Shown in pieces: positions 1 through 64,000 of a stretch of DNA of 64,000 nucleotides. How positions within the stretch are numbered: the first letter of the stretch is position 1; each line of letters begins with the position of its first letter. A program made the translations under genes and the position numbers. Origin of the DNA: Pirellula sp. SH-Sr6A (GTDB lineage Bacteria; Planctomycetota; Planctomycetia; Pirellulales; Pirellulaceae); contig NZ_CP011272.1 of the NCBI RefSeq assembly GCF_001610875.1, positions 2,585,988 through 2,649,987 on the forward strand, read 5' to 3'. The notes beneath the pieces are model-generated. The model ran no database searches. It was given only the letters and a program-made list of their open reading frames with translations, and was not told the origin of the DNA.

Positions 1-79
1 ACCGGCGATCGACGGATCGATTGTCGTTTGAAAAAACGTTAGTGAACATTCACAACCACTTAGCAAGGAGTGCTCGAAA

Positions 80-763
80 GTGCATTTTCGAATTTCTCTC
101 GCGACCGTCGCTCTGATGGGGATTTGCTCAGCCTCCGCAATGGCACAAGCACCCGCCGCGAACGTTCCGCCCTCCCAACCTCCGAAGACGGGCGCATGCT
201 CGGTAGCCTTGGTCGATGTCGGCTTCCTCTTGAAAAATCATCCCACGATGACTGCGGAGTTGGACAAGATCAAAGCGGAGATGCAAGCAGCCCAAGACCA
301 AATCGAAGCTCGCCGCAAAGAACTTCTTACCCAAAGCGAAGCGATTGGCAAGAACCTCGAATCCTCAAGCCCCGAATTCAAGCAAAAGCAAGAAGAACTG
401 CTCAACGCCGAAAGCAAGCTTCGCGTCGACTTCATGGGCAAAGAAAAGGAATTTGCAGAAAAGCAAGCTGGCGTGGTTTACAAGTCCTATCAAGACATCA
501 CCACGGCGATCAGCACAGTTGCCGGTGCATACAAATACGATCTGGTTTTGCGATTTAGCAAAGAACAAAACGAAATGGACTACAAGAAGCCACGCACTGT
601 GGACTTCGGAATCCAACGCGATGTGATTTACCAAGCACCAGGAATGGATGTAACCGACTACGTTTTGTACGTTCTGCGTACCAATGTCCAGGCGTCCGCG
701 GGCACCGCCAAACCTGCTGTACCTCAAACCGCGAGCCGACCCGGTGTCGGACCGCAACGGTAG
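80..763 (+). CDS. OmpH/Skp-family periplasmic chaperone
   Basis: This 227-residue protein probably escorts outer-membrane proteins through the periplasm. It starts with a signal peptide (about residues 1-22, ending in an ASAMA-type cleavage site), then a proline-rich spacer, then a long charged helical region (about 50-140) rich in Lys, Glu and Gln, as in the Skp coiled-coil arms. The GTG start at 80 is chosen because AAGGAG lies 9 bases upstream and the signal peptide begins there. The proline/alanine-rich C-terminal tail is longer than in enterobacterial Skp. It sits just upstream of lpxC and lpxA, the usual neighbourhood for OmpH-like genes. Family membership rests on architecture and context, since Skp sequences diverge quickly. 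Confidence 0.85.
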   Translation: MHFRISLATVALMGICSASAMAQAPAANVPPSQPPKTGACSVALVDVGFLLKNHPTMTAELDKIKAEMQAAQDQIEARRKELLTQSEAIGKNLESSSPEFKQKQEELLNAESKLRVDFMGKEKEFAEKQAGVVYKSYQDITTAISTVAGAYKYDLVLRFSKEQNEMDYKKPRTVDFGIQRDVIYQAPGMDVTDYVLYVLRTNVQASAGTAKPAVPQTASRPGVGPQR

Positions 764-933
764 TCTTCCGTCGCGTAAAGACCGTCGAATGGACTCCATC
801 GTTCGACGGATAGGACCTGCTGCAGGAGTTCCATCCTGTAGCGTCCAATCAAGCCCATTGCGAGCAACAAGATGTCGCTCTGCTTTCCAAACAAGTCGTT
901 ACCCCTAAGGTTCGAAACGGATTTCGGCCTCGC

Positions 934-1839
934 ATGCAGCCACTACGATTCCAACAAACAATTGAGCACGTCACCCGCGTCAGCGGGCGTGGCTATTGGT
1001 CCGGACGTGCCAATACGTTGACCTTCCAGCCGGCACCGGCAGGAACGGGAATCGTCTTTCGGCGTAATGACTTGCCGGGCCATCCGACGATCGAAGCCCA
1101 TGCAGCCCGCCGTCGCGAAACCCAATTGCGAACCACGCTCGAGCAATCCGGCGCGCACGTTGAAATGGTCGAGCACGTGCTCGCCGCACTCTACGCGCTC
1201 GACATCGACAATTGCATCGTCGAGTGCGACGCTCCCGAAATGCCTGGCATGGACGGCAGTTCGCTCGCCTTTGCCCTGGCGATCGAACAAGCGGGTGTGC
1301 GATGCCAATTCGAGCCCACCCACTCGGTGGTGATCGAAGAGACTATCAAACTCGGGGATGATCAGCAGTGGATCATGGCGATCCCATCTGCAGATCCCGG
1401 AATGACCATCCGCTACGAATTGGACTACGGCCACTCGAGCAGCATTCCCAAATCCGAATCGACCCTCCCGGTCGACCGATCTACCTTCACTCGGCACATC
1501 GCCCCCGCGCGAACGTTCCTCGAGGAGCATGAAGCCAAGATGCTTCAAACAAAGGGGATCGCCTCCCACGTTACTTATCAAGACCTTGTTGTCTTCGGTT
1601 CCGACGGGCCGATCGATAATTCGCTTCGCTTCGACGACGAATGCTCGCGCCACAAATTGCTGGACGTGGTCGGCGATTTGGCCCTTTGCGGGTGGAGAAT
1701 CCAAGGAAAAGTCATCGCGCATCGGAGCGGACACCGATTGAACGGCATGCTCGCCGCAGCATTGTTCGAGACGGGACGCGCTCAACAGTTCCAATCGTCC
1801 CTAAATCATAAAACTCATGTCGCGAGGAACGCAGCTTGA
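934..1839 (+). CDS. lpxC: UDP-3-O-acyl-N-acetylglucosamine deacetylase LpxC
   Basis: LpxC is the zinc-dependent committed step of lipid A synthesis in the cytoplasm. The zinc and catalytic residues are all visible: E80-H81 in EHVLAALYALDIDN, H240 and D244 in HKLLDVVGD, and H267 in SGHRLN. These lie a constant two residues later than their E. coli equivalents. At 301 residues it has the normal size, with no dehydratase fusion. The ATG at 934 is the first plausible start. The lpxA gene follows 64 bases downstream on the same strand, so the two are likely co-expressed, while 170 bases separate lpxC from the chaperone gene. An active enzyme would indicate a lipid A-type outer membrane. Confidence 0.97.
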   Translation: MQPLRFQQTIEHVTRVSGRGYWSGRANTLTFQPAPAGTGIVFRRNDLPGHPTIEAHAARRRETQLRTTLEQSGAHVEMVEHVLAALYALDIDNCIVECDAPEMPGMDGSSLAFALAIEQAGVRCQFEPTHSVVIEETIKLGDDQQWIMAIPSADPGMTIRYELDYGHSSSIPKSESTLPVDRSTFTRHIAPARTFLEEHEAKMLQTKGIASHVTYQDLVVFGSDGPIDNSLRFDDECSRHKLLDVVGDLALCGWRIQGKVIAHRSGHRLNGMLAAALFETGRAQQFQSSLNHKTHVARNAA

Positions 1840-1903
1840 TCCGCCTTCCAACGCATCATCACGTTTTTCGCACTAGATTGACGCTTAGTCTGGGAAGTGA
1901 ACC

Positions 1904-2740
1904 ATGCCAACAATCATAGCCCACACCGCTGTGGTAGATCCTCGCGCCGAACTCGATGACGATGTTCGCATCGGACATCATTGTGTCATCGGCGCCAATG
2001 CCAAGATCGGGCGTGGCACACGTCTCGAAAACAATGTCACGATCACCGGTCATTCCACCATTGGCCGAGACAACCGCTTCTTTCCCGGATGCGTGATCGG
2101 CGGCGAACCTCAGGATTTGTCCTACCAAGGATCGCCGACGCAAGTCATCATCGGAGACGGCAATGTCTTCCGCGAATGCGTCACCGTGAATCGCGGTACT
2201 GAGAAAGATGAAGGAATCACTCGCATCGGCCACAACTGCTATCTGATGGCCAACTCGCACATTGCCCACGATTGCTTGGTCGAGGATCGTGTTATCATGG
2301 CCAATACGGTCATGCTGGGCGGGCATGTGAAGGTCGAGCACGATGCTACCCTGAGCGGCGGAGTCGCGGTGCATCATTTTGCTTCGATCGGCTGTTACGC
2401 CTTTGTCAGCGGGCTGTCTCGAGTCCTACAAGACATTCCCCCTTTCATGCTCGCAGAAGGATTCCCGGCGCGACCTCGTTGTGTCAACGTCGTCGCCCTG
2501 AAGCGAAAGAACTTTTCGACCGCGTCCATTCGCGCCATTAGCGAAGCGCACAAGCTGCTTTACCGATCCAAAGTCGGTGTCAAGCATGCTCGTGAAATCC
2601 TGCAAGGCGATGGTGGGTTGATGCCCGAACTGGAAACTCTCTTCGCCTTCATCGACGAGTCCAACTTGGGCAAGCATGGTCGCGGACGGGACCGTCGAAG
2701 CTCCTCGAGCTCGGGCGGCGCGAGCGCTGCCGCTGCATAG
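1904..2740 (+). CDS. lpxA: Acyl-ACP--UDP-N-acetylglucosamine O-acyltransferase LpxA
   Basis: LpxA catalyses the first acylation of UDP-GlcNAc in lipid A synthesis. Residues 1-180 form a left-handed beta helix of hexapeptide repeats (for example VRIGHHCVIG, ATLSGGVAV). The catalytic histidine corresponds to H122 in HIAHDC, and the AVHHF motif follows at about 155-159. The C-terminal helical region contains the family signature around ALKRKNFS and KLLYRSK. At 278 residues it is slightly longer than E. coli LpxA because of a Ser/Gly/Ala-rich tail (about 260-278). GGAAG lies just upstream of the ATG. The next gene, an oxidoreductase, starts 36 bases downstream. Confidence 0.96.
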   Translation: MPTIIAHTAVVDPRAELDDDVRIGHHCVIGANAKIGRGTRLENNVTITGHSTIGRDNRFFPGCVIGGEPQDLSYQGSPTQVIIGDGNVFRECVTVNRGTEKDEGITRIGHNCYLMANSHIAHDCLVEDRVIMANTVMLGGHVKVEHDATLSGGVAVHHFASIGCYAFVSGLSRVLQDIPPFMLAEGFPARPRCVNVVALKRKNFSTASIRAISEAHKLLYRSKVGVKHAREILQGDGGLMPELETLFAFIDESNLGKHGRGRDRRSSSSSGGASAAAA

Positions 2741-2776
2741 TTTCTGCTGAACCACCTCTAACGAATTCCACTCCAA

Positions 2777-3835
2777 ATGAGTATCGCAGGGAAGCTACCA
2801 CGTATCGCTGTTATCGGTGGCGGTCACCTCGGACGGATCCACGCGAAGCTCCTCGCGACGAACGACCAATGTCACTTCGTTGCAGTCGCCGATCCATCCG
2901 CAGCTTCCCGAGAACTGGTTCAATCGACGTTGAAACTGCCCACAGTGGAAGATTACCGCGATCTCGAACACCATATCGATGGCGCGGTCATCGCAGCTCC
3001 CACGTTTCTGCACCATGAAATCGGTCGTTGGTGCCTGGAACGGGGTGTCCATGTGTTCATGGAAAAACCGATCGCAGCTTCGACCGAACAAGCCCATGAA
3101 CTGGTGGTCTTGGCTTACGAAAACCATGCCACGCTACAAGTCGGACATGTCGAACGATTCAATCCCGCTTGGAAAGCCGTTTGCTCCACCACCCGAAGTG
3201 AGTCGGTGCGTTACATCGAAGCCGTGCGCGAAGGAGTCTACTCAGGACGCAGTACCGATATCGGTATCGTGATGGATCTCATGATCCATGACATCGATCT
3301 GATCCTCAGCCTGATCCAATCGCCTGTCGAACAAGTCCAAGCGTACGGATGGCAAGTGCTCGGACAGCACGAGGACTTTGCCGTCGCGCAACTCCGGTTC
3401 CGCAATGGCGCCATGGCGCAACTCCGCGCTTCGCGAATCGCAGAGTCGCCCAAGCGGGCAATGAGCCTCTACAGTGAGGATGGCGTCCAACACATCGACT
3501 TCGGTTCCAGCCATATCATTGCGATCGAAGCTCGAGACGAAGTGAAACGGGGAGAACGACTCGCCGATGCGCTCCCTCCCGATGCGCGATCCAAGGTGAA
3601 GGATGAGCTCTTCGAATCCTGGTTGCATCGGACCGAAATCCAACCCGCTGCTCACAACGCGATCGGACTTGAGCATTCAGAGTTCATCCAATCGATGCGC
3701 ACCGGTGAGCCGGTTACCGTCTCCGGCCACGCCGGCACGGCCGCCCTCAGCGTCGCTCGTGAAATCCTCGACGCAATGGAGAGGAACAAACAGTCCGCTT
3801 CTCTGTCCCCATCCCCGATCCGGATCGCGGCCTAA
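2777..3835 (+). CDS. Gfo/Idh/MocA-family NAD(P)-dependent oxidoreductase
   Basis: The protein has an N-terminal Rossmann fold with a GGGHLGRIHA dinucleotide-binding loop (about residues 14-23) and the hallmark EKP motif in FMEKPIA (about 95-101). The C-terminal alpha/beta domain includes a DLMIHDIDLIL segment. It is 352 residues, typical for the family. It lies 36 bases after lpxA, so a role in modifying a nucleotide sugar for the outer membrane is attractive. GnnA, which oxidises UDP-GlcNAc in some lpxA clusters, belongs to this family. No GnnB-like aminotransferase is present in the window, so that assignment is only a possibility. The exact substrate cannot be read from the sequence. Confidence 0.9.
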   Translation: MSIAGKLPRIAVIGGGHLGRIHAKLLATNDQCHFVAVADPSAASRELVQSTLKLPTVEDYRDLEHHIDGAVIAAPTFLHHEIGRWCLERGVHVFMEKPIAASTEQAHELVVLAYENHATLQVGHVERFNPAWKAVCSTTRSESVRYIEAVREGVYSGRSTDIGIVMDLMIHDIDLILSLIQSPVEQVQAYGWQVLGQHEDFAVAQLRFRNGAMAQLRASRIAESPKRAMSLYSEDGVQHIDFGSSHIIAIEARDEVKRGERLADALPPDARSKVKDELFESWLHRTEIQPAAHNAIGLEHSEFIQSMRTGEPVTVSGHAGTAALSVAREILDAMERNKQSASLSPSPIRIAA

Positions 3836-3856
3836 GCCATCCACGGCCAACGGAAC

Positions 3857-5608
3857 CTACTCTTCGCCCAACTCCGCGGAGAATTTCTGTCGTAGCTTGC
3901 GAATGCGAATGCGATTCCCAGCCGCCTGAGGCGACGCCTCGAATTTATATTCTGCTTCGGCCTGCTTCGGTTGCCCGGTTCGCTCGTACATGCGACCTAG
4001 CAAGTAGTGGGCATGGGCATGCCACTTCTGCGTTCCTTCGACATCGAGCGTTCGCTTCTGCAACCAGTCGATCGCAGTCTCCGGTTTGTTCAAATCGCCA
4101 TTTGCCATGGCGGCAAAGATCCCGATATCGAACTTGGATCGACGAAAGAAACCCTGCGCTTGGAGCAACCGCATCTCAAATCGTTCGATCGGCTCGTAGG
4201 GGCTACGGACGATTCCAAGCTCTTGCTGGATCGCTCGATCGGTCATCAATTCTTTCAGCGTTTGCTCGTCGACGCGAAAGTCCATGTAAGTCCGCAGCGC
4301 ACCATCCGCTTCCACCGTGCTTTCAAATTGCCCATTGAAATGCAATTGCCGCGCGCGACTGATGGGAGTGTCCATAATGAACACACCATGCTGATCCATA
4401 TACTGCATCGAAAATGGCGATTGCTCGTCCAATCTTTGGCGCAGCGAGATGTTATAAACGTGACTCAGCCACGGGACATTCCAGAGCCGAATGGAAAGCG
4501 TTTCATCCAGCTTTTGAATTCGCTGTTCCAAGGCATCGGCATCCATGCTGATCCGAATTCGATTATCACCCGCGAGAGAACGTTGGAGCGTGAACATCGA
4601 ACGAAAAACAGCGAACGGTTCGCAGTCGATCATCGCAATCAGCTTGCTCAAGTCCGCTTGCTCTACGGGATATTCGAAGAACCCCGCGATCTTCGCGCGT
4701 CGCAAAACCTGCGGATTGCTTTTGGCTTCTCGAAGGGTCGCAATCCCATCCCCCGACTGACTGGGAATGGGCATTCCCCACTGCGGTTCGAATAGGTAGA
4801 GCTCCTCGCCGATCGGTACCCCGATGCACCAGGGTCTCACCGAGGCGTTCTCGACGGCGCCAGAAGGACTGGGCAACGCCAGCACCACACAATCGATTCC
4901 CTGCGAAAAAAGCAACTGCGTGAACACCCGCCCCCGCTGCCAGCGATCCCCGCGAGCGAACATCATTGTCTGCCACGGCAGCTGCCGATAGATCAGCGCG
5001 TTGTCCGAGATGGGAAGATCCGGATTCGTCAGCAATTGCTCGACGTCTTTGGGTGCACCCTCCATCGCCACATTGCAAATCGTCCAATCAAAGAGCTTGA
5101 GTGCCGTCTCCAACCGCAGCCCTTCTTCCGGTGGGAGTGTCTTTTGCTGGGCCGCGAGCCAGTCCAGGAAAAGGCCGTCCCGGTACGGCTGCTCGAGAAC
5201 CCACCGGGCGACTTGGCTGAGCATCTGGCACTGCAGCAAGTATTCGCATTCCGGTTCGCCGAATTCGATGTCCTTCATCCGTTTCGAAAAGTCGATCGTG
5301 AGAAGGCTGGGAGCAATTGAATTGAGCAACTCCGGAGACTTCCATTCCGGAGGATTCTGAATGCTCTTGGACCACGTGTTGAGTTGGTAGCGAATCTCCT
5401 TCAGCGCAGCGATTCGATCCAGTCGAATCAATTGAGGCAGGTATCGAAAGGCTTCGCGAATCGTATCCTTCCGTTCCTGCGACAATGTCTTAGCCGCCTG
5501 AATCTGCTGCAGCTCTCGCTGATTCTTGTTTTCACATCCAGTTATGAGCAGGGATGCGACCGCCAGACATCCCGCGAAAACAGAGTTTGTTACGAATCGT
5601 CGTGTCAT
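3857..5608 (-). CDS. Predicted lipoprotein with C-terminal TPR-like region, unknown function
   Basis: This 583-residue protein has a lipoprotein signal peptide: basic MTRR, a hydrophobic stretch and a lipobox LLITGC (cysteine about residue 25). It should therefore be anchored on a membrane facing the periplasm. The middle (about 200-300) resembles a transglutaminase-like fold in its spacing of aromatic and Cys/Asp residues (for example QGIDCVVLALPS), but no convincing catalytic triad is visible. The last ~100 residues contain tetratricopeptide-like helices (HAHYLLGRMYERTGQPKQAE). It ends convergently 21 bases from the oxidoreductase gene and lies 45 bases downstream of kdsA on the same strand, suggesting co-transcription with kdsA. 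Confidence 0.8.
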   Translation of the reverse strand: MTRRFVTNSVFAGCLAVASLLITGCENKNQRELQQIQAAKTLSQERKDTIREAFRYLPQLIRLDRIAALKEIRYQLNTWSKSIQNPPEWKSPELLNSIAPSLLTIDFSKRMKDIEFGEPECEYLLQCQMLSQVARWVLEQPYRDGLFLDWLAAQQKTLPPEEGLRLETALKLFDWTICNVAMEGAPKDVEQLLTNPDLPISDNALIYRQLPWQTMMFARGDRWQRGRVFTQLLFSQGIDCVVLALPSPSGAVENASVRPWCIGVPIGEELYLFEPQWGMPIPSQSGDGIATLREAKSNPQVLRRAKIAGFFEYPVEQADLSKLIAMIDCEPFAVFRSMFTLQRSLAGDNRIRISMDADALEQRIQKLDETLSIRLWNVPWLSHVYNISLRQRLDEQSPFSMQYMDQHGVFIMDTPISRARQLHFNGQFESTVEADGALRTYMDFRVDEQTLKELMTDRAIQQELGIVRSPYEPIERFEMRLLQAQGFFRRSKFDIGIFAAMANGDLNKPETAIDWLQKRTLDVEGTQKWHAHAHYLLGRMYERTGQPKQAEAEYKFEASPQAAGNRIRIRKLRQKFSAELGEE

Positions 5609-5653
5609 AAGCTTAGGAGCGGCGAGGATGAGAAGGTGTGGCGGAACTGCGTA

Positions 5654-6478
5654 TTACGTTAACCAAGGTTTCGTGGTTCGCCAAATGGTATGGACCCGAC
5701 CCAGCACCCCTTCGAAGGCGTCGAGCGGGACCATATTAGGGCCATCGCTAGGGCTTTGACTCGGATCGGGATGCGTTTCAAAAAAGAGGCCGTCGACCCC
5801 AACCGCAGCCGCCGCACGGGCCAATGGCTCCACCATCGCTCGATTTCCACCGGTCGCTCCTCCGAGCCCACCTGGCTGTTGCACCGAATGGGTGGCGTCG
5901 AAAAGGACCGGAACGCCCAGTGCACGCATCGCCGGGAGTCCTGTCATATCATTGACCAACCGGCCATAGCCAAAAAACGTTCCACGCTCGCAAAGCGCCA
6001 GGCCCGGCGCGCCACTGCTCAAGGCCTTCTCCACGACGTATTGCATGTCCGAGGGTGCCATGAACTGCCCCTTCTTGACGTTGAGCGGGCGACCGGTAGC
6101 CGAGCAAGCCACGATGAGGTCGGTCTGCCTGGCGAGAAACGCCGGGATCTGAAGCAGATCGCAAACCTCCGCGACCCCGGCTGCTTGATCGGGCAAATGT
6201 ACGTCCGTGGTGACGGGGCAACCGATCCGGTCCTTCACCCTCGCGAGGATTTCCAACCCCGCATCGATCCCCGGTCCTCGATCCGCCTTGGCGCTGGTTC
6301 GATTCGCTTTGTCAAACGAACCCTTAAAGACGTATGCAATATCCATCGCGTCGCACATCGCCTGCACTTGCTCTGCGATCTGCAGACACAGATCGAGCGA
6401 TTGCAGGACGCATGGACCTGCGATCAGCAACATGCGATCGGAGGGGATTGTATGGTGGCCGATCGTGAAGCACTTCAT
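5654..6478 (-). CDS. kdsA: 3-deoxy-8-phosphooctulonate (KDO-8-phosphate) synthase
   Basis: KdsA condenses phosphoenolpyruvate with arabinose-5-phosphate to make KDO-8-phosphate, the precursor of the lipopolysaccharide inner-core sugar. The 274-residue protein shows the family's AGPCVLQS near the N-terminus, [12 protein letters not shown] (about 51-62), TDVHLP (about 94-99), [10 protein letters not shown] (about 200-209), and a C-terminal [18 protein letters not shown] segment. Normal bacterial KdsA is about 280 residues, so it is full length. With lpxC and lpxA nearby, the lipid A/KDO pathway is partly clustered here. The ATG at 6478 is preceded by a suitably placed GGGTGA-like ribosome site. 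Confidence 0.96.
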
Positions 6479-6527
6479 CGTTTGTCACCCTTCCTGGCAG
6501 CGGAATTCATGGGTCTCCCTACAATAG

Positions 6528-6557
6528 AAAAAGGTCGCAAGATGATCTCCTGCGACC
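6528..6557 (-). terminator. Rho-independent terminator of the RNase E/G transcript
   Basis: Read on the minus strand, a perfect 7-bp stem (GGTCGCA / TGCGACC, positions 6557-6551 and 6539-6533) is followed directly by five T residues (6532-6528). It lies about 85 bases past the RNase E/G stop codon and just before kdsA, separating the two transcripts. Confidence 0.8.
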
Positions 6558-6642
6558 CTGTCAGCCTATAACCGAATGCGAGCGCGCGAAGGACTGATGG
6601 GTCAGCCGATCGCTGCCTGCAGTGGACAGCCGGTTGCCGACC

Positions 6643-8322
6643 CTACGCCCGTTCGCTTAAGAACGGCAGTGGGATCAAGGTCCCGTCTCTATCGCGACAC
6701 TCGAGATCCAGATGCTCGGGGAACAATGTATCGCTACCGAGAATCAAGATATTCACGCCGGTCGATTCCTCGAGCTTGATCAAGTCTCTACGCTTCCGGT
6801 TGTTGAGATACGCGGCAACGTTCTCACTGACTTTGACGACCACCCGGGCAGCATTCGACATCTGGCAAGCCATCATGATCAACCGAGTTACTTCGATCGA
6901 CATGCTTTCGGCTGTCTTCACCAGCGATCGGCCTCGGCAGCAAGGACAATCCTCGTAAACGCTTCGCTTGAAACTGGGGCGAATACGTTGCCGTGTCATC
7001 TCGATCAATCCAAACGGACTGGTGCGTAGGATCTTGGTCCTCGCTCGATCGCGTTTCATCGCGTCGCGCAACGTCTTCTCCACTTTGCGCCGATGGCTTT
7101 CTCTTCGCATATCGATGAAGTCATTGACGATGACCCCCCCCAAGTCGCGGAGACGCAACTGTCTCGCGATTTCCTTGGCAGCCGCGACGTTGAGGTGGTA
7201 CGCGTTTTCCTCCGCGTTCTCCTCTCCTCCACGGAAATTACCGCTGTTCACGTCGACCGCGACGAGCGCTTCGGTTTGGTCGATCACGATCGAGCCACCA
7301 CCCTTGAGCGGAACCACACGCTGGTGGATCCGAGCGATCTCCTGCTCCAATTTGTAATGGTGGAAGAGAGGTTCTTTGCGATCGTACTTCTGAAGACGAT
7401 CGGCAAAGCGGGGCATGACAAGCTCCAGAAACTCTTTGGCTCGGTTGTACGCGTTTTCTTCGTCGATGATCAATGTGTCGATGTCATCGGTGAAGGTATC
7501 GCGAATCGTTCGGATCATGATGTCGCTTTCTTCGTAGACATCGCAGGGAGCTGGCGTGCTCTTGATCCGCTTGACAATCACCTTCCACAATCGGAGGAGG
7601 TACGCAACGTCTCGGGACAATTCTTTGCGAGTCCGTTCTTGGCCGGCGGTGCGTACGATGAAGCCGACCCCCTTGGGGAGTTGCAGTTCGAGCATCATGC
7701 TTCGCAGCTTGCGTCGCTCGTCTTCGTCTTCGATCTTGCGGCTGACGCCGACTCGCCCGAGGGCGGGCATCAGAACGAGATAACGGCCTGGGATACTGAT
7801 GTAGGTCGAGAGAGTAGGGCCTTTGGTGCCGATCCCCTCTTTGATGACTTGCACCAGAACCTCGTCACCTCGTTTGAAGATTTCTTGGATCGGCGGCTTG
7901 AACCGAGGTCGACCGCTGCGGAGTTTTCCGCCGCGCTGTCGCGAATGACGTCCGTTCCGTTTTCCTTGTTCGGACGATTCTTCTTCGGCTTCTTCGTCCT
8001 GTTCATCGTCCACGCCCGGATAATGGCCATCCATGATCTCATCGGGATCGTAGCCAGCTTGGCGGAAGTATTGCGGTTCGATATCGCTGATATGGAGGAA
8101 TCCGTTGCGTCCGACGCCGAAGTCGACGAAGGCAGCTTGGATGCTCGGTTCGATATTGACGATTTTCCCTTTGTAGATGTTCCCTACCCAATTGTTTTGG
8201 CTGGTCCGTTCGGTGTAGAGTTCTTCCAGAACTCCGTCTTCCAGCAGGGCAATGCGGCACTCCTCCATTTGGGAGACATTGATCAGCATTTCCTTTTTCA
8301 TCGAGGCTTGGTTCCTTTCCAT
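6643..8322 (-). CDS. rng: Ribonuclease E/G family endoribonuclease
   Basis: The protein processes RNA (mRNA decay, rRNA maturation) in the cytoplasm. An N-terminal S1-like RNA-binding domain is present (NWVGNIYKGKIVNIEPSIQA, GRNGFLHISDI), interrupted by an acidic low-complexity insert (DDEQDEEAEEESSEQGKR). The catalytic core has the two metal-binding aspartates in VAVDVNSGNF and NDFIDMRRE. The zinc-link CPCCRGRS is near the C-terminus. About 560 residues is closer to RNase G than to full RNase E, as no degradosome scaffold follows. An upstream extension to 8421 is open, but the ATG at 8322 (MERNQASMKK) has AAGGA seven bases upstream; ATG 8301 is an alternative. It is the last gene of the PTS block. 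Confidence 0.93.
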   Translation of the reverse strand: MERNQASMKKEMLINVSQMEECRIALLEDGVLEELYTERTSQNNWVGNIYKGKIVNIEPSIQAAFVDFGVGRNGFLHISDIEPQYFRQAGYDPDEIMDGHYPGVDDEQDEEAEEESSEQGKRNGRHSRQRGGKLRSGRPRFKPPIQEIFKRGDEVLVQVIKEGIGTKGPTLSTYISIPGRYLVLMPALGRVGVSRKIEDEDERRKLRSMMLELQLPKGVGFIVRTAGQERTRKELSRDVAYLLRLWKVIVKRIKSTPAPCDVYEESDIMIRTIRDTFTDDIDTLIIDEENAYNRAKEFLELVMPRFADRLQKYDRKEPLFHHYKLEQEIARIHQRVVPLKGGGSIVIDQTEALVAVDVNSGNFRGGEENAEENAYHLNVAAAKEIARQLRLRDLGGVIVNDFIDMRRESHRRKVEKTLRDAMKRDRARTKILRTSPFGLIEMTRQRIRPSFKRSVYEDCPCCRGRSLVKTAESMSIEVTRLIMMACQMSNAARVVVKVSENVAAYLNNRKRRDLIKLEESTGVNILILGSDTLFPEHLDLECRDRDGTLIPLPFLSERA

Positions 8323-8446
8323 CGCTTCGTCCTTGAAAAGAGCATCGCGAGTGTATCCAGTTGGATTCTTGTCCTCGGCGTCTTGTCGATCGCTTATGGA
8401 GGAGCGACATCGAAGCGTCAAATTTCAAATGGTTGTACTTGGATCG

Positions 8447-10195
8447 TTAGGCTTGCAAAACGATTTCGGGCACGAGCCCGGCTAATTGATTCATTAAGAA
8501 AGCGTCTACTTCGCGCGCCGTGGAGAGACGCAATGCTCTCCATGCCATCGCTTCGCATTGCCCGATCGTCACCGATCGGATCGCTTTCTTGAGGATGGGA
8601 ATCGCCGCAGGGGCGATGCTCAACGTGCGAATTCCCATTCCGGCGAGGAGCAGTGCGTAAGCAGGGTTATTGCTCATTTCACCGCAAACACTCGTCGATT
8701 TATGGTTCTCGGATGCGATTTGCTGCGTTCGCTGAATCAGTCGAAGCACGGCGGGATCGCATGCTTGGTAGAGGTCTGCAACCGATTCATTGCTTCGATC
8801 TACCGCGAGGGTGTACTGGGTCAAGTCATTGGTTCCGATGCTGACAAAGTCGATCTCTTCGATGAACCGGTCCAACATCAGTACTGCCGCTGGGACTTCG
8901 ACCATCATCCCGACTTGCACGGCACAAGGGATATAGTCGCCTTCGGACGCTAAGTCCTCGGCGACCGAACGCAACAGAAAGCGAGCGCTTCGCAATTCAT
9001 CGAGCGTCGTGATCATGGGAAACATGACTCGCACGTCTCCCAAACAAGCAGCCCGAAGAATCGCCCTGGCCTGAATCCGGAAGAGGGCTGGATTTCGAAG
9101 GCTCAAACGAATGCTTCGCAATCCCAAGAACGGATTGTTCTCGGGCTCTGTCAAATGAGTCATCCCCATCTTGTCCGCACCCAGGTCGAGGGTGCGAATG
9201 ACGACGGGACGATTTTGCATATCGCGCACGACGCGTGCATACGCTTGGTAATGCTCCTCTTCACTCGGTTCATTGGAGTGCCCCAAGTAGAGGAACTCGG
9301 TTCGATAGAGACCCACCCCATCGGCGCCGCGCGCGATGCACGCTGCTGCCTCATGAGGGAACTCCACGTTCGCCATCAACTCAATACGCACTCCATCGCT
9401 GGTGCTGGCGGGCAAGTCTCGGATTTCTTCCAACTGGGTCGCGATCGACTGCCGAAACAACCGTCGTTCGAGATACCGATCGCGGGTCGAGGCATCGGGC
9501 GACACGATGATGCGTCCCAAGTGCCCATCAATGATGACTTCATCGCCGCTTCGAATGTTGTGCAGGAAATTGCCTACCCCGACGACCGCGGGAATTTCCA
9601 TCCCTCGCGCCACGATCGCCGTATGCCCCCCTGGCCCCCCCGCCTCGGTGCAAATACCAAGAACTTTAGAGCGATCGAAGGCTGCCGTTTCCCCTGGAGT
9701 CAAGTCGTGACTGACGACGATCGCCTCGTGCGGCAACTGCGTTAAGGTGGCCATCGGCTGACCCGTCAAATGCTCCAACAAAAGACGCTCGACATCCCGC
9801 ACGTCATTGGCGCGCTCGGCGAGAAAACTGCTGGGAGATTTGCGAAAGGCAGCCGCGTACCGAGTGAAAACCTCGCTCACTGCATATTCGGCGGAGTAAG
9901 ACTTCTTCCGAATGAGATTCTCCAGCTCCGATTGGAGGTGAGGATCGAGAAGAATCTGCTGCTGGGCCGAGAAAATTCCGCCGAGATGATCGCCCAAGGT
10001 CGCGGCGGTCGACAGCTGATTGGATTCCAATTTGGTCTTGGCCACCCGGACCGCTTCGATGAGACGATTCCATTCGGACTCGTACTCCCCTGGCTTCACC
10101 AAGCATCGGGTGATGCGATATCCCTCTCGGTCGAAAACCAACGCACGCCCGAAGGCAACGCCAGGCGATACAGCGATACCTTGCAGTTCAAGCAT
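8447..10195 (-). CDS. ptsI: Phosphoenolpyruvate-protein phosphotransferase (enzyme I)
   Basis: Enzyme I takes phosphate from phosphoenolpyruvate and passes it to HPr. The 582-residue protein has the N-terminal HPr-docking helices (about 1-140), the phosphohistidine loop GGPGGHTAIVAR (about 185-196), and a C-terminal PEP-binding barrel with MANVEFP, GVGLYRTEFLYL and VCGEMSNNP motifs. It has the length of a classical EI and lacks the GAF domain of EI-Ntr. HPr lies 98 bases upstream and EIIA-Ntr next to that. No sugar permease (EIIB/EIIC) gene is visible in the window, so a regulatory rather than sugar-importing PTS is likely. The start has weak ribosome-site support but matches the family N-terminus (GIAVSPGVAFGRA). 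Confidence 0.95.
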   Translation of the reverse strand: MLELQGIAVSPGVAFGRALVFDREGYRITRCLVKPGEYESEWNRLIEAVRVAKTKLESNQLSTAATLGDHLGGIFSAQQQILLDPHLQSELENLIRKKSYSAEYAVSEVFTRYAAAFRKSPSSFLAERANDVRDVERLLLEHLTGQPMATLTQLPHEAIVVSHDLTPGETAAFDRSKVLGICTEAGGPGGHTAIVARGMEIPAVVGVGNFLHNIRSGDEVIIDGHLGRIIVSPDASTRDRYLERRLFRQSIATQLEEIRDLPASTSDGVRIELMANVEFPHEAAACIARGADGVGLYRTEFLYLGHSNEPSEEEHYQAYARVVRDMQNRPVVIRTLDLGADKMGMTHLTEPENNPFLGLRSIRLSLRNPALFRIQARAILRAACLGDVRVMFPMITTLDELRSARFLLRSVAEDLASEGDYIPCAVQVGMMVEVPAAVLMLDRFIEEIDFVSIGTNDLTQYTLAVDRSNESVADLYQACDPAVLRLIQRTQQIASENHKSTSVCGEMSNNPAYALLLAGMGIRTLSIAPAAIPILKKAIRSVTIGQCEAMAWRALRLSTAREVDAFLMNQLAGLVPEIVLQA

Positions 10196-10293
10196 TCTGT
10201 GCCGCTCGTGTGTTGGAATGGACCAAGAGAAAAGTCATTTCTCGCAGACGCAACGCCTTATCGCATGGATGGTTTCAGGACCGACGAAGCACA

Positions 10294-10587
10294 TTAGCCT
10301 GGTGCAGCAGATGGTTCGTCGAATTGGGATTCAAAGAGATGACTGATCGCCTGCACGGCTTGATCCGCATCGGGCCCCTGAGCACGCAGAATCAACTCGC
10401 TACCCTGCGTTGCTGCCAACGTGAGAAGACTGAGAATGCTCCGGCAGTCCGCGACTTGCCCAGCCCGCTCCAGCTCGATTTGACACTGAAAGGAAGCCGC
10501 CGTGCGCACCAGTTTATCCGCAGGACGCATATGCAGCCCTTCGGGGTTTTTAACAACTACTACGCAATGTTGAATCGCCGCACTCAT
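10294..10587 (-). CDS. ptsH: HPr-family phosphocarrier protein
   Basis: HPr relays phosphate between enzyme I and EIIA. The active histidine is in NPEGLHMRPADKL, and the serine of the regulatory helix is in CRSILSLLTLAA. The ATG at 10587 is preferred. A TTG at 10596 overlapping the EIIA stop would add only three residues. The start lies five bases past the EIIA stop, so the two genes are translationally close. The C-terminus (FESQFDEPSAAPG) extends a little beyond typical 85-90-residue HPr. It could equally be called an NPr/PtsO-type protein, given the EIIA-Ntr neighbour. Confidence 0.92.
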   Translation of the reverse strand: MSAAIQHCVVVVKNPEGLHMRPADKLVRTAASFQCQIELERAGQVADCRSILSLLTLAATQGSELILRAQGPDADQAVQAISHLFESQFDEPSAAPG

Positions 10588-10592
10588 GGCTA

Positions 10593-11069
10593 TCAAGTAC
10601 CGAACTGGTTACTGTCCGCCTCTTCGAGCAACTGAAGAATGTCTTCAGGTCTCTTCGATTGACGAAGAAACCGACAAAAGGTGTCATCGCGCAATTGACG
10701 CGAGATGTTCTCGAGAGCTCGCAAGTGATCTCCAGGACGATCCGGAGGGGAAACGAGCAAAAAGAACAAGGATGCGTCGTGGCCATCGAGCGACTCGAAG
10801 TCGAGACCGGTCTCGCTGACACCGACCGTCCCAACCAACTTCTCCACACTGGCATGCTTCGTGTGAGGGACGGCCACGCCGCGACCGATCCCAGTGCTCC
10901 CCAACTCCTCGCGCTTCATGATCGCTTTGACGATATCGCCTCGATCCGCTTCTTTGATCTCACCCGCTTCGACCAACGCGTCGACCAACTCGGAGATCAC
11001 CCCTTCTTTGCTTGTCGCCGAGAGCTGAGCCCGAATGGCCTTGGGGGAAATAAATGCAGAAAACTTCAT
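10593..11069 (-). CDS. ptsN: PTS IIA component, nitrogen-regulatory (PtsN) type
   Basis: This 158-residue protein matches the EIIA(Ntr)/fructose-type IIA fold. The phospho-accepting histidine sits in GRGVAVPHTKH (about residues 63-73), and the fold continues through LFFLLVSPPDRPGDHL to the C-terminal helices. PtsN signals carbon, nitrogen or potassium status instead of transporting sugar. The order hibernation factor, ptsN, HPr, enzyme I recalls the hpf-ptsN-ptsO clusters of Proteobacteria, with enzyme I added and rpoN absent. The gene ends at the TGA that overlaps the alternative TTG of HPr. Confidence 0.93.
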   Translation of the reverse strand: MKFSAFISPKAIRAQLSATSKEGVISELVDALVEAGEIKEADRGDIVKAIMKREELGSTGIGRGVAVPHTKHASVEKLVGTVGVSETGLDFESLDGHDASLFFLLVSPPDRPGDHLRALENISRQLRDDTFCRFLRQSKRPEDILQLLEEADSNQFGT

Positions 11070-11200
11070 GGACCTAGAAATCCTTCAATCGCTCACACAA
11101 CTCCGAAGGGAGCTGGCCAAAAATACGAAACTATAAATATTCCAACCGCGAGGCATCGCCAATCGGCTTTCCTCGCGACCGGGGATCGAACGAGCTGGTG

Positions 11201-11533
11201 TTAGACGGTCTCGCCATTGGAGTGCTTGACTCCAGTGGCTTTGTGCTCCGTCACCTTTTCTTTGTGTTTCCGAATTTGCTGTTCCACCTTGCCAATCGTC
11301 AAGTCCAAAGCGGCCAAAATCGTTTGAGATTGTGCGGAAGCGACGAAATCAGGTGCATGTTCTGCGGAAACGTTGATTTCGACCGACGGCTTGTCCAAAT
11401 GCTCCAAGTCGACGGTGACTTCGATCGCGTTGATGCGGTCGAAGAGGCGCCGAACCTTCTCCACCTTCTCGACAATGATCGCTTGATCTTCTGCTTTGAG
11501 GTGACCATGACGAGCGGAAACGTTGACTTGCAC
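11201..11533 (-). CDS. hpf: Ribosome hibernation-promoting factor (HPF/RaiA family)
   Basis: Short HPF proteins bind the 30S decoding region and drive 100S dimer formation when growth stops. The N-terminus VQVNVSARHGHLKAED and the segment VEKVRRLFDRINAIEVTVDLEH match the family's beta-alpha-beta fold. The reading frame is open to 11584, but the GTG at 11533 is chosen because GGAG lies seven bases upstream and the conserved domain starts exactly there. About 110 residues makes it a short form without the C-terminal dimerisation domain. It heads the PTS-Ntr group, 131 bases before ptsN, so nutrient signalling and ribosome storage may be co-regulated. Confidence 0.9.
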   Translation of the reverse strand: MQVNVSARHGHLKAEDQAIIVEKVEKVRRLFDRINAIEVTVDLEHLDKPSVEINVSAEHAPDFVASAQSQTILAALDLTIGKVEQQIRKHKEKVTEHKATGVKHSNGETV

Positions 11534-11656
11534 GGGGAAACTCCGATGGGCTCGAGCAATAAGAGGACAAAGGCTGCCGAGCACTCACCCTAAGGTCTAT
11601 GCCCGAACGGCCGAATTGTAACCCTTTTGCATGCACCTAACAAATCCCCGTACAGA

Positions 11657-12100
11657 CTACCCTTCCGTCGAATGAAAAAAACTAATGCCACAGTCCGAGG
11701 CGGTCGCCGTTTTCCGCCCCGCGACAATCCACTCCCATACCGCTAATGGCAAAATCACCGCAATTTCCAATCCGAAATACCCCACGCCCTCCCACGTGAC
11801 GTCGCTCCGGTAAATCACCAACAGCACAACCGCCATGAAGCAGTAAAGGAGGTTCGCGCCGGAAATAACACGTAGCCCAACACGGGCCTCAATAACCCCC
11901 AGGAGCGAAACCATATCCCAGATTGCGAATCCCAACGCAGCCAATGACATCGCAGTCAGGATCCCAATCGGCAGCCCCGTCTTCCATCGCTCGGCGCCGA
12001 GCAAAAAGTAGGTTGCCAAAGACGTGTTCAACGCCCCCACAGCATCCAAAACCAAAAGCCCCCGCGGTCGGTGAAGGAGGGCACACAGAAACGAGGTCAT
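11657..12100 (-). CDS. Small integral membrane protein, unknown function
   Basis: About 147 residues with roughly four hydrophobic segments (around LLVLDAVGALNTSLATYFLL, GILTAMSLAALGFAIW, VISGANLLYCFMAVVLLVI and GLEIAVILPLAVWEWIVA). It should sit in the inner membrane. The ATG at 12100 (MTSFLCALLH) is preferred over the upstream in-frame start at 12130 because GAGAGGAAGG precedes it. I do not recognise a family. It lies between the coiled-coil protein gene and hpf on the same strand. Confidence 0.7.
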   Translation of the reverse strand: MTSFLCALLHRPRGLLVLDAVGALNTSLATYFLLGAERWKTGLPIGILTAMSLAALGFAIWDMVSLLGVIEARVGLRVISGANLLYCFMAVVLLVIYRSDVTWEGVGYFGLEIAVILPLAVWEWIVAGRKTATASDCGISFFHSTEG

Positions 12101-12160
12101 GGATTCCTTCCTCTCGATTTCGATCCCCAAAGGATGCCTCGCGTCGATCGATCCAATGGA

Positions 12161-12433
12161 CTATTCGGCCTTCGGCTTGGTCAGCGTGTTCTGCAACTCT
12201 TGAAGCCGAACACTTTGACCCTCGACGGCCGTCTTGAGTTCGCGGATTTCCGTTCGCAACCCTTCGATCTCTCGCTCCAAATCTCCCGTCTTGCTCCGAC
12301 TGAATATCAAGACGATCAATGCGATTAGAATCAACGTGCCGCAGCCGAGATTCACTTCTTGCCCCTCCGCGAGACGCATCTTCGCCGAGGATTCCGGTGG
12401 GTTCAGACTAGATTCCGATTCCATCGCCATCAT
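12161..12433 (-). CDS. Small single-span protein with coiled coil
   Basis: This 90-residue protein has a hydrophilic N-terminus, one transmembrane helix (GTLILIALIVLIFS, about 32-45) and a heptad-patterned coiled coil (LEREIEGLRTEIRELKTAVE, about 52-72). It looks like a membrane-anchored oligomer or scaffold. No family is recognised. The start could instead be the second or third Met (MAMES or MES). Confidence 0.65.
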   Translation of the reverse strand: MMAMESESSLNPPESSAKMRLAEGQEVNLGCGTLILIALIVLIFSRSKTGDLEREIEGLRTEIRELKTAVEGQSVRLQELQNTLTKPKAE

Positions 12434-12528
12434 GGATCCCTTTGCGCCTTCAGAATCGATTGCTGGAAACCAGCGAGCATCCTACCAATTGGTTGCCTAC
12501 GACGCGAGATTCCAGTCGACGCTCCGAA

Positions 12529-13104
12529 TCAACCTGCTGGGATCGCTCCTGAATTTCGCAACATCGCCATTTTTAAAATGGCCGTGCAAGTCGGACCGTG
12601 GGTGATCTCGCTCTCCATCACCATCTGAATTCCTCGCTCCAACGAGACTTGAATTCGCTGGATTTGCTCGGTACCCTCCGGTGAAGCCTCCACCATTCGG
12701 AGCTCCGTCGCGCAAAAAAGCTGCGTCGGGGAGGACAAGGCGGATGTCAAAGGATCCACCCAGCCCAAGTGCTGCAATCGCTCGGCTTGCACTCCCACTT
12801 CTTCTTGAAGCTCCCGCAATGCGGCCTCCTCGGCCGACTCCCCGTCTTCGATCCCACCACTAATCCCTTCGATCGTGTCCCGACCGACGGCGTAATGGAA
12901 TTCTTGGGTCAAGTAAATCGAGCCATCGCGATCCATGGGTATCACACACACACCCGGCTTGATACGGACCGTGGAATAAGTCCCCAGCAACCCGTCGGGG
13001 CGTATAACGTCGTCCTTGCGCACGGACATCCAAGGATCCTGGTAAACAGCATGCCGTGCAATGATTTGCCAAGGCCCGTGTTGGTCGCGTGGGTGCAACG
13101 ACAT
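12529..13104 (-). CDS. NUDIX hydrolase, ADP-ribose/nucleotide-sugar pyrophosphatase type
   Basis: NUDIX enzymes cleave nucleoside diphosphates linked to another group. A complete NUDIX box is visible, GGIEDGESAEEAALRELQEE followed by VGV, with the REXXEE metal-binding core. The fold before it (YSTVRIKPGVCVIPMD, IYLTQEFHYAVGRDTIEGI) resembles ADP-ribose or GDP-mannose pyrophosphatases. An upstream extension to 13179 would overlap the sugar transferase gene; the ATG at 13104 begins two bases after that gene's stop and gives a standard ~190-residue protein. The tight coupling to a sugar-1-phosphate transferase fits a role in nucleotide-sugar turnover, but the substrate is inferred. Confidence 0.88.
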   Translation of the reverse strand: MSLHPRDQHGPWQIIARHAVYQDPWMSVRKDDVIRPDGLLGTYSTVRIKPGVCVIPMDRDGSIYLTQEFHYAVGRDTIEGISGGIEDGESAEEAALRELQEEVGVQAERLQHLGWVDPLTSALSSPTQLFCATELRMVEASPEGTEQIQRIQVSLERGIQMVMESEITHGPTCTAILKMAMLRNSGAIPAG

Positions 13105-13106
13105 GT

Positions 13107-14507
13107 TCAATAAGCATCCTGTCGCAGTACGACTCGAAAAGTTTTTAAGATCAATTTGATGTCCAGCCAAAGTGACCACTCGCGAATGTAGCGGTGATCC
13201 AACGCGATGCGAGCCTCCATCTTTTCAATGGTGTCGGTCTCTCCGCGACTCCCTTCGACCTGCGCCAAGCCGGTGATTCCTGGCTTGACCTTGTGTCGCA
13301 TCATATAGCCGCGAATCAGCTTTCTGTAGTGCTCATTGTGCGCATTGGCGTGGGGTCTAGGCCCGACCAAAGACATCGAGCCATCGATCACATTGAATAA
13401 CTGTGGCAATTCGTCGAGCGACGTGCGTCGCAGGATGCGACCGACCGGAGTGACACGAGGGTCATCTTTCGTCGCCTGCTTCACCACCGAACCGTTGTCA
13501 CAAGTAAACATCGATCGAAACTTCCACACCAGTATTTCCTTGCCATCCAGACCGTACCGCTTCTGACGAAAGAAGACAGGCCCCTGGGAGGTAAAGCGAA
13601 CCAGCAAGGCACAGATCAAGAGAATGGGAGAAATCAGAATGACACCGATCAAACTCACACTCAAATCGAGCGCTCGCTTGACCCACCCGTCTACCCCATA
13701 CATGGGGGTCTCAAAAACACTGACTACGGGCAATCCGCCGACTTGGGTCCAGCGCGAGTGGAGCAATTCGAAAACAAAAAAGTCGGGCACGATATAGACC
13801 GACGCAGTGGTGTTTCCAAAGACATCGAGCAGATCTTGAATCCGTTTCTCGGCGCGCATGGGCAATGCAATCAACACGACATCGATTTCGCCACGCTGGG
13901 TACTCGCCATCAATTCGGCTGTCGTACCGCAATAGTCGGGCAAATCCTGCTCGTGGTCTTGCCGTCGCTCCGCACCCCGATCGTCATAGAAACCTACGAT
14001 CCGCAATCCGCTATCAGCCGATCGTATGGCATTGCGCGCAATGTCATATCCCAATCGATTCGCCCCGATGATGGCTGTCCGCCGAACGCCAACTCCGAGT
14101 TTACACAAATACTCCATGGCTGCTCGCACGACCATATGGCTGCACAGCAACAGAAGACCCCCGACAAAGAACCAAGCAACCATGCTGGAACGAGCAAAGG
14201 TGTCGATCTGCTTGGTGAAGACGCCAACCAATAGGATGGAGACGAACGTGATAATCCATGCGATGGTCCCTAACGCCACTTCGCTGTTTGCGGACTGACC
14301 ACCGCTCCGGCGATAGTAACCGCATAACTCGCCGATCACGAACAAGGCGATGCACGATACCAGACTGACAATCGCCGTGAGCTCATTGATCGGTTTGTTT
14401 GTCAGCCACTGAACCAATGGCAGGGAGATGCAAAGAAGAATCGAGTCCAGCATGTGGAGCAGAACCGGGACAAACGACCGGGTAGGGCGAATGGCAAATG
14501 CACTCAT
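13107..14507 (-). CDS. Polyprenyl-phosphate glycosyl-1-phosphate transferase (WcaJ/PssY-like)
   Basis: This integral membrane enzyme would load the first sugar-1-phosphate onto undecaprenyl phosphate to start an exopolysaccharide or O-antigen unit. The N-terminal half has about four membrane helices and a CoA-binding-like cytosolic domain (TAIIGANRLGYDIARNAI). The C-terminal half is the bacterial sugar transferase domain, with a membrane segment (VSLIGVILISPILLICALLV), then KFRSMF, RRTSLDELPQLFNVI and SLVGPRPH. The ATG at 14507 (MSAFAIRPTR) is chosen because upstream in-frame codons to 14684 look non-coding and would put a polar stretch before the first helix. About 466 residues is standard. 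Confidence 0.92.
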   Translation of the reverse strand: MSAFAIRPTRSFVPVLLHMLDSILLCISLPLVQWLTNKPINELTAIVSLVSCIALFVIGELCGYYRRSGGQSANSEVALGTIAWIITFVSILLVGVFTKQIDTFARSSMVAWFFVGGLLLLCSHMVVRAAMEYLCKLGVGVRRTAIIGANRLGYDIARNAIRSADSGLRIVGFYDDRGAERRQDHEQDLPDYCGTTAELMASTQRGEIDVVLIALPMRAEKRIQDLLDVFGNTTASVYIVPDFFVFELLHSRWTQVGGLPVVSVFETPMYGVDGWVKRALDLSVSLIGVILISPILLICALLVRFTSQGPVFFRQKRYGLDGKEILVWKFRSMFTCDNGSVVKQATKDDPRVTPVGRILRRTSLDELPQLFNVIDGSMSLVGPRPHANAHNEHYRKLIRGYMMRHKVKPGITGLAQVEGSRGETDTIEKMEARIALDHRYIREWSLWLDIKLILKTFRVVLRQDAY

Positions 14508-14768
14508 AACAACGTCTCGCGTAAGGGGCTGATAGCTGTGCGATGGGCGACGATCGCTACTATCTGTTAGGTCGCAGCCCCGAACACGCATCTCCATTTC
14601 TCGGTTTCCGGAGGTGGGCCTGCAGAACAAACCGGGACAATTGCTACATCCGGCATAAACAGAATTCCTTCGCGGCCCTTCCACTTGCGAATGCTTTCAA
14701 TCCGATGATCCGACGAGTCGCCGCACCCGGTTCCCCCGTCGCCATCCCTCTTGAGAATTGATAGTTGC

Positions 14769-15395
14769 ATGAGAGACTCTCTGAGCATCATTTTCCCAGT
14801 CAAAGATCGTCAGAGTGAAATCCAATCCCAGATCGAGCGACTTCTGGAATGGCTATGCGAACTGAGCCGAGACGTGCAATTGATCGCCGTCGACGACGCA
14901 TCGACCGACGCTACCCCCGAGATCCTGGACGAATTGCGTCGGCGCTACCCGCAACTGGAAGTGGTGCGAAAGCAATCGGTCGTCGGGCCGGTGCAAGGGT
15001 CCGAATCGGTCCTGCACCGAGCTCGCGGCGAATTCATCTTCCTCCACCAATCGTACGAGCCGATCGACCTCGAAGAGGTTTTGCACCTTTGGAAGCTGCG
15101 CAAAGACGAACAACTTGTCATCGCGAGAGCCGCGACGCGCGTGCGACGCGTCGACCAACAACTCCTTCAACGACTGCACGATTGGGGCAAACGGCTGGAA
15201 GACAATTGGCCCCAAACACGAACCGTGTCCGGCGGCCTCCAAATGATGAGGCGGGATGGTGTCAAAGGTCTCTCCGAAATACGGGATTCACTCGAGGATC
15301 TCGAGGTTACCCACCAGTCCCACCGGCGTATCTCGGGCCCGAAATTTATCCAACCCTCTGGCGATTCAGTGGCGAAGACGATCAAGGCCCCGTAA
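14769..15395 (+). CDS. Family 2 glycosyltransferase-like protein
   Basis: The N-terminus shows the GT-A nucleotide-sugar fold: LSIIFPVKDRQ, then LIAVDDASTDATPEILDEL (about 38-56), and a GPVQGSESVLHRARGEFI segment. The usual DXD at the end of this region reads as HQSYEPID, so metal binding may differ or activity may be reduced. At about 208 residues it lacks the membrane anchor or extra domain of larger GT2 enzymes. A TTG at 14751 would add six residues; the ATG at 14769 is preferred. It is divergent from the polyprenyl-phosphate sugar transferase, so both may serve surface polysaccharide synthesis. Confidence 0.75.
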   Translation: MRDSLSIIFPVKDRQSEIQSQIERLLEWLCELSRDVQLIAVDDASTDATPEILDELRRRYPQLEVVRKQSVVGPVQGSESVLHRARGEFIFLHQSYEPIDLEEVLHLWKLRKDEQLVIARAATRVRRVDQQLLQRLHDWGKRLEDNWPQTRTVSGGLQMMRRDGVKGLSEIRDSLEDLEVTHQSHRRISGPKFIQPSGDSVAKTIKAP

Positions 15396-15537
15396 CATCG
15401 CCTTACACCGCCGCAACGGGACGTTCTGCCGTTTTGCGGCAATGACAATGCGGAACGCCACCGATTTCCTCGGAGGCAACATTCGAAAAACCTTGGGATT
15501 TCGCTCCGGAATGCCTGAGGTTTTCGGGCTTGTTCCG

Positions 15538-15567
15538 TTGATCAAACGACATCGCTAGACCTATAAT
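15538..15567 (+). promoter_or_regulatory. Sigma70-type promoter upstream of rho
   Basis: A consensus -10 TATAAT (15562-15567) follows a -35-like TTGATC (15538-15543) after 18 bases. It lies within the 311-base gap (15396-15706) between the glycosyltransferase gene and rho, about 140 bases before the rho start. The rest of that gap shows no open frame; it includes a pyrimidine-rich run (about 15587-15620) that could belong to a rho 5' leader. Confidence 0.65.
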
Positions 15568-15706
15568 CAGGCGGTCGAGCGGTTCGCTCTACTCTCTCTT
15601 CTTACCTCCCCTCCCATCGTCCATCTGCTGGCGTTCAGTCGCTTTGCTCCATTCGCTCCCCGAGTGCGGCCTGTTGTTGAACCAAGCGGACCTCGTTTAA
15701 CTTTTC

Positions 15707-17116
15707 ATGAACGGTCACGATCAAAACGGAACCCCTTCTCCCAGGTCGGTTCCCCTGCGCTCTACTTCCTCCCCACGGGATGCGGAGCCTTTGTCCCTTT
15801 CCGAGGAACTGTACAAAGACCGAAGACACGCGCAGCCCAGCAGCGGATCCCAGTCCGCTATCGATTTTGCAACCTTGCAACAGATGCCGACCGAGGCCAT
15901 CCTCGATTTGGCTCGAAGCGAGAAACTCGGCAACCCCGAATCGCTCGATCGACAGGAATTGATTTATCAAGTCCTCAAGGCAAAACTCCTCTCCTCCGGC
16001 ATCCTCTATGGTGAAGGTACCCTGGAGATCCTCAACGATGGGTTCGGATTCTTGCGATCTTCGAGCCACCATTACGTCTCTTGCACCGACGATATCTACA
16101 TATCCCCTTCTCAGATTCGACGCTTTGGCCTGAGCACCGGGATGACAATTTCCGGTCAGATTCGTCCTCCTAAAGAGAACGAACGCTACTTCGCGTTGCT
16201 CCGCGTGGAAGCCATCAACCATCGCAATCCCAACGAAGCCAAATCCCGCAAACCCTTCGACTCGCTCACCCCATTGCATCCGAACAAGCGGATCGTTCTG
16301 GAAACCACGCCTGAAATAATCGAGACTCGCGTCGTCGATCTCATCGCCCCCATCGGCTTTGGACAACGCGGCTTGATCGTCTCCCCGCCGCGCGCGGGCA
16401 AAACGGTCCTGCTTCAAAAGCTCTCCAAAGCCGTCCTGGCGAATTATCCGAACGCCTACGTCATCATCCTTTTGATCGATGAGCGGCCGGAGGAAGTCAC
16501 CGATATGCAACGCGAAGTCCGTGGCCCGAAATGCGAAGTCGTTAGCAGCACCTTCGACGAGCCCGGCTCCCGACACATCCAAGTCAGCCAGATGGTCCTC
16601 GAGAAGGCAAAGCGATTGGTGGAAGATGGCATCGATGTGGTGATCTTCCTCGACTCGATCACACGCCTTGCACGCGCCTGGAACGGCGAATGTTCGCAAA
16701 GCGGTAAACTCCTCAGCGGCGGCTTGGATGCCAATGCCATGCAAAAACCCAAGTCGTTTTTTGGAGCGGCTCGCAAAGTGGAAGAAGGTGGCTCCTTGAC
16801 CATCATCGCTACCGCGCTGGTCGGAACCGGTAGCAAGATGGACGATGTCATCTTTGAAGAGTTCAAAGGAACCGGGAACATGGAAATCGTTCTCGATCGC
16901 GCCTTAGTCGATCGGCGCGTTTGGCCTGCAATCGATATCAACGCATCCGGAACGCGAAGGGAAGAAGCGTTGCTCGACCCGGAAGAGTACCAGCGAGTCT
17001 CCCTCTTGAGAAAAACCCTCTCGCAATTAAGCCCGACCGATGCGATGGAGCAACTCGTTCAGAAGATGCAAAAGACGAAATCCAACGCAGAGTTCCTGCT
17101 CGGTATTCGCCCGTAA
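15707..17116 (+). CDS. rho: Transcription termination factor Rho
   Basis: Rho is the hexameric RNA-dependent ATPase that ends transcription. After a ~50-residue Ser/Pro/Arg-rich extension come the N-terminal helical domain (about 52-95), the primary RNA-binding cold-shock fold ([16 protein letters not shown], about 104-119) and the ATPase. Walker A is [12 protein letters not shown] (about 226-237) and Walker B is [13 protein letters not shown]. The Q-loop and R-loop region includes [15 protein letters not shown] and [20 protein letters not shown]. At 469 residues it exceeds E. coli Rho (419) mainly through its N-terminal extension. The ATG at 15707 gives this full domain set. Confidence 0.97.
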
Positions 17117-17159
17117 ATCCCTCCCCCCATTCGTATCTATCGAACCCTGAGTCCAAGCT

Positions 17160-17654
17160 ATGCCACAAACACTTGATCTCGCACATAGCGTGAACACCCA
17201 AGGCATCGAAGCGCATCGCATCGCCATCGTCGTTTCTGAATACAACGATCACATTACCGGCAAACTGAGAGACGGAGCCGTCAGCACCCTCCTGGAAGCG
17301 GGAATCAAAGATGAAGACATCTTGATCGTCCCGGTGCCAGGAGCATGGGAACTCCCCTTCGGAGTCCAGCAACTCCTCGGCGAGCGGACCTGCCGCGGCG
17401 CCATCGCCCTCGGCGCTGTCATTCGCGGGGAAACGACCCATGACCAACACATCAACCGAGCCGTGAGCATGGCACTCATGCAACTCTCCTTGGACCACAA
17501 CAAACCCGTCGCGTTCGGCCTCCTCACCGTGAATAGCTTGGAACAAGCCATCCAACGAAGTGGCGGCAATGTCGGCAACAAAGGAGAAGAGTCCGCCCTC
17601 GCCCTCCTCGCGTGCCTCCGTGTCGCCGCTGCGGCCGCACACCTTCACCGCTAA
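17160..17654 (+). CDS. ribH: 6,7-dimethyl-8-ribityllumazine synthase
   Basis: RibH makes the penultimate riboflavin intermediate and forms pentamers or capsids. Family motifs are clear: AIVVSEYNDHITGKLRDGAV near the N-terminus, VPVPGAWELPFGVQ (about 58-71), ALGAVIRGETTHDQHI with the catalytic histidine (about 84-99), PVAFGLLTVNSLEQA (about 117-131) and a closing NKGEESALALL. It is 164 residues, normal length. It lies 43 bases downstream of rho on the same strand. The partner nusB gene common downstream in other bacteria is absent here. Confidence 0.96.
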   Translation: MPQTLDLAHSVNTQGIEAHRIAIVVSEYNDHITGKLRDGAVSTLLEAGIKDEDILIVPVPGAWELPFGVQQLLGERTCRGAIALGAVIRGETTHDQHINRAVSMALMQLSLDHNKPVAFGLLTVNSLEQAIQRSGGNVGNKGEESALALLACLRVAAAAAHLHR

Positions 17655-18120
17655 GCCCAAGCTCTCCCCCTTAGCAAGACACCGATGGCGCAAGCCCTTG
17701 CGCGCAATGGAAATCCGCGAGGATGACCATGCGGTTTGCCACTTCCCAGCCGCGATCCCTATTGCGCACTCAGCGCAATCCTCGATCGATCGTATGGCTT
17801 GAATCAAGCTCCCATACATGCAAATCGCGATGATCGCTCGACCGAGTGGCGATCCATCGCAAACGCCGCAATGAGCCTGAGTGGAGCATACGAATTGACT
17901 CCGCAATCATGGTCCTTTTTTGTTCGCAATTGGGTGGGTGAGACTTTACCATGATGCCAGACCAATCGCATCGCGGTGTAGAATGTCGACATTTTGGTCA
18001 TCGGAAGTACGGCGAGGGGTTGAGTCGATCAACCCCATCCATCCCCTCCAGACGAGAACTCCGGTCTGTCGCCAGACCAACCTGAGTTCGAAGTCTCATC
18101 CCCACAAGCTTCACCAAGAA
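17655..18120 (+). other. Gene-poor interval after ribH
   Basis: I see no convincing gene in these 466 bases. A perfect 7-bp hairpin (GCGCAAG / CTTGCGC, 17688-17703) occurs shortly after the ribH stop but lacks a T-run, so it is at best a weak terminator. Upstream of the next gene a TAGAAT at about 17982 could serve as a -10, without a good -35. Confidence 0.4.
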
Positions 18121-18785
18121 ATGAACAAGACATTGCTCGTCGCCGCAGCTATGTGGCTTCTACTGCTTGGCAAATCTTCCTTGATCCGGGCGGACTTCCC
18201 TTCGACTTTGAGGACAAGCAGGGGATTGCAGGAGTCACATCACTGACGTACGTGAAGCCCGAATTGACGATCACGATCACGAGAACCTCGGGTGCGACAT
18301 TCGATATCGATTCACCGGGAGTGAATCCGTTCCTCAATGGAAGCCTAAGTCCATTCAACGGCAACAACGGGGTGTACCTCGACGATCATTTCCAGATTGA
18401 GCTAAGTCGACCTGTCGCGGCCTTTTTCATGGATGCGGGAGACTTCGGGGGAGATTTCGATTCCTTGGTGTTCGAAGGGTTCGTGGGACCAGGATTGACG
18501 GGTGAGAGCGCCGGCTGGCAAGGCTCTTTGCCGGGTGGGGGAACGAACTTCGGGTACGCCACGATGCAACTAACACGAGATCCGGATCTGCCAGGTTTTC
18601 GGTCGTTCCGATTCCGAGGAGGAACACCGGTCGCGCCGAACTCGGTCTATTACGACAACATCCGCTTTCGACTGTCCTCCGTTCCCGAGCCGGGCGCCGC
18701 GTTACTAGTCGCTTTGGGATGCACCTGCATCGGCGCCATTCGATTCCGGAGAAGGAAAATGGATCTCGATCGCGAACTCTCCTGA
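18121..18785 (+). CDS. PEP-CTERM exported protein, frame disrupted in the signal peptide
   Basis: A clean signal-peptide start (MNKTLLVAAAMW, ATG 18121) is in a different frame from the mature protein, which reads from about 18153. Adding one base after the ATG at 18151 would give MNKTLLVAAAM-L-ASTAWQIF, a textbook signal peptide. The mature part (about 200 residues) is beta-rich and ends in the PEP-CTERM sorting signal: VPEPGAALLVALG, a hydrophobic helix, then RFRRRK. Such proteins are exported, then sorted and cleaved by an exosortase. A GTG at 18153 would give the mature part without export. Either the gene is a fresh pseudogene or the read lost a base. Confidence 0.7.
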
Positions 18786-18984
18786 TGTCGTGGTACTTGC
18801 CAAATTCCGACTTCAGCTTGAGGCCGGTCCCTGCCTCTGCATACCCACCAGAAAAATGGTCACCTGTCCAGGCGTAAAGAACCCCGTGGGCTCTTTTCAA
18901 GTAACGTGCGGCGCAACCACTAGAAGGGCTTCATCGACATGCTCGCGATCAATGGTTGCGAGCAGCCCAATCGATTCCTGAGAT

Positions 18985-19470
18985 TGCATGGGAACCGAAC
19001 ACTAATCGTCACTAATCACCACTAATAAGGAATCGCAGCAAGATGGTCGCGGTTCTTGATCAGTGCGAATGAGTGGAGATTAGTGTTCCTGCTTTCTCAA
19101 GACGCTGCACTTTACATTCCAACAATGTCCATGTTTGCTCTCTGTACGTTGGACTCATTTTTGCTGTTAACCTTGGGTTGATATGCAATCGATGAAATGA
19201 GCCAATAAAAATGCGGTCTAGGTCCTAGGGGTTCTCTCCCTCCTACAATTCGCTCATGGAATATCAGGCACCGACCTCATCGAGGCGTTTAACAATCGCT
19301 TTAAAAAGTTACGCATTGTCACCAACAACACGGGCCCCACTCCGCGATCCTCCGCATCATCCGCGGTTGACCATCACCGATTGCATACCCAGACAACGAG
19401 AGCGATTAGTCGTAGGTGGAGCACTAAACTAGCGGGGAGGAGAGGGATCAACCGCGGAGATTGCGGAGAT
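18985..19470 (+). repeat. Dispersed repeat block, copy A
   Basis: This block, starting near GATTGCATGGGAACCGAACA, has a diverged second copy at about 24867-25360. Its left part holds a run of CACTAATC-like direct repeats and an inverted pair AACACTAATC / GATTAGTGTT about 70 bases apart. Both copies run straight into the ~240-bp hairpin repeat. There is no convincing coding frame. The 200 bases between 18786 and 18984 hold nothing I can name. Confidence 0.75.
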
Positions 19471-19487
19471 GCGCGGAGGCAGAATGA

Positions 19488-21312
19488 TGAAGAATAGGAG
19501 GCGCCCACGTTCGGGTAACGTCCTGATTGCTCGATGGCACTGTGCTCTGAGTCCCGGTAGGGACGAAAGAAAATACGGCTGGAAAGATGCGATCAACCTA
19601 GAGATGATCACGAAGCGTAAGGCATAGCACCGGGTCCGTTTATTACCCGTTCCCAGGATGAGAAATAGGAGGCGCCAACCTTTTGGGGTAATGTCCTGGC
19701 TGCTCGATGGCACTGTGCTCTTAGTCCCGGTAGGGACGGCAGACAATAGCCCAGCCTTTCAAGGCTGGGTATGCGCACAATCATCGCGACAGTCCCGGTA
19801 GGGACGAAAGAAAATACGACTGGAAAGATGCGATCAACCTAGAGATGATCACGAAGCGTAAGGCATAGCACAGGATCCGTTTATTACTCGTTCCCAGGAT
19901 GAGAAATAGGAGGCGCCCACCTTCGGGTAACGTCCTGATTGCCCGATGGCACTGTGCTCTTAGTCCCGGTAGGGACGGCAGACAATAGCCCAGCCTTTCA
20001 AGGCTGGGTATGCGCACAATCATCGAGTCAGTCCCGGTAGGGACGAAAGAAAATACGACTGGAAAGATGCGATCAACCTAGAGATGATCACGAAGCGTAA
20101 GGCATAGCACCGGATCCGTTTATTACCCGTTCCCAGGATGAGAAATAGGAGGCGCCAACCTTTTGGGGTAATGTCCTGGTTGCTCGATGGCACTGTGCTC
20201 TTAGTCCCGGTAGGGACGGCAGACAATAGCCCAGCCTTTCAAGGCTGGGTATGCGCACAATCATCGCGACAGTCCCGGTAGGGACGAAAGAAAATACGGC
20301 TGGAAAGATGCGATCAATCTAGAGATGATCACGAAGCGTAAGGCATAGCACCGGATCCGTTTATTACCCGTTCCCAGGATGAGAAATAGGAGGCGCCAAC
20401 CTTTTGGGGTAATGTCCTGGTTGCTCGATGGCACTGTGCTCTTAGTCCCGGTAGGGACGGCAGACAATAGCCCAGCCTTTCAAGGCTGGGTATGCGCACA
20501 ATCATCGCGACAGTCCCGGTAGGGACGAAAGAAAATACGACTGGAAAGATGCGATCAACCTAGAGATGATCACGAAGCGTAAGGCATAGCACCGGGTCCG
20601 TTTATTACCCGTTCCCAGGATGAGAAATAGGAGGCGCCAACCTTTTGGGGTAATGTCCTGGTTGCTCGATGGCACTGTGCTCTTAGTCCCGGTAGGGACG
20701 GCAGACAATAGCCCAGCCTTTCAAGGCTGGGTATGCGCACAATCATCGCGACAGTCCCGGTAGGGACGAAAGAAAATACGACTGGAAAGATGCGATCAAC
20801 CTAGAGATGATCACGAAGCGTAAGGCATAGCACAGGATCCGTTTATTACTCGTTCCCAGGATGAGAAATAGGAGGCGCCCACCTTCGGGTAACGTCCTGA
20901 TTGCCCGATGGCACTGTACTCTTAGTCCCGGTAGGGACGGCAGACAATAGCCCAGCCTTTCAAGGCTGGGTATGCGCACAATCATCGCGACAGTCCCGGT
21001 AGGGACGAAAGAAAATACGGCTGGAAAGATGCGATCAACCTAGAGATGATCACGAAGCGTAAGGCATAGCACCGGATCCGTTTATTACCCGTTCCCAGGA
21101 TGAGAAATAGGAGGCGCCCACCCTTTTGGGGTAACGTCCTGCTTGCTCGATGGCACTGTGCTCTTAGTCCCGGTAGGGACGGCAGACAATAGCCCAGCCT
21201 TTCAAGGCTGGGTATGCGCACAATCATCGAGTCAGTCCCGGTAGGGACGAAAGAAAATACGACTGGAAAGATGCGATCAACCTAGAGATGATCACGAAGC
21301 GTAAGGCATAGC
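19488..21312 (+). repeat. Tandem array of eight ~240-bp hairpin-rich modules
   Basis: GTCCCGGTAGGGACGAAAG recurs at about 19551, 19792, 20031, 20271, 20512, 20753, 20994 and 21234, so the period is about 239-241 bp. A full module has GTCCCggtaGGGAC twice, a 9-bp hairpin CCCAGCCTTtcAAGGCTGG between them, and a conserved ~150-bp spacer that ends in an AGGAGGCGCC segment. The first module is partial. Spacers come in two subtypes (one with CCTTTTGGGG, one with CCTTCGGG). Minus-strand open frames of 68-105 codons repeat with it but lack start context and shift in length, so I read them as by-products. A single extra module lies at 25370-25600. Confidence 0.9.
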
Positions 21313-21800
21313 AATCCGGCGCTGCAGAGCAATCTGGAAAAATGTGTTCGAGAACTCGGCGCTATTAAGCGAGTTGATGGTGCGGCGAGATTTTCTCTGA
21401 GGCCCAGTTCGTGCAATCGATGAACCTGGACTCACTTCGGTGCAAATAGGTGATCGGTTGGTGGCTTTCTCCAGCTTTGTGTACTGCTTCTCAATCGATT
21501 TTCTGGCTTGCGACTTTCAATCAGACATCCATCGAGCTCGCTGCTCGCTTGGTGACACTTGTTTCTTGGTACAAGACGCACTTAAATAAGGTTTAGCTCG
21601 TGTTGGTTTGGATCGCGACATGCGATGTTTCGCTTTCTCTTGCGTTGCATCGATCACACGATAGAGCGCGATTGAGCCCTAACCTCGCAGCTCTCGCTGT
21701 TGCTCGCTTCTCTTTAAGGTCCACCGGAACTCTCGCTCCGGTCTCAAGGACCATCTCGTCGGGTGTCTGACCTTGGAAGGCAAAATGGGGAACAACTTTC
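21311..21800 (-). pseudogene. Decayed 3' end of the DDE transposase element
   Basis: This segment aligns over its whole length, with many substitutions and small indels, to the 3' part of the DDE transposase element at 32874-33355. It includes one copy of the CGGCGCTGCAGA..TCTCTGAGGCC repeat, which the intact element has in triplicate. On the minus strand, 21710-21800 still encodes a version of the C-terminal FAFQGQTPDEM region. It breaks off exactly where the array ends on one side and at GGGGAACAAC on the other. It is an old remnant of the family that later took part in the large amplification. Confidence 0.8.
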
Positions 21801-21810
21801 TGCCGCGGTT

Positions 21811-21905
21811 ATGTCCTGAAAGGACTTCAGCTATTAGCCCGGGGTAAGCTAGCGCCACCCCGGGTTGGTTACAAAAGAAGTCACGTATCCCGGGAGGGAT
21901 GAAAG
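21811..21905 (+). repeat. Single diverged module of hairpin-repeat type
   Basis: Three hairpins follow the same plan as the array: GTCCtgaaAGGAC, then CCCGGGGT..ACCCCGGG (8-bp stem), then TCCCGGGAGGGATGAAAG. The sequence differs but the layout (short hairpin, TAG, long hairpin, short hairpin plus GAAAG) is the same, which points to a palindromic repeat superfamily. Confidence 0.5.
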
Positions 21906-22098
21906 CGATTCAGGGAGCAGCTGGCCTCCTTGCCAGGATGCGAAATCCCATTGCGATAGACCGGTGATGTCGCTTGTGCTCAAACACCGGCTACAAGCTT
22001 CCATGCTTTCGGCAAGCAGAACGTAGCTTCTCTGTCGGCAGACAGCCATAAACATCGAAGACTGGAGCAACGCGCCAGGTCACCACTCCTATCAAGGA

Positions 22099-22326
22099 TT
22101 GGATGTCCGATACGCGGATCTGCTTTACAACCTCGGATTCGTCAGCGTGCGATCGCTCGCAGGGACCACCGAATCGGAACTGCGAAGAACTCCAGGCATC
22201 GGCGAAACCATCGTCGAGCATTGCCGCAAGGTGCTTCGAACGCTCAACATGTCGTTCCGCGACGAAGTCCCAAACCTGCTCGCCCATCCGAGGCTACCCA
22301 ACGCGCGAGATTTGGAAGACGACTGA
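22099..22326 (+). CDS. Small helix-hairpin-helix-like protein or fragment
   Basis: About 75 residues. The central part (LYNLGFVSVRSLAGTTESEL then RRTPGIGETIVEHCRKVLRT) has the spacing of helix-hairpin-helix or RpoA C-terminal-domain folds, with a PGIG hairpin. It starts at a TTG and the reading frame continues upstream without an ATG to a stop at about 22024, so it may be the remnant of a longer protein. Base composition resembles core genes. Function is unknown; DNA binding is suggested only by the hairpin motif. Confidence 0.45.
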   Translation: MDVRYADLLYNLGFVSVRSLAGTTESELRRTPGIGETIVEHCRKVLRTLNMSFRDEVPNLLAHPRLPNARDLEDD

Positions 22327-22754
22327 CAGGGGGCGATCTCAAGTAACCCATGCTTTGAATCCGTTCGTCGTCGACGAAGTCCATGAATGATAGCGAATCG
22401 AACATTGGATCGGCGACTGGAATTGAGTTGCACTACGACAAGGCATCGAATGAGGGCTCAGCGCCGGATTTTTCGGGACGCTGTTCGGTAATCCCAGGCC
22501 CGTCGTCGCATTACACCACACGACCTACGGCGAGCCGCGGCAACGTCCCTAACCCCATAAGTTCTGCCTGAGAATAACCTACGGTCGCATTAAGGGAAAA
22601 TTCCTTGGCATTGAGCAACTTCACACCTTGGACGGTGAGGTACAACTCAAAGGGTTTCAAAGCCCATTCTGTTAGTCGCATTGGCTACAATAGAGGTTTT
22701 GTTTTCCGGCGCATGCGCCGTAAAATTACTAGTTCCACCAGGAGGATAACGCAA
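22327..22754 (+). other. Interval without supported genes
   Basis: No open frame here looks coding. A TACAAT (22686-22691) about 65 bases before the next gene is a possible -10 for it. Confidence 0.35.
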
Positions 22755-23321
22755 ATGCGCATGACATTGATTCTTGTTTTGCTTATGTGCTTTCTTGGGC
22801 TCGATTTAAGAGCCCAAGAGAAATCATCTACCGAGCCGCGTCGGATAAAGGCAACGGTAGGCGAAATCCGTCTCGCAGAAGATGTAGAGATTGAGGGCAT
22901 TAAGACCCTTGATGATCTCAGGGGCCTAAACAAACTTGGGAAAGTAGTGATCAACGAAAAACTAGTCTTCGATACAGTCGAAGGTAAGAAAGTAAGCTTT
23001 GCATTTGAAAAGGCGGTTAGTCGAGTAATATCCACCGTTACTCGACTTGGAAAGACCCAGTCTACATACGATCAGGTGCCCACGGGCACCAAAGTGACGA
23101 TTGAAATAAACTCAAGAGAAAACCAAACGCACGCTGTAGGATTGCAATATAGTGCGGTCCGAGCTGGGCTAGAGCCTGATGATAAGAACGTACCGCTAGA
23201 GTTTTCGCAAATTACTCTGACCGCTGATACCGTCGTCTCAGAGAATATGCCGAAGTTTCTTCTGTCACAATCATCAAAAGAACCCACATTTATCATGATC
23301 CTTGTAGAGCCAATCAAATAG
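22755..23321 (+). CDS. Predicted secreted protein, unknown function
   Basis: About 188 residues. The ATG at 22755 has a near-perfect AGGAGG nine bases upstream (22740-22745) and begins a signal peptide (MRMTLILVLLMCFLGLDLRA), so the open frame upstream to 22605 is rejected. The mature part is beta-rich with alternating charged and hydrophobic residues and no cysteines. I do not recognise it. Codon use is more AT-rich than in the core genes to the left, suggesting acquired DNA. Confidence 0.65.
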   Translation: MRMTLILVLLMCFLGLDLRAQEKSSTEPRRIKATVGEIRLAEDVEIEGIKTLDDLRGLNKLGKVVINEKLVFDTVEGKKVSFAFEKAVSRVISTVTRLGKTQSTYDQVPTGTKVTIEINSRENQTHAVGLQYSAVRAGLEPDDKNVPLEFSQITLTADTVVSENMPKFLLSQSSKEPTFIMILVEPIK

Positions 23322-23459
23322 ACGGAACATAGGGTTGCAACGGAGCGGCCTATTCAAGTGGTCTGGCTAGAGTTTATCCATGCACCTGCCCGCTGAACCC
23401 GGTTATTACATAATAAGTGCTTACACTCCCATCCTTTATTTGACCATTGGAGAATACGA

Positions 23460-23927
23460 ATGGATAAAGCAACTGAAGTTACGTTCCGTTTACATCGTCT
23501 CGAATCGGAGATCAAACGTTGGCGCATTGCGACCGCAGTTGTTGCGATTGCTCTGGTTTGTATTGCGGCAGCTCCGAACAACGATACTCCAAATGTCGTT
23601 CGAGCAAATGAGTTTCAACTTATCGGAAAAGATGGAAAGGTAGCTGGAAAACTGGAGGTTATGGGCACCGGTGCATATTTGCGACTCAACGAATCTGACG
23701 GACGCTCTTCTGCGGTAATAACGGCCAACAACCAGCGGGCAGGACTCTACCTGAAGAATGATGACCGAATCAATTCTGCATCTATCGAAGCATATGCAGT
23801 TGGTGGCGCAATTGGCCTATCTCGTACAACTGGCAATGGCAAGTTGTCTACAGAAGTCGTTGGCGGAAGAAATGGATGTCTTCTTAAAACGACAGGCAAA
23901 GACGGCGAAGAAAAGGTAATACCATAA
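23460..23927 (+). CDS. Membrane-anchored protein with beta-repeat region
   Basis: 155 residues. The N-terminus (about 1-20) is a charged helix (EVTFRLHRLESEIKRW), followed by a membrane segment (ATAVVAIALVCIAAAP, about 24-39). After that come short beta-like repeats with recurring FQLIGKDGKVAGKLEV and YLRLNESDGRSSAVI patterns, ending KTTGKDGEEKVIP. It is probably anchored with the repeat part outside the cytoplasm. No function is known to me. Thirteen bases past its stop lies the 3' terminus of a group II intron remnant on the other strand. Confidence 0.6.
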   Translation: MDKATEVTFRLHRLESEIKRWRIATAVVAIALVCIAAAPNNDTPNVVRANEFQLIGKDGKVAGKLEVMGTGAYLRLNESDGRSSAVITANNQRAGLYLKNDDRINSASIEAYAVGGAIGLSRTTGNGKLSTEVVGGRNGCLLKTTGKDGEEKVIP

Positions 23928-23940
23928 CTGCCAATAACAT

Positions 23941-24160
23941 GTAACCGGGTAAGGATGCACGTTGCCGGTCACCCTGCACAGACCACCGTACGTGCGGGTC
24001 CGCATACGGCGGTTCAACGAAGATGAGCAGGTCTTAAGATGCGCTGCGTGTCTCCAGTCATCGAACAGTGTATTGATCCTTCTGGCGGTCTGAAAAGTCA
24101 CTCCCGTTGACTGGAGTCCACGAGGTTCCAACCTTGCTATTGACCAATAAGGTTGGATTC
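23941..24160 (-). ncRNA. Group II intron 3' end (domains V and VI), truncated
   Basis: On the minus strand, 24015-23981 folds as domain V: a stem with a CG bulge, capped by a GACC-type loop, and a CGC triad paired to GTG at its base. It is followed by domain VI (23972-23941), an 8-bp stem GTGACCGG / CCGGTTAC with an unpaired A about nine bases from the 3' end. The intron would end in ..GGTTAC at 23941. Upstream, a 9-bp stem (24116-24108 with 24060-24052) and another (24157-24149 with 24135-24127) may be remains of earlier domains. No reverse transcriptase and no GTGYG 5' end is visible, so splicing is not expected. Confidence 0.6.
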
Positions 24161-24184
24161 CCAGGATAGCCCCACTGACTCACC

Positions 24185-24895
24185 ATGTTACCGTGGAACC
24201 CCTGGAGTACCCTCGACGTGTCCACAGCCAAGATCTATCTCAAAGAACTCTCTGACCAATTCAAACGAACGCAAAAGGCCCTGCAAGCATGGAGCCAGGC
24301 CGATACCCCCAACATTGCTTTCGACGGCATAGTTGTGAAGGGAATCAGCGAATCTCTCCGCCTCGAGTGGCAGCGATTGATTGACGCATCGGCTGACGAT
24401 GGACGCGAAGTCGAAGACAAAGCCAAACGCGTTGTGATGGCTCTCGACGACTTCGCACTGAAGTTTGCTCGGTGGATGCGAGCTGCAGCGGTACAAGCAG
24501 ACAGCCCCCGCGGAAGCGTCGCGATGTGGGAAGCGTGGGAGCGAGTCGAATCCGCCTTCATGCCAGTGAACCTGTCATTACCCAAGCCGGTGAAGTACTT
24601 GGTCGCTGTAGCGAATGCCCCTCGGGAGCAGATCTCACGGGAGTACGGATGGATCGATGAGCGCTGTGAGCCCGATCTGGTCAAGGTTCAGGAGGAGTAC
24701 GAAACTCCAGGCAAGCACTTCGACAAAGAGACTTGGACTGGCCCCGCACTCAAGAGCTACTACGCCAACATCAACCGCCAGTGGTCGGAGCGCATCGGAT
24801 CACGCAAGCTGTTCTTCTCGACGCTGAACGAATTGAATCCCAAACTGACGGCAACTCTTAGGATTGCATGGGAACAGAACACTAATCGTCACTAA
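24185..24895 (+). CDS. Hypothetical protein, C-terminus supplied by repeat block B
   Basis: 236 residues, mostly helical, acidic/basic mixed, with no signal peptide or membrane segment. The start (ATG 24185) follows the intron remnant. From about residue 228 the reading frame enters repeat block B (GATTGCATGGGAACAGAACA), so the last residues (IAWEQNTNRH) are encoded by the repeat and the native C-terminus is probably lost. A segment REQISREYGWIDERCEPDLVK could be a helix-turn-helix. I cannot assign a function. Confidence 0.55.
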   Translation: MLPWNPWSTLDVSTAKIYLKELSDQFKRTQKALQAWSQADTPNIAFDGIVVKGISESLRLEWQRLIDASADDGREVEDKAKRVVMALDDFALKFARWMRAAAVQADSPRGSVAMWEAWERVESAFMPVNLSLPKPVKYLVAVANAPREQISREYGWIDERCEPDLVKVQEEYETPGKHFDKETWTGPALKSYYANINRQWSERIGSRKLFFSTLNELNPKLTATLRIAWEQNTNRH

Positions 24896-25610
24896 TCACC
24901 ACTAATAAGGAATGGCAGCAAGATGGTCGCGGTTCTTGATTAGTGTGAATGAGTGGAGATTAGGGTTCCTGCTTTCTCAAGACGCTGCACTTTGCATTCT
25001 AGCAATGTCCATGTTTGCTCTCGGTACCTTGGACTCATTTTTGCGGTTCCCCTTGGGTTTATATGCAATCGATGAAATGAGCCAATAAAAATGCGGTCTA
25101 GGTTCTAAGGGTTCTCTCTCTCCTACGATTCGCTCATGAATAGGAGACATCCACTTCATAGGGGCCTTTAACAATCGCTTTAAAAAGTACGCCTTGTCAC
25201 CAACAACACGGGCCCCACCCCGCGATCCTCCGCTTCATCCGCGGTTGACCATCACCGATTGCATATCCAACAGCGAGAGCGATTAGTCGCAGGTAGAGCT
25301 CGAAACCAGCGGGGAGGAGAGGGATTAACCGCGGAGATTGCGGAGAATCGCTGAGGAAGAATGATGAGAAATAGGAGGCGCCCACCTTCGGGTAACGTCC
25401 TGATTGCCCGATGGCACTGTGCTCTTAGTCCCGGTAGGGACGGCAGACACTAGCCCAGCCTTTCAAGGCTGGGTACGCGCACAATCATCGCGACAGTCCC
25501 GGTAGGGACGAAAGAAAATATGGCTGGAAAGATGCGATCAACCTAGAAATGATCACGAAGCGTAAGGCATAGCACCGGATGAGTTTATTACCCGTTCCGA
25601 GTATCGAACT
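24867..25610 (+). repeat. Dispersed repeat block, copy B, with one hairpin module
   Basis: About 24867-25360 is the second copy of the block at 18985-19470, diverged by scattered substitutions and small indels. It is followed at 25370-25600 by one module of the ~240-bp array (two GTCCCGGTAGGGAC hairpins and the CCCAGCCTTtcAAGGCTGG hairpin). The remainder to 25730 is unassigned. Together the two blocks bracket the 21.3-24.9 kb segment. Confidence 0.75.
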
Positions 25611-25765
25611 ACGTTTCTTATATTGCACATTCTCCCACTCACGCCCAGCCCTTCTCCCCCAAGCCCGAGGCCAAAGGAAGCCAGATAACCACGAACGTTC
25701 CGCGCGACGCGCCCTCGAAGATGACATCCTCGATTCGAAACGCTGCATGGGTTATTGAGATGGGT

Positions 25766-25781
25766 TACAATAGCCACCATG
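25766..25781 (+). promoter_or_regulatory. TACAAT element abutting the start codon of an orphan RHS tip
   Basis: TACAAT (25766-25771) ends seven bases before the ATG at 25779. The same GTTACAATAG..ATGCACCCCCAAAACGCCA arrangement occurs before the tips at 41647, 50300 and 58954. If it acts as a -10 box, the message would be leaderless. A GCTGCA about 17 bases upstream is the conserved but weak -35 candidate. Confidence 0.45.
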
Positions 25782-26459
25782 CACCCCCAAAACGCCACCA
25801 TTGCAACTGCCCAAGAGCCCCGCTACCCGCGTCCCCGCACGGGAGAGCCAAATGTAACCTTCGGTTGCACCGAACCTGCTATCGCTTCTTTGCAGTGCTT
25901 CCATGTACCTTCCATCAACGCCAGCGTTGGTCCGTCCCCAACCGAAGCCACCACTGCCACTTGGCATTACCAAGGAAACCAGCAGTATTCCATATCCGCG
26001 GTATCCACTTCTTCAGGCTCCGTAGCCGAACGCTACGCCTACACCGCCTATGGCCAGCCAACGATCCTCGATGGATCAGGCTCGGTCCTCTCCAGTTCGG
26101 CGATCAACAATCGCTACACGTATACCGGGCGTGAATGGGATCAGACGCTTGCGCTGTACCACTTCCGTGCAAGGTGGATGAGTGGGCTCGCAGGAAGGTT
26201 CATGAGTAGGGATCCGATCGGGTATGAGGGAAGCCCTTCGAATTTATATGAATTTTTAGATTCGAATTTAGGAGATCGCGTTGATCCTTTTGGGCTGTCT
26301 TGGACAACTGCAGGGTTTATCTATCACTACTATTACGGATGGGGAGCGCCAATTGATCTAAGAAGCGTTGGGTTGCATACGGCTTTCTTCGAGAAAACTT
26401 GTGGGGATGCTATCTCGTTTCTTAGAACGTGTTTTAAAATTGCGTTTTCTACGTTTTAG
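25779..26459 (+). CDS. Orphan RHS C-terminal tip, interrupted by an IS
   Basis: 226 residues. A ~70-residue leader (MHPQNATIATAQEPR onward) precedes the RHS core signature: GSVAERYAYTAYGQPTILDG, NRYTYTGREWDQTLALYHFR, ARWMSGLAGRFMSRDPIGYE and VDPFGL. The unique tip after DPFGL (FIYHYYYGWGAPIDLRSVGL) is typical of RHS effectors. From 26425 the frame is inside the IS, so the final residues (RTCFKIAFSTF) are IS-encoded. Joining the sequences across the target duplication would instead end in FLSSCANKVRRKAHV. Without the YD-repeat shell this is a displaced tip, a store of toxin diversity rather than a working effector. Confidence 0.7.
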   Translation: MHPQNATIATAQEPRYPRPRTGEPNVTFGCTEPAIASLQCFHVPSINASVGPSPTEATTATWHYQGNQQYSISAVSTSSGSVAERYAYTAYGQPTILDGSGSVLSSSAINNRYTYTGREWDQTLALYHFRARWMSGLAGRFMSRDPIGYEGSPSNLYEFLDSNLGDRVDPFGLSWTTAGFIYHYYYGWGAPIDLRSVGLHTAFFEKTCGDAISFLRTCFKIAFSTF

Positions 26460-27324
26460 ACAATCGGCGAGACATTAAATCGATCATGGAGATGTAGATC
26501 ATTGTTTCGCTCGTGTCTGCAAGTCGTTCGTAATCTTTGCTTAAGCGTCGTCTTCGATTGATCCACGCGAATGTACGTTCGACAATCCATCGTTTTGGCA
26601 GTACTTGGAAACCTTTCGCATCTATCGGTCGTAACACGGTTTGCAACTGAAGTCCTTCCTTTTCTTTCAGCAGCTGTGGAAGGCCACCCTTCCCGTAAGC
26701 GCCATCGGCGAACACGATCTTAAGTCTGCGATAGAGGCTGCGGATACCCTGCATAACAATCGATCCTCCATCAAAGTCCTGGACGTCAGCGCGGTGGACA
26801 ACAACCATCAAAAGCACCCCCAGTGTATCAACGAGGATATGTCGCTTACGCCCTGTGATCTTCTTTCCGGCGTCGTAGCCACGGGTTTCACCACCCTCGG
26901 CAGTCCTAATCGATTGGCTGTCGATGATTCCGACCGTAGGTGCTGTTTTTTTGCCCGTTGCTTTACGAACTGCGTTACGGAGGAGTTCATGGATTGCCAG
27001 CCAAACTCCGTCAAGCTTCCACTGGCGAAATACCCCGTAGACCGTGTTCCAGTGGGGAAACTCTTTGGGAAGAAATCGCCACTGGCACCCTGTGCGGCAG
27101 ACATAAAGAATGGCATTGATGATTCTCCTCCGATCGATTCGTTTTCGTCCTCGCTGATTGGCGTGGGGAAGTACTTTTTGAATCAACTGCCATTGCTTGT
27201 CGGATAGGCAACTTGGATAATCCATTCCACTCATGATCGCTACGGCTCCTTGTAGTCCGGGAAACTTTTTCGCTTCCTGAGCCGTAGCGATCTTTTCAAT
27301 TCAATGCAATTTCAAAACACGTTC
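26425..27324 (-). mobile_element. IS5-family insertion sequence, 900 bp, complete
   Basis: The ends are near-perfect inverted repeats: GAACGTGTTTTAAAATTGC (26425-26443) and, read on the other strand, GAACGTGTTTTGAAATTGC ending at 27324, with one mismatch. TTA is duplicated on both sides (26422-26424 and 27325-27327), fitting the TNA target of the IS1031/IS427 branch of IS5. One transposase gene fills the element. It sits in the overlap between the orphan RHS tip and the oppositely oriented PIN gene. Confidence 0.9.
26449..27234 (-). CDS. IS5-family DDE transposase
   Basis: 261 residues. An N-terminal DUF4096-like domain (LSDKQWQLIQKVLPH, RRRIINAILYVCRTGCQWRFLPKEFPHW) is followed by the DDE core: the first Asp in VGIIDSQSIRT, the second in KIVFADGAYGKGG, and the Glu in the WIVERTFAWINRRRRLSKDYE signature near the C-terminus. 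The single uninterrupted frame and intact ends suggest it can still move. Confidence 0.93.
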   Translation of the reverse strand: MSGMDYPSCLSDKQWQLIQKVLPHANQRGRKRIDRRRIINAILYVCRTGCQWRFLPKEFPHWNTVYGVFRQWKLDGVWLAIHELLRNAVRKATGKKTAPTVGIIDSQSIRTAEGGETRGYDAGKKITGRKRHILVDTLGVLLMVVVHRADVQDFDGGSIVMQGIRSLYRRLKIVFADGAYGKGGLPQLLKEKEGLQLQTVLRPIDAKGFQVLPKRWIVERTFAWINRRRRLSKDYERLADTSETMIYISMIDLMSRRLSKT

Positions 27325-27773
27325 TTAGCAGCTGCGCAAACAAGGTTCGGCGCAAGGCCCATGTGTGACAATACGAACTCGTCAGGATGAAGTGCTTCTA
27401 TCCCATACGGTTCGAGGGCGCTCTTGGGAAAATCCTTTATGTTGAAGGTGACTATGGAATCTGCGCCGCAGCGAATTGCTGCTGCCAACACATGCCGATC
27501 GTCCTCGTCAGGCAACGACAGAGATGGTATCAGCGATTCATACCCTGTCACCAAACAGTCGAACACGTGGGCATCCATGAGTTGCCTGGTTCGGTCAAGT
27601 TGGCTCGCCTCGAGGTCGGGGCGATCTTTCAGCACGTTGCGAATCCACTCGTCGTGAATCATGTCGGTCCATCGAGCTCGAAACAGATTCGTGATCGCTA
27701 GATGCATGAGAAAGTCGCGAAGCGCTGCCGGGTACAGCACGCAGGCATCGTAGACGACGGTGAACTGCGTCAC
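27312..27773 (-). CDS. PIN-domain toxin (VapC-like), C-terminus replaced by IS sequence
   Basis: 153 residues. The PIN nuclease acidic residues are present: D9 in VVYDACVLYP, E42 in IHDEWIRNV, D91-D92 in LPDEDDRHVLAAA and D114 in TFNIKDFP. PIN toxins cleave RNA. The last three residues (NVF) and the stop come from the IS end. Removing the IS and one TTA restores AAAKKRDSIPTSFLEESRMQPNAS and a stop, about 24 residues longer. The catalytic core is intact, so activity may survive. It starts two bases after the antitoxin stop, forming a two-gene module. Confidence 0.82.
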   Translation of the reverse strand: MTQFTVVYDACVLYPAALRDFLMHLAITNLFRARWTDMIHDEWIRNVLKDRPDLEASQLDRTRQLMDAHVFDCLVTGYESLIPSLSLPDEDDRHVLAAAIRCGADSIVTFNIKDFPKSALEPYGIEALHPDEFVLSHMGLAPNLVCAAAKNVF

Positions 27774-27775
27774 GA

Positions 27776-28234
27776 TTAGTATCCCAAGCCCAGCTTTTGC
27801 GCTTCTGCCGCCAATTCATCCAGCGACTCTAGTCGCTTACGATCCATCGACCGTTTGTATTCCATTAAGTCTCTGAACAAAACTCGGCGATGCGTTCCAA
27901 CTTTTCGGAAAGGGATGTTTCCCTTTTCAAGCTGCTCAACAATGAAAGGCCGCGATACGCCCAGCAATTCTGCAGCTTGCTGAGTCGTTAACTCCGCATG
28001 CACAGGGATCAGCGTTACAGCGTTGCCTTTCGCCATCTCGTTTAGGATGTCCCCAAGCAACTTAAATGCTGATGCCGGTACGGACACCACCGTCTCATCC
28101 CCGTTTTGTGTACTGACCCGCAAACTTAGTGGCGAGTCTGACTTACTGGAAACGATTCTGGCAATGCTTCTGCTCGAAGCCATCGCAAGTTCTTCGTCGT
28201 CACGACTTGGGGGATACTGCATCTGGGAAATCAT
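27776..28234 (-). CDS. Excisionase-type helix-turn-helix antitoxin
   Basis: 152 residues. The C-terminal half is an HTH_17/excisionase-like domain (LTTQQAAELLGVSRPFIVEQ then LEKGNIPFRKVGTHRRVLFR). The N-terminal part may neutralise the PIN toxin. The gene order antitoxin then PIN toxin, same strand, with a two-base gap, is the usual layout for this pair; such antitoxins normally repress their own promoter. The start may be one of several Met codons (MISQMQ or MASS). Confidence 0.8.
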   Translation of the reverse strand: MISQMQYPPSRDDEELAMASSRSIARIVSSKSDSPLSLRVSTQNGDETVVSVPASAFKLLGDILNEMAKGNAVTLIPVHAELTTQQAAELLGVSRPFIVEQLEKGNIPFRKVGTHRRVLFRDLMEYKRSMDRKRLESLDELAAEAQKLGLGY

Positions 28235-28526
28235 TCAGATTAGTGCTCATTTGGCTTTTACCTCCACACTAACTCTATCGTCCATTCGCAGCAAAAGCAA
28301 TAAACGAAACAAACGAATCACCGCTTTTCCGCGTTCCAAAGGTACCTGTGATCAACAAATCCTACCCTGGAATCACCACAATACAGGCTATTCGGTAGCG
28401 GGTTGCGACCGCAAAGTTTGAATACGGCTGCTCTCGGGCATCGGAAAAACATCCGGAAATCCACCTGCATGTGTGGATTTTGGGAGAGGTCTGTTAACCG
28501 GACTGTCAGTGTCAGCCAGCTAGAAT
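28235..28526 (+). other. Interval between the toxin-antitoxin pair and the RHS gene
   Basis: Probably the antitoxin promoter region on the left. At about 28455-28483 lies a hairpin AAATCCAC / GTGGATTT followed by TTGGG. An in-frame TAG at 28521 sits six bases before the RHS open frame, so no RHS start region is here; the junction where RHS coding sequence begins abruptly lies between these points. Confidence 0.5.
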
Positions 28527-31500
28527 TTGAGCCGGCTGACGCAAGTCATCGACGGTCGCGGCACGGAGACTCGCTATGAATACGACGGCCAAGGGCGTGA
28601 GACAACGAAGAAAGCCGCCTACGGCACATCGATCGAAGCCAGAACCGACACGTTTTATGATCTCGCCGGAAACGTTACCGAAGTCCGCCATCCTCGTTAC
28701 TTCGATTCCTCGGACACCGAGGGCTACCAGAAGGCCAAAGAGACTTGGACCTACAATGGCCGAGGATTGGTAGCTAGCCACACCGATGCGACCGGCTCCT
28801 CCATCGCAGCCACCGAATCGTTTACGTATGACCTCGGAGGCCATCAAGCGACACGCACGGACTTTGGCGGCAACGTCTGGACGCGCTACGAAGACTCCTG
28901 CTGCGAAAAGAAGACGGCCAACGCCGATCCACTTGGGCACGGAACCATTGTGAATACCGATTCCAACGGTCGCACAGTCCACACGATCCAGGTATCGGAT
29001 GTGTCGACCCATGTGGGATCGTTCTCGAATCCCACCGATGCAAAGACCCTTTCGGAGTCGACGACCAAGTTCGACGGACGCGGGCGCGTCATCTACCAGA
29101 CGACTTGGCTCTCGGCACGAGGTACCGTCGATCCTGCCAATCCCCCCATCGCAGGGATCGGAGGGGTCTCGCTCTCCGATGGACTCACGACTCAGTATCT
29201 GTACGACGACAACTTGGCCGATGGGGTTGGATTGGATAACTCCACCGGAGTCTCGGTCTCGAAGCTGGGAACCGGAGGTTCCGGAACGTTTAACGTCTCC
29301 CTTTCGAACGCCATCTCCAAGTTGGCTTCCACAGAAGCCAACGGAGGAGCCAATGTGACCTTCAGTTCCACCGCTCCTGGGAAAGCAACCGTTGTCATTA
29401 GCCCAGAAGACGAAATCAGCTTTACCATCTCCGATGCCGCAGGGCGCTCGGTCATGAGCGGCAAGCTCAACAACTACCGGGGATCCGGCTCAACAGCCCT
29501 CAATACGCTGGCAACCTGGAATTGCACGGTCTACGACGCGACCACTTCCTTGTCCGGGTACGGAACCGTCTTAGTCACCAAGTCGGTGGATCCCCAAGGG
29601 AACACGACGGCCAGTTGGACCGATGCGGCAGGGCGCACCTTGCGCAGCATTGACCAGCTTGGCAAGGTTACGACCATGACCTTCGATGCCGCCGGAAACC
29701 AACTGTCGGTTCGCGATCCCAACAATGTGGGCGCGGACATGCTCTACGATGCCCTGGGGCGCAATACCCAACGAACCGATACCAACAGCGCGGTTACCAA
29801 GACCGAATACGACAAAGCCGGAAACGCGATCAAGCAAACCGATGCCAAGAACAAGCATACTTACATCACCTTCGATGCGCGAGGGCGCAGGAAGTCGACC
29901 ACCGATCGGATTAGCGCAGTCACGTCGTTCACCTACACCGCCTTGGGACAATTAGCCTCCCTCACCGATGCAGAGAGCCAAACGACCAGCTACACGTATG
30001 ACTCTCGAGGCTCCAAACTCACAGAAACCTACCCAGATCACACGTCAGGCACCTCCCCTGGCCAAACAGGCTACGGGATCGTCACGTTTGTGTATGACAA
30101 CGCAGGGCGCGTTAAACGCAAACAGGACCAATTGGGCGATACGGTCACCTTCACGTTTGACCTTGCCGGGAGAATGACGACCAAGGATTACCGAACGGCA
30201 GCCAATAGCCCCACGGGAACGATCGCCGATTCGGATACCTTCACCTTCGATCGCGCAGGGCGCATGCTCACGGCCGCGAGCGGCCGTTACAGCAACACCG
30301 TCACCTACACGTTTGACCCAATAGGGCGCAAGGCTACCGAGGCGCTCACCATTGGCGGCCAAACCTACACGATTACCAGTGAATACAATTCCCGAGGGGA
30401 ATTGACCACGGTCACCTACCCCGACAGTTCGATCTCCGAGCGCACCTACCACGCCACAGGCGCTCTGAACCAACTGAAATTAGATGGTTCGACCATTAGC
30501 ACGAGAACCTACGACGATGGCCGTCGCCTCACGGGAGAAACCCTCGGTAACGGAGTCACCGAATCGCGCACCTATGCTAGCGATAACCTCTTAACGGCAA
30601 TTTCGTACGGAGGAACAGGTACATCCATCGGGAACCTGAGTTATACTTGGGATTCGAACAAGAACAAAACATCGGAAACCATCGGCGGAACGATGAGCAA
30701 CTACGGGTTTACTTCAGCAGGCACCAGTTACGACGACGAGGACCGTCTCACCGGCTTCGCCCGTGCTAGCGGAACGTTTACCCAATCTTGGAGTCTTACC
30801 AGTGTGGGTGACTGGAACAGCATCACCACCAATGGCACAGCGCAGAATCGCACCCACGGTCCTACCCACGAGCTGCTCACCGCCGGGGGTCAGAACGTCA
30901 CGACGGATGTGAAGGGGAACATTACCTTGCTGCCTACGACGCTCACGACCAGTGGCGTGGCCATGTCGGTTGGCTATGACTTCGACAACAAGCTCAAGAG
31001 CGCCGATGTGGACAACAACGGCTCGAACGATGTCACGTTCCAGTACGATGCACTGGGCCGAAGGGTAGCGCGGCAAGGAACCTCCGGCTCCTTCGTCTAT
31101 GTGCAGCATGACCAGCAGACGATCGCCGATTACGGATACGGGGATGCTCCAAGCTCTCCAACGCATCGTTACGTATACGCTAGCTACATCGACGAACCGG
31201 TGGTGCGCAAGGCAGCTGGGACCAGCGGAACGATTCACTACTACCACCGCAACCAGCAGTACTCCATCACGGCAATAACCACTTCTTCGGGCTCCGTAGC
31301 CGAACGCTACGCCTACACAGCCTACGGCCAGCCAACCATCCTCGATGGTTCAGGCTCGGTCCTCTCGAGTTCCGCGATTAATAATCGCTACACCTACACG
31401 GGACGTGAATGGGATCAGTCGCTTGGGCTGTATCACTTTAGGGCGAGGTGGATGAGTGGACTGGCAGGAAGGTTTATGGGGAGGGACCCGATCGGGTACT

Positions 31501-32192
31501 TTGGGAGCCCGTTCGGCCTATACCGACAATTTCAAGGGTATGCGTTAGTAGTTTTAGACCCTCACGGAAGTGAAGTAATTACGGCGGGAGCTGTTGGCGT
31601 TGGTGGCGTCATCGTAGCCGGCGGAACATCCACAACAACGGTTATAGTTTCCGGAGGAACATCAACACTTGTGGGAGGTACAACTATAGGAGGTAGCGTC
31701 GGTACAGGTTCGGGAATAATCGGAATCGTTTCTTCCGGTGGAGCAGCGGCAACGGGCGGTGGAACTGCAGCTGCCGTGGGAGGAAGTACTGCTGCTGGAG
31801 GAGGAACGGTCCTCATTAGTGGAGGGCTCGCCACAACAGTTGGTGTTGCCGTTCTGCCCGGTGGCATTCTCGGATACGGCATCTATGCCACCCCTGTTAT
31901 CGGTACTCAAAACTGGCTAGAACCTGGATTGACGCAGGTTGCTTACTACTTCTTCCCATCGAACCATCCGCCTGTACAGACATCGACACAACCTAAGCCA
32001 TTTCCAGTTCCTGTTCCAGTTCCAAAACCCAGGCCGAAATGTGACGACGAAAGGGAACTATGTGAGTTCACTGGAAAATGGGCGCCGATGGATTTTTGTG
32101 AATACAGATGCAGCGACGGTTATGTTTTTACTGTTTACCCACATGTGCACCAGGAGTTTGCATGTGACGCTTACGCACCACGACCTAATTAA
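28527..32192 (+). CDS. RHS/YD-repeat polymorphic toxin, 5'-truncated
   Basis: 1221 residues, opening mid-repeat (SRLTQVIDGRGTETRYEYDG), so the signal and N-terminal shell are missing. About residues 1-870 are YD repeats with DAAGRT, YDALGR and YEYDGQGRET motifs. The RHS-associated core lies at about 905-1000 (GSVAERYAYTAYGQPTILDG, RWMSGLAGRFMGRDPIGYFG, DPHG). The toxin tip has a Gly/Thr/Ser-rich hydrophobic stretch (about 1015-1115), a PVPVPVPKPRPK linker and a ~45-residue domain with five cysteines (CDDERELC, FCEYRC, FACDAY). The YD repeats form a cocoon around the tip. The TTG at 28527 is only the first codon after a stop, so expression is doubtful. The tip region from about 31243 recurs three times downstream. 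Confidence 0.88.
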   Translation: MSRLTQVIDGRGTETRYEYDGQGRETTKKAAYGTSIEARTDTFYDLAGNVTEVRHPRYFDSSDTEGYQKAKETWTYNGRGLVASHTDATGSSIAATESFTYDLGGHQATRTDFGGNVWTRYEDSCCEKKTANADPLGHGTIVNTDSNGRTVHTIQVSDVSTHVGSFSNPTDAKTLSESTTKFDGRGRVIYQTTWLSARGTVDPANPPIAGIGGVSLSDGLTTQYLYDDNLADGVGLDNSTGVSVSKLGTGGSGTFNVSLSNAISKLASTEANGGANVTFSSTAPGKATVVISPEDEISFTISDAAGRSVMSGKLNNYRGSGSTALNTLATWNCTVYDATTSLSGYGTVLVTKSVDPQGNTTASWTDAAGRTLRSIDQLGKVTTMTFDAAGNQLSVRDPNNVGADMLYDALGRNTQRTDTNSAVTKTEYDKAGNAIKQTDAKNKHTYITFDARGRRKSTTDRISAVTSFTYTALGQLASLTDAESQTTSYTYDSRGSKLTETYPDHTSGTSPGQTGYGIVTFVYDNAGRVKRKQDQLGDTVTFTFDLAGRMTTKDYRTAANSPTGTIADSDTFTFDRAGRMLTAASGRYSNTVTYTFDPIGRKATEALTIGGQTYTITSEYNSRGELTTVTYPDSSISERTYHATGALNQLKLDGSTISTRTYDDGRRLTGETLGNGVTESRTYASDNLLTAISYGGTGTSIGNLSYTWDSNKNKTSETIGGTMSNYGFTSAGTSYDDEDRLTGFARASGTFTQSWSLTSVGDWNSITTNGTAQNRTHGPTHELLTAGGQNVTTDVKGNITLLPTTLTTSGVAMSVGYDFDNKLKSADVDNNGSNDVTFQYDALGRRVARQGTSGSFVYVQHDQQTIADYGYGDAPSSPTHRYVYASYIDEPVVRKAAGTSGTIHYYHRNQQYSITAITTSSGSVAERYAYTAYGQPTILDGSGSVLSSSAINNRYTYTGREWDQSLGLYHFRARWMSGLAGRFMGRDPIGYFGSPFGLYRQFQGYALVVLDPHGSEVITAGAVGVGGVIVAGGTSTTTVIVSGGTSTLVGGTTIGGSVGTGSGIIGIVSSGGAAATGGGTAAAVGGSTAAGGGTVLISGGLATTVGVAVLPGGILGYGIYATPVIGTQNWLEPGLTQVAYYFFPSNHPPVQTSTQPKPFPVPVPVPKPRPKCDDERELCEFTGKWAPMDFCEYRCSDGYVFTVYPHVHQEFACDAYAPRPN

Positions 32193-32194
32193 TC

Positions 32195-32710
32195 ATGATT
32201 GAATTCGACGCAATTGGTATTTCACTCGGACAAGGTGAATTCATAGAGCGATTGATGTATTCCAGCGTCAATGGAGTTCTTGTTTGTATTCTTGCTCGTA
32301 AAGGGGATAGGAGAAAACGGTGCTTTGTACGGTCGATAGAGAAAACATTATATGCTGAAGCGAGTCTGCCCTTTGAAGCGGTAGCGTTTGCATTGTGCAG
32401 TTCAAAAATTGTTGCAATCAACCAAGTTGAGTCACTGGTAAATGGCAAGCAACTTTTATGTTCTTTCGAGCCCAATGGCCGTATGGAAAAGACTGTTGGA
32501 GAGGTTACGCTAGGCTTCACTTCACCGAACACGCGTCGAGTATGGGTATCACAGTTTGTTGAGTCAGATTCATCACGACTGACCTGTCGATTTGCTCGCG
32601 AATTAATTCTCGAGTCTGGGGATGTTACAGTTCAATATGCGGTCGGTGAACTCAATATCGATACTGGTTCAATCGACTTGATAAAAGATCTCGCAACTCC
32701 ATTTGCCTAA
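32195..32710 (+). CDS. Candidate immunity protein for the RHS tip, copy 1
   Basis: 171 residues, cytoplasmic-looking, beta-rich, with no signal peptide or membrane helix. It starts two bases after the RHS stop, the classical toxin-immunity arrangement, and the toxin tip and this gene always travel together in the window. The gene is more AT-rich than the YD-repeat region, as is usual for tip/immunity cassettes. I do not recognise an immunity family; the role is inferred from position only. Confidence 0.65.
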   Translation: MIEFDAIGISLGQGEFIERLMYSSVNGVLVCILARKGDRRKRCFVRSIEKTLYAEASLPFEAVAFALCSSKIVAINQVESLVNGKQLLCSFEPNGRMEKTVGEVTLGFTSPNTRRVWVSQFVESDSSRLTCRFARELILESGDVTVQYAVGELNIDTGSIDLIKDLATPFA

Positions 32711-32748
32711 TTACAAGTAAATATTCGTCATACAATGATGCTCACCGC

Positions 32749-32965
32749 CCTTCGGCGCTGCAGAACATTTTGGAAAAAAGCGTTCGAGAACTCGGCGCTA
32801 TTAGGCGAGTTGATGGTGCGGCGAGAGTTTCTCTGAAGCCCTTCGGCGCTGCAGAACATTCTGGAAAAAAGCGCTTCGGCGCTGCAGAACATTCTGGAAA
32901 AAAGCGTTCGAGAACTCGGCGCTATTAGTCGAGTTGATGGTGCGGCGAGAGTTTCTCTGAGGCCC
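32749..32965 (+). repeat. Triplicated ~90-bp repeat downstream of the DDE transposase
   Basis: CTTCGGCGCTGCAGAACATT recurs three times. The first and third copies are full (ending in AGTTTCTCTGAAG or AGGCC), and the middle one is cut to about 34 bases. The decayed relative at 21311 has a single copy. Identical triplets occur at about 43342, 51996 and 60650. The interval 32711-33152 holds no other recognisable feature. Confidence 0.8.
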
Positions 32966-33152
32966 AACTCGTGCAATCGATGAGCTTGGACTCACTTCGG
33001 TTAAAACGGGTGATCTGTTGGTGGCTTTCTCCAGCGTTGTGTACTGCTTCTCACTCGATTTTCTGGATTGCGACGGTCTTTTAGACATCCATCGAGCTTG
33101 CTGCTCGCTTGGTGACACTCTTTTCTTGGTACAAGACGCAGGTGCCTAAGGC

Positions 33153-34037
33153 TTAGCTCGTGTTGTTTTGGAGTGATACAAGTGCTGGTTCGCTGGTTTT
33201 TGCTTTGCATAAATCACAGCTGAGAGCGCGATTGTGCGCTAACCTCGCAGTTCTCGCTGTTGCTCGCTTCTCTTTAAGGTCCACCGGAACTTTCGCTCCG
33301 GTGCCAAAGTACATCTCGTCGGGTGTCTGCCCTTGAAAGGCAAAATGGGGAACAACCGAATTGTGCTGCTCGACGTAAAAAGCAACAAACTTGCGAACCG
33401 AATTCGCACTATCAAGTTCGTTCAAGTACAACCACTGGTGCTTCAGCTGACGCCACCAGGCTTCGATCATACTGTTCGATTCCACAATATCGACCTGCGC
33501 AAGAATACGTTGGATGGTGCCATCAGAAACAAGCTCATTTACCGAGCCATTCACGTTTTCAACGCCAGAGTCCATGACAGCAGAGGGTACTGTGTTTTCG
33601 GGGAGTGCCTTGGCTGCTTCCTTGAGGAGTTCCGCTGTCGTACTTGTTTCAAAGGTGTCATTCAATCTCCATGCGAGAATGCGGCGCGAAAAGTTGTCGA
33701 GAATTGCGTGAAGGTACAAGCGGCTGCCATCGAGCAATCGAACGATGGTCGTGTCGACATGCCAATACTCATTTGGCTTCGTAGCTCGTAATCCGATTCG
33801 AGGTTTCGGTGGGTAGATGCGTTTGCGAGACCGGATCCAATTTCCACTTTGAATCGCTCGGTACCAAGTCGAAGTACAAGCGTAGACCTTTCCCAAGCGC
33901 GCGGCCAACCGAGCGATTGATCCGACGCTGAGATGACGATAGTCTTCAGACTGCACCATCGATCGCATTTCGGAGCGTTCCGTCGCAGTCATTTGCCCCG
34001 GCAAAGATCTGGGACAAGACGAGACATCATCGAGTCC
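33153..34037 (-). pseudogene. DDE transposase, residues 145-438 only (copy 1)
   Basis: The fragment keeps the whole DD35E catalytic domain but lost the first 144 codons, including the helix-turn-helix. The break at 34037/34038 is the edge of the IS91-like element, exactly after ..GAGTCC. Without its start the gene is presumed inactive, although a TTG at 34004 leaves an open frame of 283 codons. Confidence 0.85.
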
Positions 34038-34050
34038 ACCAATAAGAACT

Positions 34051-34110
34051 AAACCAACTCATTAAACGGATCCGCCGATGCGGTGGCACGGGGATCGCCG
34101 AAGTTGGTTT
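34051..34110. other. Putative origin end (oriIS-like) of the IS91-like element
   Basis: Just inside the transposase-distal end, AAACCAACT (34051-34059) pairs with AGTTGGTTT (34102-34110), enclosing a smaller hairpin CCGCcgatGCGG (34072-34083). IS91-type origins carry such nested hairpins next to the nicking site. The same structure recurs at 35993, 44644 and 53298. The stretch up to 34362 has no gene. Confidence 0.5.
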
Positions 34111-34362
34111 TCCCTGCATTTTCTCTATGGTTTTTTTGTGGGGGTAATTCCCTGCGAGTCTATTGATCAAGGGGCCGCAAGATGGTGGCCAGAGAGTCGC
34201 TTGCGAGCAAGAAGATGCACCGAGTGCTTCTTTTGGTCCATTTCAGGTCATGTAACGACGGACCTTCAGGCAACTCGCTTTGATTCGCACGCAACAGAGA
34301 TGCGATTAGGTGAGGTAGCGAGCAGCTCGAACGTGATGGTTTCTGAACGAGAGCATTCATCA

Positions 34363-35913
34363 TTAGATTTCCGGTAATGGAAGATTCACCGAGACGTAAC
34401 AGCAGGTTGCCCCGAAGCGAAGGGATGCTTCGTTGGTTTGCAGATTCTCTCCATCACACAGGTCATCGCTGCAACACTGTACAACCGTCCATGCTAAGAG
34501 CTCCTTTACAGCTAGTGCCCGCTTCCAGTTGCCAAGCAACCCTTGCTTCGGAGCAAAGCTCTCAAGTCGTGCTTTCGATCGGATCAATTGATCGAGTGTG
34601 GTGGGTGCCTTCGAGTATTGTTCGATCGCATGCTCTACCCGGTGGATGAACTCCCAAGTCTCCATGCGATCGCGATACCCTTCCAATCGCATCCCCGGCG
34701 TACCGCACCGCAAGCACTTGGGCCGATTATCGATCTTCGGAAGCTCAAGCTCTTGAAGTCTCGCGGATGGGGGAAGCGACGCATGTCGCTTCCCTAGGGA
34801 ATCAGCATTGTGCTTGGCCAAGAGCAAGCGGACTCTTTGAAGCGTCTCCTTGCGCCCTTTCCCTTGAAAGAGACCTGCATAGCGCACGCGATGCACGTTG
34901 CTCGGAACGATGTGGAGCAAGAACCGGCGAACGAACTCTTCTCCCTCCATGGTCTCCTCGACCGATTTGTTGGTTCGGTAATCCCATTGCCGAATGGTAA
35001 CGTGCGTCCCGTTGTCTTCGGCGATCCGGCCATTGGAGATCGCTGCCCCTTGGATATAGTCCGAAAGATAACGGGCGCAGCCCAACTGCGTTTGCAGTTC
35101 ATCCGGAGTGATTTGCGCATCGGCTTTCCAGTTCTTTTGCGCTAGAGGCTCAAGCCACCGATGGAACGAGTCTCGGTCTTGAACCCCTTCGAATTCCATC
35201 TCTTGGGGAATGTCGAGTTTTCCTTGATCGAAGAGGATTTTCAATCCCCGTAAGAACTTCTTTTGAAAGAGGGCTGCTAAGACTTCTTCTTGGATGCCTG
35301 GTGCATCCGGAGGGATCGGGATCCAGCAGGGTTTGGTACTCGCATCCCCAGTGGAGAGCGAGACGCCACCGGAGGTCATCATGGCGTGGATATGCACATG
35401 GGTCAGCATGCGCTGCCCCCAAGTGTGCAACGTGAGAATAATCCCCGGCTTGCAGCCGAATTCTCGTTGAGCGATCTCGAGCAACGTCTTTTGCGATCTT
35501 CGAAAGAAGAGCTGATACACAGCGCTCGGATTGGCTCGGATCAGAGGATTGAGCTCATGCGGGACGGTAAAGACCGTGTGGTAGTAGGTGGTGGGGAGAT
35601 TCCACGCGATAATCTGCTGTAGCCACGCTTTGCGCTTGAGCCAACCGCAGTTGGGACAGTGCCGATCATGGCACTGGCTGTAGAGAATGCGCCCTTGCTG
35701 GCATGTCTCGCATCCATAGTAGGTGGAACCGAAACTCCCACGACGGCAGTCGAGGAGTTTATCCAGCACACGGCGTTCATGGAACGGAACATGATGACTG
35801 AAGCGAAAGGATTTGGAGTAGCGTAGCAGGACCGATTGCACGGTATGCGAACTAGCCGTATGGATTCGCACCGTAGGCAACAGATCCTGCATAGGTTGGA
35901 TCGAACAGTGCAT
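34363..35913 (-). CDS. IS91-family HUH (Y2) transposase, copy a
   Basis: 516 residues, a rolling-circle transposase. An N-terminal zinc-binding domain (about 68-89, CETC..CHDRHCPNC) is followed by the HUH metal site HVHIHAMMTSGG (about 172-183) and the two catalytic tyrosines in ARYLSDYIQGAAISN (Y282 and Y286). The FLLHIVPSNVHRVRYAGLF segment (about 331-349) is also characteristic. All key residues are intact and the frame is open in every copy. Confidence 0.93.
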   Translation of the reverse strand: MHCSIQPMQDLLPTVRIHTASSHTVQSVLLRYSKSFRFSHHVPFHERRVLDKLLDCRRGSFGSTYYGCETCQQGRILYSQCHDRHCPNCGWLKRKAWLQQIIAWNLPTTYYHTVFTVPHELNPLIRANPSAVYQLFFRRSQKTLLEIAQREFGCKPGIILTLHTWGQRMLTHVHIHAMMTSGGVSLSTGDASTKPCWIPIPPDAPGIQEEVLAALFQKKFLRGLKILFDQGKLDIPQEMEFEGVQDRDSFHRWLEPLAQKNWKADAQITPDELQTQLGCARYLSDYIQGAAISNGRIAEDNGTHVTIRQWDYRTNKSVEETMEGEEFVRRFLLHIVPSNVHRVRYAGLFQGKGRKETLQRVRLLLAKHNADSLGKRHASLPPSARLQELELPKIDNRPKCLRCGTPGMRLEGYRDRMETWEFIHRVEHAIEQYSKAPTTLDQLIRSKARLESFAPKQGLLGNWKRALAVKELLAWTVVQCCSDDLCDGENLQTNEASLRFGATCCYVSVNLPLPEI

Positions 35914-35979
35914 GGATAGCTGTAGGGTAGTTCGACCGCTTTCTTAGCTTGCGATGTTTCTTGGAGAATTTCCGAGTTC

Positions 35980-37921
35980 ACCAATAAGAACTAAACCAAC
36001 TCATTAAACGGATCCGCCGATGCGGTGGCACGGGGATCGCCGAAGTTGGTTTTCCCTGCATTTTCTCTATGGTTTTTTTGTGGGGGTAATTCCCTGCGAG
36101 TCTATTGATCAAGGGGCCGCAAGATGGTGGCCAGAGAGTCGCTTGCGAGCAAGAAGATGCACCGAGTGCTTCTTTTGGTCCATTTCAGGTCATGTAACGA
36201 CGGACCTTCAGGCAACTCGCTTTGATTCGCACGCAACAGAGATGCGATTAGGTGAGGTAGCGAGCAGCTCGAACGTGATGGTTTCTGAACGAGAGCATTC
36301 ATCATTAGATTTCCGGTAATGGAAGATTCACCGAGACGTAACAGCAGGTTGCCCCGAAGCGAAGGGATGCTTCGTTGGTTTGCAGATTCTCTCCATCACA
36401 CAGGTCATCGCTGCAACACTGTACAACCGTCCATGCTAAGAGCTCCTTTACAGCTAGTGCCCGCTTCCAGTTGCCAAGCAACCCTTGCTTCGGAGCAAAG
36501 CTCTCAAGTCGTGCTTTCGATCGGATCAATTGATCGAGTGTGGTGGGTGCCTTCGAGTATTGTTCGATCGCATGCTCTACCCGGTGGATGAACTCCCAAG
36601 TCTCCATGCGATCGCGATACCCTTCCAATCGCATCCCCGGCGTACCGCACCGCAAGCACTTGGGCCGATTATCGATCTTCGGAAGCTCAAGCTCTTGAAG
36701 TCTCGCGGATGGGGGAAGCGACGCATGTCGCTTCCCTAGGGAATCAGCATTGTGCTTGGCCAAGAGCAAGCGGACTCTTTGAAGCGTCTCCTTGCGCCCT
36801 TTCCCTTGAAAGAGACCTGCATAGCGCACGCGATGCACGTTGCTCGGAACGATGTGGAGCAAGAACCGGCGAACGAACTCTTCTCCCTCCATGGTCTCCT
36901 CGACCGATTTGTTGGTTCGGTAATCCCATTGCCGAATGGTAACGTGCGTCCCGTTGTCTTCGGCGATCCGGCCATTGGAGATCGCTGCCCCTTGGATATA
37001 GTCCGAAAGATAACGGGCGCAGCCCAACTGCGTTTGCAGTTCATCCGGAGTGATTTGCGCATCGGCTTTCCAGTTCTTTTGCGCTAGAGGCTCAAGCCAC
37101 CGATGGAACGAGTCTCGGTCTTGAACCCCTTCGAATTCCATCTCTTGGGGAATGTCGAGTTTTCCTTGATCGAAGAGGATTTTCAATCCCCGTAAGAACT
37201 TCTTTTGAAAGAGGGCTGCTAAGACTTCTTCTTGGATGCCTGGTGCATCCGGAGGGATCGGGATCCAGCAGGGTTTGGTACTCGCATCCCCAGTGGAGAG
37301 CGAGACGCCACCGGAGGTCATCATGGCGTGGATATGCACATGGGTCAGCATGCGCTGCCCCCAAGTGTGCAACGTGAGAATAATCCCCGGCTTGCAGCCG
37401 AATTCTCGTTGAGCGATCTCGAGCAACGTCTTTTGCGATCTTCGAAAGAAGAGCTGATACACAGCGCTCGGATTGGCTCGGATCAGAGGATTGAGCTCAT
37501 GCGGGACGGTAAAGACCGTGTGGTAGTAGGTGGTGGGGAGATTCCACGCGATAATCTGCTGTAGCCACGCTTTGCGCTTGAGCCAACCGCAGTTGGGACA
37601 GTGCCGATCATGGCACTGGCTGTAGAGAATGCGCCCTTGCTGGCATGTCTCGCATCCATAGTAGGTGGAACCGAAACTCCCACGACGGCAGTCGAGGAGT
37701 TTATCCAGCACACGGCGTTCATGGAACGGAACATGATGACTGAAGCGAAAGGATTTGGAGTAGCGTAGCAGGACCGATTGCACGGTATGCGAACTAGCCG
37801 TATGGATTCGCACCGTAGGCAACAGATCCTGCATAGGTTGGATCGAACAGTGCATGGATAGCTGTAGGGTAGTTCGACCGCTTTCTTAGCTTGCGATGTT
37901 TCTTGGAGAATTTCCGAGTTC
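35980..37921 (-). mobile_element. IS91-like element, copy b (1,942 bp)
   Basis: Directly abuts copy a, head to tail. Its origin end touches GAAC on the minus strand (complement of GTTC, 35976-35979), which is copy a's own terminal sequence. GAAC is the standard IS91 target, so copy b may have inserted beside copy a. Units 2 and 3 carry a single copy (44631-46572 and 53285-55226). Confidence 0.85.
36305..37855 (-). CDS. IS91-family HUH (Y2) transposase, copy b
   Basis: Same 516-residue protein as copy a. It sits 193 bases from, and divergent to, the primase-like ATPase gene; in units 2 and 3 the single transposase copy has this same spacing. Confidence 0.92.
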   Translation of the reverse strand: MHCSIQPMQDLLPTVRIHTASSHTVQSVLLRYSKSFRFSHHVPFHERRVLDKLLDCRRGSFGSTYYGCETCQQGRILYSQCHDRHCPNCGWLKRKAWLQQIIAWNLPTTYYHTVFTVPHELNPLIRANPSAVYQLFFRRSQKTLLEIAQREFGCKPGIILTLHTWGQRMLTHVHIHAMMTSGGVSLSTGDASTKPCWIPIPPDAPGIQEEVLAALFQKKFLRGLKILFDQGKLDIPQEMEFEGVQDRDSFHRWLEPLAQKNWKADAQITPDELQTQLGCARYLSDYIQGAAISNGRIAEDNGTHVTIRQWDYRTNKSVEETMEGEEFVRRFLLHIVPSNVHRVRYAGLFQGKGRKETLQRVRLLLAKHNADSLGKRHASLPPSARLQELELPKIDNRPKCLRCGTPGMRLEGYRDRMETWEFIHRVEHAIEQYSKAPTTLDQLIRSKARLESFAPKQGLLGNWKRALAVKELLAWTVVQCCSDDLCDGENLQTNEASLRFGATCCYVSVNLPLPEI

Positions 37922-37943
37922 GCCCCCTTGTGGACCAAGCAGA

Positions 37944-37975
37944 GCCGCCGCATTCCTTAAAAGGAATCGCGCGGC
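37944..37975 (+). other. Stem-loop before the primase-like gene
   Basis: ATTCCTT aa AAGGAAT (37952-37967) is a perfect 7-bp hairpin, extended by GCCGC / GCGGC (37944-37948 and 37971-37975). It lies in the divergent interval between the HUH transposase and the ATPase, about 75 bases before the ATPase start, so it may be regulatory or part of the element's end structure. Copies at 46595 and 55249. Confidence 0.5.
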
Positions 37976-38048
37976 GATGCGGGGTTGGAAGTGCTCGGGC
38001 ACTCTCCCCTCTTTTGAAACGAGCTCTCAGAATCGGTGTGGATGAATC

Positions 38049-40136
38049 ATGTTGCTCTCAACGAAAACGAATGCGAATCCGTTTCCACTGCTGGCTGCAT
38101 TCGAAGCGGATCCGTGGAAAGCGACCGCCGAACATTACGCACGCTGTGTGACGGACAAGATTCTGGCCATGGCCTCCTATGGCTTGGAACTCGAGGAAGA
38201 AGCTTTGCGCACCCTGGGGATCGGGTTTTCCGATCGGAGTCTGGGGAACCAGTTGCCCTCGAATCAGACGGCAGCGGGTCGAAGGATCCGAGAGCGACTC
38301 ATCCAGATGGGTCTTTACAAGGAGAATGGCCGCGAGGCGCTACGTGGTTACATTACCATCCCCCTGGTGGACGAAGAGCATCGCATCACAGGCTTCGAAG
38401 GCTATCGGCTGAGCAACAGCGGAGCCGTCATTGACAAGCTCCGCGTGGGAACCGGCACAAGACTTCAGGATTCAGGCGTCAGGCTTCAGGAAGACTCCAT
38501 CCCAACCCGAAACGTCAGCGAGGGACAGGCTGCTGACACGCTGGCAACGGAGACACTGGCACCCAAGATTCCTTCACAGCCGGGCAGCCCTTCACAAGAA
38601 GAGGATCCCTCGCTCACGCAACGGGTTGCGATGCAGCCTGCTACTCCAGCCTCCGAAATCTCCGTCGACGCTAGCAGCGTGACTATCACTCGCGAGGATC
38701 GCAGCTACAAGATCCGTGGCCTCGAGAAGAACATGTCTTCCCTGAGCCTGCGCGTCTCGATCGCCGTCTCCCGACTCGAACGGATGCATCTCGATACGGT
38801 CGATCTCATGCGCTCTAGCGCTCGGCAAGCCTTCGTGAAAGCTGCCGCTTTAGAACTCTTCTGCGAAGAGGAGACGATCAAGGTCGATCTAGGAAGAATC
38901 CTCCTTCAACTGGAAGATTTACGGAACCTTCAAATCGAAGCCGCCAAACGCATCGGTCCTGCCATTCCGGCTATGACCGAAGCCCAGCAGGAAGAAGCCA
39001 TGCAGTTGCTGCGTTCTCCCAATCTGATCGAACGGATTGTGCACGATCTCGATGCGTGTGGCATGGTCGGAGAAGCATCCAATAAGCTCGTAGGCTACCT
39101 GGCTGCCGTCAGTCGCAAGCTACCCACCCCGTTGGCTCTCCTGATCCGATCCTCCAGCGCGGCCGGGAAGACAACGCTCATGGAAACCATCTTGGCCATG
39201 GTCCCACCGGAAGAAGTCTTGCGATTGAGCAACCTCACTTGCCAATCGCTCTATTACCTCGATAGCGATCAGCTTCGCCATAAGACCTTAGCCATTAGCG
39301 AAGACCAAGGTCTTTCCGAATCTGCGTATGCCTTAAAACTCCTTCAAAGCGAAGGGAAGCTGACCCATGCCACGGTAGTCCGTGGCAACGATGGCCGGAG
39401 CGTTACCCAATTGCACAGCGTAGAAGGCCCCATTCAGCTCATGATCACCTCGACGGCTCGGGATGTGGACGAAGAGTTAGCCAATCGCTGCTTGATCCTT
39501 ACCGTTGATGAATCGATCGAACAGACCAAGGCCATTCAAGCGCGCCAGCGTCTGCTGCAGACGCGCGAGGGATTGCAACGGCAGTCGCAAGTGGCAGCCA
39601 TCCGAACCCTGCATCACCATGCGCAGCGTTTGCTCCGACCCTTGCAGGTCTTGAACCCCTTGGTCGACTCTTTGGAGTTCGTTTGCGATCGACTGCGCAA
39701 CCGCCGCGATCATGCCAAGTACTTGAGTCTCATTCAAGCGATCGCCTTGCTACACCAGCACCAGAGAGTCATCCACACCGAAGAGGATGGAACCGAGTGG
39801 ATCGAAGTCCAAGAGTCCGATATCGCGCTCGCCGATCGGCTAATGGACAAGCTCTTGAAGCAGTCGCTTAGTGAGTTAGCACCGCAGACTGAGCAGTGCC
39901 TCCACTTGGTGCAAGAGTTTGTGGCGAAAGGCTGCCGGGCCGCGGCAGCGGCTAGCCCGGCCGAGCAAGCTATTCTTCGGCAACGGTTCCGATTTACCCG
40001 TCGCTCGTTTCGCGAATCGGTCGGTTGGAGCGACAACCAAGTGCGCACCCACTTGGACCGACTGGTCCAGCTCGAGCATTTGATTGTCCATCGCGGCAAG
40101 CAGGGGGCAACCTACGTCTACCAGTTGGCCGATTAG
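38049..40136 (+). CDS. Primase/helicase-like P-loop ATPase of the mobile unit
   Basis: 695 residues. The N-terminal part (about 50-125, LGIGFSDRSLGNQLP, RERLIQMGLY, YITIPLVDEEHRITGFEGYR) resembles the region after the zinc finger in DnaG-like plasmid and phage primases. A low-complexity linker (about 130-200) follows. The ATPase has Walker A-like SSSAAGKTT (about 368-376, with the first Gly replaced by Ser), a HKTLAISEDQ Walker B-like strand and an ELANRC arginine. A winged-helix-like C-terminus (SFRESVGWSDNQVRTHLDRL) ends it. No CHC2 finger or Toprim acidic triad is visible, so priming activity is uncertain; a helicase or loader role in replicating the element is the inference. Confidence 0.75.
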   Translation: MLLSTKTNANPFPLLAAFEADPWKATAEHYARCVTDKILAMASYGLELEEEALRTLGIGFSDRSLGNQLPSNQTAAGRRIRERLIQMGLYKENGREALRGYITIPLVDEEHRITGFEGYRLSNSGAVIDKLRVGTGTRLQDSGVRLQEDSIPTRNVSEGQAADTLATETLAPKIPSQPGSPSQEEDPSLTQRVAMQPATPASEISVDASSVTITREDRSYKIRGLEKNMSSLSLRVSIAVSRLERMHLDTVDLMRSSARQAFVKAAALELFCEEETIKVDLGRILLQLEDLRNLQIEAAKRIGPAIPAMTEAQQEEAMQLLRSPNLIERIVHDLDACGMVGEASNKLVGYLAAVSRKLPTPLALLIRSSSAAGKTTLMETILAMVPPEEVLRLSNLTCQSLYYLDSDQLRHKTLAISEDQGLSESAYALKLLQSEGKLTHATVVRGNDGRSVTQLHSVEGPIQLMITSTARDVDEELANRCLILTVDESIEQTKAIQARQRLLQTREGLQRQSQVAAIRTLHHHAQRLLRPLQVLNPLVDSLEFVCDRLRNRRDHAKYLSLIQAIALLHQHQRVIHTEEDGTEWIEVQESDIALADRLMDKLLKQSLSELAPQTEQCLHLVQEFVAKGCRAAAAASPAEQAILRQRFRFTRRSFRESVGWSDNQVRTHLDRLVQLEHLIVHRGKQGATYVYQLAD
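38498..38633 (+). repeat. Inverted REP-like repeat inside the primase-like gene
   Basis: CATCCCAACCCGAAACGTCA (38498 on, continuing GCGAGGGACA) is mirrored by the complement of 38604-38633 (CATCGCAACCCGTTGCGTGA, then GCGAGGGATC). The pair, ~106 bases apart, encodes the NVSEGQAA and PSLTQRVAM parts of the linker. It resembles the ACCCGAAACGTCAGCGAGGG palindromic repeats common in Pirellulaceae genomes. Confidence 0.6.
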
Positions 40137-40182
40137 TTGGCGGGCTAACTGCCGATTAACTGCTTACGACGTCTCACTTCGT

Positions 40183-40251
40183 GCCCCCTTGTGGGGGCTT
40201 CGTGCCCCTCTTCAAACGGCCTGGAGCAAGCAATCGCTTGCTAGAAGGCCA
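40183..40251 (+). other. Two hairpins between ATPase and recombinase genes
   Basis: GCCCCC ttgt GGGGGC (40183-40198) and, within GGCC..GGCC, GCAAGC aatc GCTTGC (about 40226-40241). They lie between the two genes; the first may attenuate or terminate transcription but lacks a T-run. GCCCCCTTGTGG also occurs at 37922-37933, so the ATPase gene is flanked by a 12-bp direct repeat. Confidence 0.45.
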
Positions 40252-40374
40252 CTTCTTTGTGCTTGTGCCCCCGGAGAGCAAGCCCTGCTTCCTCGCGCCC
40301 CCCCACTTATGCATACCTCGGTTTCGTTTTGTGTTCTTGATTCGGCTCTCCTTCAGAAAAGGTCTTAAAGAAAC

Positions 40375-41391
40375 ATGTCACCCCCTTCGTTGTCAGCCCT
40401 CATGGAAGCGTATTTCGTTGATCTGCGAGTAGTGAATTGGACGGAAGCGACCTTGGAGAGGAGAAAAAACTCGCTGGGTCGCTTCGTCCGTTGGCTCACC
40501 GAGCGTGAGATCCATACTCTTTCGGAAATCACACCAGAGATTCTCGCAGCGTATCAAAGGAGCTTGCTCCATATCGGGAACTTGCGGACACGCAAACCCC
40601 TGCAAGCCTCAACGCGGGCTTCCTATGTCCATGCCGTGTCCCATTGGCTGCAGTGGGCTTGTTTGGGCAAGCATATCCCCTTCAATCCAGCGGCAGGGAT
40701 CGAGCTTCCTAAAGCCGAATATCGACTCCCGGCGAGTTTTTTAAGCCAGAGCGAGGTCGAGCATGTCATCAACCAACCCGACGTGAGCACGAAGATTGGG
40801 ATTCGGGATCGCAGTGTCTTGGAGATTCTCTATAGCAGTGCTATTCGAAGAAGCGAGCTTCTCAAGCTGGAGATTCAGGATATTGATCGCGCCAGGCGAT
40901 TGCTTCATATCCGGCAGGGGAAAGGACACAAGGATCGCTTTGTACCGATCGGAGTGCGCGCCTTGGATTGGTTGACCAAGTACCTCCAAGACGTAAGGCC
41001 CTGGCTCTTGAGCGGCGGGGGCTGCAAACGGAATTGGATGCATCCGAGGAAATTCTCAGTTTCCTTGAGCGAGCAAGAGACGCAGGTGGTGATCCTATGC
41101 CACAACGGAGGGGCGATGCACCCGGTGAATCTCTCGGCCATGGTTCGGCAGTATGTTCGGCAAGCGGGGATAACGAAGAAGGGCGCATGCCACATGTTTC
41201 GTCACACAGCAGCAACGCTGATGATGGAGAATGGAGCCGATCTGCGATCGATCCAAACGCTCTTGGGTCATGCCAGCTTGAATACCACGCAAATCTATGC
41301 CCACGTCACGCTAGATCGCTTGAGAGCGGTCCACGACGCGATGCATCCGGCCAAGCCGGACCAAGCGAACGCGCCTAGTCGGGCTGACTAG
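40375..41391 (+). CDS. Tyrosine recombinase/integrase (XerC/D-like), copy 1
   Basis: 338 residues. An N-terminal SAM-like DNA-binding domain (about 5-105) precedes the catalytic domain, in which all residues are present: R158 (SSAIRRSEL), K183 (GKGHKDR), H273 and R276 (HMFRHTA), H299 (LLGHAS) and nucleophile Y308 (TTQIYAHV). It should cut and rejoin DNA at a specific site. Some IS91-like elements are reported to carry an accessory tyrosine recombinase; here a primase-like gene joins the pair. A weak ribosome site (AAAGAAAC) precedes the ATG. The 255 bases after its stop hold no supported gene. Confidence 0.93.
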   Translation: MSPPSLSALMEAYFVDLRVVNWTEATLERRKNSLGRFVRWLTEREIHTLSEITPEILAAYQRSLLHIGNLRTRKPLQASTRASYVHAVSHWLQWACLGKHIPFNPAAGIELPKAEYRLPASFLSQSEVEHVINQPDVSTKIGIRDRSVLEILYSSAIRRSELLKLEIQDIDRARRLLHIRQGKGHKDRFVPIGVRALDWLTKYLQDVRPWLLSGGGCKRNWMHPRKFSVSLSEQETQVVILCHNGGAMHPVNLSAMVRQYVRQAGITKKGACHMFRHTAATLMMENGADLRSIQTLLGHASLNTTQIYAHVTLDRLRAVHDAMHPAKPDQANAPSRAD

Positions 41392-41633
41392 TTGCACAAG
41401 CTGGCTAGGTGCTCAGCTGCTTCCTTCAAGTAAACCAAGGCCAAGGTGGTGGAGGCAGCGGAAGCTGGAGTCGAAGAACAGGTCGATCGCCCACCGAGGC
41501 GACCTGTTTTCGGACGCAAGCTGCAGAGGCTTCCTCGTCGCCCGCTCTGCTGGATTCGTCTCGTGATCACTCGAGTCGTTATGTCGGTGAAAATCCTCGA
41601 TTCGAAAACGCTGCAAGCGGCGCTGGGATTGGT

Positions 41634-41649
41634 TACAATAGTCGCTATG
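41634..41649 (+). promoter_or_regulatory. Leader promoter candidate, unit 1
   Basis: TACAAT (41634-41639) seven bases before the leader ATG at 41647, identical in units 2 (50287) and 3 (58941) and conserved at 25766. Downstream leader sequence holds three small inverted repeats: CCCGCACGGG, GCAACCttcGGTTGC and AACGCCAGCGTT. Confidence 0.4.
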
Positions 41650-42785
41650 CACCCCCAAAACGCCATGCTTCAAACATCTCCTGAGCTCCGCTCCGCGCGC
41701 CCCGCACGGGAGAGCCAACTGCAACCTTCGGTTGCACCGAAGCGACTATCCCTTCTTCGCAGTGCTTCCATGTGCATTCCATCAACGCCAGCGTTGGTCC
41801 GTCCCCTGCCGAAGCCACCACTGCCACTTGGCACTACCACCGCAACCAGCAGTACTCCATCACGGCAATAACCACTTCTTCGGGCTCCGTAGCCGAACGC
41901 TACGCCTACACAGCCTACGGCCAGCCAACCATCCTCGATGGTTCAGGCTCGGTCCTCTCGAGTTCCGCGATTAATAATCGCTACACCTACACGGGACGTG
42001 AATGGGATCAGTCGCTTGGGCTGTATCACTTTAGGGCGAGGTGGATGAGTGGACTGGCAGGAAGGTTTATGGGGAGGGACCCGATCGGGTACTTTGGGAG
42101 CCCGTTCGGCCTATACCGACAATTTCAAGGGTATGCGTTAGTAGTTTTAGACCCTCACGGAAGTGAAGTAATTACGGCGGGAGCTGTTGGCGTTGGTGGC
42201 GTCATCGTAGCCGGCGGAACATCCACAACAACGGTTATAGTTTCCGGAGGAACATCAACACTTGTGGGAGGTACAACTATAGGAGGTAGCGTCGGTACAG
42301 GTTCGGGAATAATCGGAATCGTTTCTTCCGGTGGAGCAGCGGCAACGGGCGGTGGAACTGCAGCTGCCGTGGGAGGAAGTACTGCTGCTGGAGGAGGAAC
42401 GGTCCTCATTAGTGGAGGGCTCGCCACAACAGTTGGTGTTGCCGTTCTGCCCGGTGGCATTCTCGGATACGGCATCTATGCCACCCCTGTTATCGGTACT
42501 CAAAACTGGCTAGAACCTGGATTGACGCAGGTTGCTTACTACTTCTTCCCATCGAACCATCCGCCTGTACAGACATCGACACAACCTAAGCCATTTCCAG
42601 TTCCTGTTCCAGTTCCAAAACCCAGGCCGAAATGTGACGACGAAAGGGAACTATGTGAGTTCACTGGAAAATGGGCGCCGATGGATTTTTGTGAATACAG
42701 ATGCAGCGACGGTTATGTTTTTACTGTTTACCCACATGTGCACCAGGAGTTTGCATGTGACGCTTACGCACCACGACCTAATTAA
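41647..42785 (+). pseudogene. Leader plus RHS tip, frameshifted copy (unit 1)
   Basis: Same as the tips of units 2 and 3, except that one C is missing at 41700-41703 (four Cs against five). This throws the leader ATG out of frame after 18 codons. The tip itself is open from a GTG at 41772 (337 residues), so translation of the toxin part would need that start. The toxin tip sequence is otherwise unchanged. Confidence 0.75.
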
Positions 42786-42787
42786 TC

Positions 42788-43303
42788 ATGATTGAATTCG
42801 ACGCAATTGGTATTTCACTCGGACAAGGTGAATTCATAGAGCGATTGATGTATTCCAGCGTCAATGGAGTTCTTGTTTGTATTCTTGCTCGTAAAGGGGA
42901 TAGGAGAAAACGGTGCTTTGTACGGTCGATAGAGAAAACATTATATGCTGAAGCGAGTCTGCCCTTTGAAGCGGTAGCGTTTGCATTGTGCAGTTCAAAA
43001 ATTGTTGCAATCAACCAAGTTGAGTCACTGGTAAATGGCAAGCAACTTTTATGTTCTTTCGAGCCCAATGGCCGTATGGAAAAGACTGTTGGAGAGGTTA
43101 CGCTAGGCTTCACTTCACCGAACACGCGTCGAGTATGGGTATCACAGTTTGTTGAGTCAGATTCATCACGACTGACCTGTCGATTTGCTCGCGAATTAAT
43201 TCTCGAGTCTGGGGATGTTACAGTTCAATATGCGGTCGGTGAACTCAATATCGATACTGGTTCAATCGACTTGATAAAAGATCTCGCAACTCCATTTGCC
43301 TAA
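42788..43303 (+). CDS. Candidate immunity protein, copy 2
   Basis: Identical 171-residue protein to copy 1, again starting two bases after the tip stop. Confidence 0.65.
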   Translation: MIEFDAIGISLGQGEFIERLMYSSVNGVLVCILARKGDRRKRCFVRSIEKTLYAEASLPFEAVAFALCSSKIVAINQVESLVNGKQLLCSFEPNGRMEKTVGEVTLGFTSPNTRRVWVSQFVESDSSRLTCRFARELILESGDVTVQYAVGELNIDTGSIDLIKDLATPFA

Positions 43304-43745
43304 TTACAAGTAAATATTCGTCATACAATGATGCTCACCGCCCTTCGGCGCTGCAGAACATTTTGGAAAAAAGCGTTCGAGAACTCGGCGCTATTAGGCG
43401 AGTTGATGGTGCGGCGAGAGTTTCTCTGAAGCCCTTCGGCGCTGCAGAACATTCTGGAAAAAAGCGCTTCGGCGCTGCAGAACATTCTGGAAAAAAGCGT
43501 TCGAGAACTCGGCGCTATTAGTCGAGTTGATGGTGCGGCGAGAGTTTCTCTGAGGCCCAACTCGTGCAATCGATGAGCTTGGACTCACTTCGGTTAAAAC
43601 GGGTGATCTGTTGGTGGCTTTCTCCAGCGTTGTGTACTGCTTCTCACTCGATTTTCTGGATTGCGACGGTCTTTTAGACATCCATCGAGCTTGCTGCTCG
43701 CTTGGTGACACTCTTTTCTTGGTACAAGACGCAGGTGCCTAAGGC

Positions 43746-44630
43746 TTAGCTCGTGTTGTTTTGGAGTGATACAAGTGCTGGTTCGCTGGTTTTTGCTTTG
43801 CATAAATCACAGCTGAGAGCGCGATTGTGCGCTAACCTCGCAGTTCTCGCTGTTGCTCGCTTCTCTTTAAGGTCCACCGGAACTTTCGCTCCGGTGCCAA
43901 AGTACATCTCGTCGGGTGTCTGCCCTTGAAAGGCAAAATGGGGAACAACCGAATTGTGCTGCTCGACGTAAAAAGCAACAAACTTGCGAACCGAATTCGC
44001 ACTATCAAGTTCGTTCAAGTACAACCACTGGTGCTTCAGCTGACGCCACCAGGCTTCGATCATACTGTTCGATTCCACAATATCGACCTGCGCAAGAATA
44101 CGTTGGATGGTGCCATCAGAAACAAGCTCATTTACCGAGCCATTCACGTTTTCAACGCCAGAGTCCATGACAGCAGAGGGTACTGTGTTTTCGGGGAGTG
44201 CCTTGGCTGCTTCCTTGAGGAGTTCCGCTGTCGTACTTGTTTCAAAGGTGTCATTCAATCTCCATGCGAGAATGCGGCGCGAAAAGTTGTCGAGAATTGC
44301 GTGAAGGTACAAGCGGCTGCCATCGAGCAATCGAACGATGGTCGTGTCGACATGCCAATACTCATTTGGCTTCGTAGCTCGTAATCCGATTCGAGGTTTC
44401 GGTGGGTAGATGCGTTTGCGAGACCGGATCCAATTTCCACTTTGAATCGCTCGGTACCAAGTCGAAGTACAAGCGTAGACCTTTCCCAAGCGCGCGGCCA
44501 ACCGAGCGATTGATCCGACGCTGAGATGACGATAGTCTTCAGACTGCACCATCGATCGCATTTCGGAGCGTTCCGTCGCAGTCATTTGCCCCGGCAAAGA
44601 TCTGGGACAAGACGAGACATCATCGAGTCC
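43746..44630 (-). pseudogene. DDE transposase, residues 145-438 (copy 2)
   Basis: Same truncation point as copy 1; the break abuts the unit 2 IS91-like element. Confidence 0.85.
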
Positions 44631-44955
44631 ACCAATAAGAACTAAACCAACTCATTAAACGGATCCGCCGATGCGGTGGCACGGGGATCGCCGAAGTTGG
44701 TTTTCCCTGCATTTTCTCTATGGTTTTTTTGTGGGGGTAATTCCCTGCGAGTCTATTGATCAAGGGGCCGCAAGATGGTGGCCAGAGAGTCGCTTGCGAG
44801 CAAGAAGATGCACCGAGTGCTTCTTTTGGTCCATTTCAGGTCATGTAACGACGGACCTTCAGGCAACTCGCTTTGATTCGCACGCAACAGAGATGCGATT
44901 AGGTGAGGTAGCGAGCAGCTCGAACGTGATGGTTTCTGAACGAGAGCATTCATCA

Positions 44956-46506
44956 TTAGATTTCCGGTAATGGAAGATTCACCGAGACGTAACAGCAGGT
45001 TGCCCCGAAGCGAAGGGATGCTTCGTTGGTTTGCAGATTCTCTCCATCACACAGGTCATCGCTGCAACACTGTACAACCGTCCATGCTAAGAGCTCCTTT
45101 ACAGCTAGTGCCCGCTTCCAGTTGCCAAGCAACCCTTGCTTCGGAGCAAAGCTCTCAAGTCGTGCTTTCGATCGGATCAATTGATCGAGTGTGGTGGGTG
45201 CCTTCGAGTATTGTTCGATCGCATGCTCTACCCGGTGGATGAACTCCCAAGTCTCCATGCGATCGCGATACCCTTCCAATCGCATCCCCGGCGTACCGCA
45301 CCGCAAGCACTTGGGCCGATTATCGATCTTCGGAAGCTCAAGCTCTTGAAGTCTCGCGGATGGGGGAAGCGACGCATGTCGCTTCCCTAGGGAATCAGCA
45401 TTGTGCTTGGCCAAGAGCAAGCGGACTCTTTGAAGCGTCTCCTTGCGCCCTTTCCCTTGAAAGAGACCTGCATAGCGCACGCGATGCACGTTGCTCGGAA
45501 CGATGTGGAGCAAGAACCGGCGAACGAACTCTTCTCCCTCCATGGTCTCCTCGACCGATTTGTTGGTTCGGTAATCCCATTGCCGAATGGTAACGTGCGT
45601 CCCGTTGTCTTCGGCGATCCGGCCATTGGAGATCGCTGCCCCTTGGATATAGTCCGAAAGATAACGGGCGCAGCCCAACTGCGTTTGCAGTTCATCCGGA
45701 GTGATTTGCGCATCGGCTTTCCAGTTCTTTTGCGCTAGAGGCTCAAGCCACCGATGGAACGAGTCTCGGTCTTGAACCCCTTCGAATTCCATCTCTTGGG
45801 GAATGTCGAGTTTTCCTTGATCGAAGAGGATTTTCAATCCCCGTAAGAACTTCTTTTGAAAGAGGGCTGCTAAGACTTCTTCTTGGATGCCTGGTGCATC
45901 CGGAGGGATCGGGATCCAGCAGGGTTTGGTACTCGCATCCCCAGTGGAGAGCGAGACGCCACCGGAGGTCATCATGGCGTGGATATGCACATGGGTCAGC
46001 ATGCGCTGCCCCCAAGTGTGCAACGTGAGAATAATCCCCGGCTTGCAGCCGAATTCTCGTTGAGCGATCTCGAGCAACGTCTTTTGCGATCTTCGAAAGA
46101 AGAGCTGATACACAGCGCTCGGATTGGCTCGGATCAGAGGATTGAGCTCATGCGGGACGGTAAAGACCGTGTGGTAGTAGGTGGTGGGGAGATTCCACGC
46201 GATAATCTGCTGTAGCCACGCTTTGCGCTTGAGCCAACCGCAGTTGGGACAGTGCCGATCATGGCACTGGCTGTAGAGAATGCGCCCTTGCTGGCATGTC
46301 TCGCATCCATAGTAGGTGGAACCGAAACTCCCACGACGGCAGTCGAGGAGTTTATCCAGCACACGGCGTTCATGGAACGGAACATGATGACTGAAGCGAA
46401 AGGATTTGGAGTAGCGTAGCAGGACCGATTGCACGGTATGCGAACTAGCCGTATGGATTCGCACCGTAGGCAACAGATCCTGCATAGGTTGGATCGAACA
46501 GTGCAT
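44956..46506 (-). CDS. IS91-family HUH (Y2) transposase, unit 2
   Basis: Same protein as the unit 1 copies, all catalytic residues present. Confidence 0.92.
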   Translation of the reverse strand: MHCSIQPMQDLLPTVRIHTASSHTVQSVLLRYSKSFRFSHHVPFHERRVLDKLLDCRRGSFGSTYYGCETCQQGRILYSQCHDRHCPNCGWLKRKAWLQQIIAWNLPTTYYHTVFTVPHELNPLIRANPSAVYQLFFRRSQKTLLEIAQREFGCKPGIILTLHTWGQRMLTHVHIHAMMTSGGVSLSTGDASTKPCWIPIPPDAPGIQEEVLAALFQKKFLRGLKILFDQGKLDIPQEMEFEGVQDRDSFHRWLEPLAQKNWKADAQITPDELQTQLGCARYLSDYIQGAAISNGRIAEDNGTHVTIRQWDYRTNKSVEETMEGEEFVRRFLLHIVPSNVHRVRYAGLFQGKGRKETLQRVRLLLAKHNADSLGKRHASLPPSARLQELELPKIDNRPKCLRCGTPGMRLEGYRDRMETWEFIHRVEHAIEQYSKAPTTLDQLIRSKARLESFAPKQGLLGNWKRALAVKELLAWTVVQCCSDDLCDGENLQTNEASLRFGATCCYVSVNLPLPEI

Positions 46507-46699
46507 GGATAGCTGTAGGGTAGTTCGACCGCTTTCTTAGCTTGCGATGTTTCTTGGAGAATTTCCGAGTTCGCCCCCTTGTGGACCAAGCAGAGCCGCC
46601 GCATTCCTTAAAAGGAATCGCGCGGCGATGCGGGGTTGGAAGTGCTCGGGCACTCTCCCCTCTTTTGAAACGAGCTCTCAGAATCGGTGTGGATGAATC

Positions 46700-48787
46700 A
46701 TGTTGCTCTCAACGAAAACGAATGCGAATCCGTTTCCACTGCTGGCTGCATTCGAAGCGGATCCGTGGAAAGCGACCGCCGAACATTACGCACGCTGTGT
46801 GACGGACAAGATTCTGGCCATGGCCTCCTATGGCTTGGAACTCGAGGAAGAAGCTTTGCGCACCCTGGGGATCGGGTTTTCCGATCGGAGTCTGGGGAAC
46901 CAGTTGCCCTCGAATCAGACGGCAGCGGGTCGAAGGATCCGAGAGCGACTCATCCAGATGGGTCTTTACAAGGAGAATGGCCGCGAGGCGCTACGTGGTT
47001 ACATTACCATCCCCCTGGTGGACGAAGAGCATCGCATCACAGGCTTCGAAGGCTATCGGCTGAGCAACAGCGGAGCCGTCATTGACAAGCTCCGCGTGGG
47101 AACCGGCACAAGACTTCAGGATTCAGGCGTCAGGCTTCAGGAAGACTCCATCCCAACCCGAAACGTCAGCGAGGGACAGGCTGCTGACACGCTGGCAACG
47201 GAGACACTGGCACCCAAGATTCCTTCACAGCCGGGCAGCCCTTCACAAGAAGAGGATCCCTCGCTCACGCAACGGGTTGCGATGCAGCCTGCTACTCCAG
47301 CCTCCGAAATCTCCGTCGACGCTAGCAGCGTGACTATCACTCGCGAGGATCGCAGCTACAAGATCCGTGGCCTCGAGAAGAACATGTCTTCCCTGAGCCT
47401 GCGCGTCTCGATCGCCGTCTCCCGACTCGAACGGATGCATCTCGATACGGTCGATCTCATGCGCTCTAGCGCTCGGCAAGCCTTCGTGAAAGCTGCCGCT
47501 TTAGAACTCTTCTGCGAAGAGGAGACGATCAAGGTCGATCTAGGAAGAATCCTCCTTCAACTGGAAGATTTACGGAACCTTCAAATCGAAGCCGCCAAAC
47601 GCATCGGTCCTGCCATTCCGGCTATGACCGAAGCCCAGCAGGAAGAAGCCATGCAGTTGCTGCGTTCTCCCAATCTGATCGAACGGATTGTGCACGATCT
47701 CGATGCGTGTGGCATGGTCGGAGAAGCATCCAATAAGCTCGTAGGCTACCTGGCTGCCGTCAGTCGCAAGCTACCCACCCCGTTGGCTCTCCTGATCCGA
47801 TCCTCCAGCGCGGCCGGGAAGACAACGCTCATGGAAACCATCTTGGCCATGGTCCCACCGGAAGAAGTCTTGCGATTGAGCAACCTCACTTGCCAATCGC
47901 TCTATTACCTCGATAGCGATCAGCTTCGCCATAAGACCTTAGCCATTAGCGAAGACCAAGGTCTTTCCGAATCTGCGTATGCCTTAAAACTCCTTCAAAG
48001 CGAAGGGAAGCTGACCCATGCCACGGTAGTCCGTGGCAACGATGGCCGGAGCGTTACCCAATTGCACAGCGTAGAAGGCCCCATTCAGCTCATGATCACC
48101 TCGACGGCTCGGGATGTGGACGAAGAGTTAGCCAATCGCTGCTTGATCCTTACCGTTGATGAATCGATCGAACAGACCAAGGCCATTCAAGCGCGCCAGC
48201 GTCTGCTGCAGACGCGCGAGGGATTGCAACGGCAGTCGCAAGTGGCAGCCATCCGAACCCTGCATCACCATGCGCAGCGTTTGCTCCGACCCTTGCAGGT
48301 CTTGAACCCCTTGGTCGACTCTTTGGAGTTCGTTTGCGATCGACTGCGCAACCGCCGCGATCATGCCAAGTACTTGAGTCTCATTCAAGCGATCGCCTTG
48401 CTACACCAGCACCAGAGAGTCATCCACACCGAAGAGGATGGAACCGAGTGGATCGAAGTCCAAGAGTCCGATATCGCGCTCGCCGATCGGCTAATGGACA
48501 AGCTCTTGAAGCAGTCGCTTAGTGAGTTAGCACCGCAGACTGAGCAGTGCCTCCACTTGGTGCAAGAGTTTGTGGCGAAAGGCTGCCGGGCCGCGGCAGC
48601 GGCTAGCCCGGCCGAGCAAGCTATTCTTCGGCAACGGTTCCGATTTACCCGTCGCTCGTTTCGCGAATCGGTCGGTTGGAGCGACAACCAAGTGCGCACC
48701 CACTTGGACCGACTGGTCCAGCTCGAGCATTTGATTGTCCATCGCGGCAAGCAGGGGGCAACCTACGTCTACCAGTTGGCCGATTAG
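46700..48787 (+). CDS. Primase/helicase-like P-loop ATPase, unit 2
   Basis: Identical to the unit 1 protein. The inverted REP-like pair is at 47149-47284. Confidence 0.75.
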   Translation: MLLSTKTNANPFPLLAAFEADPWKATAEHYARCVTDKILAMASYGLELEEEALRTLGIGFSDRSLGNQLPSNQTAAGRRIRERLIQMGLYKENGREALRGYITIPLVDEEHRITGFEGYRLSNSGAVIDKLRVGTGTRLQDSGVRLQEDSIPTRNVSEGQAADTLATETLAPKIPSQPGSPSQEEDPSLTQRVAMQPATPASEISVDASSVTITREDRSYKIRGLEKNMSSLSLRVSIAVSRLERMHLDTVDLMRSSARQAFVKAAALELFCEEETIKVDLGRILLQLEDLRNLQIEAAKRIGPAIPAMTEAQQEEAMQLLRSPNLIERIVHDLDACGMVGEASNKLVGYLAAVSRKLPTPLALLIRSSSAAGKTTLMETILAMVPPEEVLRLSNLTCQSLYYLDSDQLRHKTLAISEDQGLSESAYALKLLQSEGKLTHATVVRGNDGRSVTQLHSVEGPIQLMITSTARDVDEELANRCLILTVDESIEQTKAIQARQRLLQTREGLQRQSQVAAIRTLHHHAQRLLRPLQVLNPLVDSLEFVCDRLRNRRDHAKYLSLIQAIALLHQHQRVIHTEEDGTEWIEVQESDIALADRLMDKLLKQSLSELAPQTEQCLHLVQEFVAKGCRAAAAASPAEQAILRQRFRFTRRSFRESVGWSDNQVRTHLDRLVQLEHLIVHRGKQGATYVYQLAD

Positions 48788-49027
48788 TTGGCGGGCTAAC
48801 TGCCGATTAACTGCTTACGACGTCTCACTTCGTGCCCCCCTTGTGGGGGCTTCGTGCCCCCTCTTCAAACGGCCTGGAGCAAGCAATCGCTTGCTAGAAG
48901 GCCACTTCTTTGTGCTTGTGCCCCCGGAGAGCAAGCCCTGCTTCCTCGCGCCCCCCCACTTATGCATACCTCGGTTTCGTTTTGTGTTCTTGATTCGGCT
49001 CTCCTTCAGAAAAGGTCTTAAAGAAAC

Positions 49028-50044
49028 ATGTCACCCCCTTCGTTGTCAGCCCTCATGGAAGCGTATTTCGTTGATCTGCGAGTAGTGAATTGGACGGAAG
49101 CGACCTTGGAGAGGAGAAAAAACTCGCTGGGTCGCTTCGTCCGTTGGCTCACCGAGCGTGAGATCCATACTCTTTCGGAAATCACACCAGAGATTCTCGC
49201 AGCGTATCAAAGGAGCTTGCTCCATATCGGGAACTTGCGGACACGCAAACCCCTGCAAGCCTCAACGCGGGCTTCCTATGTCCATGCCGTGTCCCATTGG
49301 CTGCAGTGGGCTTGTTTGGGCAAGCATATCCCCTTCAATCCAGCGGCAGGGATCGAGCTTCCTAAAGCCGAATATCGACTCCCGGCGAGTTTTTTAAGCC
49401 AGAGCGAGGTCGAGCATGTCATCAACCAACCCGACGTGAGCACGAAGATTGGGATTCGGGATCGCAGTGTCTTGGAGATTCTCTATAGCAGTGCTATTCG
49501 AAGAAGCGAGCTTCTCAAGCTGGAGATTCAGGATATTGATCGCGCCAGGCGATTGCTTCATATCCGGCAGGGGAAAGGACACAAGGATCGCTTTGTACCG
49601 ATCGGAGTGCGCGCCTTGGATTGGTTGACCAAGTACCTCCAAGACGTAAGGCCCTGGCTCTTGAGCGGCGGGGGCTGCAAACGGAATTGGATGCATCCGA
49701 GGAAATTCTCAGTTTCCTTGAGCGAGCAAGAGACGCAGGTGGTGATCCTATGCCACAACGGAGGGGCGATGCACCCGGTGAATCTCTCGGCCATGGTTCG
49801 GCAGTATGTTCGGCAAGCGGGGATAACGAAGAAGGGCGCATGCCACATGTTTCGTCACACAGCAGCAACGCTGATGATGGAGAATGGAGCCGATCTGCGA
49901 TCGATCCAAACGCTCTTGGGTCATGCCAGCTTGAATACCACGCAAATCTATGCCCACGTCACGCTAGATCGCTTGAGAGCGGTCCACGACGCGATGCATC
50001 CGGCCAAGCCGGACCAAGCGAACGCGCCTAGTCGGGCTGACTAG
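49028..50044 (+). CDS. Tyrosine recombinase, unit 2
   Basis: Identical to the unit 1 protein, with the R-K-H-R-H-Y set intact. The spacer to the ATPase is two bases longer than in unit 1 because of C-tract length. Confidence 0.92.
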   Translation: MSPPSLSALMEAYFVDLRVVNWTEATLERRKNSLGRFVRWLTEREIHTLSEITPEILAAYQRSLLHIGNLRTRKPLQASTRASYVHAVSHWLQWACLGKHIPFNPAAGIELPKAEYRLPASFLSQSEVEHVINQPDVSTKIGIRDRSVLEILYSSAIRRSELLKLEIQDIDRARRLLHIRQGKGHKDRFVPIGVRALDWLTKYLQDVRPWLLSGGGCKRNWMHPRKFSVSLSEQETQVVILCHNGGAMHPVNLSAMVRQYVRQAGITKKGACHMFRHTAATLMMENGADLRSIQTLLGHASLNTTQIYAHVTLDRLRAVHDAMHPAKPDQANAPSRAD

Positions 50045-50299
50045 TTGCACAAGCTGGCTAGGTGCTCAGCTGCTTCCTTCAAGTAAACCAAGGCCAAGGT
50101 GGTGGAGGCAGCGGAAGCTGGAGTCGAAGAACAGGTCGATCGCCCACCGAGGCGACCTGTTTTCGGACGCAAGCTGCAGAGGCTTCCTCGTCGCCCGCTC
50201 TGCTGGATTCGTCTCGTGATCACTCGAGTCGTTATGTCGGTGAAAATCCTCGATTCGAAAACGCTGCAAGCGGCGCTGGGATTGGTTACAATAGTCGCT

Positions 50300-51439
50300 A
50301 TGCACCCCCAAAACGCCATGCTTCAAACATCTCCTGAGCTCCGCTCCGCGCGCCCCCGCACGGGAGAGCCAACTGCAACCTTCGGTTGCACCGAAGCGAC
50401 TATCCCTTCTTCGCAGTGCTTCCATGTGCATTCCATCAACGCCAGCGTTGGTCCGTCCCCTGCCGAAGCCACCACTGCCACTTGGCACTACCACCGCAAC
50501 CAGCAGTACTCCATCACGGCAATAACCACTTCTTCGGGCTCCGTAGCCGAACGCTACGCCTACACAGCCTACGGCCAGCCAACCATCCTCGATGGTTCAG
50601 GCTCGGTCCTCTCGAGTTCCGCGATTAATAATCGCTACACCTACACGGGACGTGAATGGGATCAGTCGCTTGGGCTGTATCACTTTAGGGCGAGGTGGAT
50701 GAGTGGACTGGCAGGAAGGTTTATGGGGAGGGACCCGATCGGGTACTTTGGGAGCCCGTTCGGCCTATACCGACAATTTCAAGGGTATGCGTTAGTAGTT
50801 TTAGACCCTCACGGAAGTGAAGTAATTACGGCGGGAGCTGTTGGCGTTGGTGGCGTCATCGTAGCCGGCGGAACATCCACAACAACGGTTATAGTTTCCG
50901 GAGGAACATCAACACTTGTGGGAGGTACAACTATAGGAGGTAGCGTCGGTACAGGTTCGGGAATAATCGGAATCGTTTCTTCCGGTGGAGCAGCGGCAAC
51001 GGGCGGTGGAACTGCAGCTGCCGTGGGAGGAAGTACTGCTGCTGGAGGAGGAACGGTCCTCATTAGTGGAGGGCTCGCCACAACAGTTGGTGTTGCCGTT
51101 CTGCCCGGTGGCATTCTCGGATACGGCATCTATGCCACCCCTGTTATCGGTACTCAAAACTGGCTAGAACCTGGATTGACGCAGGTTGCTTACTACTTCT
51201 TCCCATCGAACCATCCGCCTGTACAGACATCGACACAACCTAAGCCATTTCCAGTTCCTGTTCCAGTTCCAAAACCCAGGCCGAAATGTGACGACGAAAG
51301 GGAACTATGTGAGTTCACTGGAAAATGGGCGCCGATGGATTTTTGTGAATACAGATGCAGCGACGGTTATGTTTTTACTGTTTACCCACATGTGCACCAG
51401 GAGTTTGCATGTGACGCTTACGCACCACGACCTAATTAA
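50300..51439 (+). CDS. Leader-initiated orphan RHS tip, unit 2
   Basis: 379 residues from ATG 50300 (MHPQNAMLQTSPELR). A ~68-residue leader joins in frame to the RHS core at NQQYSITAITTSSGS and runs to the cysteine-rich toxin tip. The start is chosen because the diverged tip at 25779 has its ATG at the same place with in-frame conservation, and TACAAT precedes both. An upstream GTG at 50099 would give 446 residues but adds sequence not shared with 25779. There is no signal peptide and no YD shell, so delivery would need another RHS protein or recombination. Confidence 0.7.
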   Translation: MHPQNAMLQTSPELRSARPRTGEPTATFGCTEATIPSSQCFHVHSINASVGPSPAEATTATWHYHRNQQYSITAITTSSGSVAERYAYTAYGQPTILDGSGSVLSSSAINNRYTYTGREWDQSLGLYHFRARWMSGLAGRFMGRDPIGYFGSPFGLYRQFQGYALVVLDPHGSEVITAGAVGVGGVIVAGGTSTTTVIVSGGTSTLVGGTTIGGSVGTGSGIIGIVSSGGAAATGGGTAAAVGGSTAAGGGTVLISGGLATTVGVAVLPGGILGYGIYATPVIGTQNWLEPGLTQVAYYFFPSNHPPVQTSTQPKPFPVPVPVPKPRPKCDDERELCEFTGKWAPMDFCEYRCSDGYVFTVYPHVHQEFACDAYAPRPN

Positions 51440-51441
51440 TC

Positions 51442-51957
51442 ATGATTGAATTCGACGCAATTGGTATTTCACTCGGACAAGGTGAATTCATAGAGCGATT
51501 GATGTATTCCAGCGTCAATGGAGTTCTTGTTTGTATTCTTGCTCGTAAAGGGGATAGGAGAAAACGGTGCTTTGTACGGTCGATAGAGAAAACATTATAT
51601 GCTGAAGCGAGTCTGCCCTTTGAAGCGGTAGCGTTTGCATTGTGCAGTTCAAAAATTGTTGCAATCAACCAAGTTGAGTCACTGGTAAATGGCAAGCAAC
51701 TTTTATGTTCTTTCGAGCCCAATGGCCGTATGGAAAAGACTGTTGGAGAGGTTACGCTAGGCTTCACTTCACCGAACACGCGTCGAGTATGGGTATCACA
51801 GTTTGTTGAGTCAGATTCATCACGACTGACCTGTCGATTTGCTCGCGAATTAATTCTCGAGTCTGGGGATGTTACAGTTCAATATGCGGTCGGTGAACTC
51901 AATATCGATACTGGTTCAATCGACTTGATAAAAGATCTCGCAACTCCATTTGCCTAA
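51442..51957 (+). CDS. Candidate immunity protein, copy 3
   Basis: Identical to the other copies; two-base gap after the tip stop. Confidence 0.65.
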   Translation: MIEFDAIGISLGQGEFIERLMYSSVNGVLVCILARKGDRRKRCFVRSIEKTLYAEASLPFEAVAFALCSSKIVAINQVESLVNGKQLLCSFEPNGRMEKTVGEVTLGFTSPNTRRVWVSQFVESDSSRLTCRFARELILESGDVTVQYAVGELNIDTGSIDLIKDLATPFA

Positions 51958-52399
51958 TTACAAGTAAATATTCGTCATACAATGATGCTCACCGCCCTTC
52001 GGCGCTGCAGAACATTTTGGAAAAAAGCGTTCGAGAACTCGGCGCTATTAGGCGAGTTGATGGTGCGGCGAGAGTTTCTCTGAAGCCCTTCGGCGCTGCA
52101 GAACATTCTGGAAAAAAGCGCTTCGGCGCTGCAGAACATTCTGGAAAAAAGCGTTCGAGAACTCGGCGCTATTAGTCGAGTTGATGGTGCGGCGAGAGTT
52201 TCTCTGAGGCCCAACTCGTGCAATCGATGAGCTTGGACTCACTTCGGTTAAAACGGGTGATCTGTTGGTGGCTTTCTCCAGCGTTGTGTACTGCTTCTCA
52301 CTCGATTTTCTGGATTGCGACGGTCTTTTAGACATCCATCGAGCTTGCTGCTCGCTTGGTGACACTCTTTTCTTGGTACAAGACGCAGGTGCCTAAGGC

Positions 52400-53284
52400 T
52401 TAGCTCGTGTTGTTTTGGAGTGATACAAGTGCTGGTTCGCTGGTTTTTGCTTTGCATAAATCACAGCTGAGAGCGCGATTGTGCGCTAACCTCGCAGTTC
52501 TCGCTGTTGCTCGCTTCTCTTTAAGGTCCACCGGAACTTTCGCTCCGGTGCCAAAGTACATCTCGTCGGGTGTCTGCCCTTGAAAGGCAAAATGGGGAAC
52601 AACCGAATTGTGCTGCTCGACGTAAAAAGCAACAAACTTGCGAACCGAATTCGCACTATCAAGTTCGTTCAAGTACAACCACTGGTGCTTCAGCTGACGC
52701 CACCAGGCTTCGATCATACTGTTCGATTCCACAATATCGACCTGCGCAAGAATACGTTGGATGGTGCCATCAGAAACAAGCTCATTTACCGAGCCATTCA
52801 CGTTTTCAACGCCAGAGTCCATGACAGCAGAGGGTACTGTGTTTTCGGGGAGTGCCTTGGCTGCTTCCTTGAGGAGTTCCGCTGTCGTACTTGTTTCAAA
52901 GGTGTCATTCAATCTCCATGCGAGAATGCGGCGCGAAAAGTTGTCGAGAATTGCGTGAAGGTACAAGCGGCTGCCATCGAGCAATCGAACGATGGTCGTG
53001 TCGACATGCCAATACTCATTTGGCTTCGTAGCTCGTAATCCGATTCGAGGTTTCGGTGGGTAGATGCGTTTGCGAGACCGGATCCAATTTCCACTTTGAA
53101 TCGCTCGGTACCAAGTCGAAGTACAAGCGTAGACCTTTCCCAAGCGCGCGGCCAACCGAGCGATTGATCCGACGCTGAGATGACGATAGTCTTCAGACTG
53201 CACCATCGATCGCATTTCGGAGCGTTCCGTCGCAGTCATTTGCCCCGGCAAAGATCTGGGACAAGACGAGACATCATCGAGTCC
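52400..53284 (-). pseudogene. DDE transposase, residues 145-438 (copy 3)
   Basis: Same truncation as copies 1 and 2; abuts the unit 3 IS91-like element. Confidence 0.85.
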
Positions 53285-53609
53285 ACCAATAAGAACTAAA
53301 CCAACTCATTAAACGGATCCGCCGATGCGGTGGCACGGGGATCGCCGAAGTTGGTTTTCCCTGCATTTTCTCTATGGTTTTTTTGTGGGGGTAATTCCCT
53401 GCGAGTCTATTGATCAAGGGGCCGCAAGATGGTGGCCAGAGAGTCGCTTGCGAGCAAGAAGATGCACCGAGTGCTTCTTTTGGTCCATTTCAGGTCATGT
53501 AACGACGGACCTTCAGGCAACTCGCTTTGATTCGCACGCAACAGAGATGCGATTAGGTGAGGTAGCGAGCAGCTCGAACGTGATGGTTTCTGAACGAGAG
53601 CATTCATCA

Positions 53610-55160
53610 TTAGATTTCCGGTAATGGAAGATTCACCGAGACGTAACAGCAGGTTGCCCCGAAGCGAAGGGATGCTTCGTTGGTTTGCAGATTCTCTCCA
53701 TCACACAGGTCATCGCTGCAACACTGTACAACCGTCCATGCTAAGAGCTCCTTTACAGCTAGTGCCCGCTTCCAGTTGCCAAGCAACCCTTGCTTCGGAG
53801 CAAAGCTCTCAAGTCGTGCTTTCGATCGGATCAATTGATCGAGTGTGGTGGGTGCCTTCGAGTATTGTTCGATCGCATGCTCTACCCGGTGGATGAACTC
53901 CCAAGTCTCCATGCGATCGCGATACCCTTCCAATCGCATCCCCGGCGTACCGCACCGCAAGCACTTGGGCCGATTATCGATCTTCGGAAGCTCAAGCTCT
54001 TGAAGTCTCGCGGATGGGGGAAGCGACGCATGTCGCTTCCCTAGGGAATCAGCATTGTGCTTGGCCAAGAGCAAGCGGACTCTTTGAAGCGTCTCCTTGC
54101 GCCCTTTCCCTTGAAAGAGACCTGCATAGCGCACGCGATGCACGTTGCTCGGAACGATGTGGAGCAAGAACCGGCGAACGAACTCTTCTCCCTCCATGGT
54201 CTCCTCGACCGATTTGTTGGTTCGGTAATCCCATTGCCGAATGGTAACGTGCGTCCCGTTGTCTTCGGCGATCCGGCCATTGGAGATCGCTGCCCCTTGG
54301 ATATAGTCCGAAAGATAACGGGCGCAGCCCAACTGCGTTTGCAGTTCATCCGGAGTGATTTGCGCATCGGCTTTCCAGTTCTTTTGCGCTAGAGGCTCAA
54401 GCCACCGATGGAACGAGTCTCGGTCTTGAACCCCTTCGAATTCCATCTCTTGGGGAATGTCGAGTTTTCCTTGATCGAAGAGGATTTTCAATCCCCGTAA
54501 GAACTTCTTTTGAAAGAGGGCTGCTAAGACTTCTTCTTGGATGCCTGGTGCATCCGGAGGGATCGGGATCCAGCAGGGTTTGGTACTCGCATCCCCAGTG
54601 GAGAGCGAGACGCCACCGGAGGTCATCATGGCGTGGATATGCACATGGGTCAGCATGCGCTGCCCCCAAGTGTGCAACGTGAGAATAATCCCCGGCTTGC
54701 AGCCGAATTCTCGTTGAGCGATCTCGAGCAACGTCTTTTGCGATCTTCGAAAGAAGAGCTGATACACAGCGCTCGGATTGGCTCGGATCAGAGGATTGAG
54801 CTCATGCGGGACGGTAAAGACCGTGTGGTAGTAGGTGGTGGGGAGATTCCACGCGATAATCTGCTGTAGCCACGCTTTGCGCTTGAGCCAACCGCAGTTG
54901 GGACAGTGCCGATCATGGCACTGGCTGTAGAGAATGCGCCCTTGCTGGCATGTCTCGCATCCATAGTAGGTGGAACCGAAACTCCCACGACGGCAGTCGA
55001 GGAGTTTATCCAGCACACGGCGTTCATGGAACGGAACATGATGACTGAAGCGAAAGGATTTGGAGTAGCGTAGCAGGACCGATTGCACGGTATGCGAACT
55101 AGCCGTATGGATTCGCACCGTAGGCAACAGATCCTGCATAGGTTGGATCGAACAGTGCAT
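53610..55160 (-). CDS. IS91-family HUH (Y2) transposase, unit 3
   Basis: Same protein as the other three copies. Confidence 0.92.
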   Translation of the reverse strand: MHCSIQPMQDLLPTVRIHTASSHTVQSVLLRYSKSFRFSHHVPFHERRVLDKLLDCRRGSFGSTYYGCETCQQGRILYSQCHDRHCPNCGWLKRKAWLQQIIAWNLPTTYYHTVFTVPHELNPLIRANPSAVYQLFFRRSQKTLLEIAQREFGCKPGIILTLHTWGQRMLTHVHIHAMMTSGGVSLSTGDASTKPCWIPIPPDAPGIQEEVLAALFQKKFLRGLKILFDQGKLDIPQEMEFEGVQDRDSFHRWLEPLAQKNWKADAQITPDELQTQLGCARYLSDYIQGAAISNGRIAEDNGTHVTIRQWDYRTNKSVEETMEGEEFVRRFLLHIVPSNVHRVRYAGLFQGKGRKETLQRVRLLLAKHNADSLGKRHASLPPSARLQELELPKIDNRPKCLRCGTPGMRLEGYRDRMETWEFIHRVEHAIEQYSKAPTTLDQLIRSKARLESFAPKQGLLGNWKRALAVKELLAWTVVQCCSDDLCDGENLQTNEASLRFGATCCYVSVNLPLPEI

Positions 55161-55353
55161 GGATAGCTGTAGGGTAGTTCGACCGCTTTCTTAGCTTGCG
55201 ATGTTTCTTGGAGAATTTCCGAGTTCGCCCCCTTGTGGACCAAGCAGAGCCGCCGCATTCCTTAAAAGGAATCGCGCGGCGATGCGGGGTTGGAAGTGCT
55301 CGGGCACTCTCCCCTCTTTTGAAACGAGCTCTCAGAATCGGTGTGGATGAATC

Positions 55354-57441
55354 ATGTTGCTCTCAACGAAAACGAATGCGAATCCGTTTCCACTGCTGGC
55401 TGCATTCGAAGCGGATCCGTGGAAAGCGACCGCCGAACATTACGCACGCTGTGTGACGGACAAGATTCTGGCCATGGCCTCCTATGGCTTGGAACTCGAG
55501 GAAGAAGCTTTGCGCACCCTGGGGATCGGGTTTTCCGATCGGAGTCTGGGGAACCAGTTGCCCTCGAATCAGACGGCAGCGGGTCGAAGGATCCGAGAGC
55601 GACTCATCCAGATGGGTCTTTACAAGGAGAATGGCCGCGAGGCGCTACGTGGTTACATTACCATCCCCCTGGTGGACGAAGAGCATCGCATCACAGGCTT
55701 CGAAGGCTATCGGCTGAGCAACAGCGGAGCCGTCATTGACAAGCTCCGCGTGGGAACCGGCACAAGACTTCAGGATTCAGGCGTCAGGCTTCAGGAAGAC
55801 TCCATCCCAACCCGAAACGTCAGCGAGGGACAGGCTGCTGACACGCTGGCAACGGAGACACTGGCACCCAAGATTCCTTCACAGCCGGGCAGCCCTTCAC
55901 AAGAAGAGGATCCCTCGCTCACGCAACGGGTTGCGATGCAGCCTGCTACTCCAGCCTCCGAAATCTCCGTCGACGCTAGCAGCGTGACTATCACTCGCGA
56001 GGATCGCAGCTACAAGATCCGTGGCCTCGAGAAGAACATGTCTTCCCTGAGCCTGCGCGTCTCGATCGCCGTCTCCCGACTCGAACGGATGCATCTCGAT
56101 ACGGTCGATCTCATGCGCTCTAGCGCTCGGCAAGCCTTCGTGAAAGCTGCCGCTTTAGAACTCTTCTGCGAAGAGGAGACGATCAAGGTCGATCTAGGAA
56201 GAATCCTCCTTCAACTGGAAGATTTACGGAACCTTCAAATCGAAGCCGCCAAACGCATCGGTCCTGCCATTCCGGCTATGACCGAAGCCCAGCAGGAAGA
56301 AGCCATGCAGTTGCTGCGTTCTCCCAATCTGATCGAACGGATTGTGCACGATCTCGATGCGTGTGGCATGGTCGGAGAAGCATCCAATAAGCTCGTAGGC
56401 TACCTGGCTGCCGTCAGTCGCAAGCTACCCACCCCGTTGGCTCTCCTGATCCGATCCTCCAGCGCGGCCGGGAAGACAACGCTCATGGAAACCATCTTGG
56501 CCATGGTCCCACCGGAAGAAGTCTTGCGATTGAGCAACCTCACTTGCCAATCGCTCTATTACCTCGATAGCGATCAGCTTCGCCATAAGACCTTAGCCAT
56601 TAGCGAAGACCAAGGTCTTTCCGAATCTGCGTATGCCTTAAAACTCCTTCAAAGCGAAGGGAAGCTGACCCATGCCACGGTAGTCCGTGGCAACGATGGC
56701 CGGAGCGTTACCCAATTGCACAGCGTAGAAGGCCCCATTCAGCTCATGATCACCTCGACGGCTCGGGATGTGGACGAAGAGTTAGCCAATCGCTGCTTGA
56801 TCCTTACCGTTGATGAATCGATCGAACAGACCAAGGCCATTCAAGCGCGCCAGCGTCTGCTGCAGACGCGCGAGGGATTGCAACGGCAGTCGCAAGTGGC
56901 AGCCATCCGAACCCTGCATCACCATGCGCAGCGTTTGCTCCGACCCTTGCAGGTCTTGAACCCCTTGGTCGACTCTTTGGAGTTCGTTTGCGATCGACTG
57001 CGCAACCGCCGCGATCATGCCAAGTACTTGAGTCTCATTCAAGCGATCGCCTTGCTACACCAGCACCAGAGAGTCATCCACACCGAAGAGGATGGAACCG
57101 AGTGGATCGAAGTCCAAGAGTCCGATATCGCGCTCGCCGATCGGCTAATGGACAAGCTCTTGAAGCAGTCGCTTAGTGAGTTAGCACCGCAGACTGAGCA
57201 GTGCCTCCACTTGGTGCAAGAGTTTGTGGCGAAAGGCTGCCGGGCCGCGGCAGCGGCTAGCCCGGCCGAGCAAGCTATTCTTCGGCAACGGTTCCGATTT
57301 ACCCGTCGCTCGTTTCGCGAATCGGTCGGTTGGAGCGACAACCAAGTGCGCACCCACTTGGACCGACTGGTCCAGCTCGAGCATTTGATTGTCCATCGCG
57401 GCAAGCAGGGGGCAACCTACGTCTACCAGTTGGCCGATTAG
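55354..57441 (+). CDS. Primase/helicase-like P-loop ATPase, unit 3
   Basis: Identical to the unit 1 and 2 proteins. Confidence 0.75.
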   Translation: MLLSTKTNANPFPLLAAFEADPWKATAEHYARCVTDKILAMASYGLELEEEALRTLGIGFSDRSLGNQLPSNQTAAGRRIRERLIQMGLYKENGREALRGYITIPLVDEEHRITGFEGYRLSNSGAVIDKLRVGTGTRLQDSGVRLQEDSIPTRNVSEGQAADTLATETLAPKIPSQPGSPSQEEDPSLTQRVAMQPATPASEISVDASSVTITREDRSYKIRGLEKNMSSLSLRVSIAVSRLERMHLDTVDLMRSSARQAFVKAAALELFCEEETIKVDLGRILLQLEDLRNLQIEAAKRIGPAIPAMTEAQQEEAMQLLRSPNLIERIVHDLDACGMVGEASNKLVGYLAAVSRKLPTPLALLIRSSSAAGKTTLMETILAMVPPEEVLRLSNLTCQSLYYLDSDQLRHKTLAISEDQGLSESAYALKLLQSEGKLTHATVVRGNDGRSVTQLHSVEGPIQLMITSTARDVDEELANRCLILTVDESIEQTKAIQARQRLLQTREGLQRQSQVAAIRTLHHHAQRLLRPLQVLNPLVDSLEFVCDRLRNRRDHAKYLSLIQAIALLHQHQRVIHTEEDGTEWIEVQESDIALADRLMDKLLKQSLSELAPQTEQCLHLVQEFVAKGCRAAAAASPAEQAILRQRFRFTRRSFRESVGWSDNQVRTHLDRLVQLEHLIVHRGKQGATYVYQLAD

Positions 57442-57681
57442 TTGGCGGGCTAACTGCCGATTAACTGCTTACGACGTCTCACTTCGTGCCCCCCTTGTGG
57501 GGGCTTCGTGCCCCCTCTTCAAACGGCCTGGAGCAAGCAATCGCTTGCTAGAAGGCCACTTCTTTGTGCTTGTGCCCCCGGAGAGCAAGCCCTGCTTCCT
57601 CGCGCCCCCCCACTTATGCATACCTCGGTTTCGTTTTGTGTTCTTGATTCGGCTCTCCTTCAGAAAAGGTCTTAAAGAAAC

Positions 57682-58698
57682 ATGTCACCCCCTTCGTTGT
57701 CAGCCCTCATGGAAGCGTATTTCGTTGATCTGCGAGTAGTGAATTGGACGGAAGCGACCTTGGAGAGGAGAAAAAACTCGCTGGGTCGCTTCGTCCGTTG
57801 GCTCACCGAGCGTGAGATCCATACTCTTTCGGAAATCACACCAGAGATTCTCGCAGCGTATCAAAGGAGCTTGCTCCATATCGGGAACTTGCGGACACGC
57901 AAACCCCTGCAAGCCTCAACGCGGGCTTCCTATGTCCATGCCGTGTCCCATTGGCTGCAGTGGGCTTGTTTGGGCAAGCATATCCCCTTCAATCCAGCGG
58001 CAGGGATCGAGCTTCCTAAAGCCGAATATCGACTCCCGGCGAGTTTTTTAAGCCAGAGCGAGGTCGAGCATGTCATCAACCAACCCGACGTGAGCACGAA
58101 GATTGGGATTCGGGATCGCAGTGTCTTGGAGATTCTCTATAGCAGTGCTATTCGAAGAAGCGAGCTTCTCAAGCTGGAGATTCAGGATATTGATCGCGCC
58201 AGGCGATTGCTTCATATCCGGCAGGGGAAAGGACACAAGGATCGCTTTGTACCGATCGGAGTGCGCGCCTTGGATTGGTTGACCAAGTACCTCCAAGACG
58301 TAAGGCCCTGGCTCTTGAGCGGCGGGGGCTGCAAACGGAATTGGATGCATCCGAGGAAATTCTCAGTTTCCTTGAGCGAGCAAGAGACGCAGGTGGTGAT
58401 CCTATGCCACAACGGAGGGGCGATGCACCCGGTGAATCTCTCGGCCATGGTTCGGCAGTATGTTCGGCAAGCGGGGATAACGAAGAAGGGCGCATGCCAC
58501 ATGTTTCGTCACACAGCAGCAACGCTGATGATGGAGAATGGAGCCGATCTGCGATCGATCCAAACGCTCTTGGGTCATGCCAGCTTGAATACCACGCAAA
58601 TCTATGCCCACGTCACGCTAGATCGCTTGAGAGCGGTCCACGACGCGATGCATCCGGCCAAGCCGGACCAAGCGAACGCGCCTAGTCGGGCTGACTAG
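57682..58698 (+). CDS. Tyrosine recombinase, unit 3
   Basis: Identical to the other copies, catalytic residues intact. Confidence 0.92.
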   Translation: MSPPSLSALMEAYFVDLRVVNWTEATLERRKNSLGRFVRWLTEREIHTLSEITPEILAAYQRSLLHIGNLRTRKPLQASTRASYVHAVSHWLQWACLGKHIPFNPAAGIELPKAEYRLPASFLSQSEVEHVINQPDVSTKIGIRDRSVLEILYSSAIRRSELLKLEIQDIDRARRLLHIRQGKGHKDRFVPIGVRALDWLTKYLQDVRPWLLSGGGCKRNWMHPRKFSVSLSEQETQVVILCHNGGAMHPVNLSAMVRQYVRQAGITKKGACHMFRHTAATLMMENGADLRSIQTLLGHASLNTTQIYAHVTLDRLRAVHDAMHPAKPDQANAPSRAD

Positions 58699-58953
58699 TT
58701 GCACAAGCTGGCTAGGTGCTCAGCTGCTTCCTTCAAGTAAACCAAGGCCAAGGTGGTGGAGGCAGCGGAAGCTGGAGTCGAAGAACAGGTCGATCGCCCA
58801 CCGAGGCGACCTGTTTTCGGACGCAAGCTGCAGAGGCTTCCTCGTCGCCCGCTCTGCTGGATTCGTCTCGTGATCACTCGAGTCGTTATGTCGGTGAAAA
58901 TCCTCGATTCGAAAACGCTGCAAGCGGCGCTGGGATTGGTTACAATAGTCGCT

Positions 58954-60093
58954 ATGCACCCCCAAAACGCCATGCTTCAAACATCTCCTGAGCTCCGCTC
59001 CGCGCGCCCCCGCACGGGAGAGCCAACTGCAACCTTCGGTTGCACCGAAGCGACTATCCCTTCTTCGCAGTGCTTCCATGTGCATTCCATCAACGCCAGC
59101 GTTGGTCCGTCCCCTGCCGAAGCCACCACTGCCACTTGGCACTACCACCGCAACCAGCAGTACTCCATCACGGCAATAACCACTTCTTCGGGCTCCGTAG
59201 CCGAACGCTACGCCTACACAGCCTACGGCCAGCCAACCATCCTCGATGGTTCAGGCTCGGTCCTCTCGAGTTCCGCGATTAATAATCGCTACACCTACAC
59301 GGGACGTGAATGGGATCAGTCGCTTGGGCTGTATCACTTTAGGGCGAGGTGGATGAGTGGACTGGCAGGAAGGTTTATGGGGAGGGACCCGATCGGGTAC
59401 TTTGGGAGCCCGTTCGGCCTATACCGACAATTTCAAGGGTATGCGTTAGTAGTTTTAGACCCTCACGGAAGTGAAGTAATTACGGCGGGAGCTGTTGGCG
59501 TTGGTGGCGTCATCGTAGCCGGCGGAACATCCACAACAACGGTTATAGTTTCCGGAGGAACATCAACACTTGTGGGAGGTACAACTATAGGAGGTAGCGT
59601 CGGTACAGGTTCGGGAATAATCGGAATCGTTTCTTCCGGTGGAGCAGCGGCAACGGGCGGTGGAACTGCAGCTGCCGTGGGAGGAAGTACTGCTGCTGGA
59701 GGAGGAACGGTCCTCATTAGTGGAGGGCTCGCCACAACAGTTGGTGTTGCCGTTCTGCCCGGTGGCATTCTCGGATACGGCATCTATGCCACCCCTGTTA
59801 TCGGTACTCAAAACTGGCTAGAACCTGGATTGACGCAGGTTGCTTACTACTTCTTCCCATCGAACCATCCGCCTGTACAGACATCGACACAACCTAAGCC
59901 ATTTCCAGTTCCTGTTCCAGTTCCAAAACCCAGGCCGAAATGTGACGACGAAAGGGAACTATGTGAGTTCACTGGAAAATGGGCGCCGATGGATTTTTGT
60001 GAATACAGATGCAGCGACGGTTATGTTTTTACTGTTTACCCACATGTGCACCAGGAGTTTGCATGTGACGCTTACGCACCACGACCTAATTAA
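58954..60093 (+). CDS. Leader-initiated orphan RHS tip, unit 3
   Basis: Same 379-residue product as unit 2 (five-C tract intact, leader in frame). Confidence 0.7.
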   Translation: MHPQNAMLQTSPELRSARPRTGEPTATFGCTEATIPSSQCFHVHSINASVGPSPAEATTATWHYHRNQQYSITAITTSSGSVAERYAYTAYGQPTILDGSGSVLSSSAINNRYTYTGREWDQSLGLYHFRARWMSGLAGRFMGRDPIGYFGSPFGLYRQFQGYALVVLDPHGSEVITAGAVGVGGVIVAGGTSTTTVIVSGGTSTLVGGTTIGGSVGTGSGIIGIVSSGGAAATGGGTAAAVGGSTAAGGGTVLISGGLATTVGVAVLPGGILGYGIYATPVIGTQNWLEPGLTQVAYYFFPSNHPPVQTSTQPKPFPVPVPVPKPRPKCDDERELCEFTGKWAPMDFCEYRCSDGYVFTVYPHVHQEFACDAYAPRPN

Positions 60094-60095
60094 TC

Positions 60096-60611
60096 ATGAT
60101 TGAATTCGACGCAATTGGTATTTCACTCGGACAAGGTGAATTCATAGAGCGATTGATGTATTCCAGCGTCAATGGAGTTCTTGTTTGTATTCTTGCTCGT
60201 AAAGGGGATAGGAGAAAACGGTGCTTTGTACGGTCGATAGAGAAAACATTATATGCTGAAGCGAGTCTGCCCTTTGAAGCGGTAGCGTTTGCATTGTGCA
60301 GTTCAAAAATTGTTGCAATCAACCAAGTTGAGTCACTGGTAAATGGCAAGCAACTTTTATGTTCTTTCGAGCCCAATGGCCGTATGGAAAAGACTGTTGG
60401 AGAGGTTACGCTAGGCTTCACTTCACCGAACACGCGTCGAGTATGGGTATCACAGTTTGTTGAGTCAGATTCATCACGACTGACCTGTCGATTTGCTCGC
60501 GAATTAATTCTCGAGTCTGGGGATGTTACAGTTCAATATGCGGTCGGTGAACTCAATATCGATACTGGTTCAATCGACTTGATAAAAGATCTCGCAACTC
60601 CATTTGCCTAA
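60096..60611 (+). CDS. Candidate immunity protein, copy 4
   Basis: Identical to the other copies. The 442 bases to the next stop codon hold the triplicated ~90-bp repeat (60650-60866). Confidence 0.65.
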   Translation: MIEFDAIGISLGQGEFIERLMYSSVNGVLVCILARKGDRRKRCFVRSIEKTLYAEASLPFEAVAFALCSSKIVAINQVESLVNGKQLLCSFEPNGRMEKTVGEVTLGFTSPNTRRVWVSQFVESDSSRLTCRFARELILESGDVTVQYAVGELNIDTGSIDLIKDLATPFA

Positions 60612-61053
60612 TTACAAGTAAATATTCGTCATACAATGATGCTCACCGCCCTTCGGCGCTGCAGAACATTTTGGAAAAAAGCGTTCGAGAACTCGGCGCT
60701 ATTAGGCGAGTTGATGGTGCGGCGAGAGTTTCTCTGAAGCCCTTCGGCGCTGCAGAACATTCTGGAAAAAAGCGCTTCGGCGCTGCAGAACATTCTGGAA
60801 AAAAGCGTTCGAGAACTCGGCGCTATTAGTCGAGTTGATGGTGCGGCGAGAGTTTCTCTGAGGCCCAACTCGTGCAATCGATGAGCTTGGACTCACTTCG
60901 GTTAAAACGGGTGATCTGTTGGTGGCTTTCTCCAGCGTTGTGTACTGCTTCTCACTCGATTTTCTGGATTGCGACGGTCTTTTAGACATCCATCGAGCTT
61001 GCTGCTCGCTTGGTGACACTCTTTTCTTGGTACAAGACGCAGGTGCCTAAGGC

Positions 61054-62370
61054 TTAGCTCGTGTTGTTTTGGAGTGATACAAGTGCTGGTTCGCTGGTTT
61101 TTGCTTTGCATAAATCACAGCTGAGAGCGCGATTGTGCGCTAACCTCGCAGTTCTCGCTGTTGCTCGCTTCTCTTTAAGGTCCACCGGAACTTTCGCTCC
61201 GGTGCCAAAGTACATCTCGTCGGGTGTCTGCCCTTGAAAGGCAAAATGGGGAACAACCGAATTGTGCTGCTCGACGTAAAAAGCAACAAACTTGCGAACC
61301 GAATTCGCACTATCAAGTTCGTTCAAGTACAACCACTGGTGCTTCAGCTGACGCCACCAGGCTTCGATCATACTGTTCGATTCCACAATATCGACCTGCG
61401 CAAGAATACGTTGGATGGTGCCATCAGAAACAAGCTCATTTACCGAGCCATTCACGTTTTCAACGCCAGAGTCCATGACAGCAGAGGGTACTGTGTTTTC
61501 GGGGAGTGCCTTGGCTGCTTCCTTGAGGAGTTCCGCTGTCGTACTTGTTTCAAAGGTGTCATTCAATCTCCATGCGAGAATGCGGCGCGAAAAGTTGTCG
61601 AGAATTGCGTGAAGGTACAAGCGGCTGCCATCGAGCAATCGAACGATGGTCGTGTCGACATGCCAATACTCATTTGGCTTCGTAGCTCGTAATCCGATTC
61701 GAGGTTTCGGTGGGTAGATGCGTTTGCGAGACCGGATCCAATTTCCACTTTGAATCGCTCGGTACCAAGTCGAAGTACAAGCGTAGACCTTTCCCAAGCG
61801 CGCGGCCAACCGAGCGATTGATCCGACGCTGAGATGACGATAGTCTTCAGACTGCACCATCGATCGCATTTCGGAGCGTTCCGTCGCAGTCATTTGCCCC
61901 GGCAAAGATCTGGGACAAGACGAGACATCATCGAGTCCACAATCTTGCGCGTTCCTCCAATCGTAGAAGCGTGAAGAAGAGAGTCCAATGCAGCCAAGCA
62001 ATCTTGGCAATCGAACGAATCGGCTTGCACGCTCAATGACCCGGAGGAGTTTTTCTTTATCGCTTCCTTGAGGCAATCGTTGATAGGTAAGCGAAAAGCC
62101 CGATAGCCGAAACAAGACAACGCACAGTCGAAGTAAAGCTCGCAATCGTGCTGTGCGCCGCTCGAGAAGGTAGACCCTTCTTTCGAGGCTATCGGCGTAA
62201 TCACTTTTTGCCGTCAGAGTCACGACCGGTCGAGGTCGAGCCTTAGTCCAGCCATGGATGGTAGATCGCGGCACACCGATTCGTTTCGCGGTCTCCGTTC
62301 TTCCAGATCGGAAGACCAATTCCCACAAACGGTGGTCATACGAGTTCTGCTGGCGTTTAGGTGCGATCAA
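61054..62370 (-). CDS. DDE (rve-type) transposase, full length
   Basis: 438 residues. A helix-turn-helix (about 20-45, ETAKRIGVPRSTIHGW) opens the protein, followed by a linker and an integrase-core domain. The catalytic triad is D239 (EYWHVDTTIV), D300 (AVMDSGVENVNG) and E336 (SNSMIEAWWRQLKH), with exactly 35 residues between D300 and E336. As a single-frame rve transposase it resembles IS3/IS481-type enzymes without an orfA; exact IS family is not assigned. This is the only complete copy in the window and marks the original locus invaded by the array. Element ends are not identified. Confidence 0.88.
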   Translation of the reverse strand: MIAPKRQQNSYDHRLWELVFRSGRTETAKRIGVPRSTIHGWTKARPRPVVTLTAKSDYADSLERRVYLLERRTARLRALLRLCVVLFRLSGFSLTYQRLPQGSDKEKLLRVIERASRFVRLPRLLGCIGLSSSRFYDWRNAQDCGLDDVSSCPRSLPGQMTATERSEMRSMVQSEDYRHLSVGSIARLAARLGKVYACTSTWYRAIQSGNWIRSRKRIYPPKPRIGLRATKPNEYWHVDTTIVRLLDGSRLYLHAILDNFSRRILAWRLNDTFETSTTAELLKEAAKALPENTVPSAVMDSGVENVNGSVNELVSDGTIQRILAQVDIVESNSMIEAWWRQLKHQWLYLNELDSANSVRKFVAFYVEQHNSVVPHFAFQGQTPDEMYFGTGAKVPVDLKEKRATARTARLAHNRALSCDLCKAKTSEPALVSLQNNTS

Positions 62371-62425
62371 TGCAATGTCCCTCTAGATCTCGATACGGTC
62401 TTCACCTTGATGCTATATTGAGCGA

Positions 62426-63481
62426 ATGAACGAGCCACCAAAAAAAGATGAGGACGAACGCTTCATGCCGGGGGATGACTCAAGCGAAGTCGTCCAAACG
62501 CCTTTCGATCGATTGCTGTCGCGGACATTGATGCAAAAGGAGTCCGCGCAGGAATTGGTGCGATCCCATCTTCCTCCCGAGTTTGTGGCGCATCTGAAGC
62601 CGGAGACGCTAGAGCAAGCCGACACCAGCTTCATCGACGCCAATCTAAAACGGCGATTTGCCGATCGCTTGTTCAAAGTAGAGATGATCGACGAAACGGC
62701 GCGAGAGCTGGGGATGGAAACTCTTCACGTTCATTTGCTTGTGCTGGTAGATCACAAGAGCGCACCAGACAAGCACACCGTTATCCAGATGCTTGGCTAC
62801 ATGGTCCGCATTTGGGAGCACAGCTTGGAAAACAGCTTACCGGTGATTCCCATCATTCCCTGGGTCATCTACAACGGCGTGCGGCCTTGGACGGTGGCCA
62901 AGAGCCTCTCCGAGCTCATTCCGATCCCGGATTCCTGGAAGCGTTACGTGCCGGGAATGGAGATTCCGATTCTCGATGTGAGTCGAATGAAGGATTCGGA
63001 TATGGCCGGGGAGCCAATTTTGCATATCACGTTTACTCTGCTAAAATACGGGAGAGATGAAGAATTGGCGGCTATGCTGAGGCAGGTATTTCGAAGCGTC
63101 GCAGGTCAGTTCGAAGGCAACCGGGCATCGACGTTGCTCGACACGATAAGGAAGTATGTTATGTCCGTAAATCCGATCGTAGGCGAAAACGAAGTCCAAG
63201 GGATATTTGCAGAATTCTGGCCCGTAAAACCCGAGCCAGGCTCCGTCGCTGACCAATTGCTCACGAAAGGGCGTCAGGAGGGACGACAGGAGGGACGACA
63301 GGAGGGACGTCAGGAGGGACGACAGGAAGGGCGTCAGGAGGGCGAGATTAGATTGATCCGTACTCTCGAGTCCATCCTAGGTGTGGAGTCTGAGGCAACG
63401 GACCTTGCTGGTAAGAGCCTTGAGGAACTTCAAGAGATCACAGAGTCCCTCCAGGATCGCATCCACCGGCGTGGCGGCTGA
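62426..63481 (+). CDS. Rpn-family PD-(D/E)XK nuclease (Transposase_31 type)
   Basis: 351 residues. The N-terminal half fits the Rpn/recombination-promoting nuclease family: FDRLLSRTLMQ, DTSFIDANLKRRFADRLFKV, HLLVLVDHKSAPD (about 108-120) and IPWVIYNGVRPW. The E/D and K residues of a PD-(D/E)XK site are plausibly in VLVDHKS. The C-terminal part has six GRQE repeats (about 284-307) leading into a coiled coil, a tail often seen in this family. Such proteins promote recA-independent recombination. It starts 55 bases beyond, and divergent to, the DDE transposase start. Confidence 0.85.
   Translation: MNEPPKKDEDERFMPGDDSSEVVQTPFDRLLSRTLMQKESAQELVRSHLPPEFVAHLKPETLEQADTSFIDANLKRRFADRLFKVEMIDETARELGMETLHVHLLVLVDHKSAPDKHTVIQMLGYMVRIWEHSLENSLPVIPIIPWVIYNGVRPWTVAKSLSELIPIPDSWKRYVPGMEIPILDVSRMKDSDMAGEPILHITFTLLKYGRDEELAAMLRQVFRSVAGQFEGNRASTLLDTIRKYVMSVNPIVGENEVQGIFAEFWPVKPEPGSVADQLLTKGRQEGRQEGRQEGRQEGRQEGRQEGEIRLIRTLESILGVESEATDLAGKSLEELQEITESLQDRIHRRGG
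63274..63345 (+). repeat. 12-bp tandem repeat encoding GRQE
   Basis: About six copies of a GG(A/G)CG(T/A)CAGGAG-type 12-mer. Copy-number change would keep the frame while altering tail length. Confidence 0.8.
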
Positions 63482-63723
63482 CATATTGAGCGGAAGAAGT
63501 TCGTTACGGCCTTGTCCATTCCAGAAATCGCTGTTTAACTGTGTGTGCGAGATTAAAAAACAGTGTCTGATTGTGAACCGAATTTGAAGAATGGGTTCGA
63601 ACTCGTTCCGACCGATAGCAATATACCGAACGGGTCTCGAAACCACTTAAGTCCTTTCCATAAAACAACTTACAGCTCTTACAAAAAGAGAGTATTGTTA
63701 CGAAGAGGGTTGCGCTCGGGGAG
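63482..63723 (+). other. Non-coding interval, possible small RNA start
   Basis: No supported gene. CTTACA (63669-63674), 18 bases, then TATTGT (63693-63698) is a modest promoter match that would start a ~95-base RNA ending at the terminator below. The last 200 bases of the window (63800-64000) show nothing I can name. Confidence 0.3.
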
Positions 63724-63799
63724 CTTTCGTCAAAGTTCTAACTTTGACGACCGAAAGACTTAGCGCCCGGCGTCGAGAGATCGACCGCCGGGCGTTTTT
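63724..63799 (+). terminator. Double hairpin with Rho-independent terminator
   Basis: The first hairpin (63724-63757) pairs CTTTCG with CGAAAG outside a perfect 10-bp stem CGTCAAAGTT / AACTTTGACG. The second (63764-63794) has CGCCCGGCGTCGA against TCGA-C-CGCCGGGCG with a GAGA loop, followed by TTTTT (63795-63799). The second is a strong terminator for plus-strand transcription. Confidence 0.85.
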
Positions 63800-64000
63800 C
63801 GTTTCTACCCAGTCTTTCGCGGGTTTCCAACGCTTTTAGCGTTCCGCCGCGCCCTGTGCAAAAACTTGATTGCATTGCCAAAGGCGATTTTTCGGACGGA
63901 AAAGCTGTAGGATCGAGAATAGCTTGAATCAGATTTGAGATCGCACGTTGAACACTTCTTGACGCAGATGGCTGCGGTGCAGATGGATGTTCGCTTTGCG

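Follow-up and report, generated by a model that had tools for sequence, protein, structure and literature searches.

Rhs toxin-tip and candidate immunity cassettes beside a tyrosine recombinase in Pirellula sp. SH-Sr6A: a putative integron-like system for tip swapping

In integrons, compact cassettes form an array next to a tyrosine recombinase and are linked through a repeated site; the first of them is expressed and the rest are kept in store. Among polymorphic toxins, the available parts of the reports on the enterobacterial rhs-CT/rhsI and cdiA-CT/cdiI loci describe displaced tips with immunity genes behind the main gene, a DPxG motif at the tip boundary, and main genes that can gain an orphan tip by recombination (PMC3967940; PMC3150448). 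Tip exchange in Salmonella is attributed, in the accessible text, to homologous recombination over a shared region of 522 bp, and the orphans usually lack start signals (PMC3967940). Polymorphic toxin systems with solo cassettes combine a constant body, a variable C-terminal toxin, a 3' immunity gene and spare cassettes, and XerC/D recombinases were noted near some polyimmunity loci; the portions at hand describe neither a dedicated recombinase nor a fixed exchange site for tip swapping (PMC3482391). The rAID systems of Bacteroidales, as far as the consulted sections go, carry, behind a tyrosine recombinase, immunity genes of the same orientation separated by conserved sequences; what they store are orphan immunity genes (PMC12247911).

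The locus described here lies in a window of 64,000 nucleotides, the whole stretch of DNA that was analysed, from the single 6.53-Mb contig that forms the genome of Pirellula sp. SH-Sr6A (Table 1). Its Rhs gene encodes YD/RHS repeats (PF05593, 1.4e-40) and an Rhs-associated core (TIGR03696, 39.4 bits, cut-off 32.5), and after the DPHG motif follows a tip of 207 residues. In this family of planctomycetes a constant core is followed by unrelated tips after DPxG; the cage of the window gene recurs at about 72% identity with different tips at the loci L064, L065 and L067. The first 105 residues of the tip are 31% Gly and 15% Thr, and a single charged residue occurs in the first 117. The composition after DPHG bears out the anatomy given in the earlier note, namely a hydrophobic Gly/Thr-rich part, a Pro-Val-Pro linker and an end with five cysteines. 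The hydrophobicity peak of 1.6 is borderline for a membrane segment (Kyte-Doolittle, 19-residue windows, every fourth listed). It is possible, though we hold this only tentatively, that the hydrophobic part aids entry into the membrane or target envelope and that the Cys-rich end is the part recognized by the antidote.

Table 1 Features of the window (positions are those of the window)
Feature	Position	Strand	Remarks
Further orphan leader and Rhs core, different short tip	25755..26459	+	
Rhs protein of 1221 aa with TTG start; 5' part missing compared with intact relatives	28527..32192	+	RHS_repeat and Rhs_assc_core matches
21-bp att-like site where cassettes join (codons YH-RNQQ)	31240..31260	+	common to cage-linked core, orphan leader-core junction and L070 orphan
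DPHG motif, end of Rhs core and start of variable tip	31557..31568	+	
Gly/Thr-rich hydrophobic part of tip	31569..31883	+	
Pro/Val-rich (Pro-Val-Pro) linker	31968..32039	+	
Cys-rich tip end, 5 Cys	32040..32192	+	related sequence in L029 for the final 36 residues
171-residue candidate immunity protein, copy 1	32195..32710	+	2 nt 3' of tip stop codon
IS91-type element, inserted in IS3-like transposase gene	34031..35979	-	transposase 34363-35913
Second IS91-type element, head-to-tail	35973..37921	-	transposase 36305-37855
695-residue protein of recombinase module, GKT-containing	38049..40136	+	P-loop-like by eye only; PHROG 12057, without assigned function
Tyrosine recombinase, 338 aa	40375..41391	+	PF00589
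Leader of orphan cassette copy 2	41647..41840	+	one base shorter than in copies 3 and 4, hence out of frame
Orphan Rhs core and tip, copy 2	41841..42785	+	
171-residue gene, copy 2	42788..43303	+	
Tyrosine recombinase, second copy	49028..50044	+	
Leader, core and tip, copy 3	50300..51439	+	leader of 65 codons from ATG, in frame
171-residue gene, copy 3	51442..51957	+	
Tyrosine recombinase, third copy	57682..58698	+	
Leader, core and tip, copy 4	58954..60093	+	leader in frame
171-residue gene, copy 4	60096..60611	+	

No export signal was found on the window carrier, whose cage begins about 895 residues inside the intact relatives L064 (a frame of 2097 residues with a start that is signal-peptide-like by eye) and L065 (2114 residues, its frame running off the contig). 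For residues 1-878 of L064 the window contained no colinear match; only weak repeat-like hits were obtained. Since the window gene lacks these N-terminal residues, its tip is probably stored rather than deployed, and is probably not exported from this locus. Next to the 5' break of the gene lies a pair encoding PIN-like and helix-turn-helix proteins (27312-28234, minus strand; label by eye), possibly a toxin-antitoxin module.

The tip and the following 171-residue gene likely stand in a toxin-immunity relation. The earlier note had proposed this from a fixed pairing in four copies. The count was correct and the relation itself stands as likely, but the stated reason does not: the stretch 31240-32720 is 100% identical in all four copies, which thus represent one event and not four independent pairings, so that the copy number was rejected as proof of functional linkage. 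More informative is an independent, diverged pair in L029 (QWPJ01000098.1, genome G082, same genus). Here the tip end is 53% identical over the aligned part, and the homologue of the 171-residue gene is intact (176 residues, 40% identity) with a start codon that overlaps the stop of the tip. The stretch encoding WAPMDFCEY differs between the window and L029 by four silent changes and no replacement. What remains in L029 is a tip without Rhs core, hydrophobic part and first two cysteines, located after an Rpn-like gene fragment (by eye); remnant though it is, it shows at the level of sequence that the presumed antidote and the Cys-rich end have stayed together. The position of the gene directly 3' of the tip, after a gap of 2 nt in the window and with overlapping codons in L029, marks it as an immunity candidate on position only.

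The 171-residue gene was matched in four of 241 family genomes at E<=0.01, two of them real (the own genome and G082); the other two, weak partial matches of 22-24% identity, were dropped. It was found in two of 396 genomes of the order (own and G082) and in one of 352 genomes of the phylum (own), on no plasmid and in no viral contig, and a wider contig scan returned one locus, the same G082 contig. The tip gave matches in 11 of the 241 family genomes at E<=0.05, two of them real (own and G082); the other nine were dropped as chance after local comparison and the reading of two. On plasmids and phages its hits reached only E>=4. A wide occurrence of the 171-residue gene without the tip had been named beforehand as the finding that would speak against the pair; both strong matches among the family genomes carry the tip.

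That the 171-residue protein has no recognized family was confirmed, with no Pfam match at E<=5 and only insignificant matches in NCBIfam, and the tip gave the same result in both collections at these settings. Searches of PHROGs and PADLOC with the tip and its neighbour yielded no significant match, and the best hits among sequences of solved structures (E 1.4 and 0.73) were not meaningful. AlphaFold2 models reached a mean pLDDT of 37.3 for the 171-residue protein and 56.0 for the Cys-rich end, both from two-row alignments and too low for a fold search. In a selection test on the 171-residue gene dS was saturated; differences by codon position were 87/53/113 of 171 codons.

In the same loci that carry sibling tips, an ORF of at least 85 codons starting between -30 and +60 nt from the tip stop follows 50 of 59 tips, compared with 601 of 1180 random positions (51%), so that a gene after each tip is modestly more frequent than chance. 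A looser count, with a following ORF for 57 of 58 sibling tips, was rejected as proof of immunity genes because 93% of random positions pass it. This modest excess, the single event behind the four copies, the truncated cage and the lack of a toxin family match would also suit a tip that is a degenerate Rhs C-terminus, with a neighbour that is unrelated and was copied with it in a single recent duplication. We regard that explanation as very unlikely in view of the diverged pair in L029, with its intact 176-residue homologue and the exclusively silent changes over WAPMDFCEY, and consider the gene pair probably a stored cassette of toxin tip and antidote.

As a side observation, the number of cysteines was odd in 42 of 48 tips taken from 48 non-redundant core-linked Rhs genes (binomial p 1e-7), including the window tip (31569-32189). 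Among the controls, odd numbers occurred for cysteine in 23 of 48 next ORFs, for seven other residues in 18 to 26 of the 48 tips, and for cysteine in 32 of 48 when the core was included. A subset of these data had first drawn attention to the pattern, which suggests that each tip has disulfide bonds and a single unpaired cysteine.

The four copies differ in what precedes them. Copy 1 continues upstream into a long piece of Rhs cage; copies 2 to 4 consist of about 100 core codons behind a non-Rhs leader and have the layout of orphan rhs cassettes, with core fragment, tip and candidate immunity gene but no cage. Each orphan copy sits behind a gene for the 695-residue protein and a tyrosine recombinase, an arrangement that this part of the earlier note does not mention. 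Copies 2, 3 and 4 follow one another with a period of 8654 bp; the spacing from copy 1 to copy 2 is 10593 bp, and these two copies are 100% identical across 4740 bp. The array is known from the assembly, and an assembly error as its source was set aside as less likely, the same layout being present with diverged copies in other genomes. In copies 3 and 4 the reading frame of the leader is open for 65 codons and passes into that of the core. This continuity is broken in copy 2, which is shifted, and in one leader of genome G102, which has a 4-nt gap. Leaders are conserved within a genome or clade and carry an ATG after a TTACAAT- or TAGAAT-like box. The difference between the leaders of copies 2 and 3 (near 41700 and 50350) is one base in a C run, either real or a sequencing error, and possible hairpins in leaders were seen by eye only. 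Further observations concern the surroundings. The orphan at 25755 has a tip of only 54 residues with a transposase gene (26449-27234, minus strand; label by eye) at its end; the tip was probably cut by the insertion. A tandem repeat of about 240 bp occurs near orphan cassettes at several sites of the genome (window 19550-21313 and 25363-25598; L047, L049 and L050).

The 338-residue recombinase matches PF00589 (2.2e-38). Its nearest NCBIfam subfamily is XerC (NF002331), at 328.6 bits below the cut-off of 371, and the integron integrase profile TIGR02249 (IntI) gave 118 bits, below the cut-off of 265. At E<=1e-40, 26 of the 241 family genomes have a relative of the 695-residue protein. In and around these matches 34 locus records were examined, with 35 recombinase copies that retain the C-terminus, the three identical window copies included. 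An Rhs core lies within about 2 kb downstream of 28 of the 35 by tblastn or profile; for 24, tblastn places a same-strand Rhs core or cage end at <=2 kb (L140 weak). The downstream core passes the Rhs_assc_core cut-off for the copies in L161 and L153 and stays below it for those in L155 and L157. Behind five copies (L152, L156, L158 twice and L160) the core motif was recognized by regex or eye only, and NCBIfam at E<=0.01 gave no Rhs core in L152, L158 and L160. Both copies in L159 (2 of 35) have no Rhs core and are followed by a non-Rhs gene. In the own genome, with 16 tyrosine recombinase matches, the four copies of this recombinase precede a core within 2.5 kb and the other 12 do not. Arrays of cassettes sharing the site beside the recombinase were recognized by sequence only in L129, L142, L144, L166 and L167.

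Two side observations belong here. In L159 (10739-11419 and 17840-19150) two recombinase modules are followed by the same signal-peptide-like leader with different C-termini, one of them with a Hint-like GGCFVAGTPV motif (by eye), and the module may also serve non-Rhs toxins. Genes or fragments of the Rpn family (PD-(D/E)XK-like) recur beside cassettes (window 62426-63481; L129 4558-5490; L029 4290-4440 and 5917-6816; L140 5394-6323); the window gene matches Rpn models below their cut-offs, and the other labels were given by eye.

The orphan cassettes share one junction. Among 56 distinct core copies, 26 continue upstream into a cage and 30 do not, and in all 30 cage-less cores the resemblance to Rhs ends no more than about three codons from Y-H|R-N-Q-Q-Y-S (upstream residues by eye); eight further core hits were unplaceable and stand outside the 56. 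Sixteen core copies found later comprised ten orphans with the same junction, four cage-linked copies, one orphan with a longer core in L151 and one unclear case (L151, 12398). Behind the recombinase this junction occurs in five genera (g1, g45, g51, g55 and g60). The site is not universal in the sequences compared: in L151 the orphan that follows the recombinase retains some 75 further residues of the cage, and with a second recombinase clade (G215, G216 and G170) the retained core begins later, near RDPIG and thus nearer to the core end. When the junction types (18 and 6 rows) are placed on the recombinase tree, a single change accounts for each, and none of 500 shuffles was as low; the two clades are supported by 93/91 and 89/84. 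For these labels L140 (weak core) and L151 (longer core) were put in the main group by locus, not by a measured junction, and the RDP group was labelled by eye. Since genus g60 holds both junction types, the type follows the clade of the enzyme and not the host genus.

From these comparisons, a cassette in this planctomycete family can be delimited as a variable tip preceded by the final ~100 Rhs core codons and usually followed closely by a gene; its junction, Y-H | R-N-Q-Q-Y-S, occupies a fixed position within the coding sequence of the core. As the loci read, it sits either behind an Rhs cage, in what would be the deployable form, or behind a short leader, often just 3' of the 695-residue protein and the recombinase, in what would be the stored form.

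Exchange points were mapped on 18 stretches from four genomes (own, G102, G206 and G209). Three cases of a cage-linked and a leader-linked copy with a common tip were obtained, in the window, G209 and G206, and in all three the pair agrees from the junction onward: the own-genome pair with 100% identity over 4740 bp, the G209 pair without difference from +1 to +899 (97.2% over 2846 bp) and the G206 pair with 100% over 879 bp. On the upstream side, the orphan equals the leader of another orphan without difference for 200 nt in G209 and G206 and for 60 nt in the window, the window leader being compared with L070, a locus of the own genome whose module is the same (99.65% over 6077 bp) but whose tip differs. 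Within this genome, window positions 31240-42049 compared with L070 thus form a mosaic, copy 2 being an L070-like recombinase module joined within 21 bp to the tip of copy 1. Counted from the R codon, the three intervals of exchange are -8 to +12, +1 to +13 and 0 to +16, each 13-21 bp long.

These products have to be weighed against the ordinary biology of orphan Rhs genes, in which cassettes move by homologous recombination between cores and the recombinase module would be a passenger inserted in rhs loci by chance. Precedents exist, as far as the sources at hand go, in the orphan rhs-CT/rhsI modules and the main-orphan fusion of Salmonella, formed over the 522-bp region (PMC3967940), and in orphan modules as a general trait of CDI/Rhs loci (PMC3150448); in G102, moreover, some orphan cores succeed one another without a recombinase between them. 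Homologous recombination near the core edge could by chance give the same products, since there is no homology left of the site, and only three shared-tip pairs bear on the swapping model. Yet all three exchange points fall into the same 13-21 bp at one end of a homologous core of about 300 bp. With exchange uniform along 300 bp, three such placements would be rare, in the order of a few in ten thousand as a rough product from few cases without a formal test. The junction codon is also constant over five genera and tracks the recombinase clade, not the host genus. Homologous recombination with a passenger module is hence considered unlikely, and exchange at a fixed site is preferred.

The IS91-type elements of the window offer another driver. 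The transposase at 36305-37855 belongs to the IS91 family, Y2 type (NF033538, 281.7 bits, cut-off 125), and one-ended rolling-circle transposition could have captured and amplified the neighbouring cassette, the recombinase being incidental. The 8654-bp repeat includes such an element, two of them lie head to tail, and an IS91-type gene is found divergently upstream of the 695-residue gene in 12 of the 34 locus records. The left end of the window array, in contrast, is the core site (31240) and no IS91 end, for which reason IS91 alone was rejected as the bound of the array, and the arrays of G209 and G206 gave no IS91 match at E<=1e-3. As a general explanation transposition is therefore highly doubtful; an IS91-type element could have driven the amplification in the window.

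With reasonable confidence, then, the tip and the 171-residue gene may be read as one Rhs toxin-immunity cassette of an integron-like system in which the linked recombinase exchanges tips at a fixed site. In the proposed mechanism, the recombinase would cut and join at the core site. If the site of the cage-linked gene recombined with that of the following stored cassette, a circle (core-tip-immunity-recombinase-leader) would be set free and the following tip would become joined in frame to the cage; integration would be the reverse. Cassettes would pass through such circles, the one behind the cage being in use, and old tips with their antidotes would be kept behind the new one, as in an integron. 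The storage of old tips fits the 46 clusters formed by 58 complete core-linked tips and the orphan arrays of G102 without intervening recombinase. In the window, the cassette was multiplied (8654-bp unit, three recombinase copies and four antidote copies) behind a 5'-truncated Rhs gene and is probably stored or decaying, with antidotes that may still be usable.

Compared with the described systems, the planctomycete cassettes resemble those of integrons in that a recombinase adjoins an array with a repeated site, and a logic of first expressed and others stored is inferred here. Unlike in integrons, the recombinase is not IntI by profile, Rhs tips are the content of the cassettes seen, the site falls within the reading frame of the toxin, and many units have their own recombinase. 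The Salmonella orphans, in the accessible portion of their description, differ by the absence of such a linked recombinase, of one fixed junction ~100 codons before the tip and of leaders with an ATG that, in those examined here, is mostly in frame (PMC3967940). With rAID the planctomycete loci share a recombinase followed by co-oriented genes with conserved intervening sequences. An array of immunity genes without toxins, the mark of rAID, was not found, the cassettes carrying tips; and unlike in rAID, so far as the sections seen describe it, tip and following gene would move together and could fuse to a cage (PMC12247911). The tip-swapping system would thus amount to integron logic built into a polymorphic toxin gene, by analogy and with a putative recombination step. 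A literature search among open-licence papers did not find it in print.

In its widest form, a dedicated toxin-switching system is proposed in which the recombinase and its 695-residue partner excise and insert tip-immunity cassettes at a fixed in-frame site, so that the weapon would be changed in one step and the former antidotes kept, in many genera of one planctomycete family; we give this even chances. The swapping of polymorphic toxin tips is only partly understood, and a linked recombinase with a fixed site would, if true, make it a programmed and testable switch, for which a site sequence and an enzyme are now named. It would tie toxin diversification to integron-like storage of cassettes and would allow many unknown toxin-antidote pairs to be found downstream of one recombinase.
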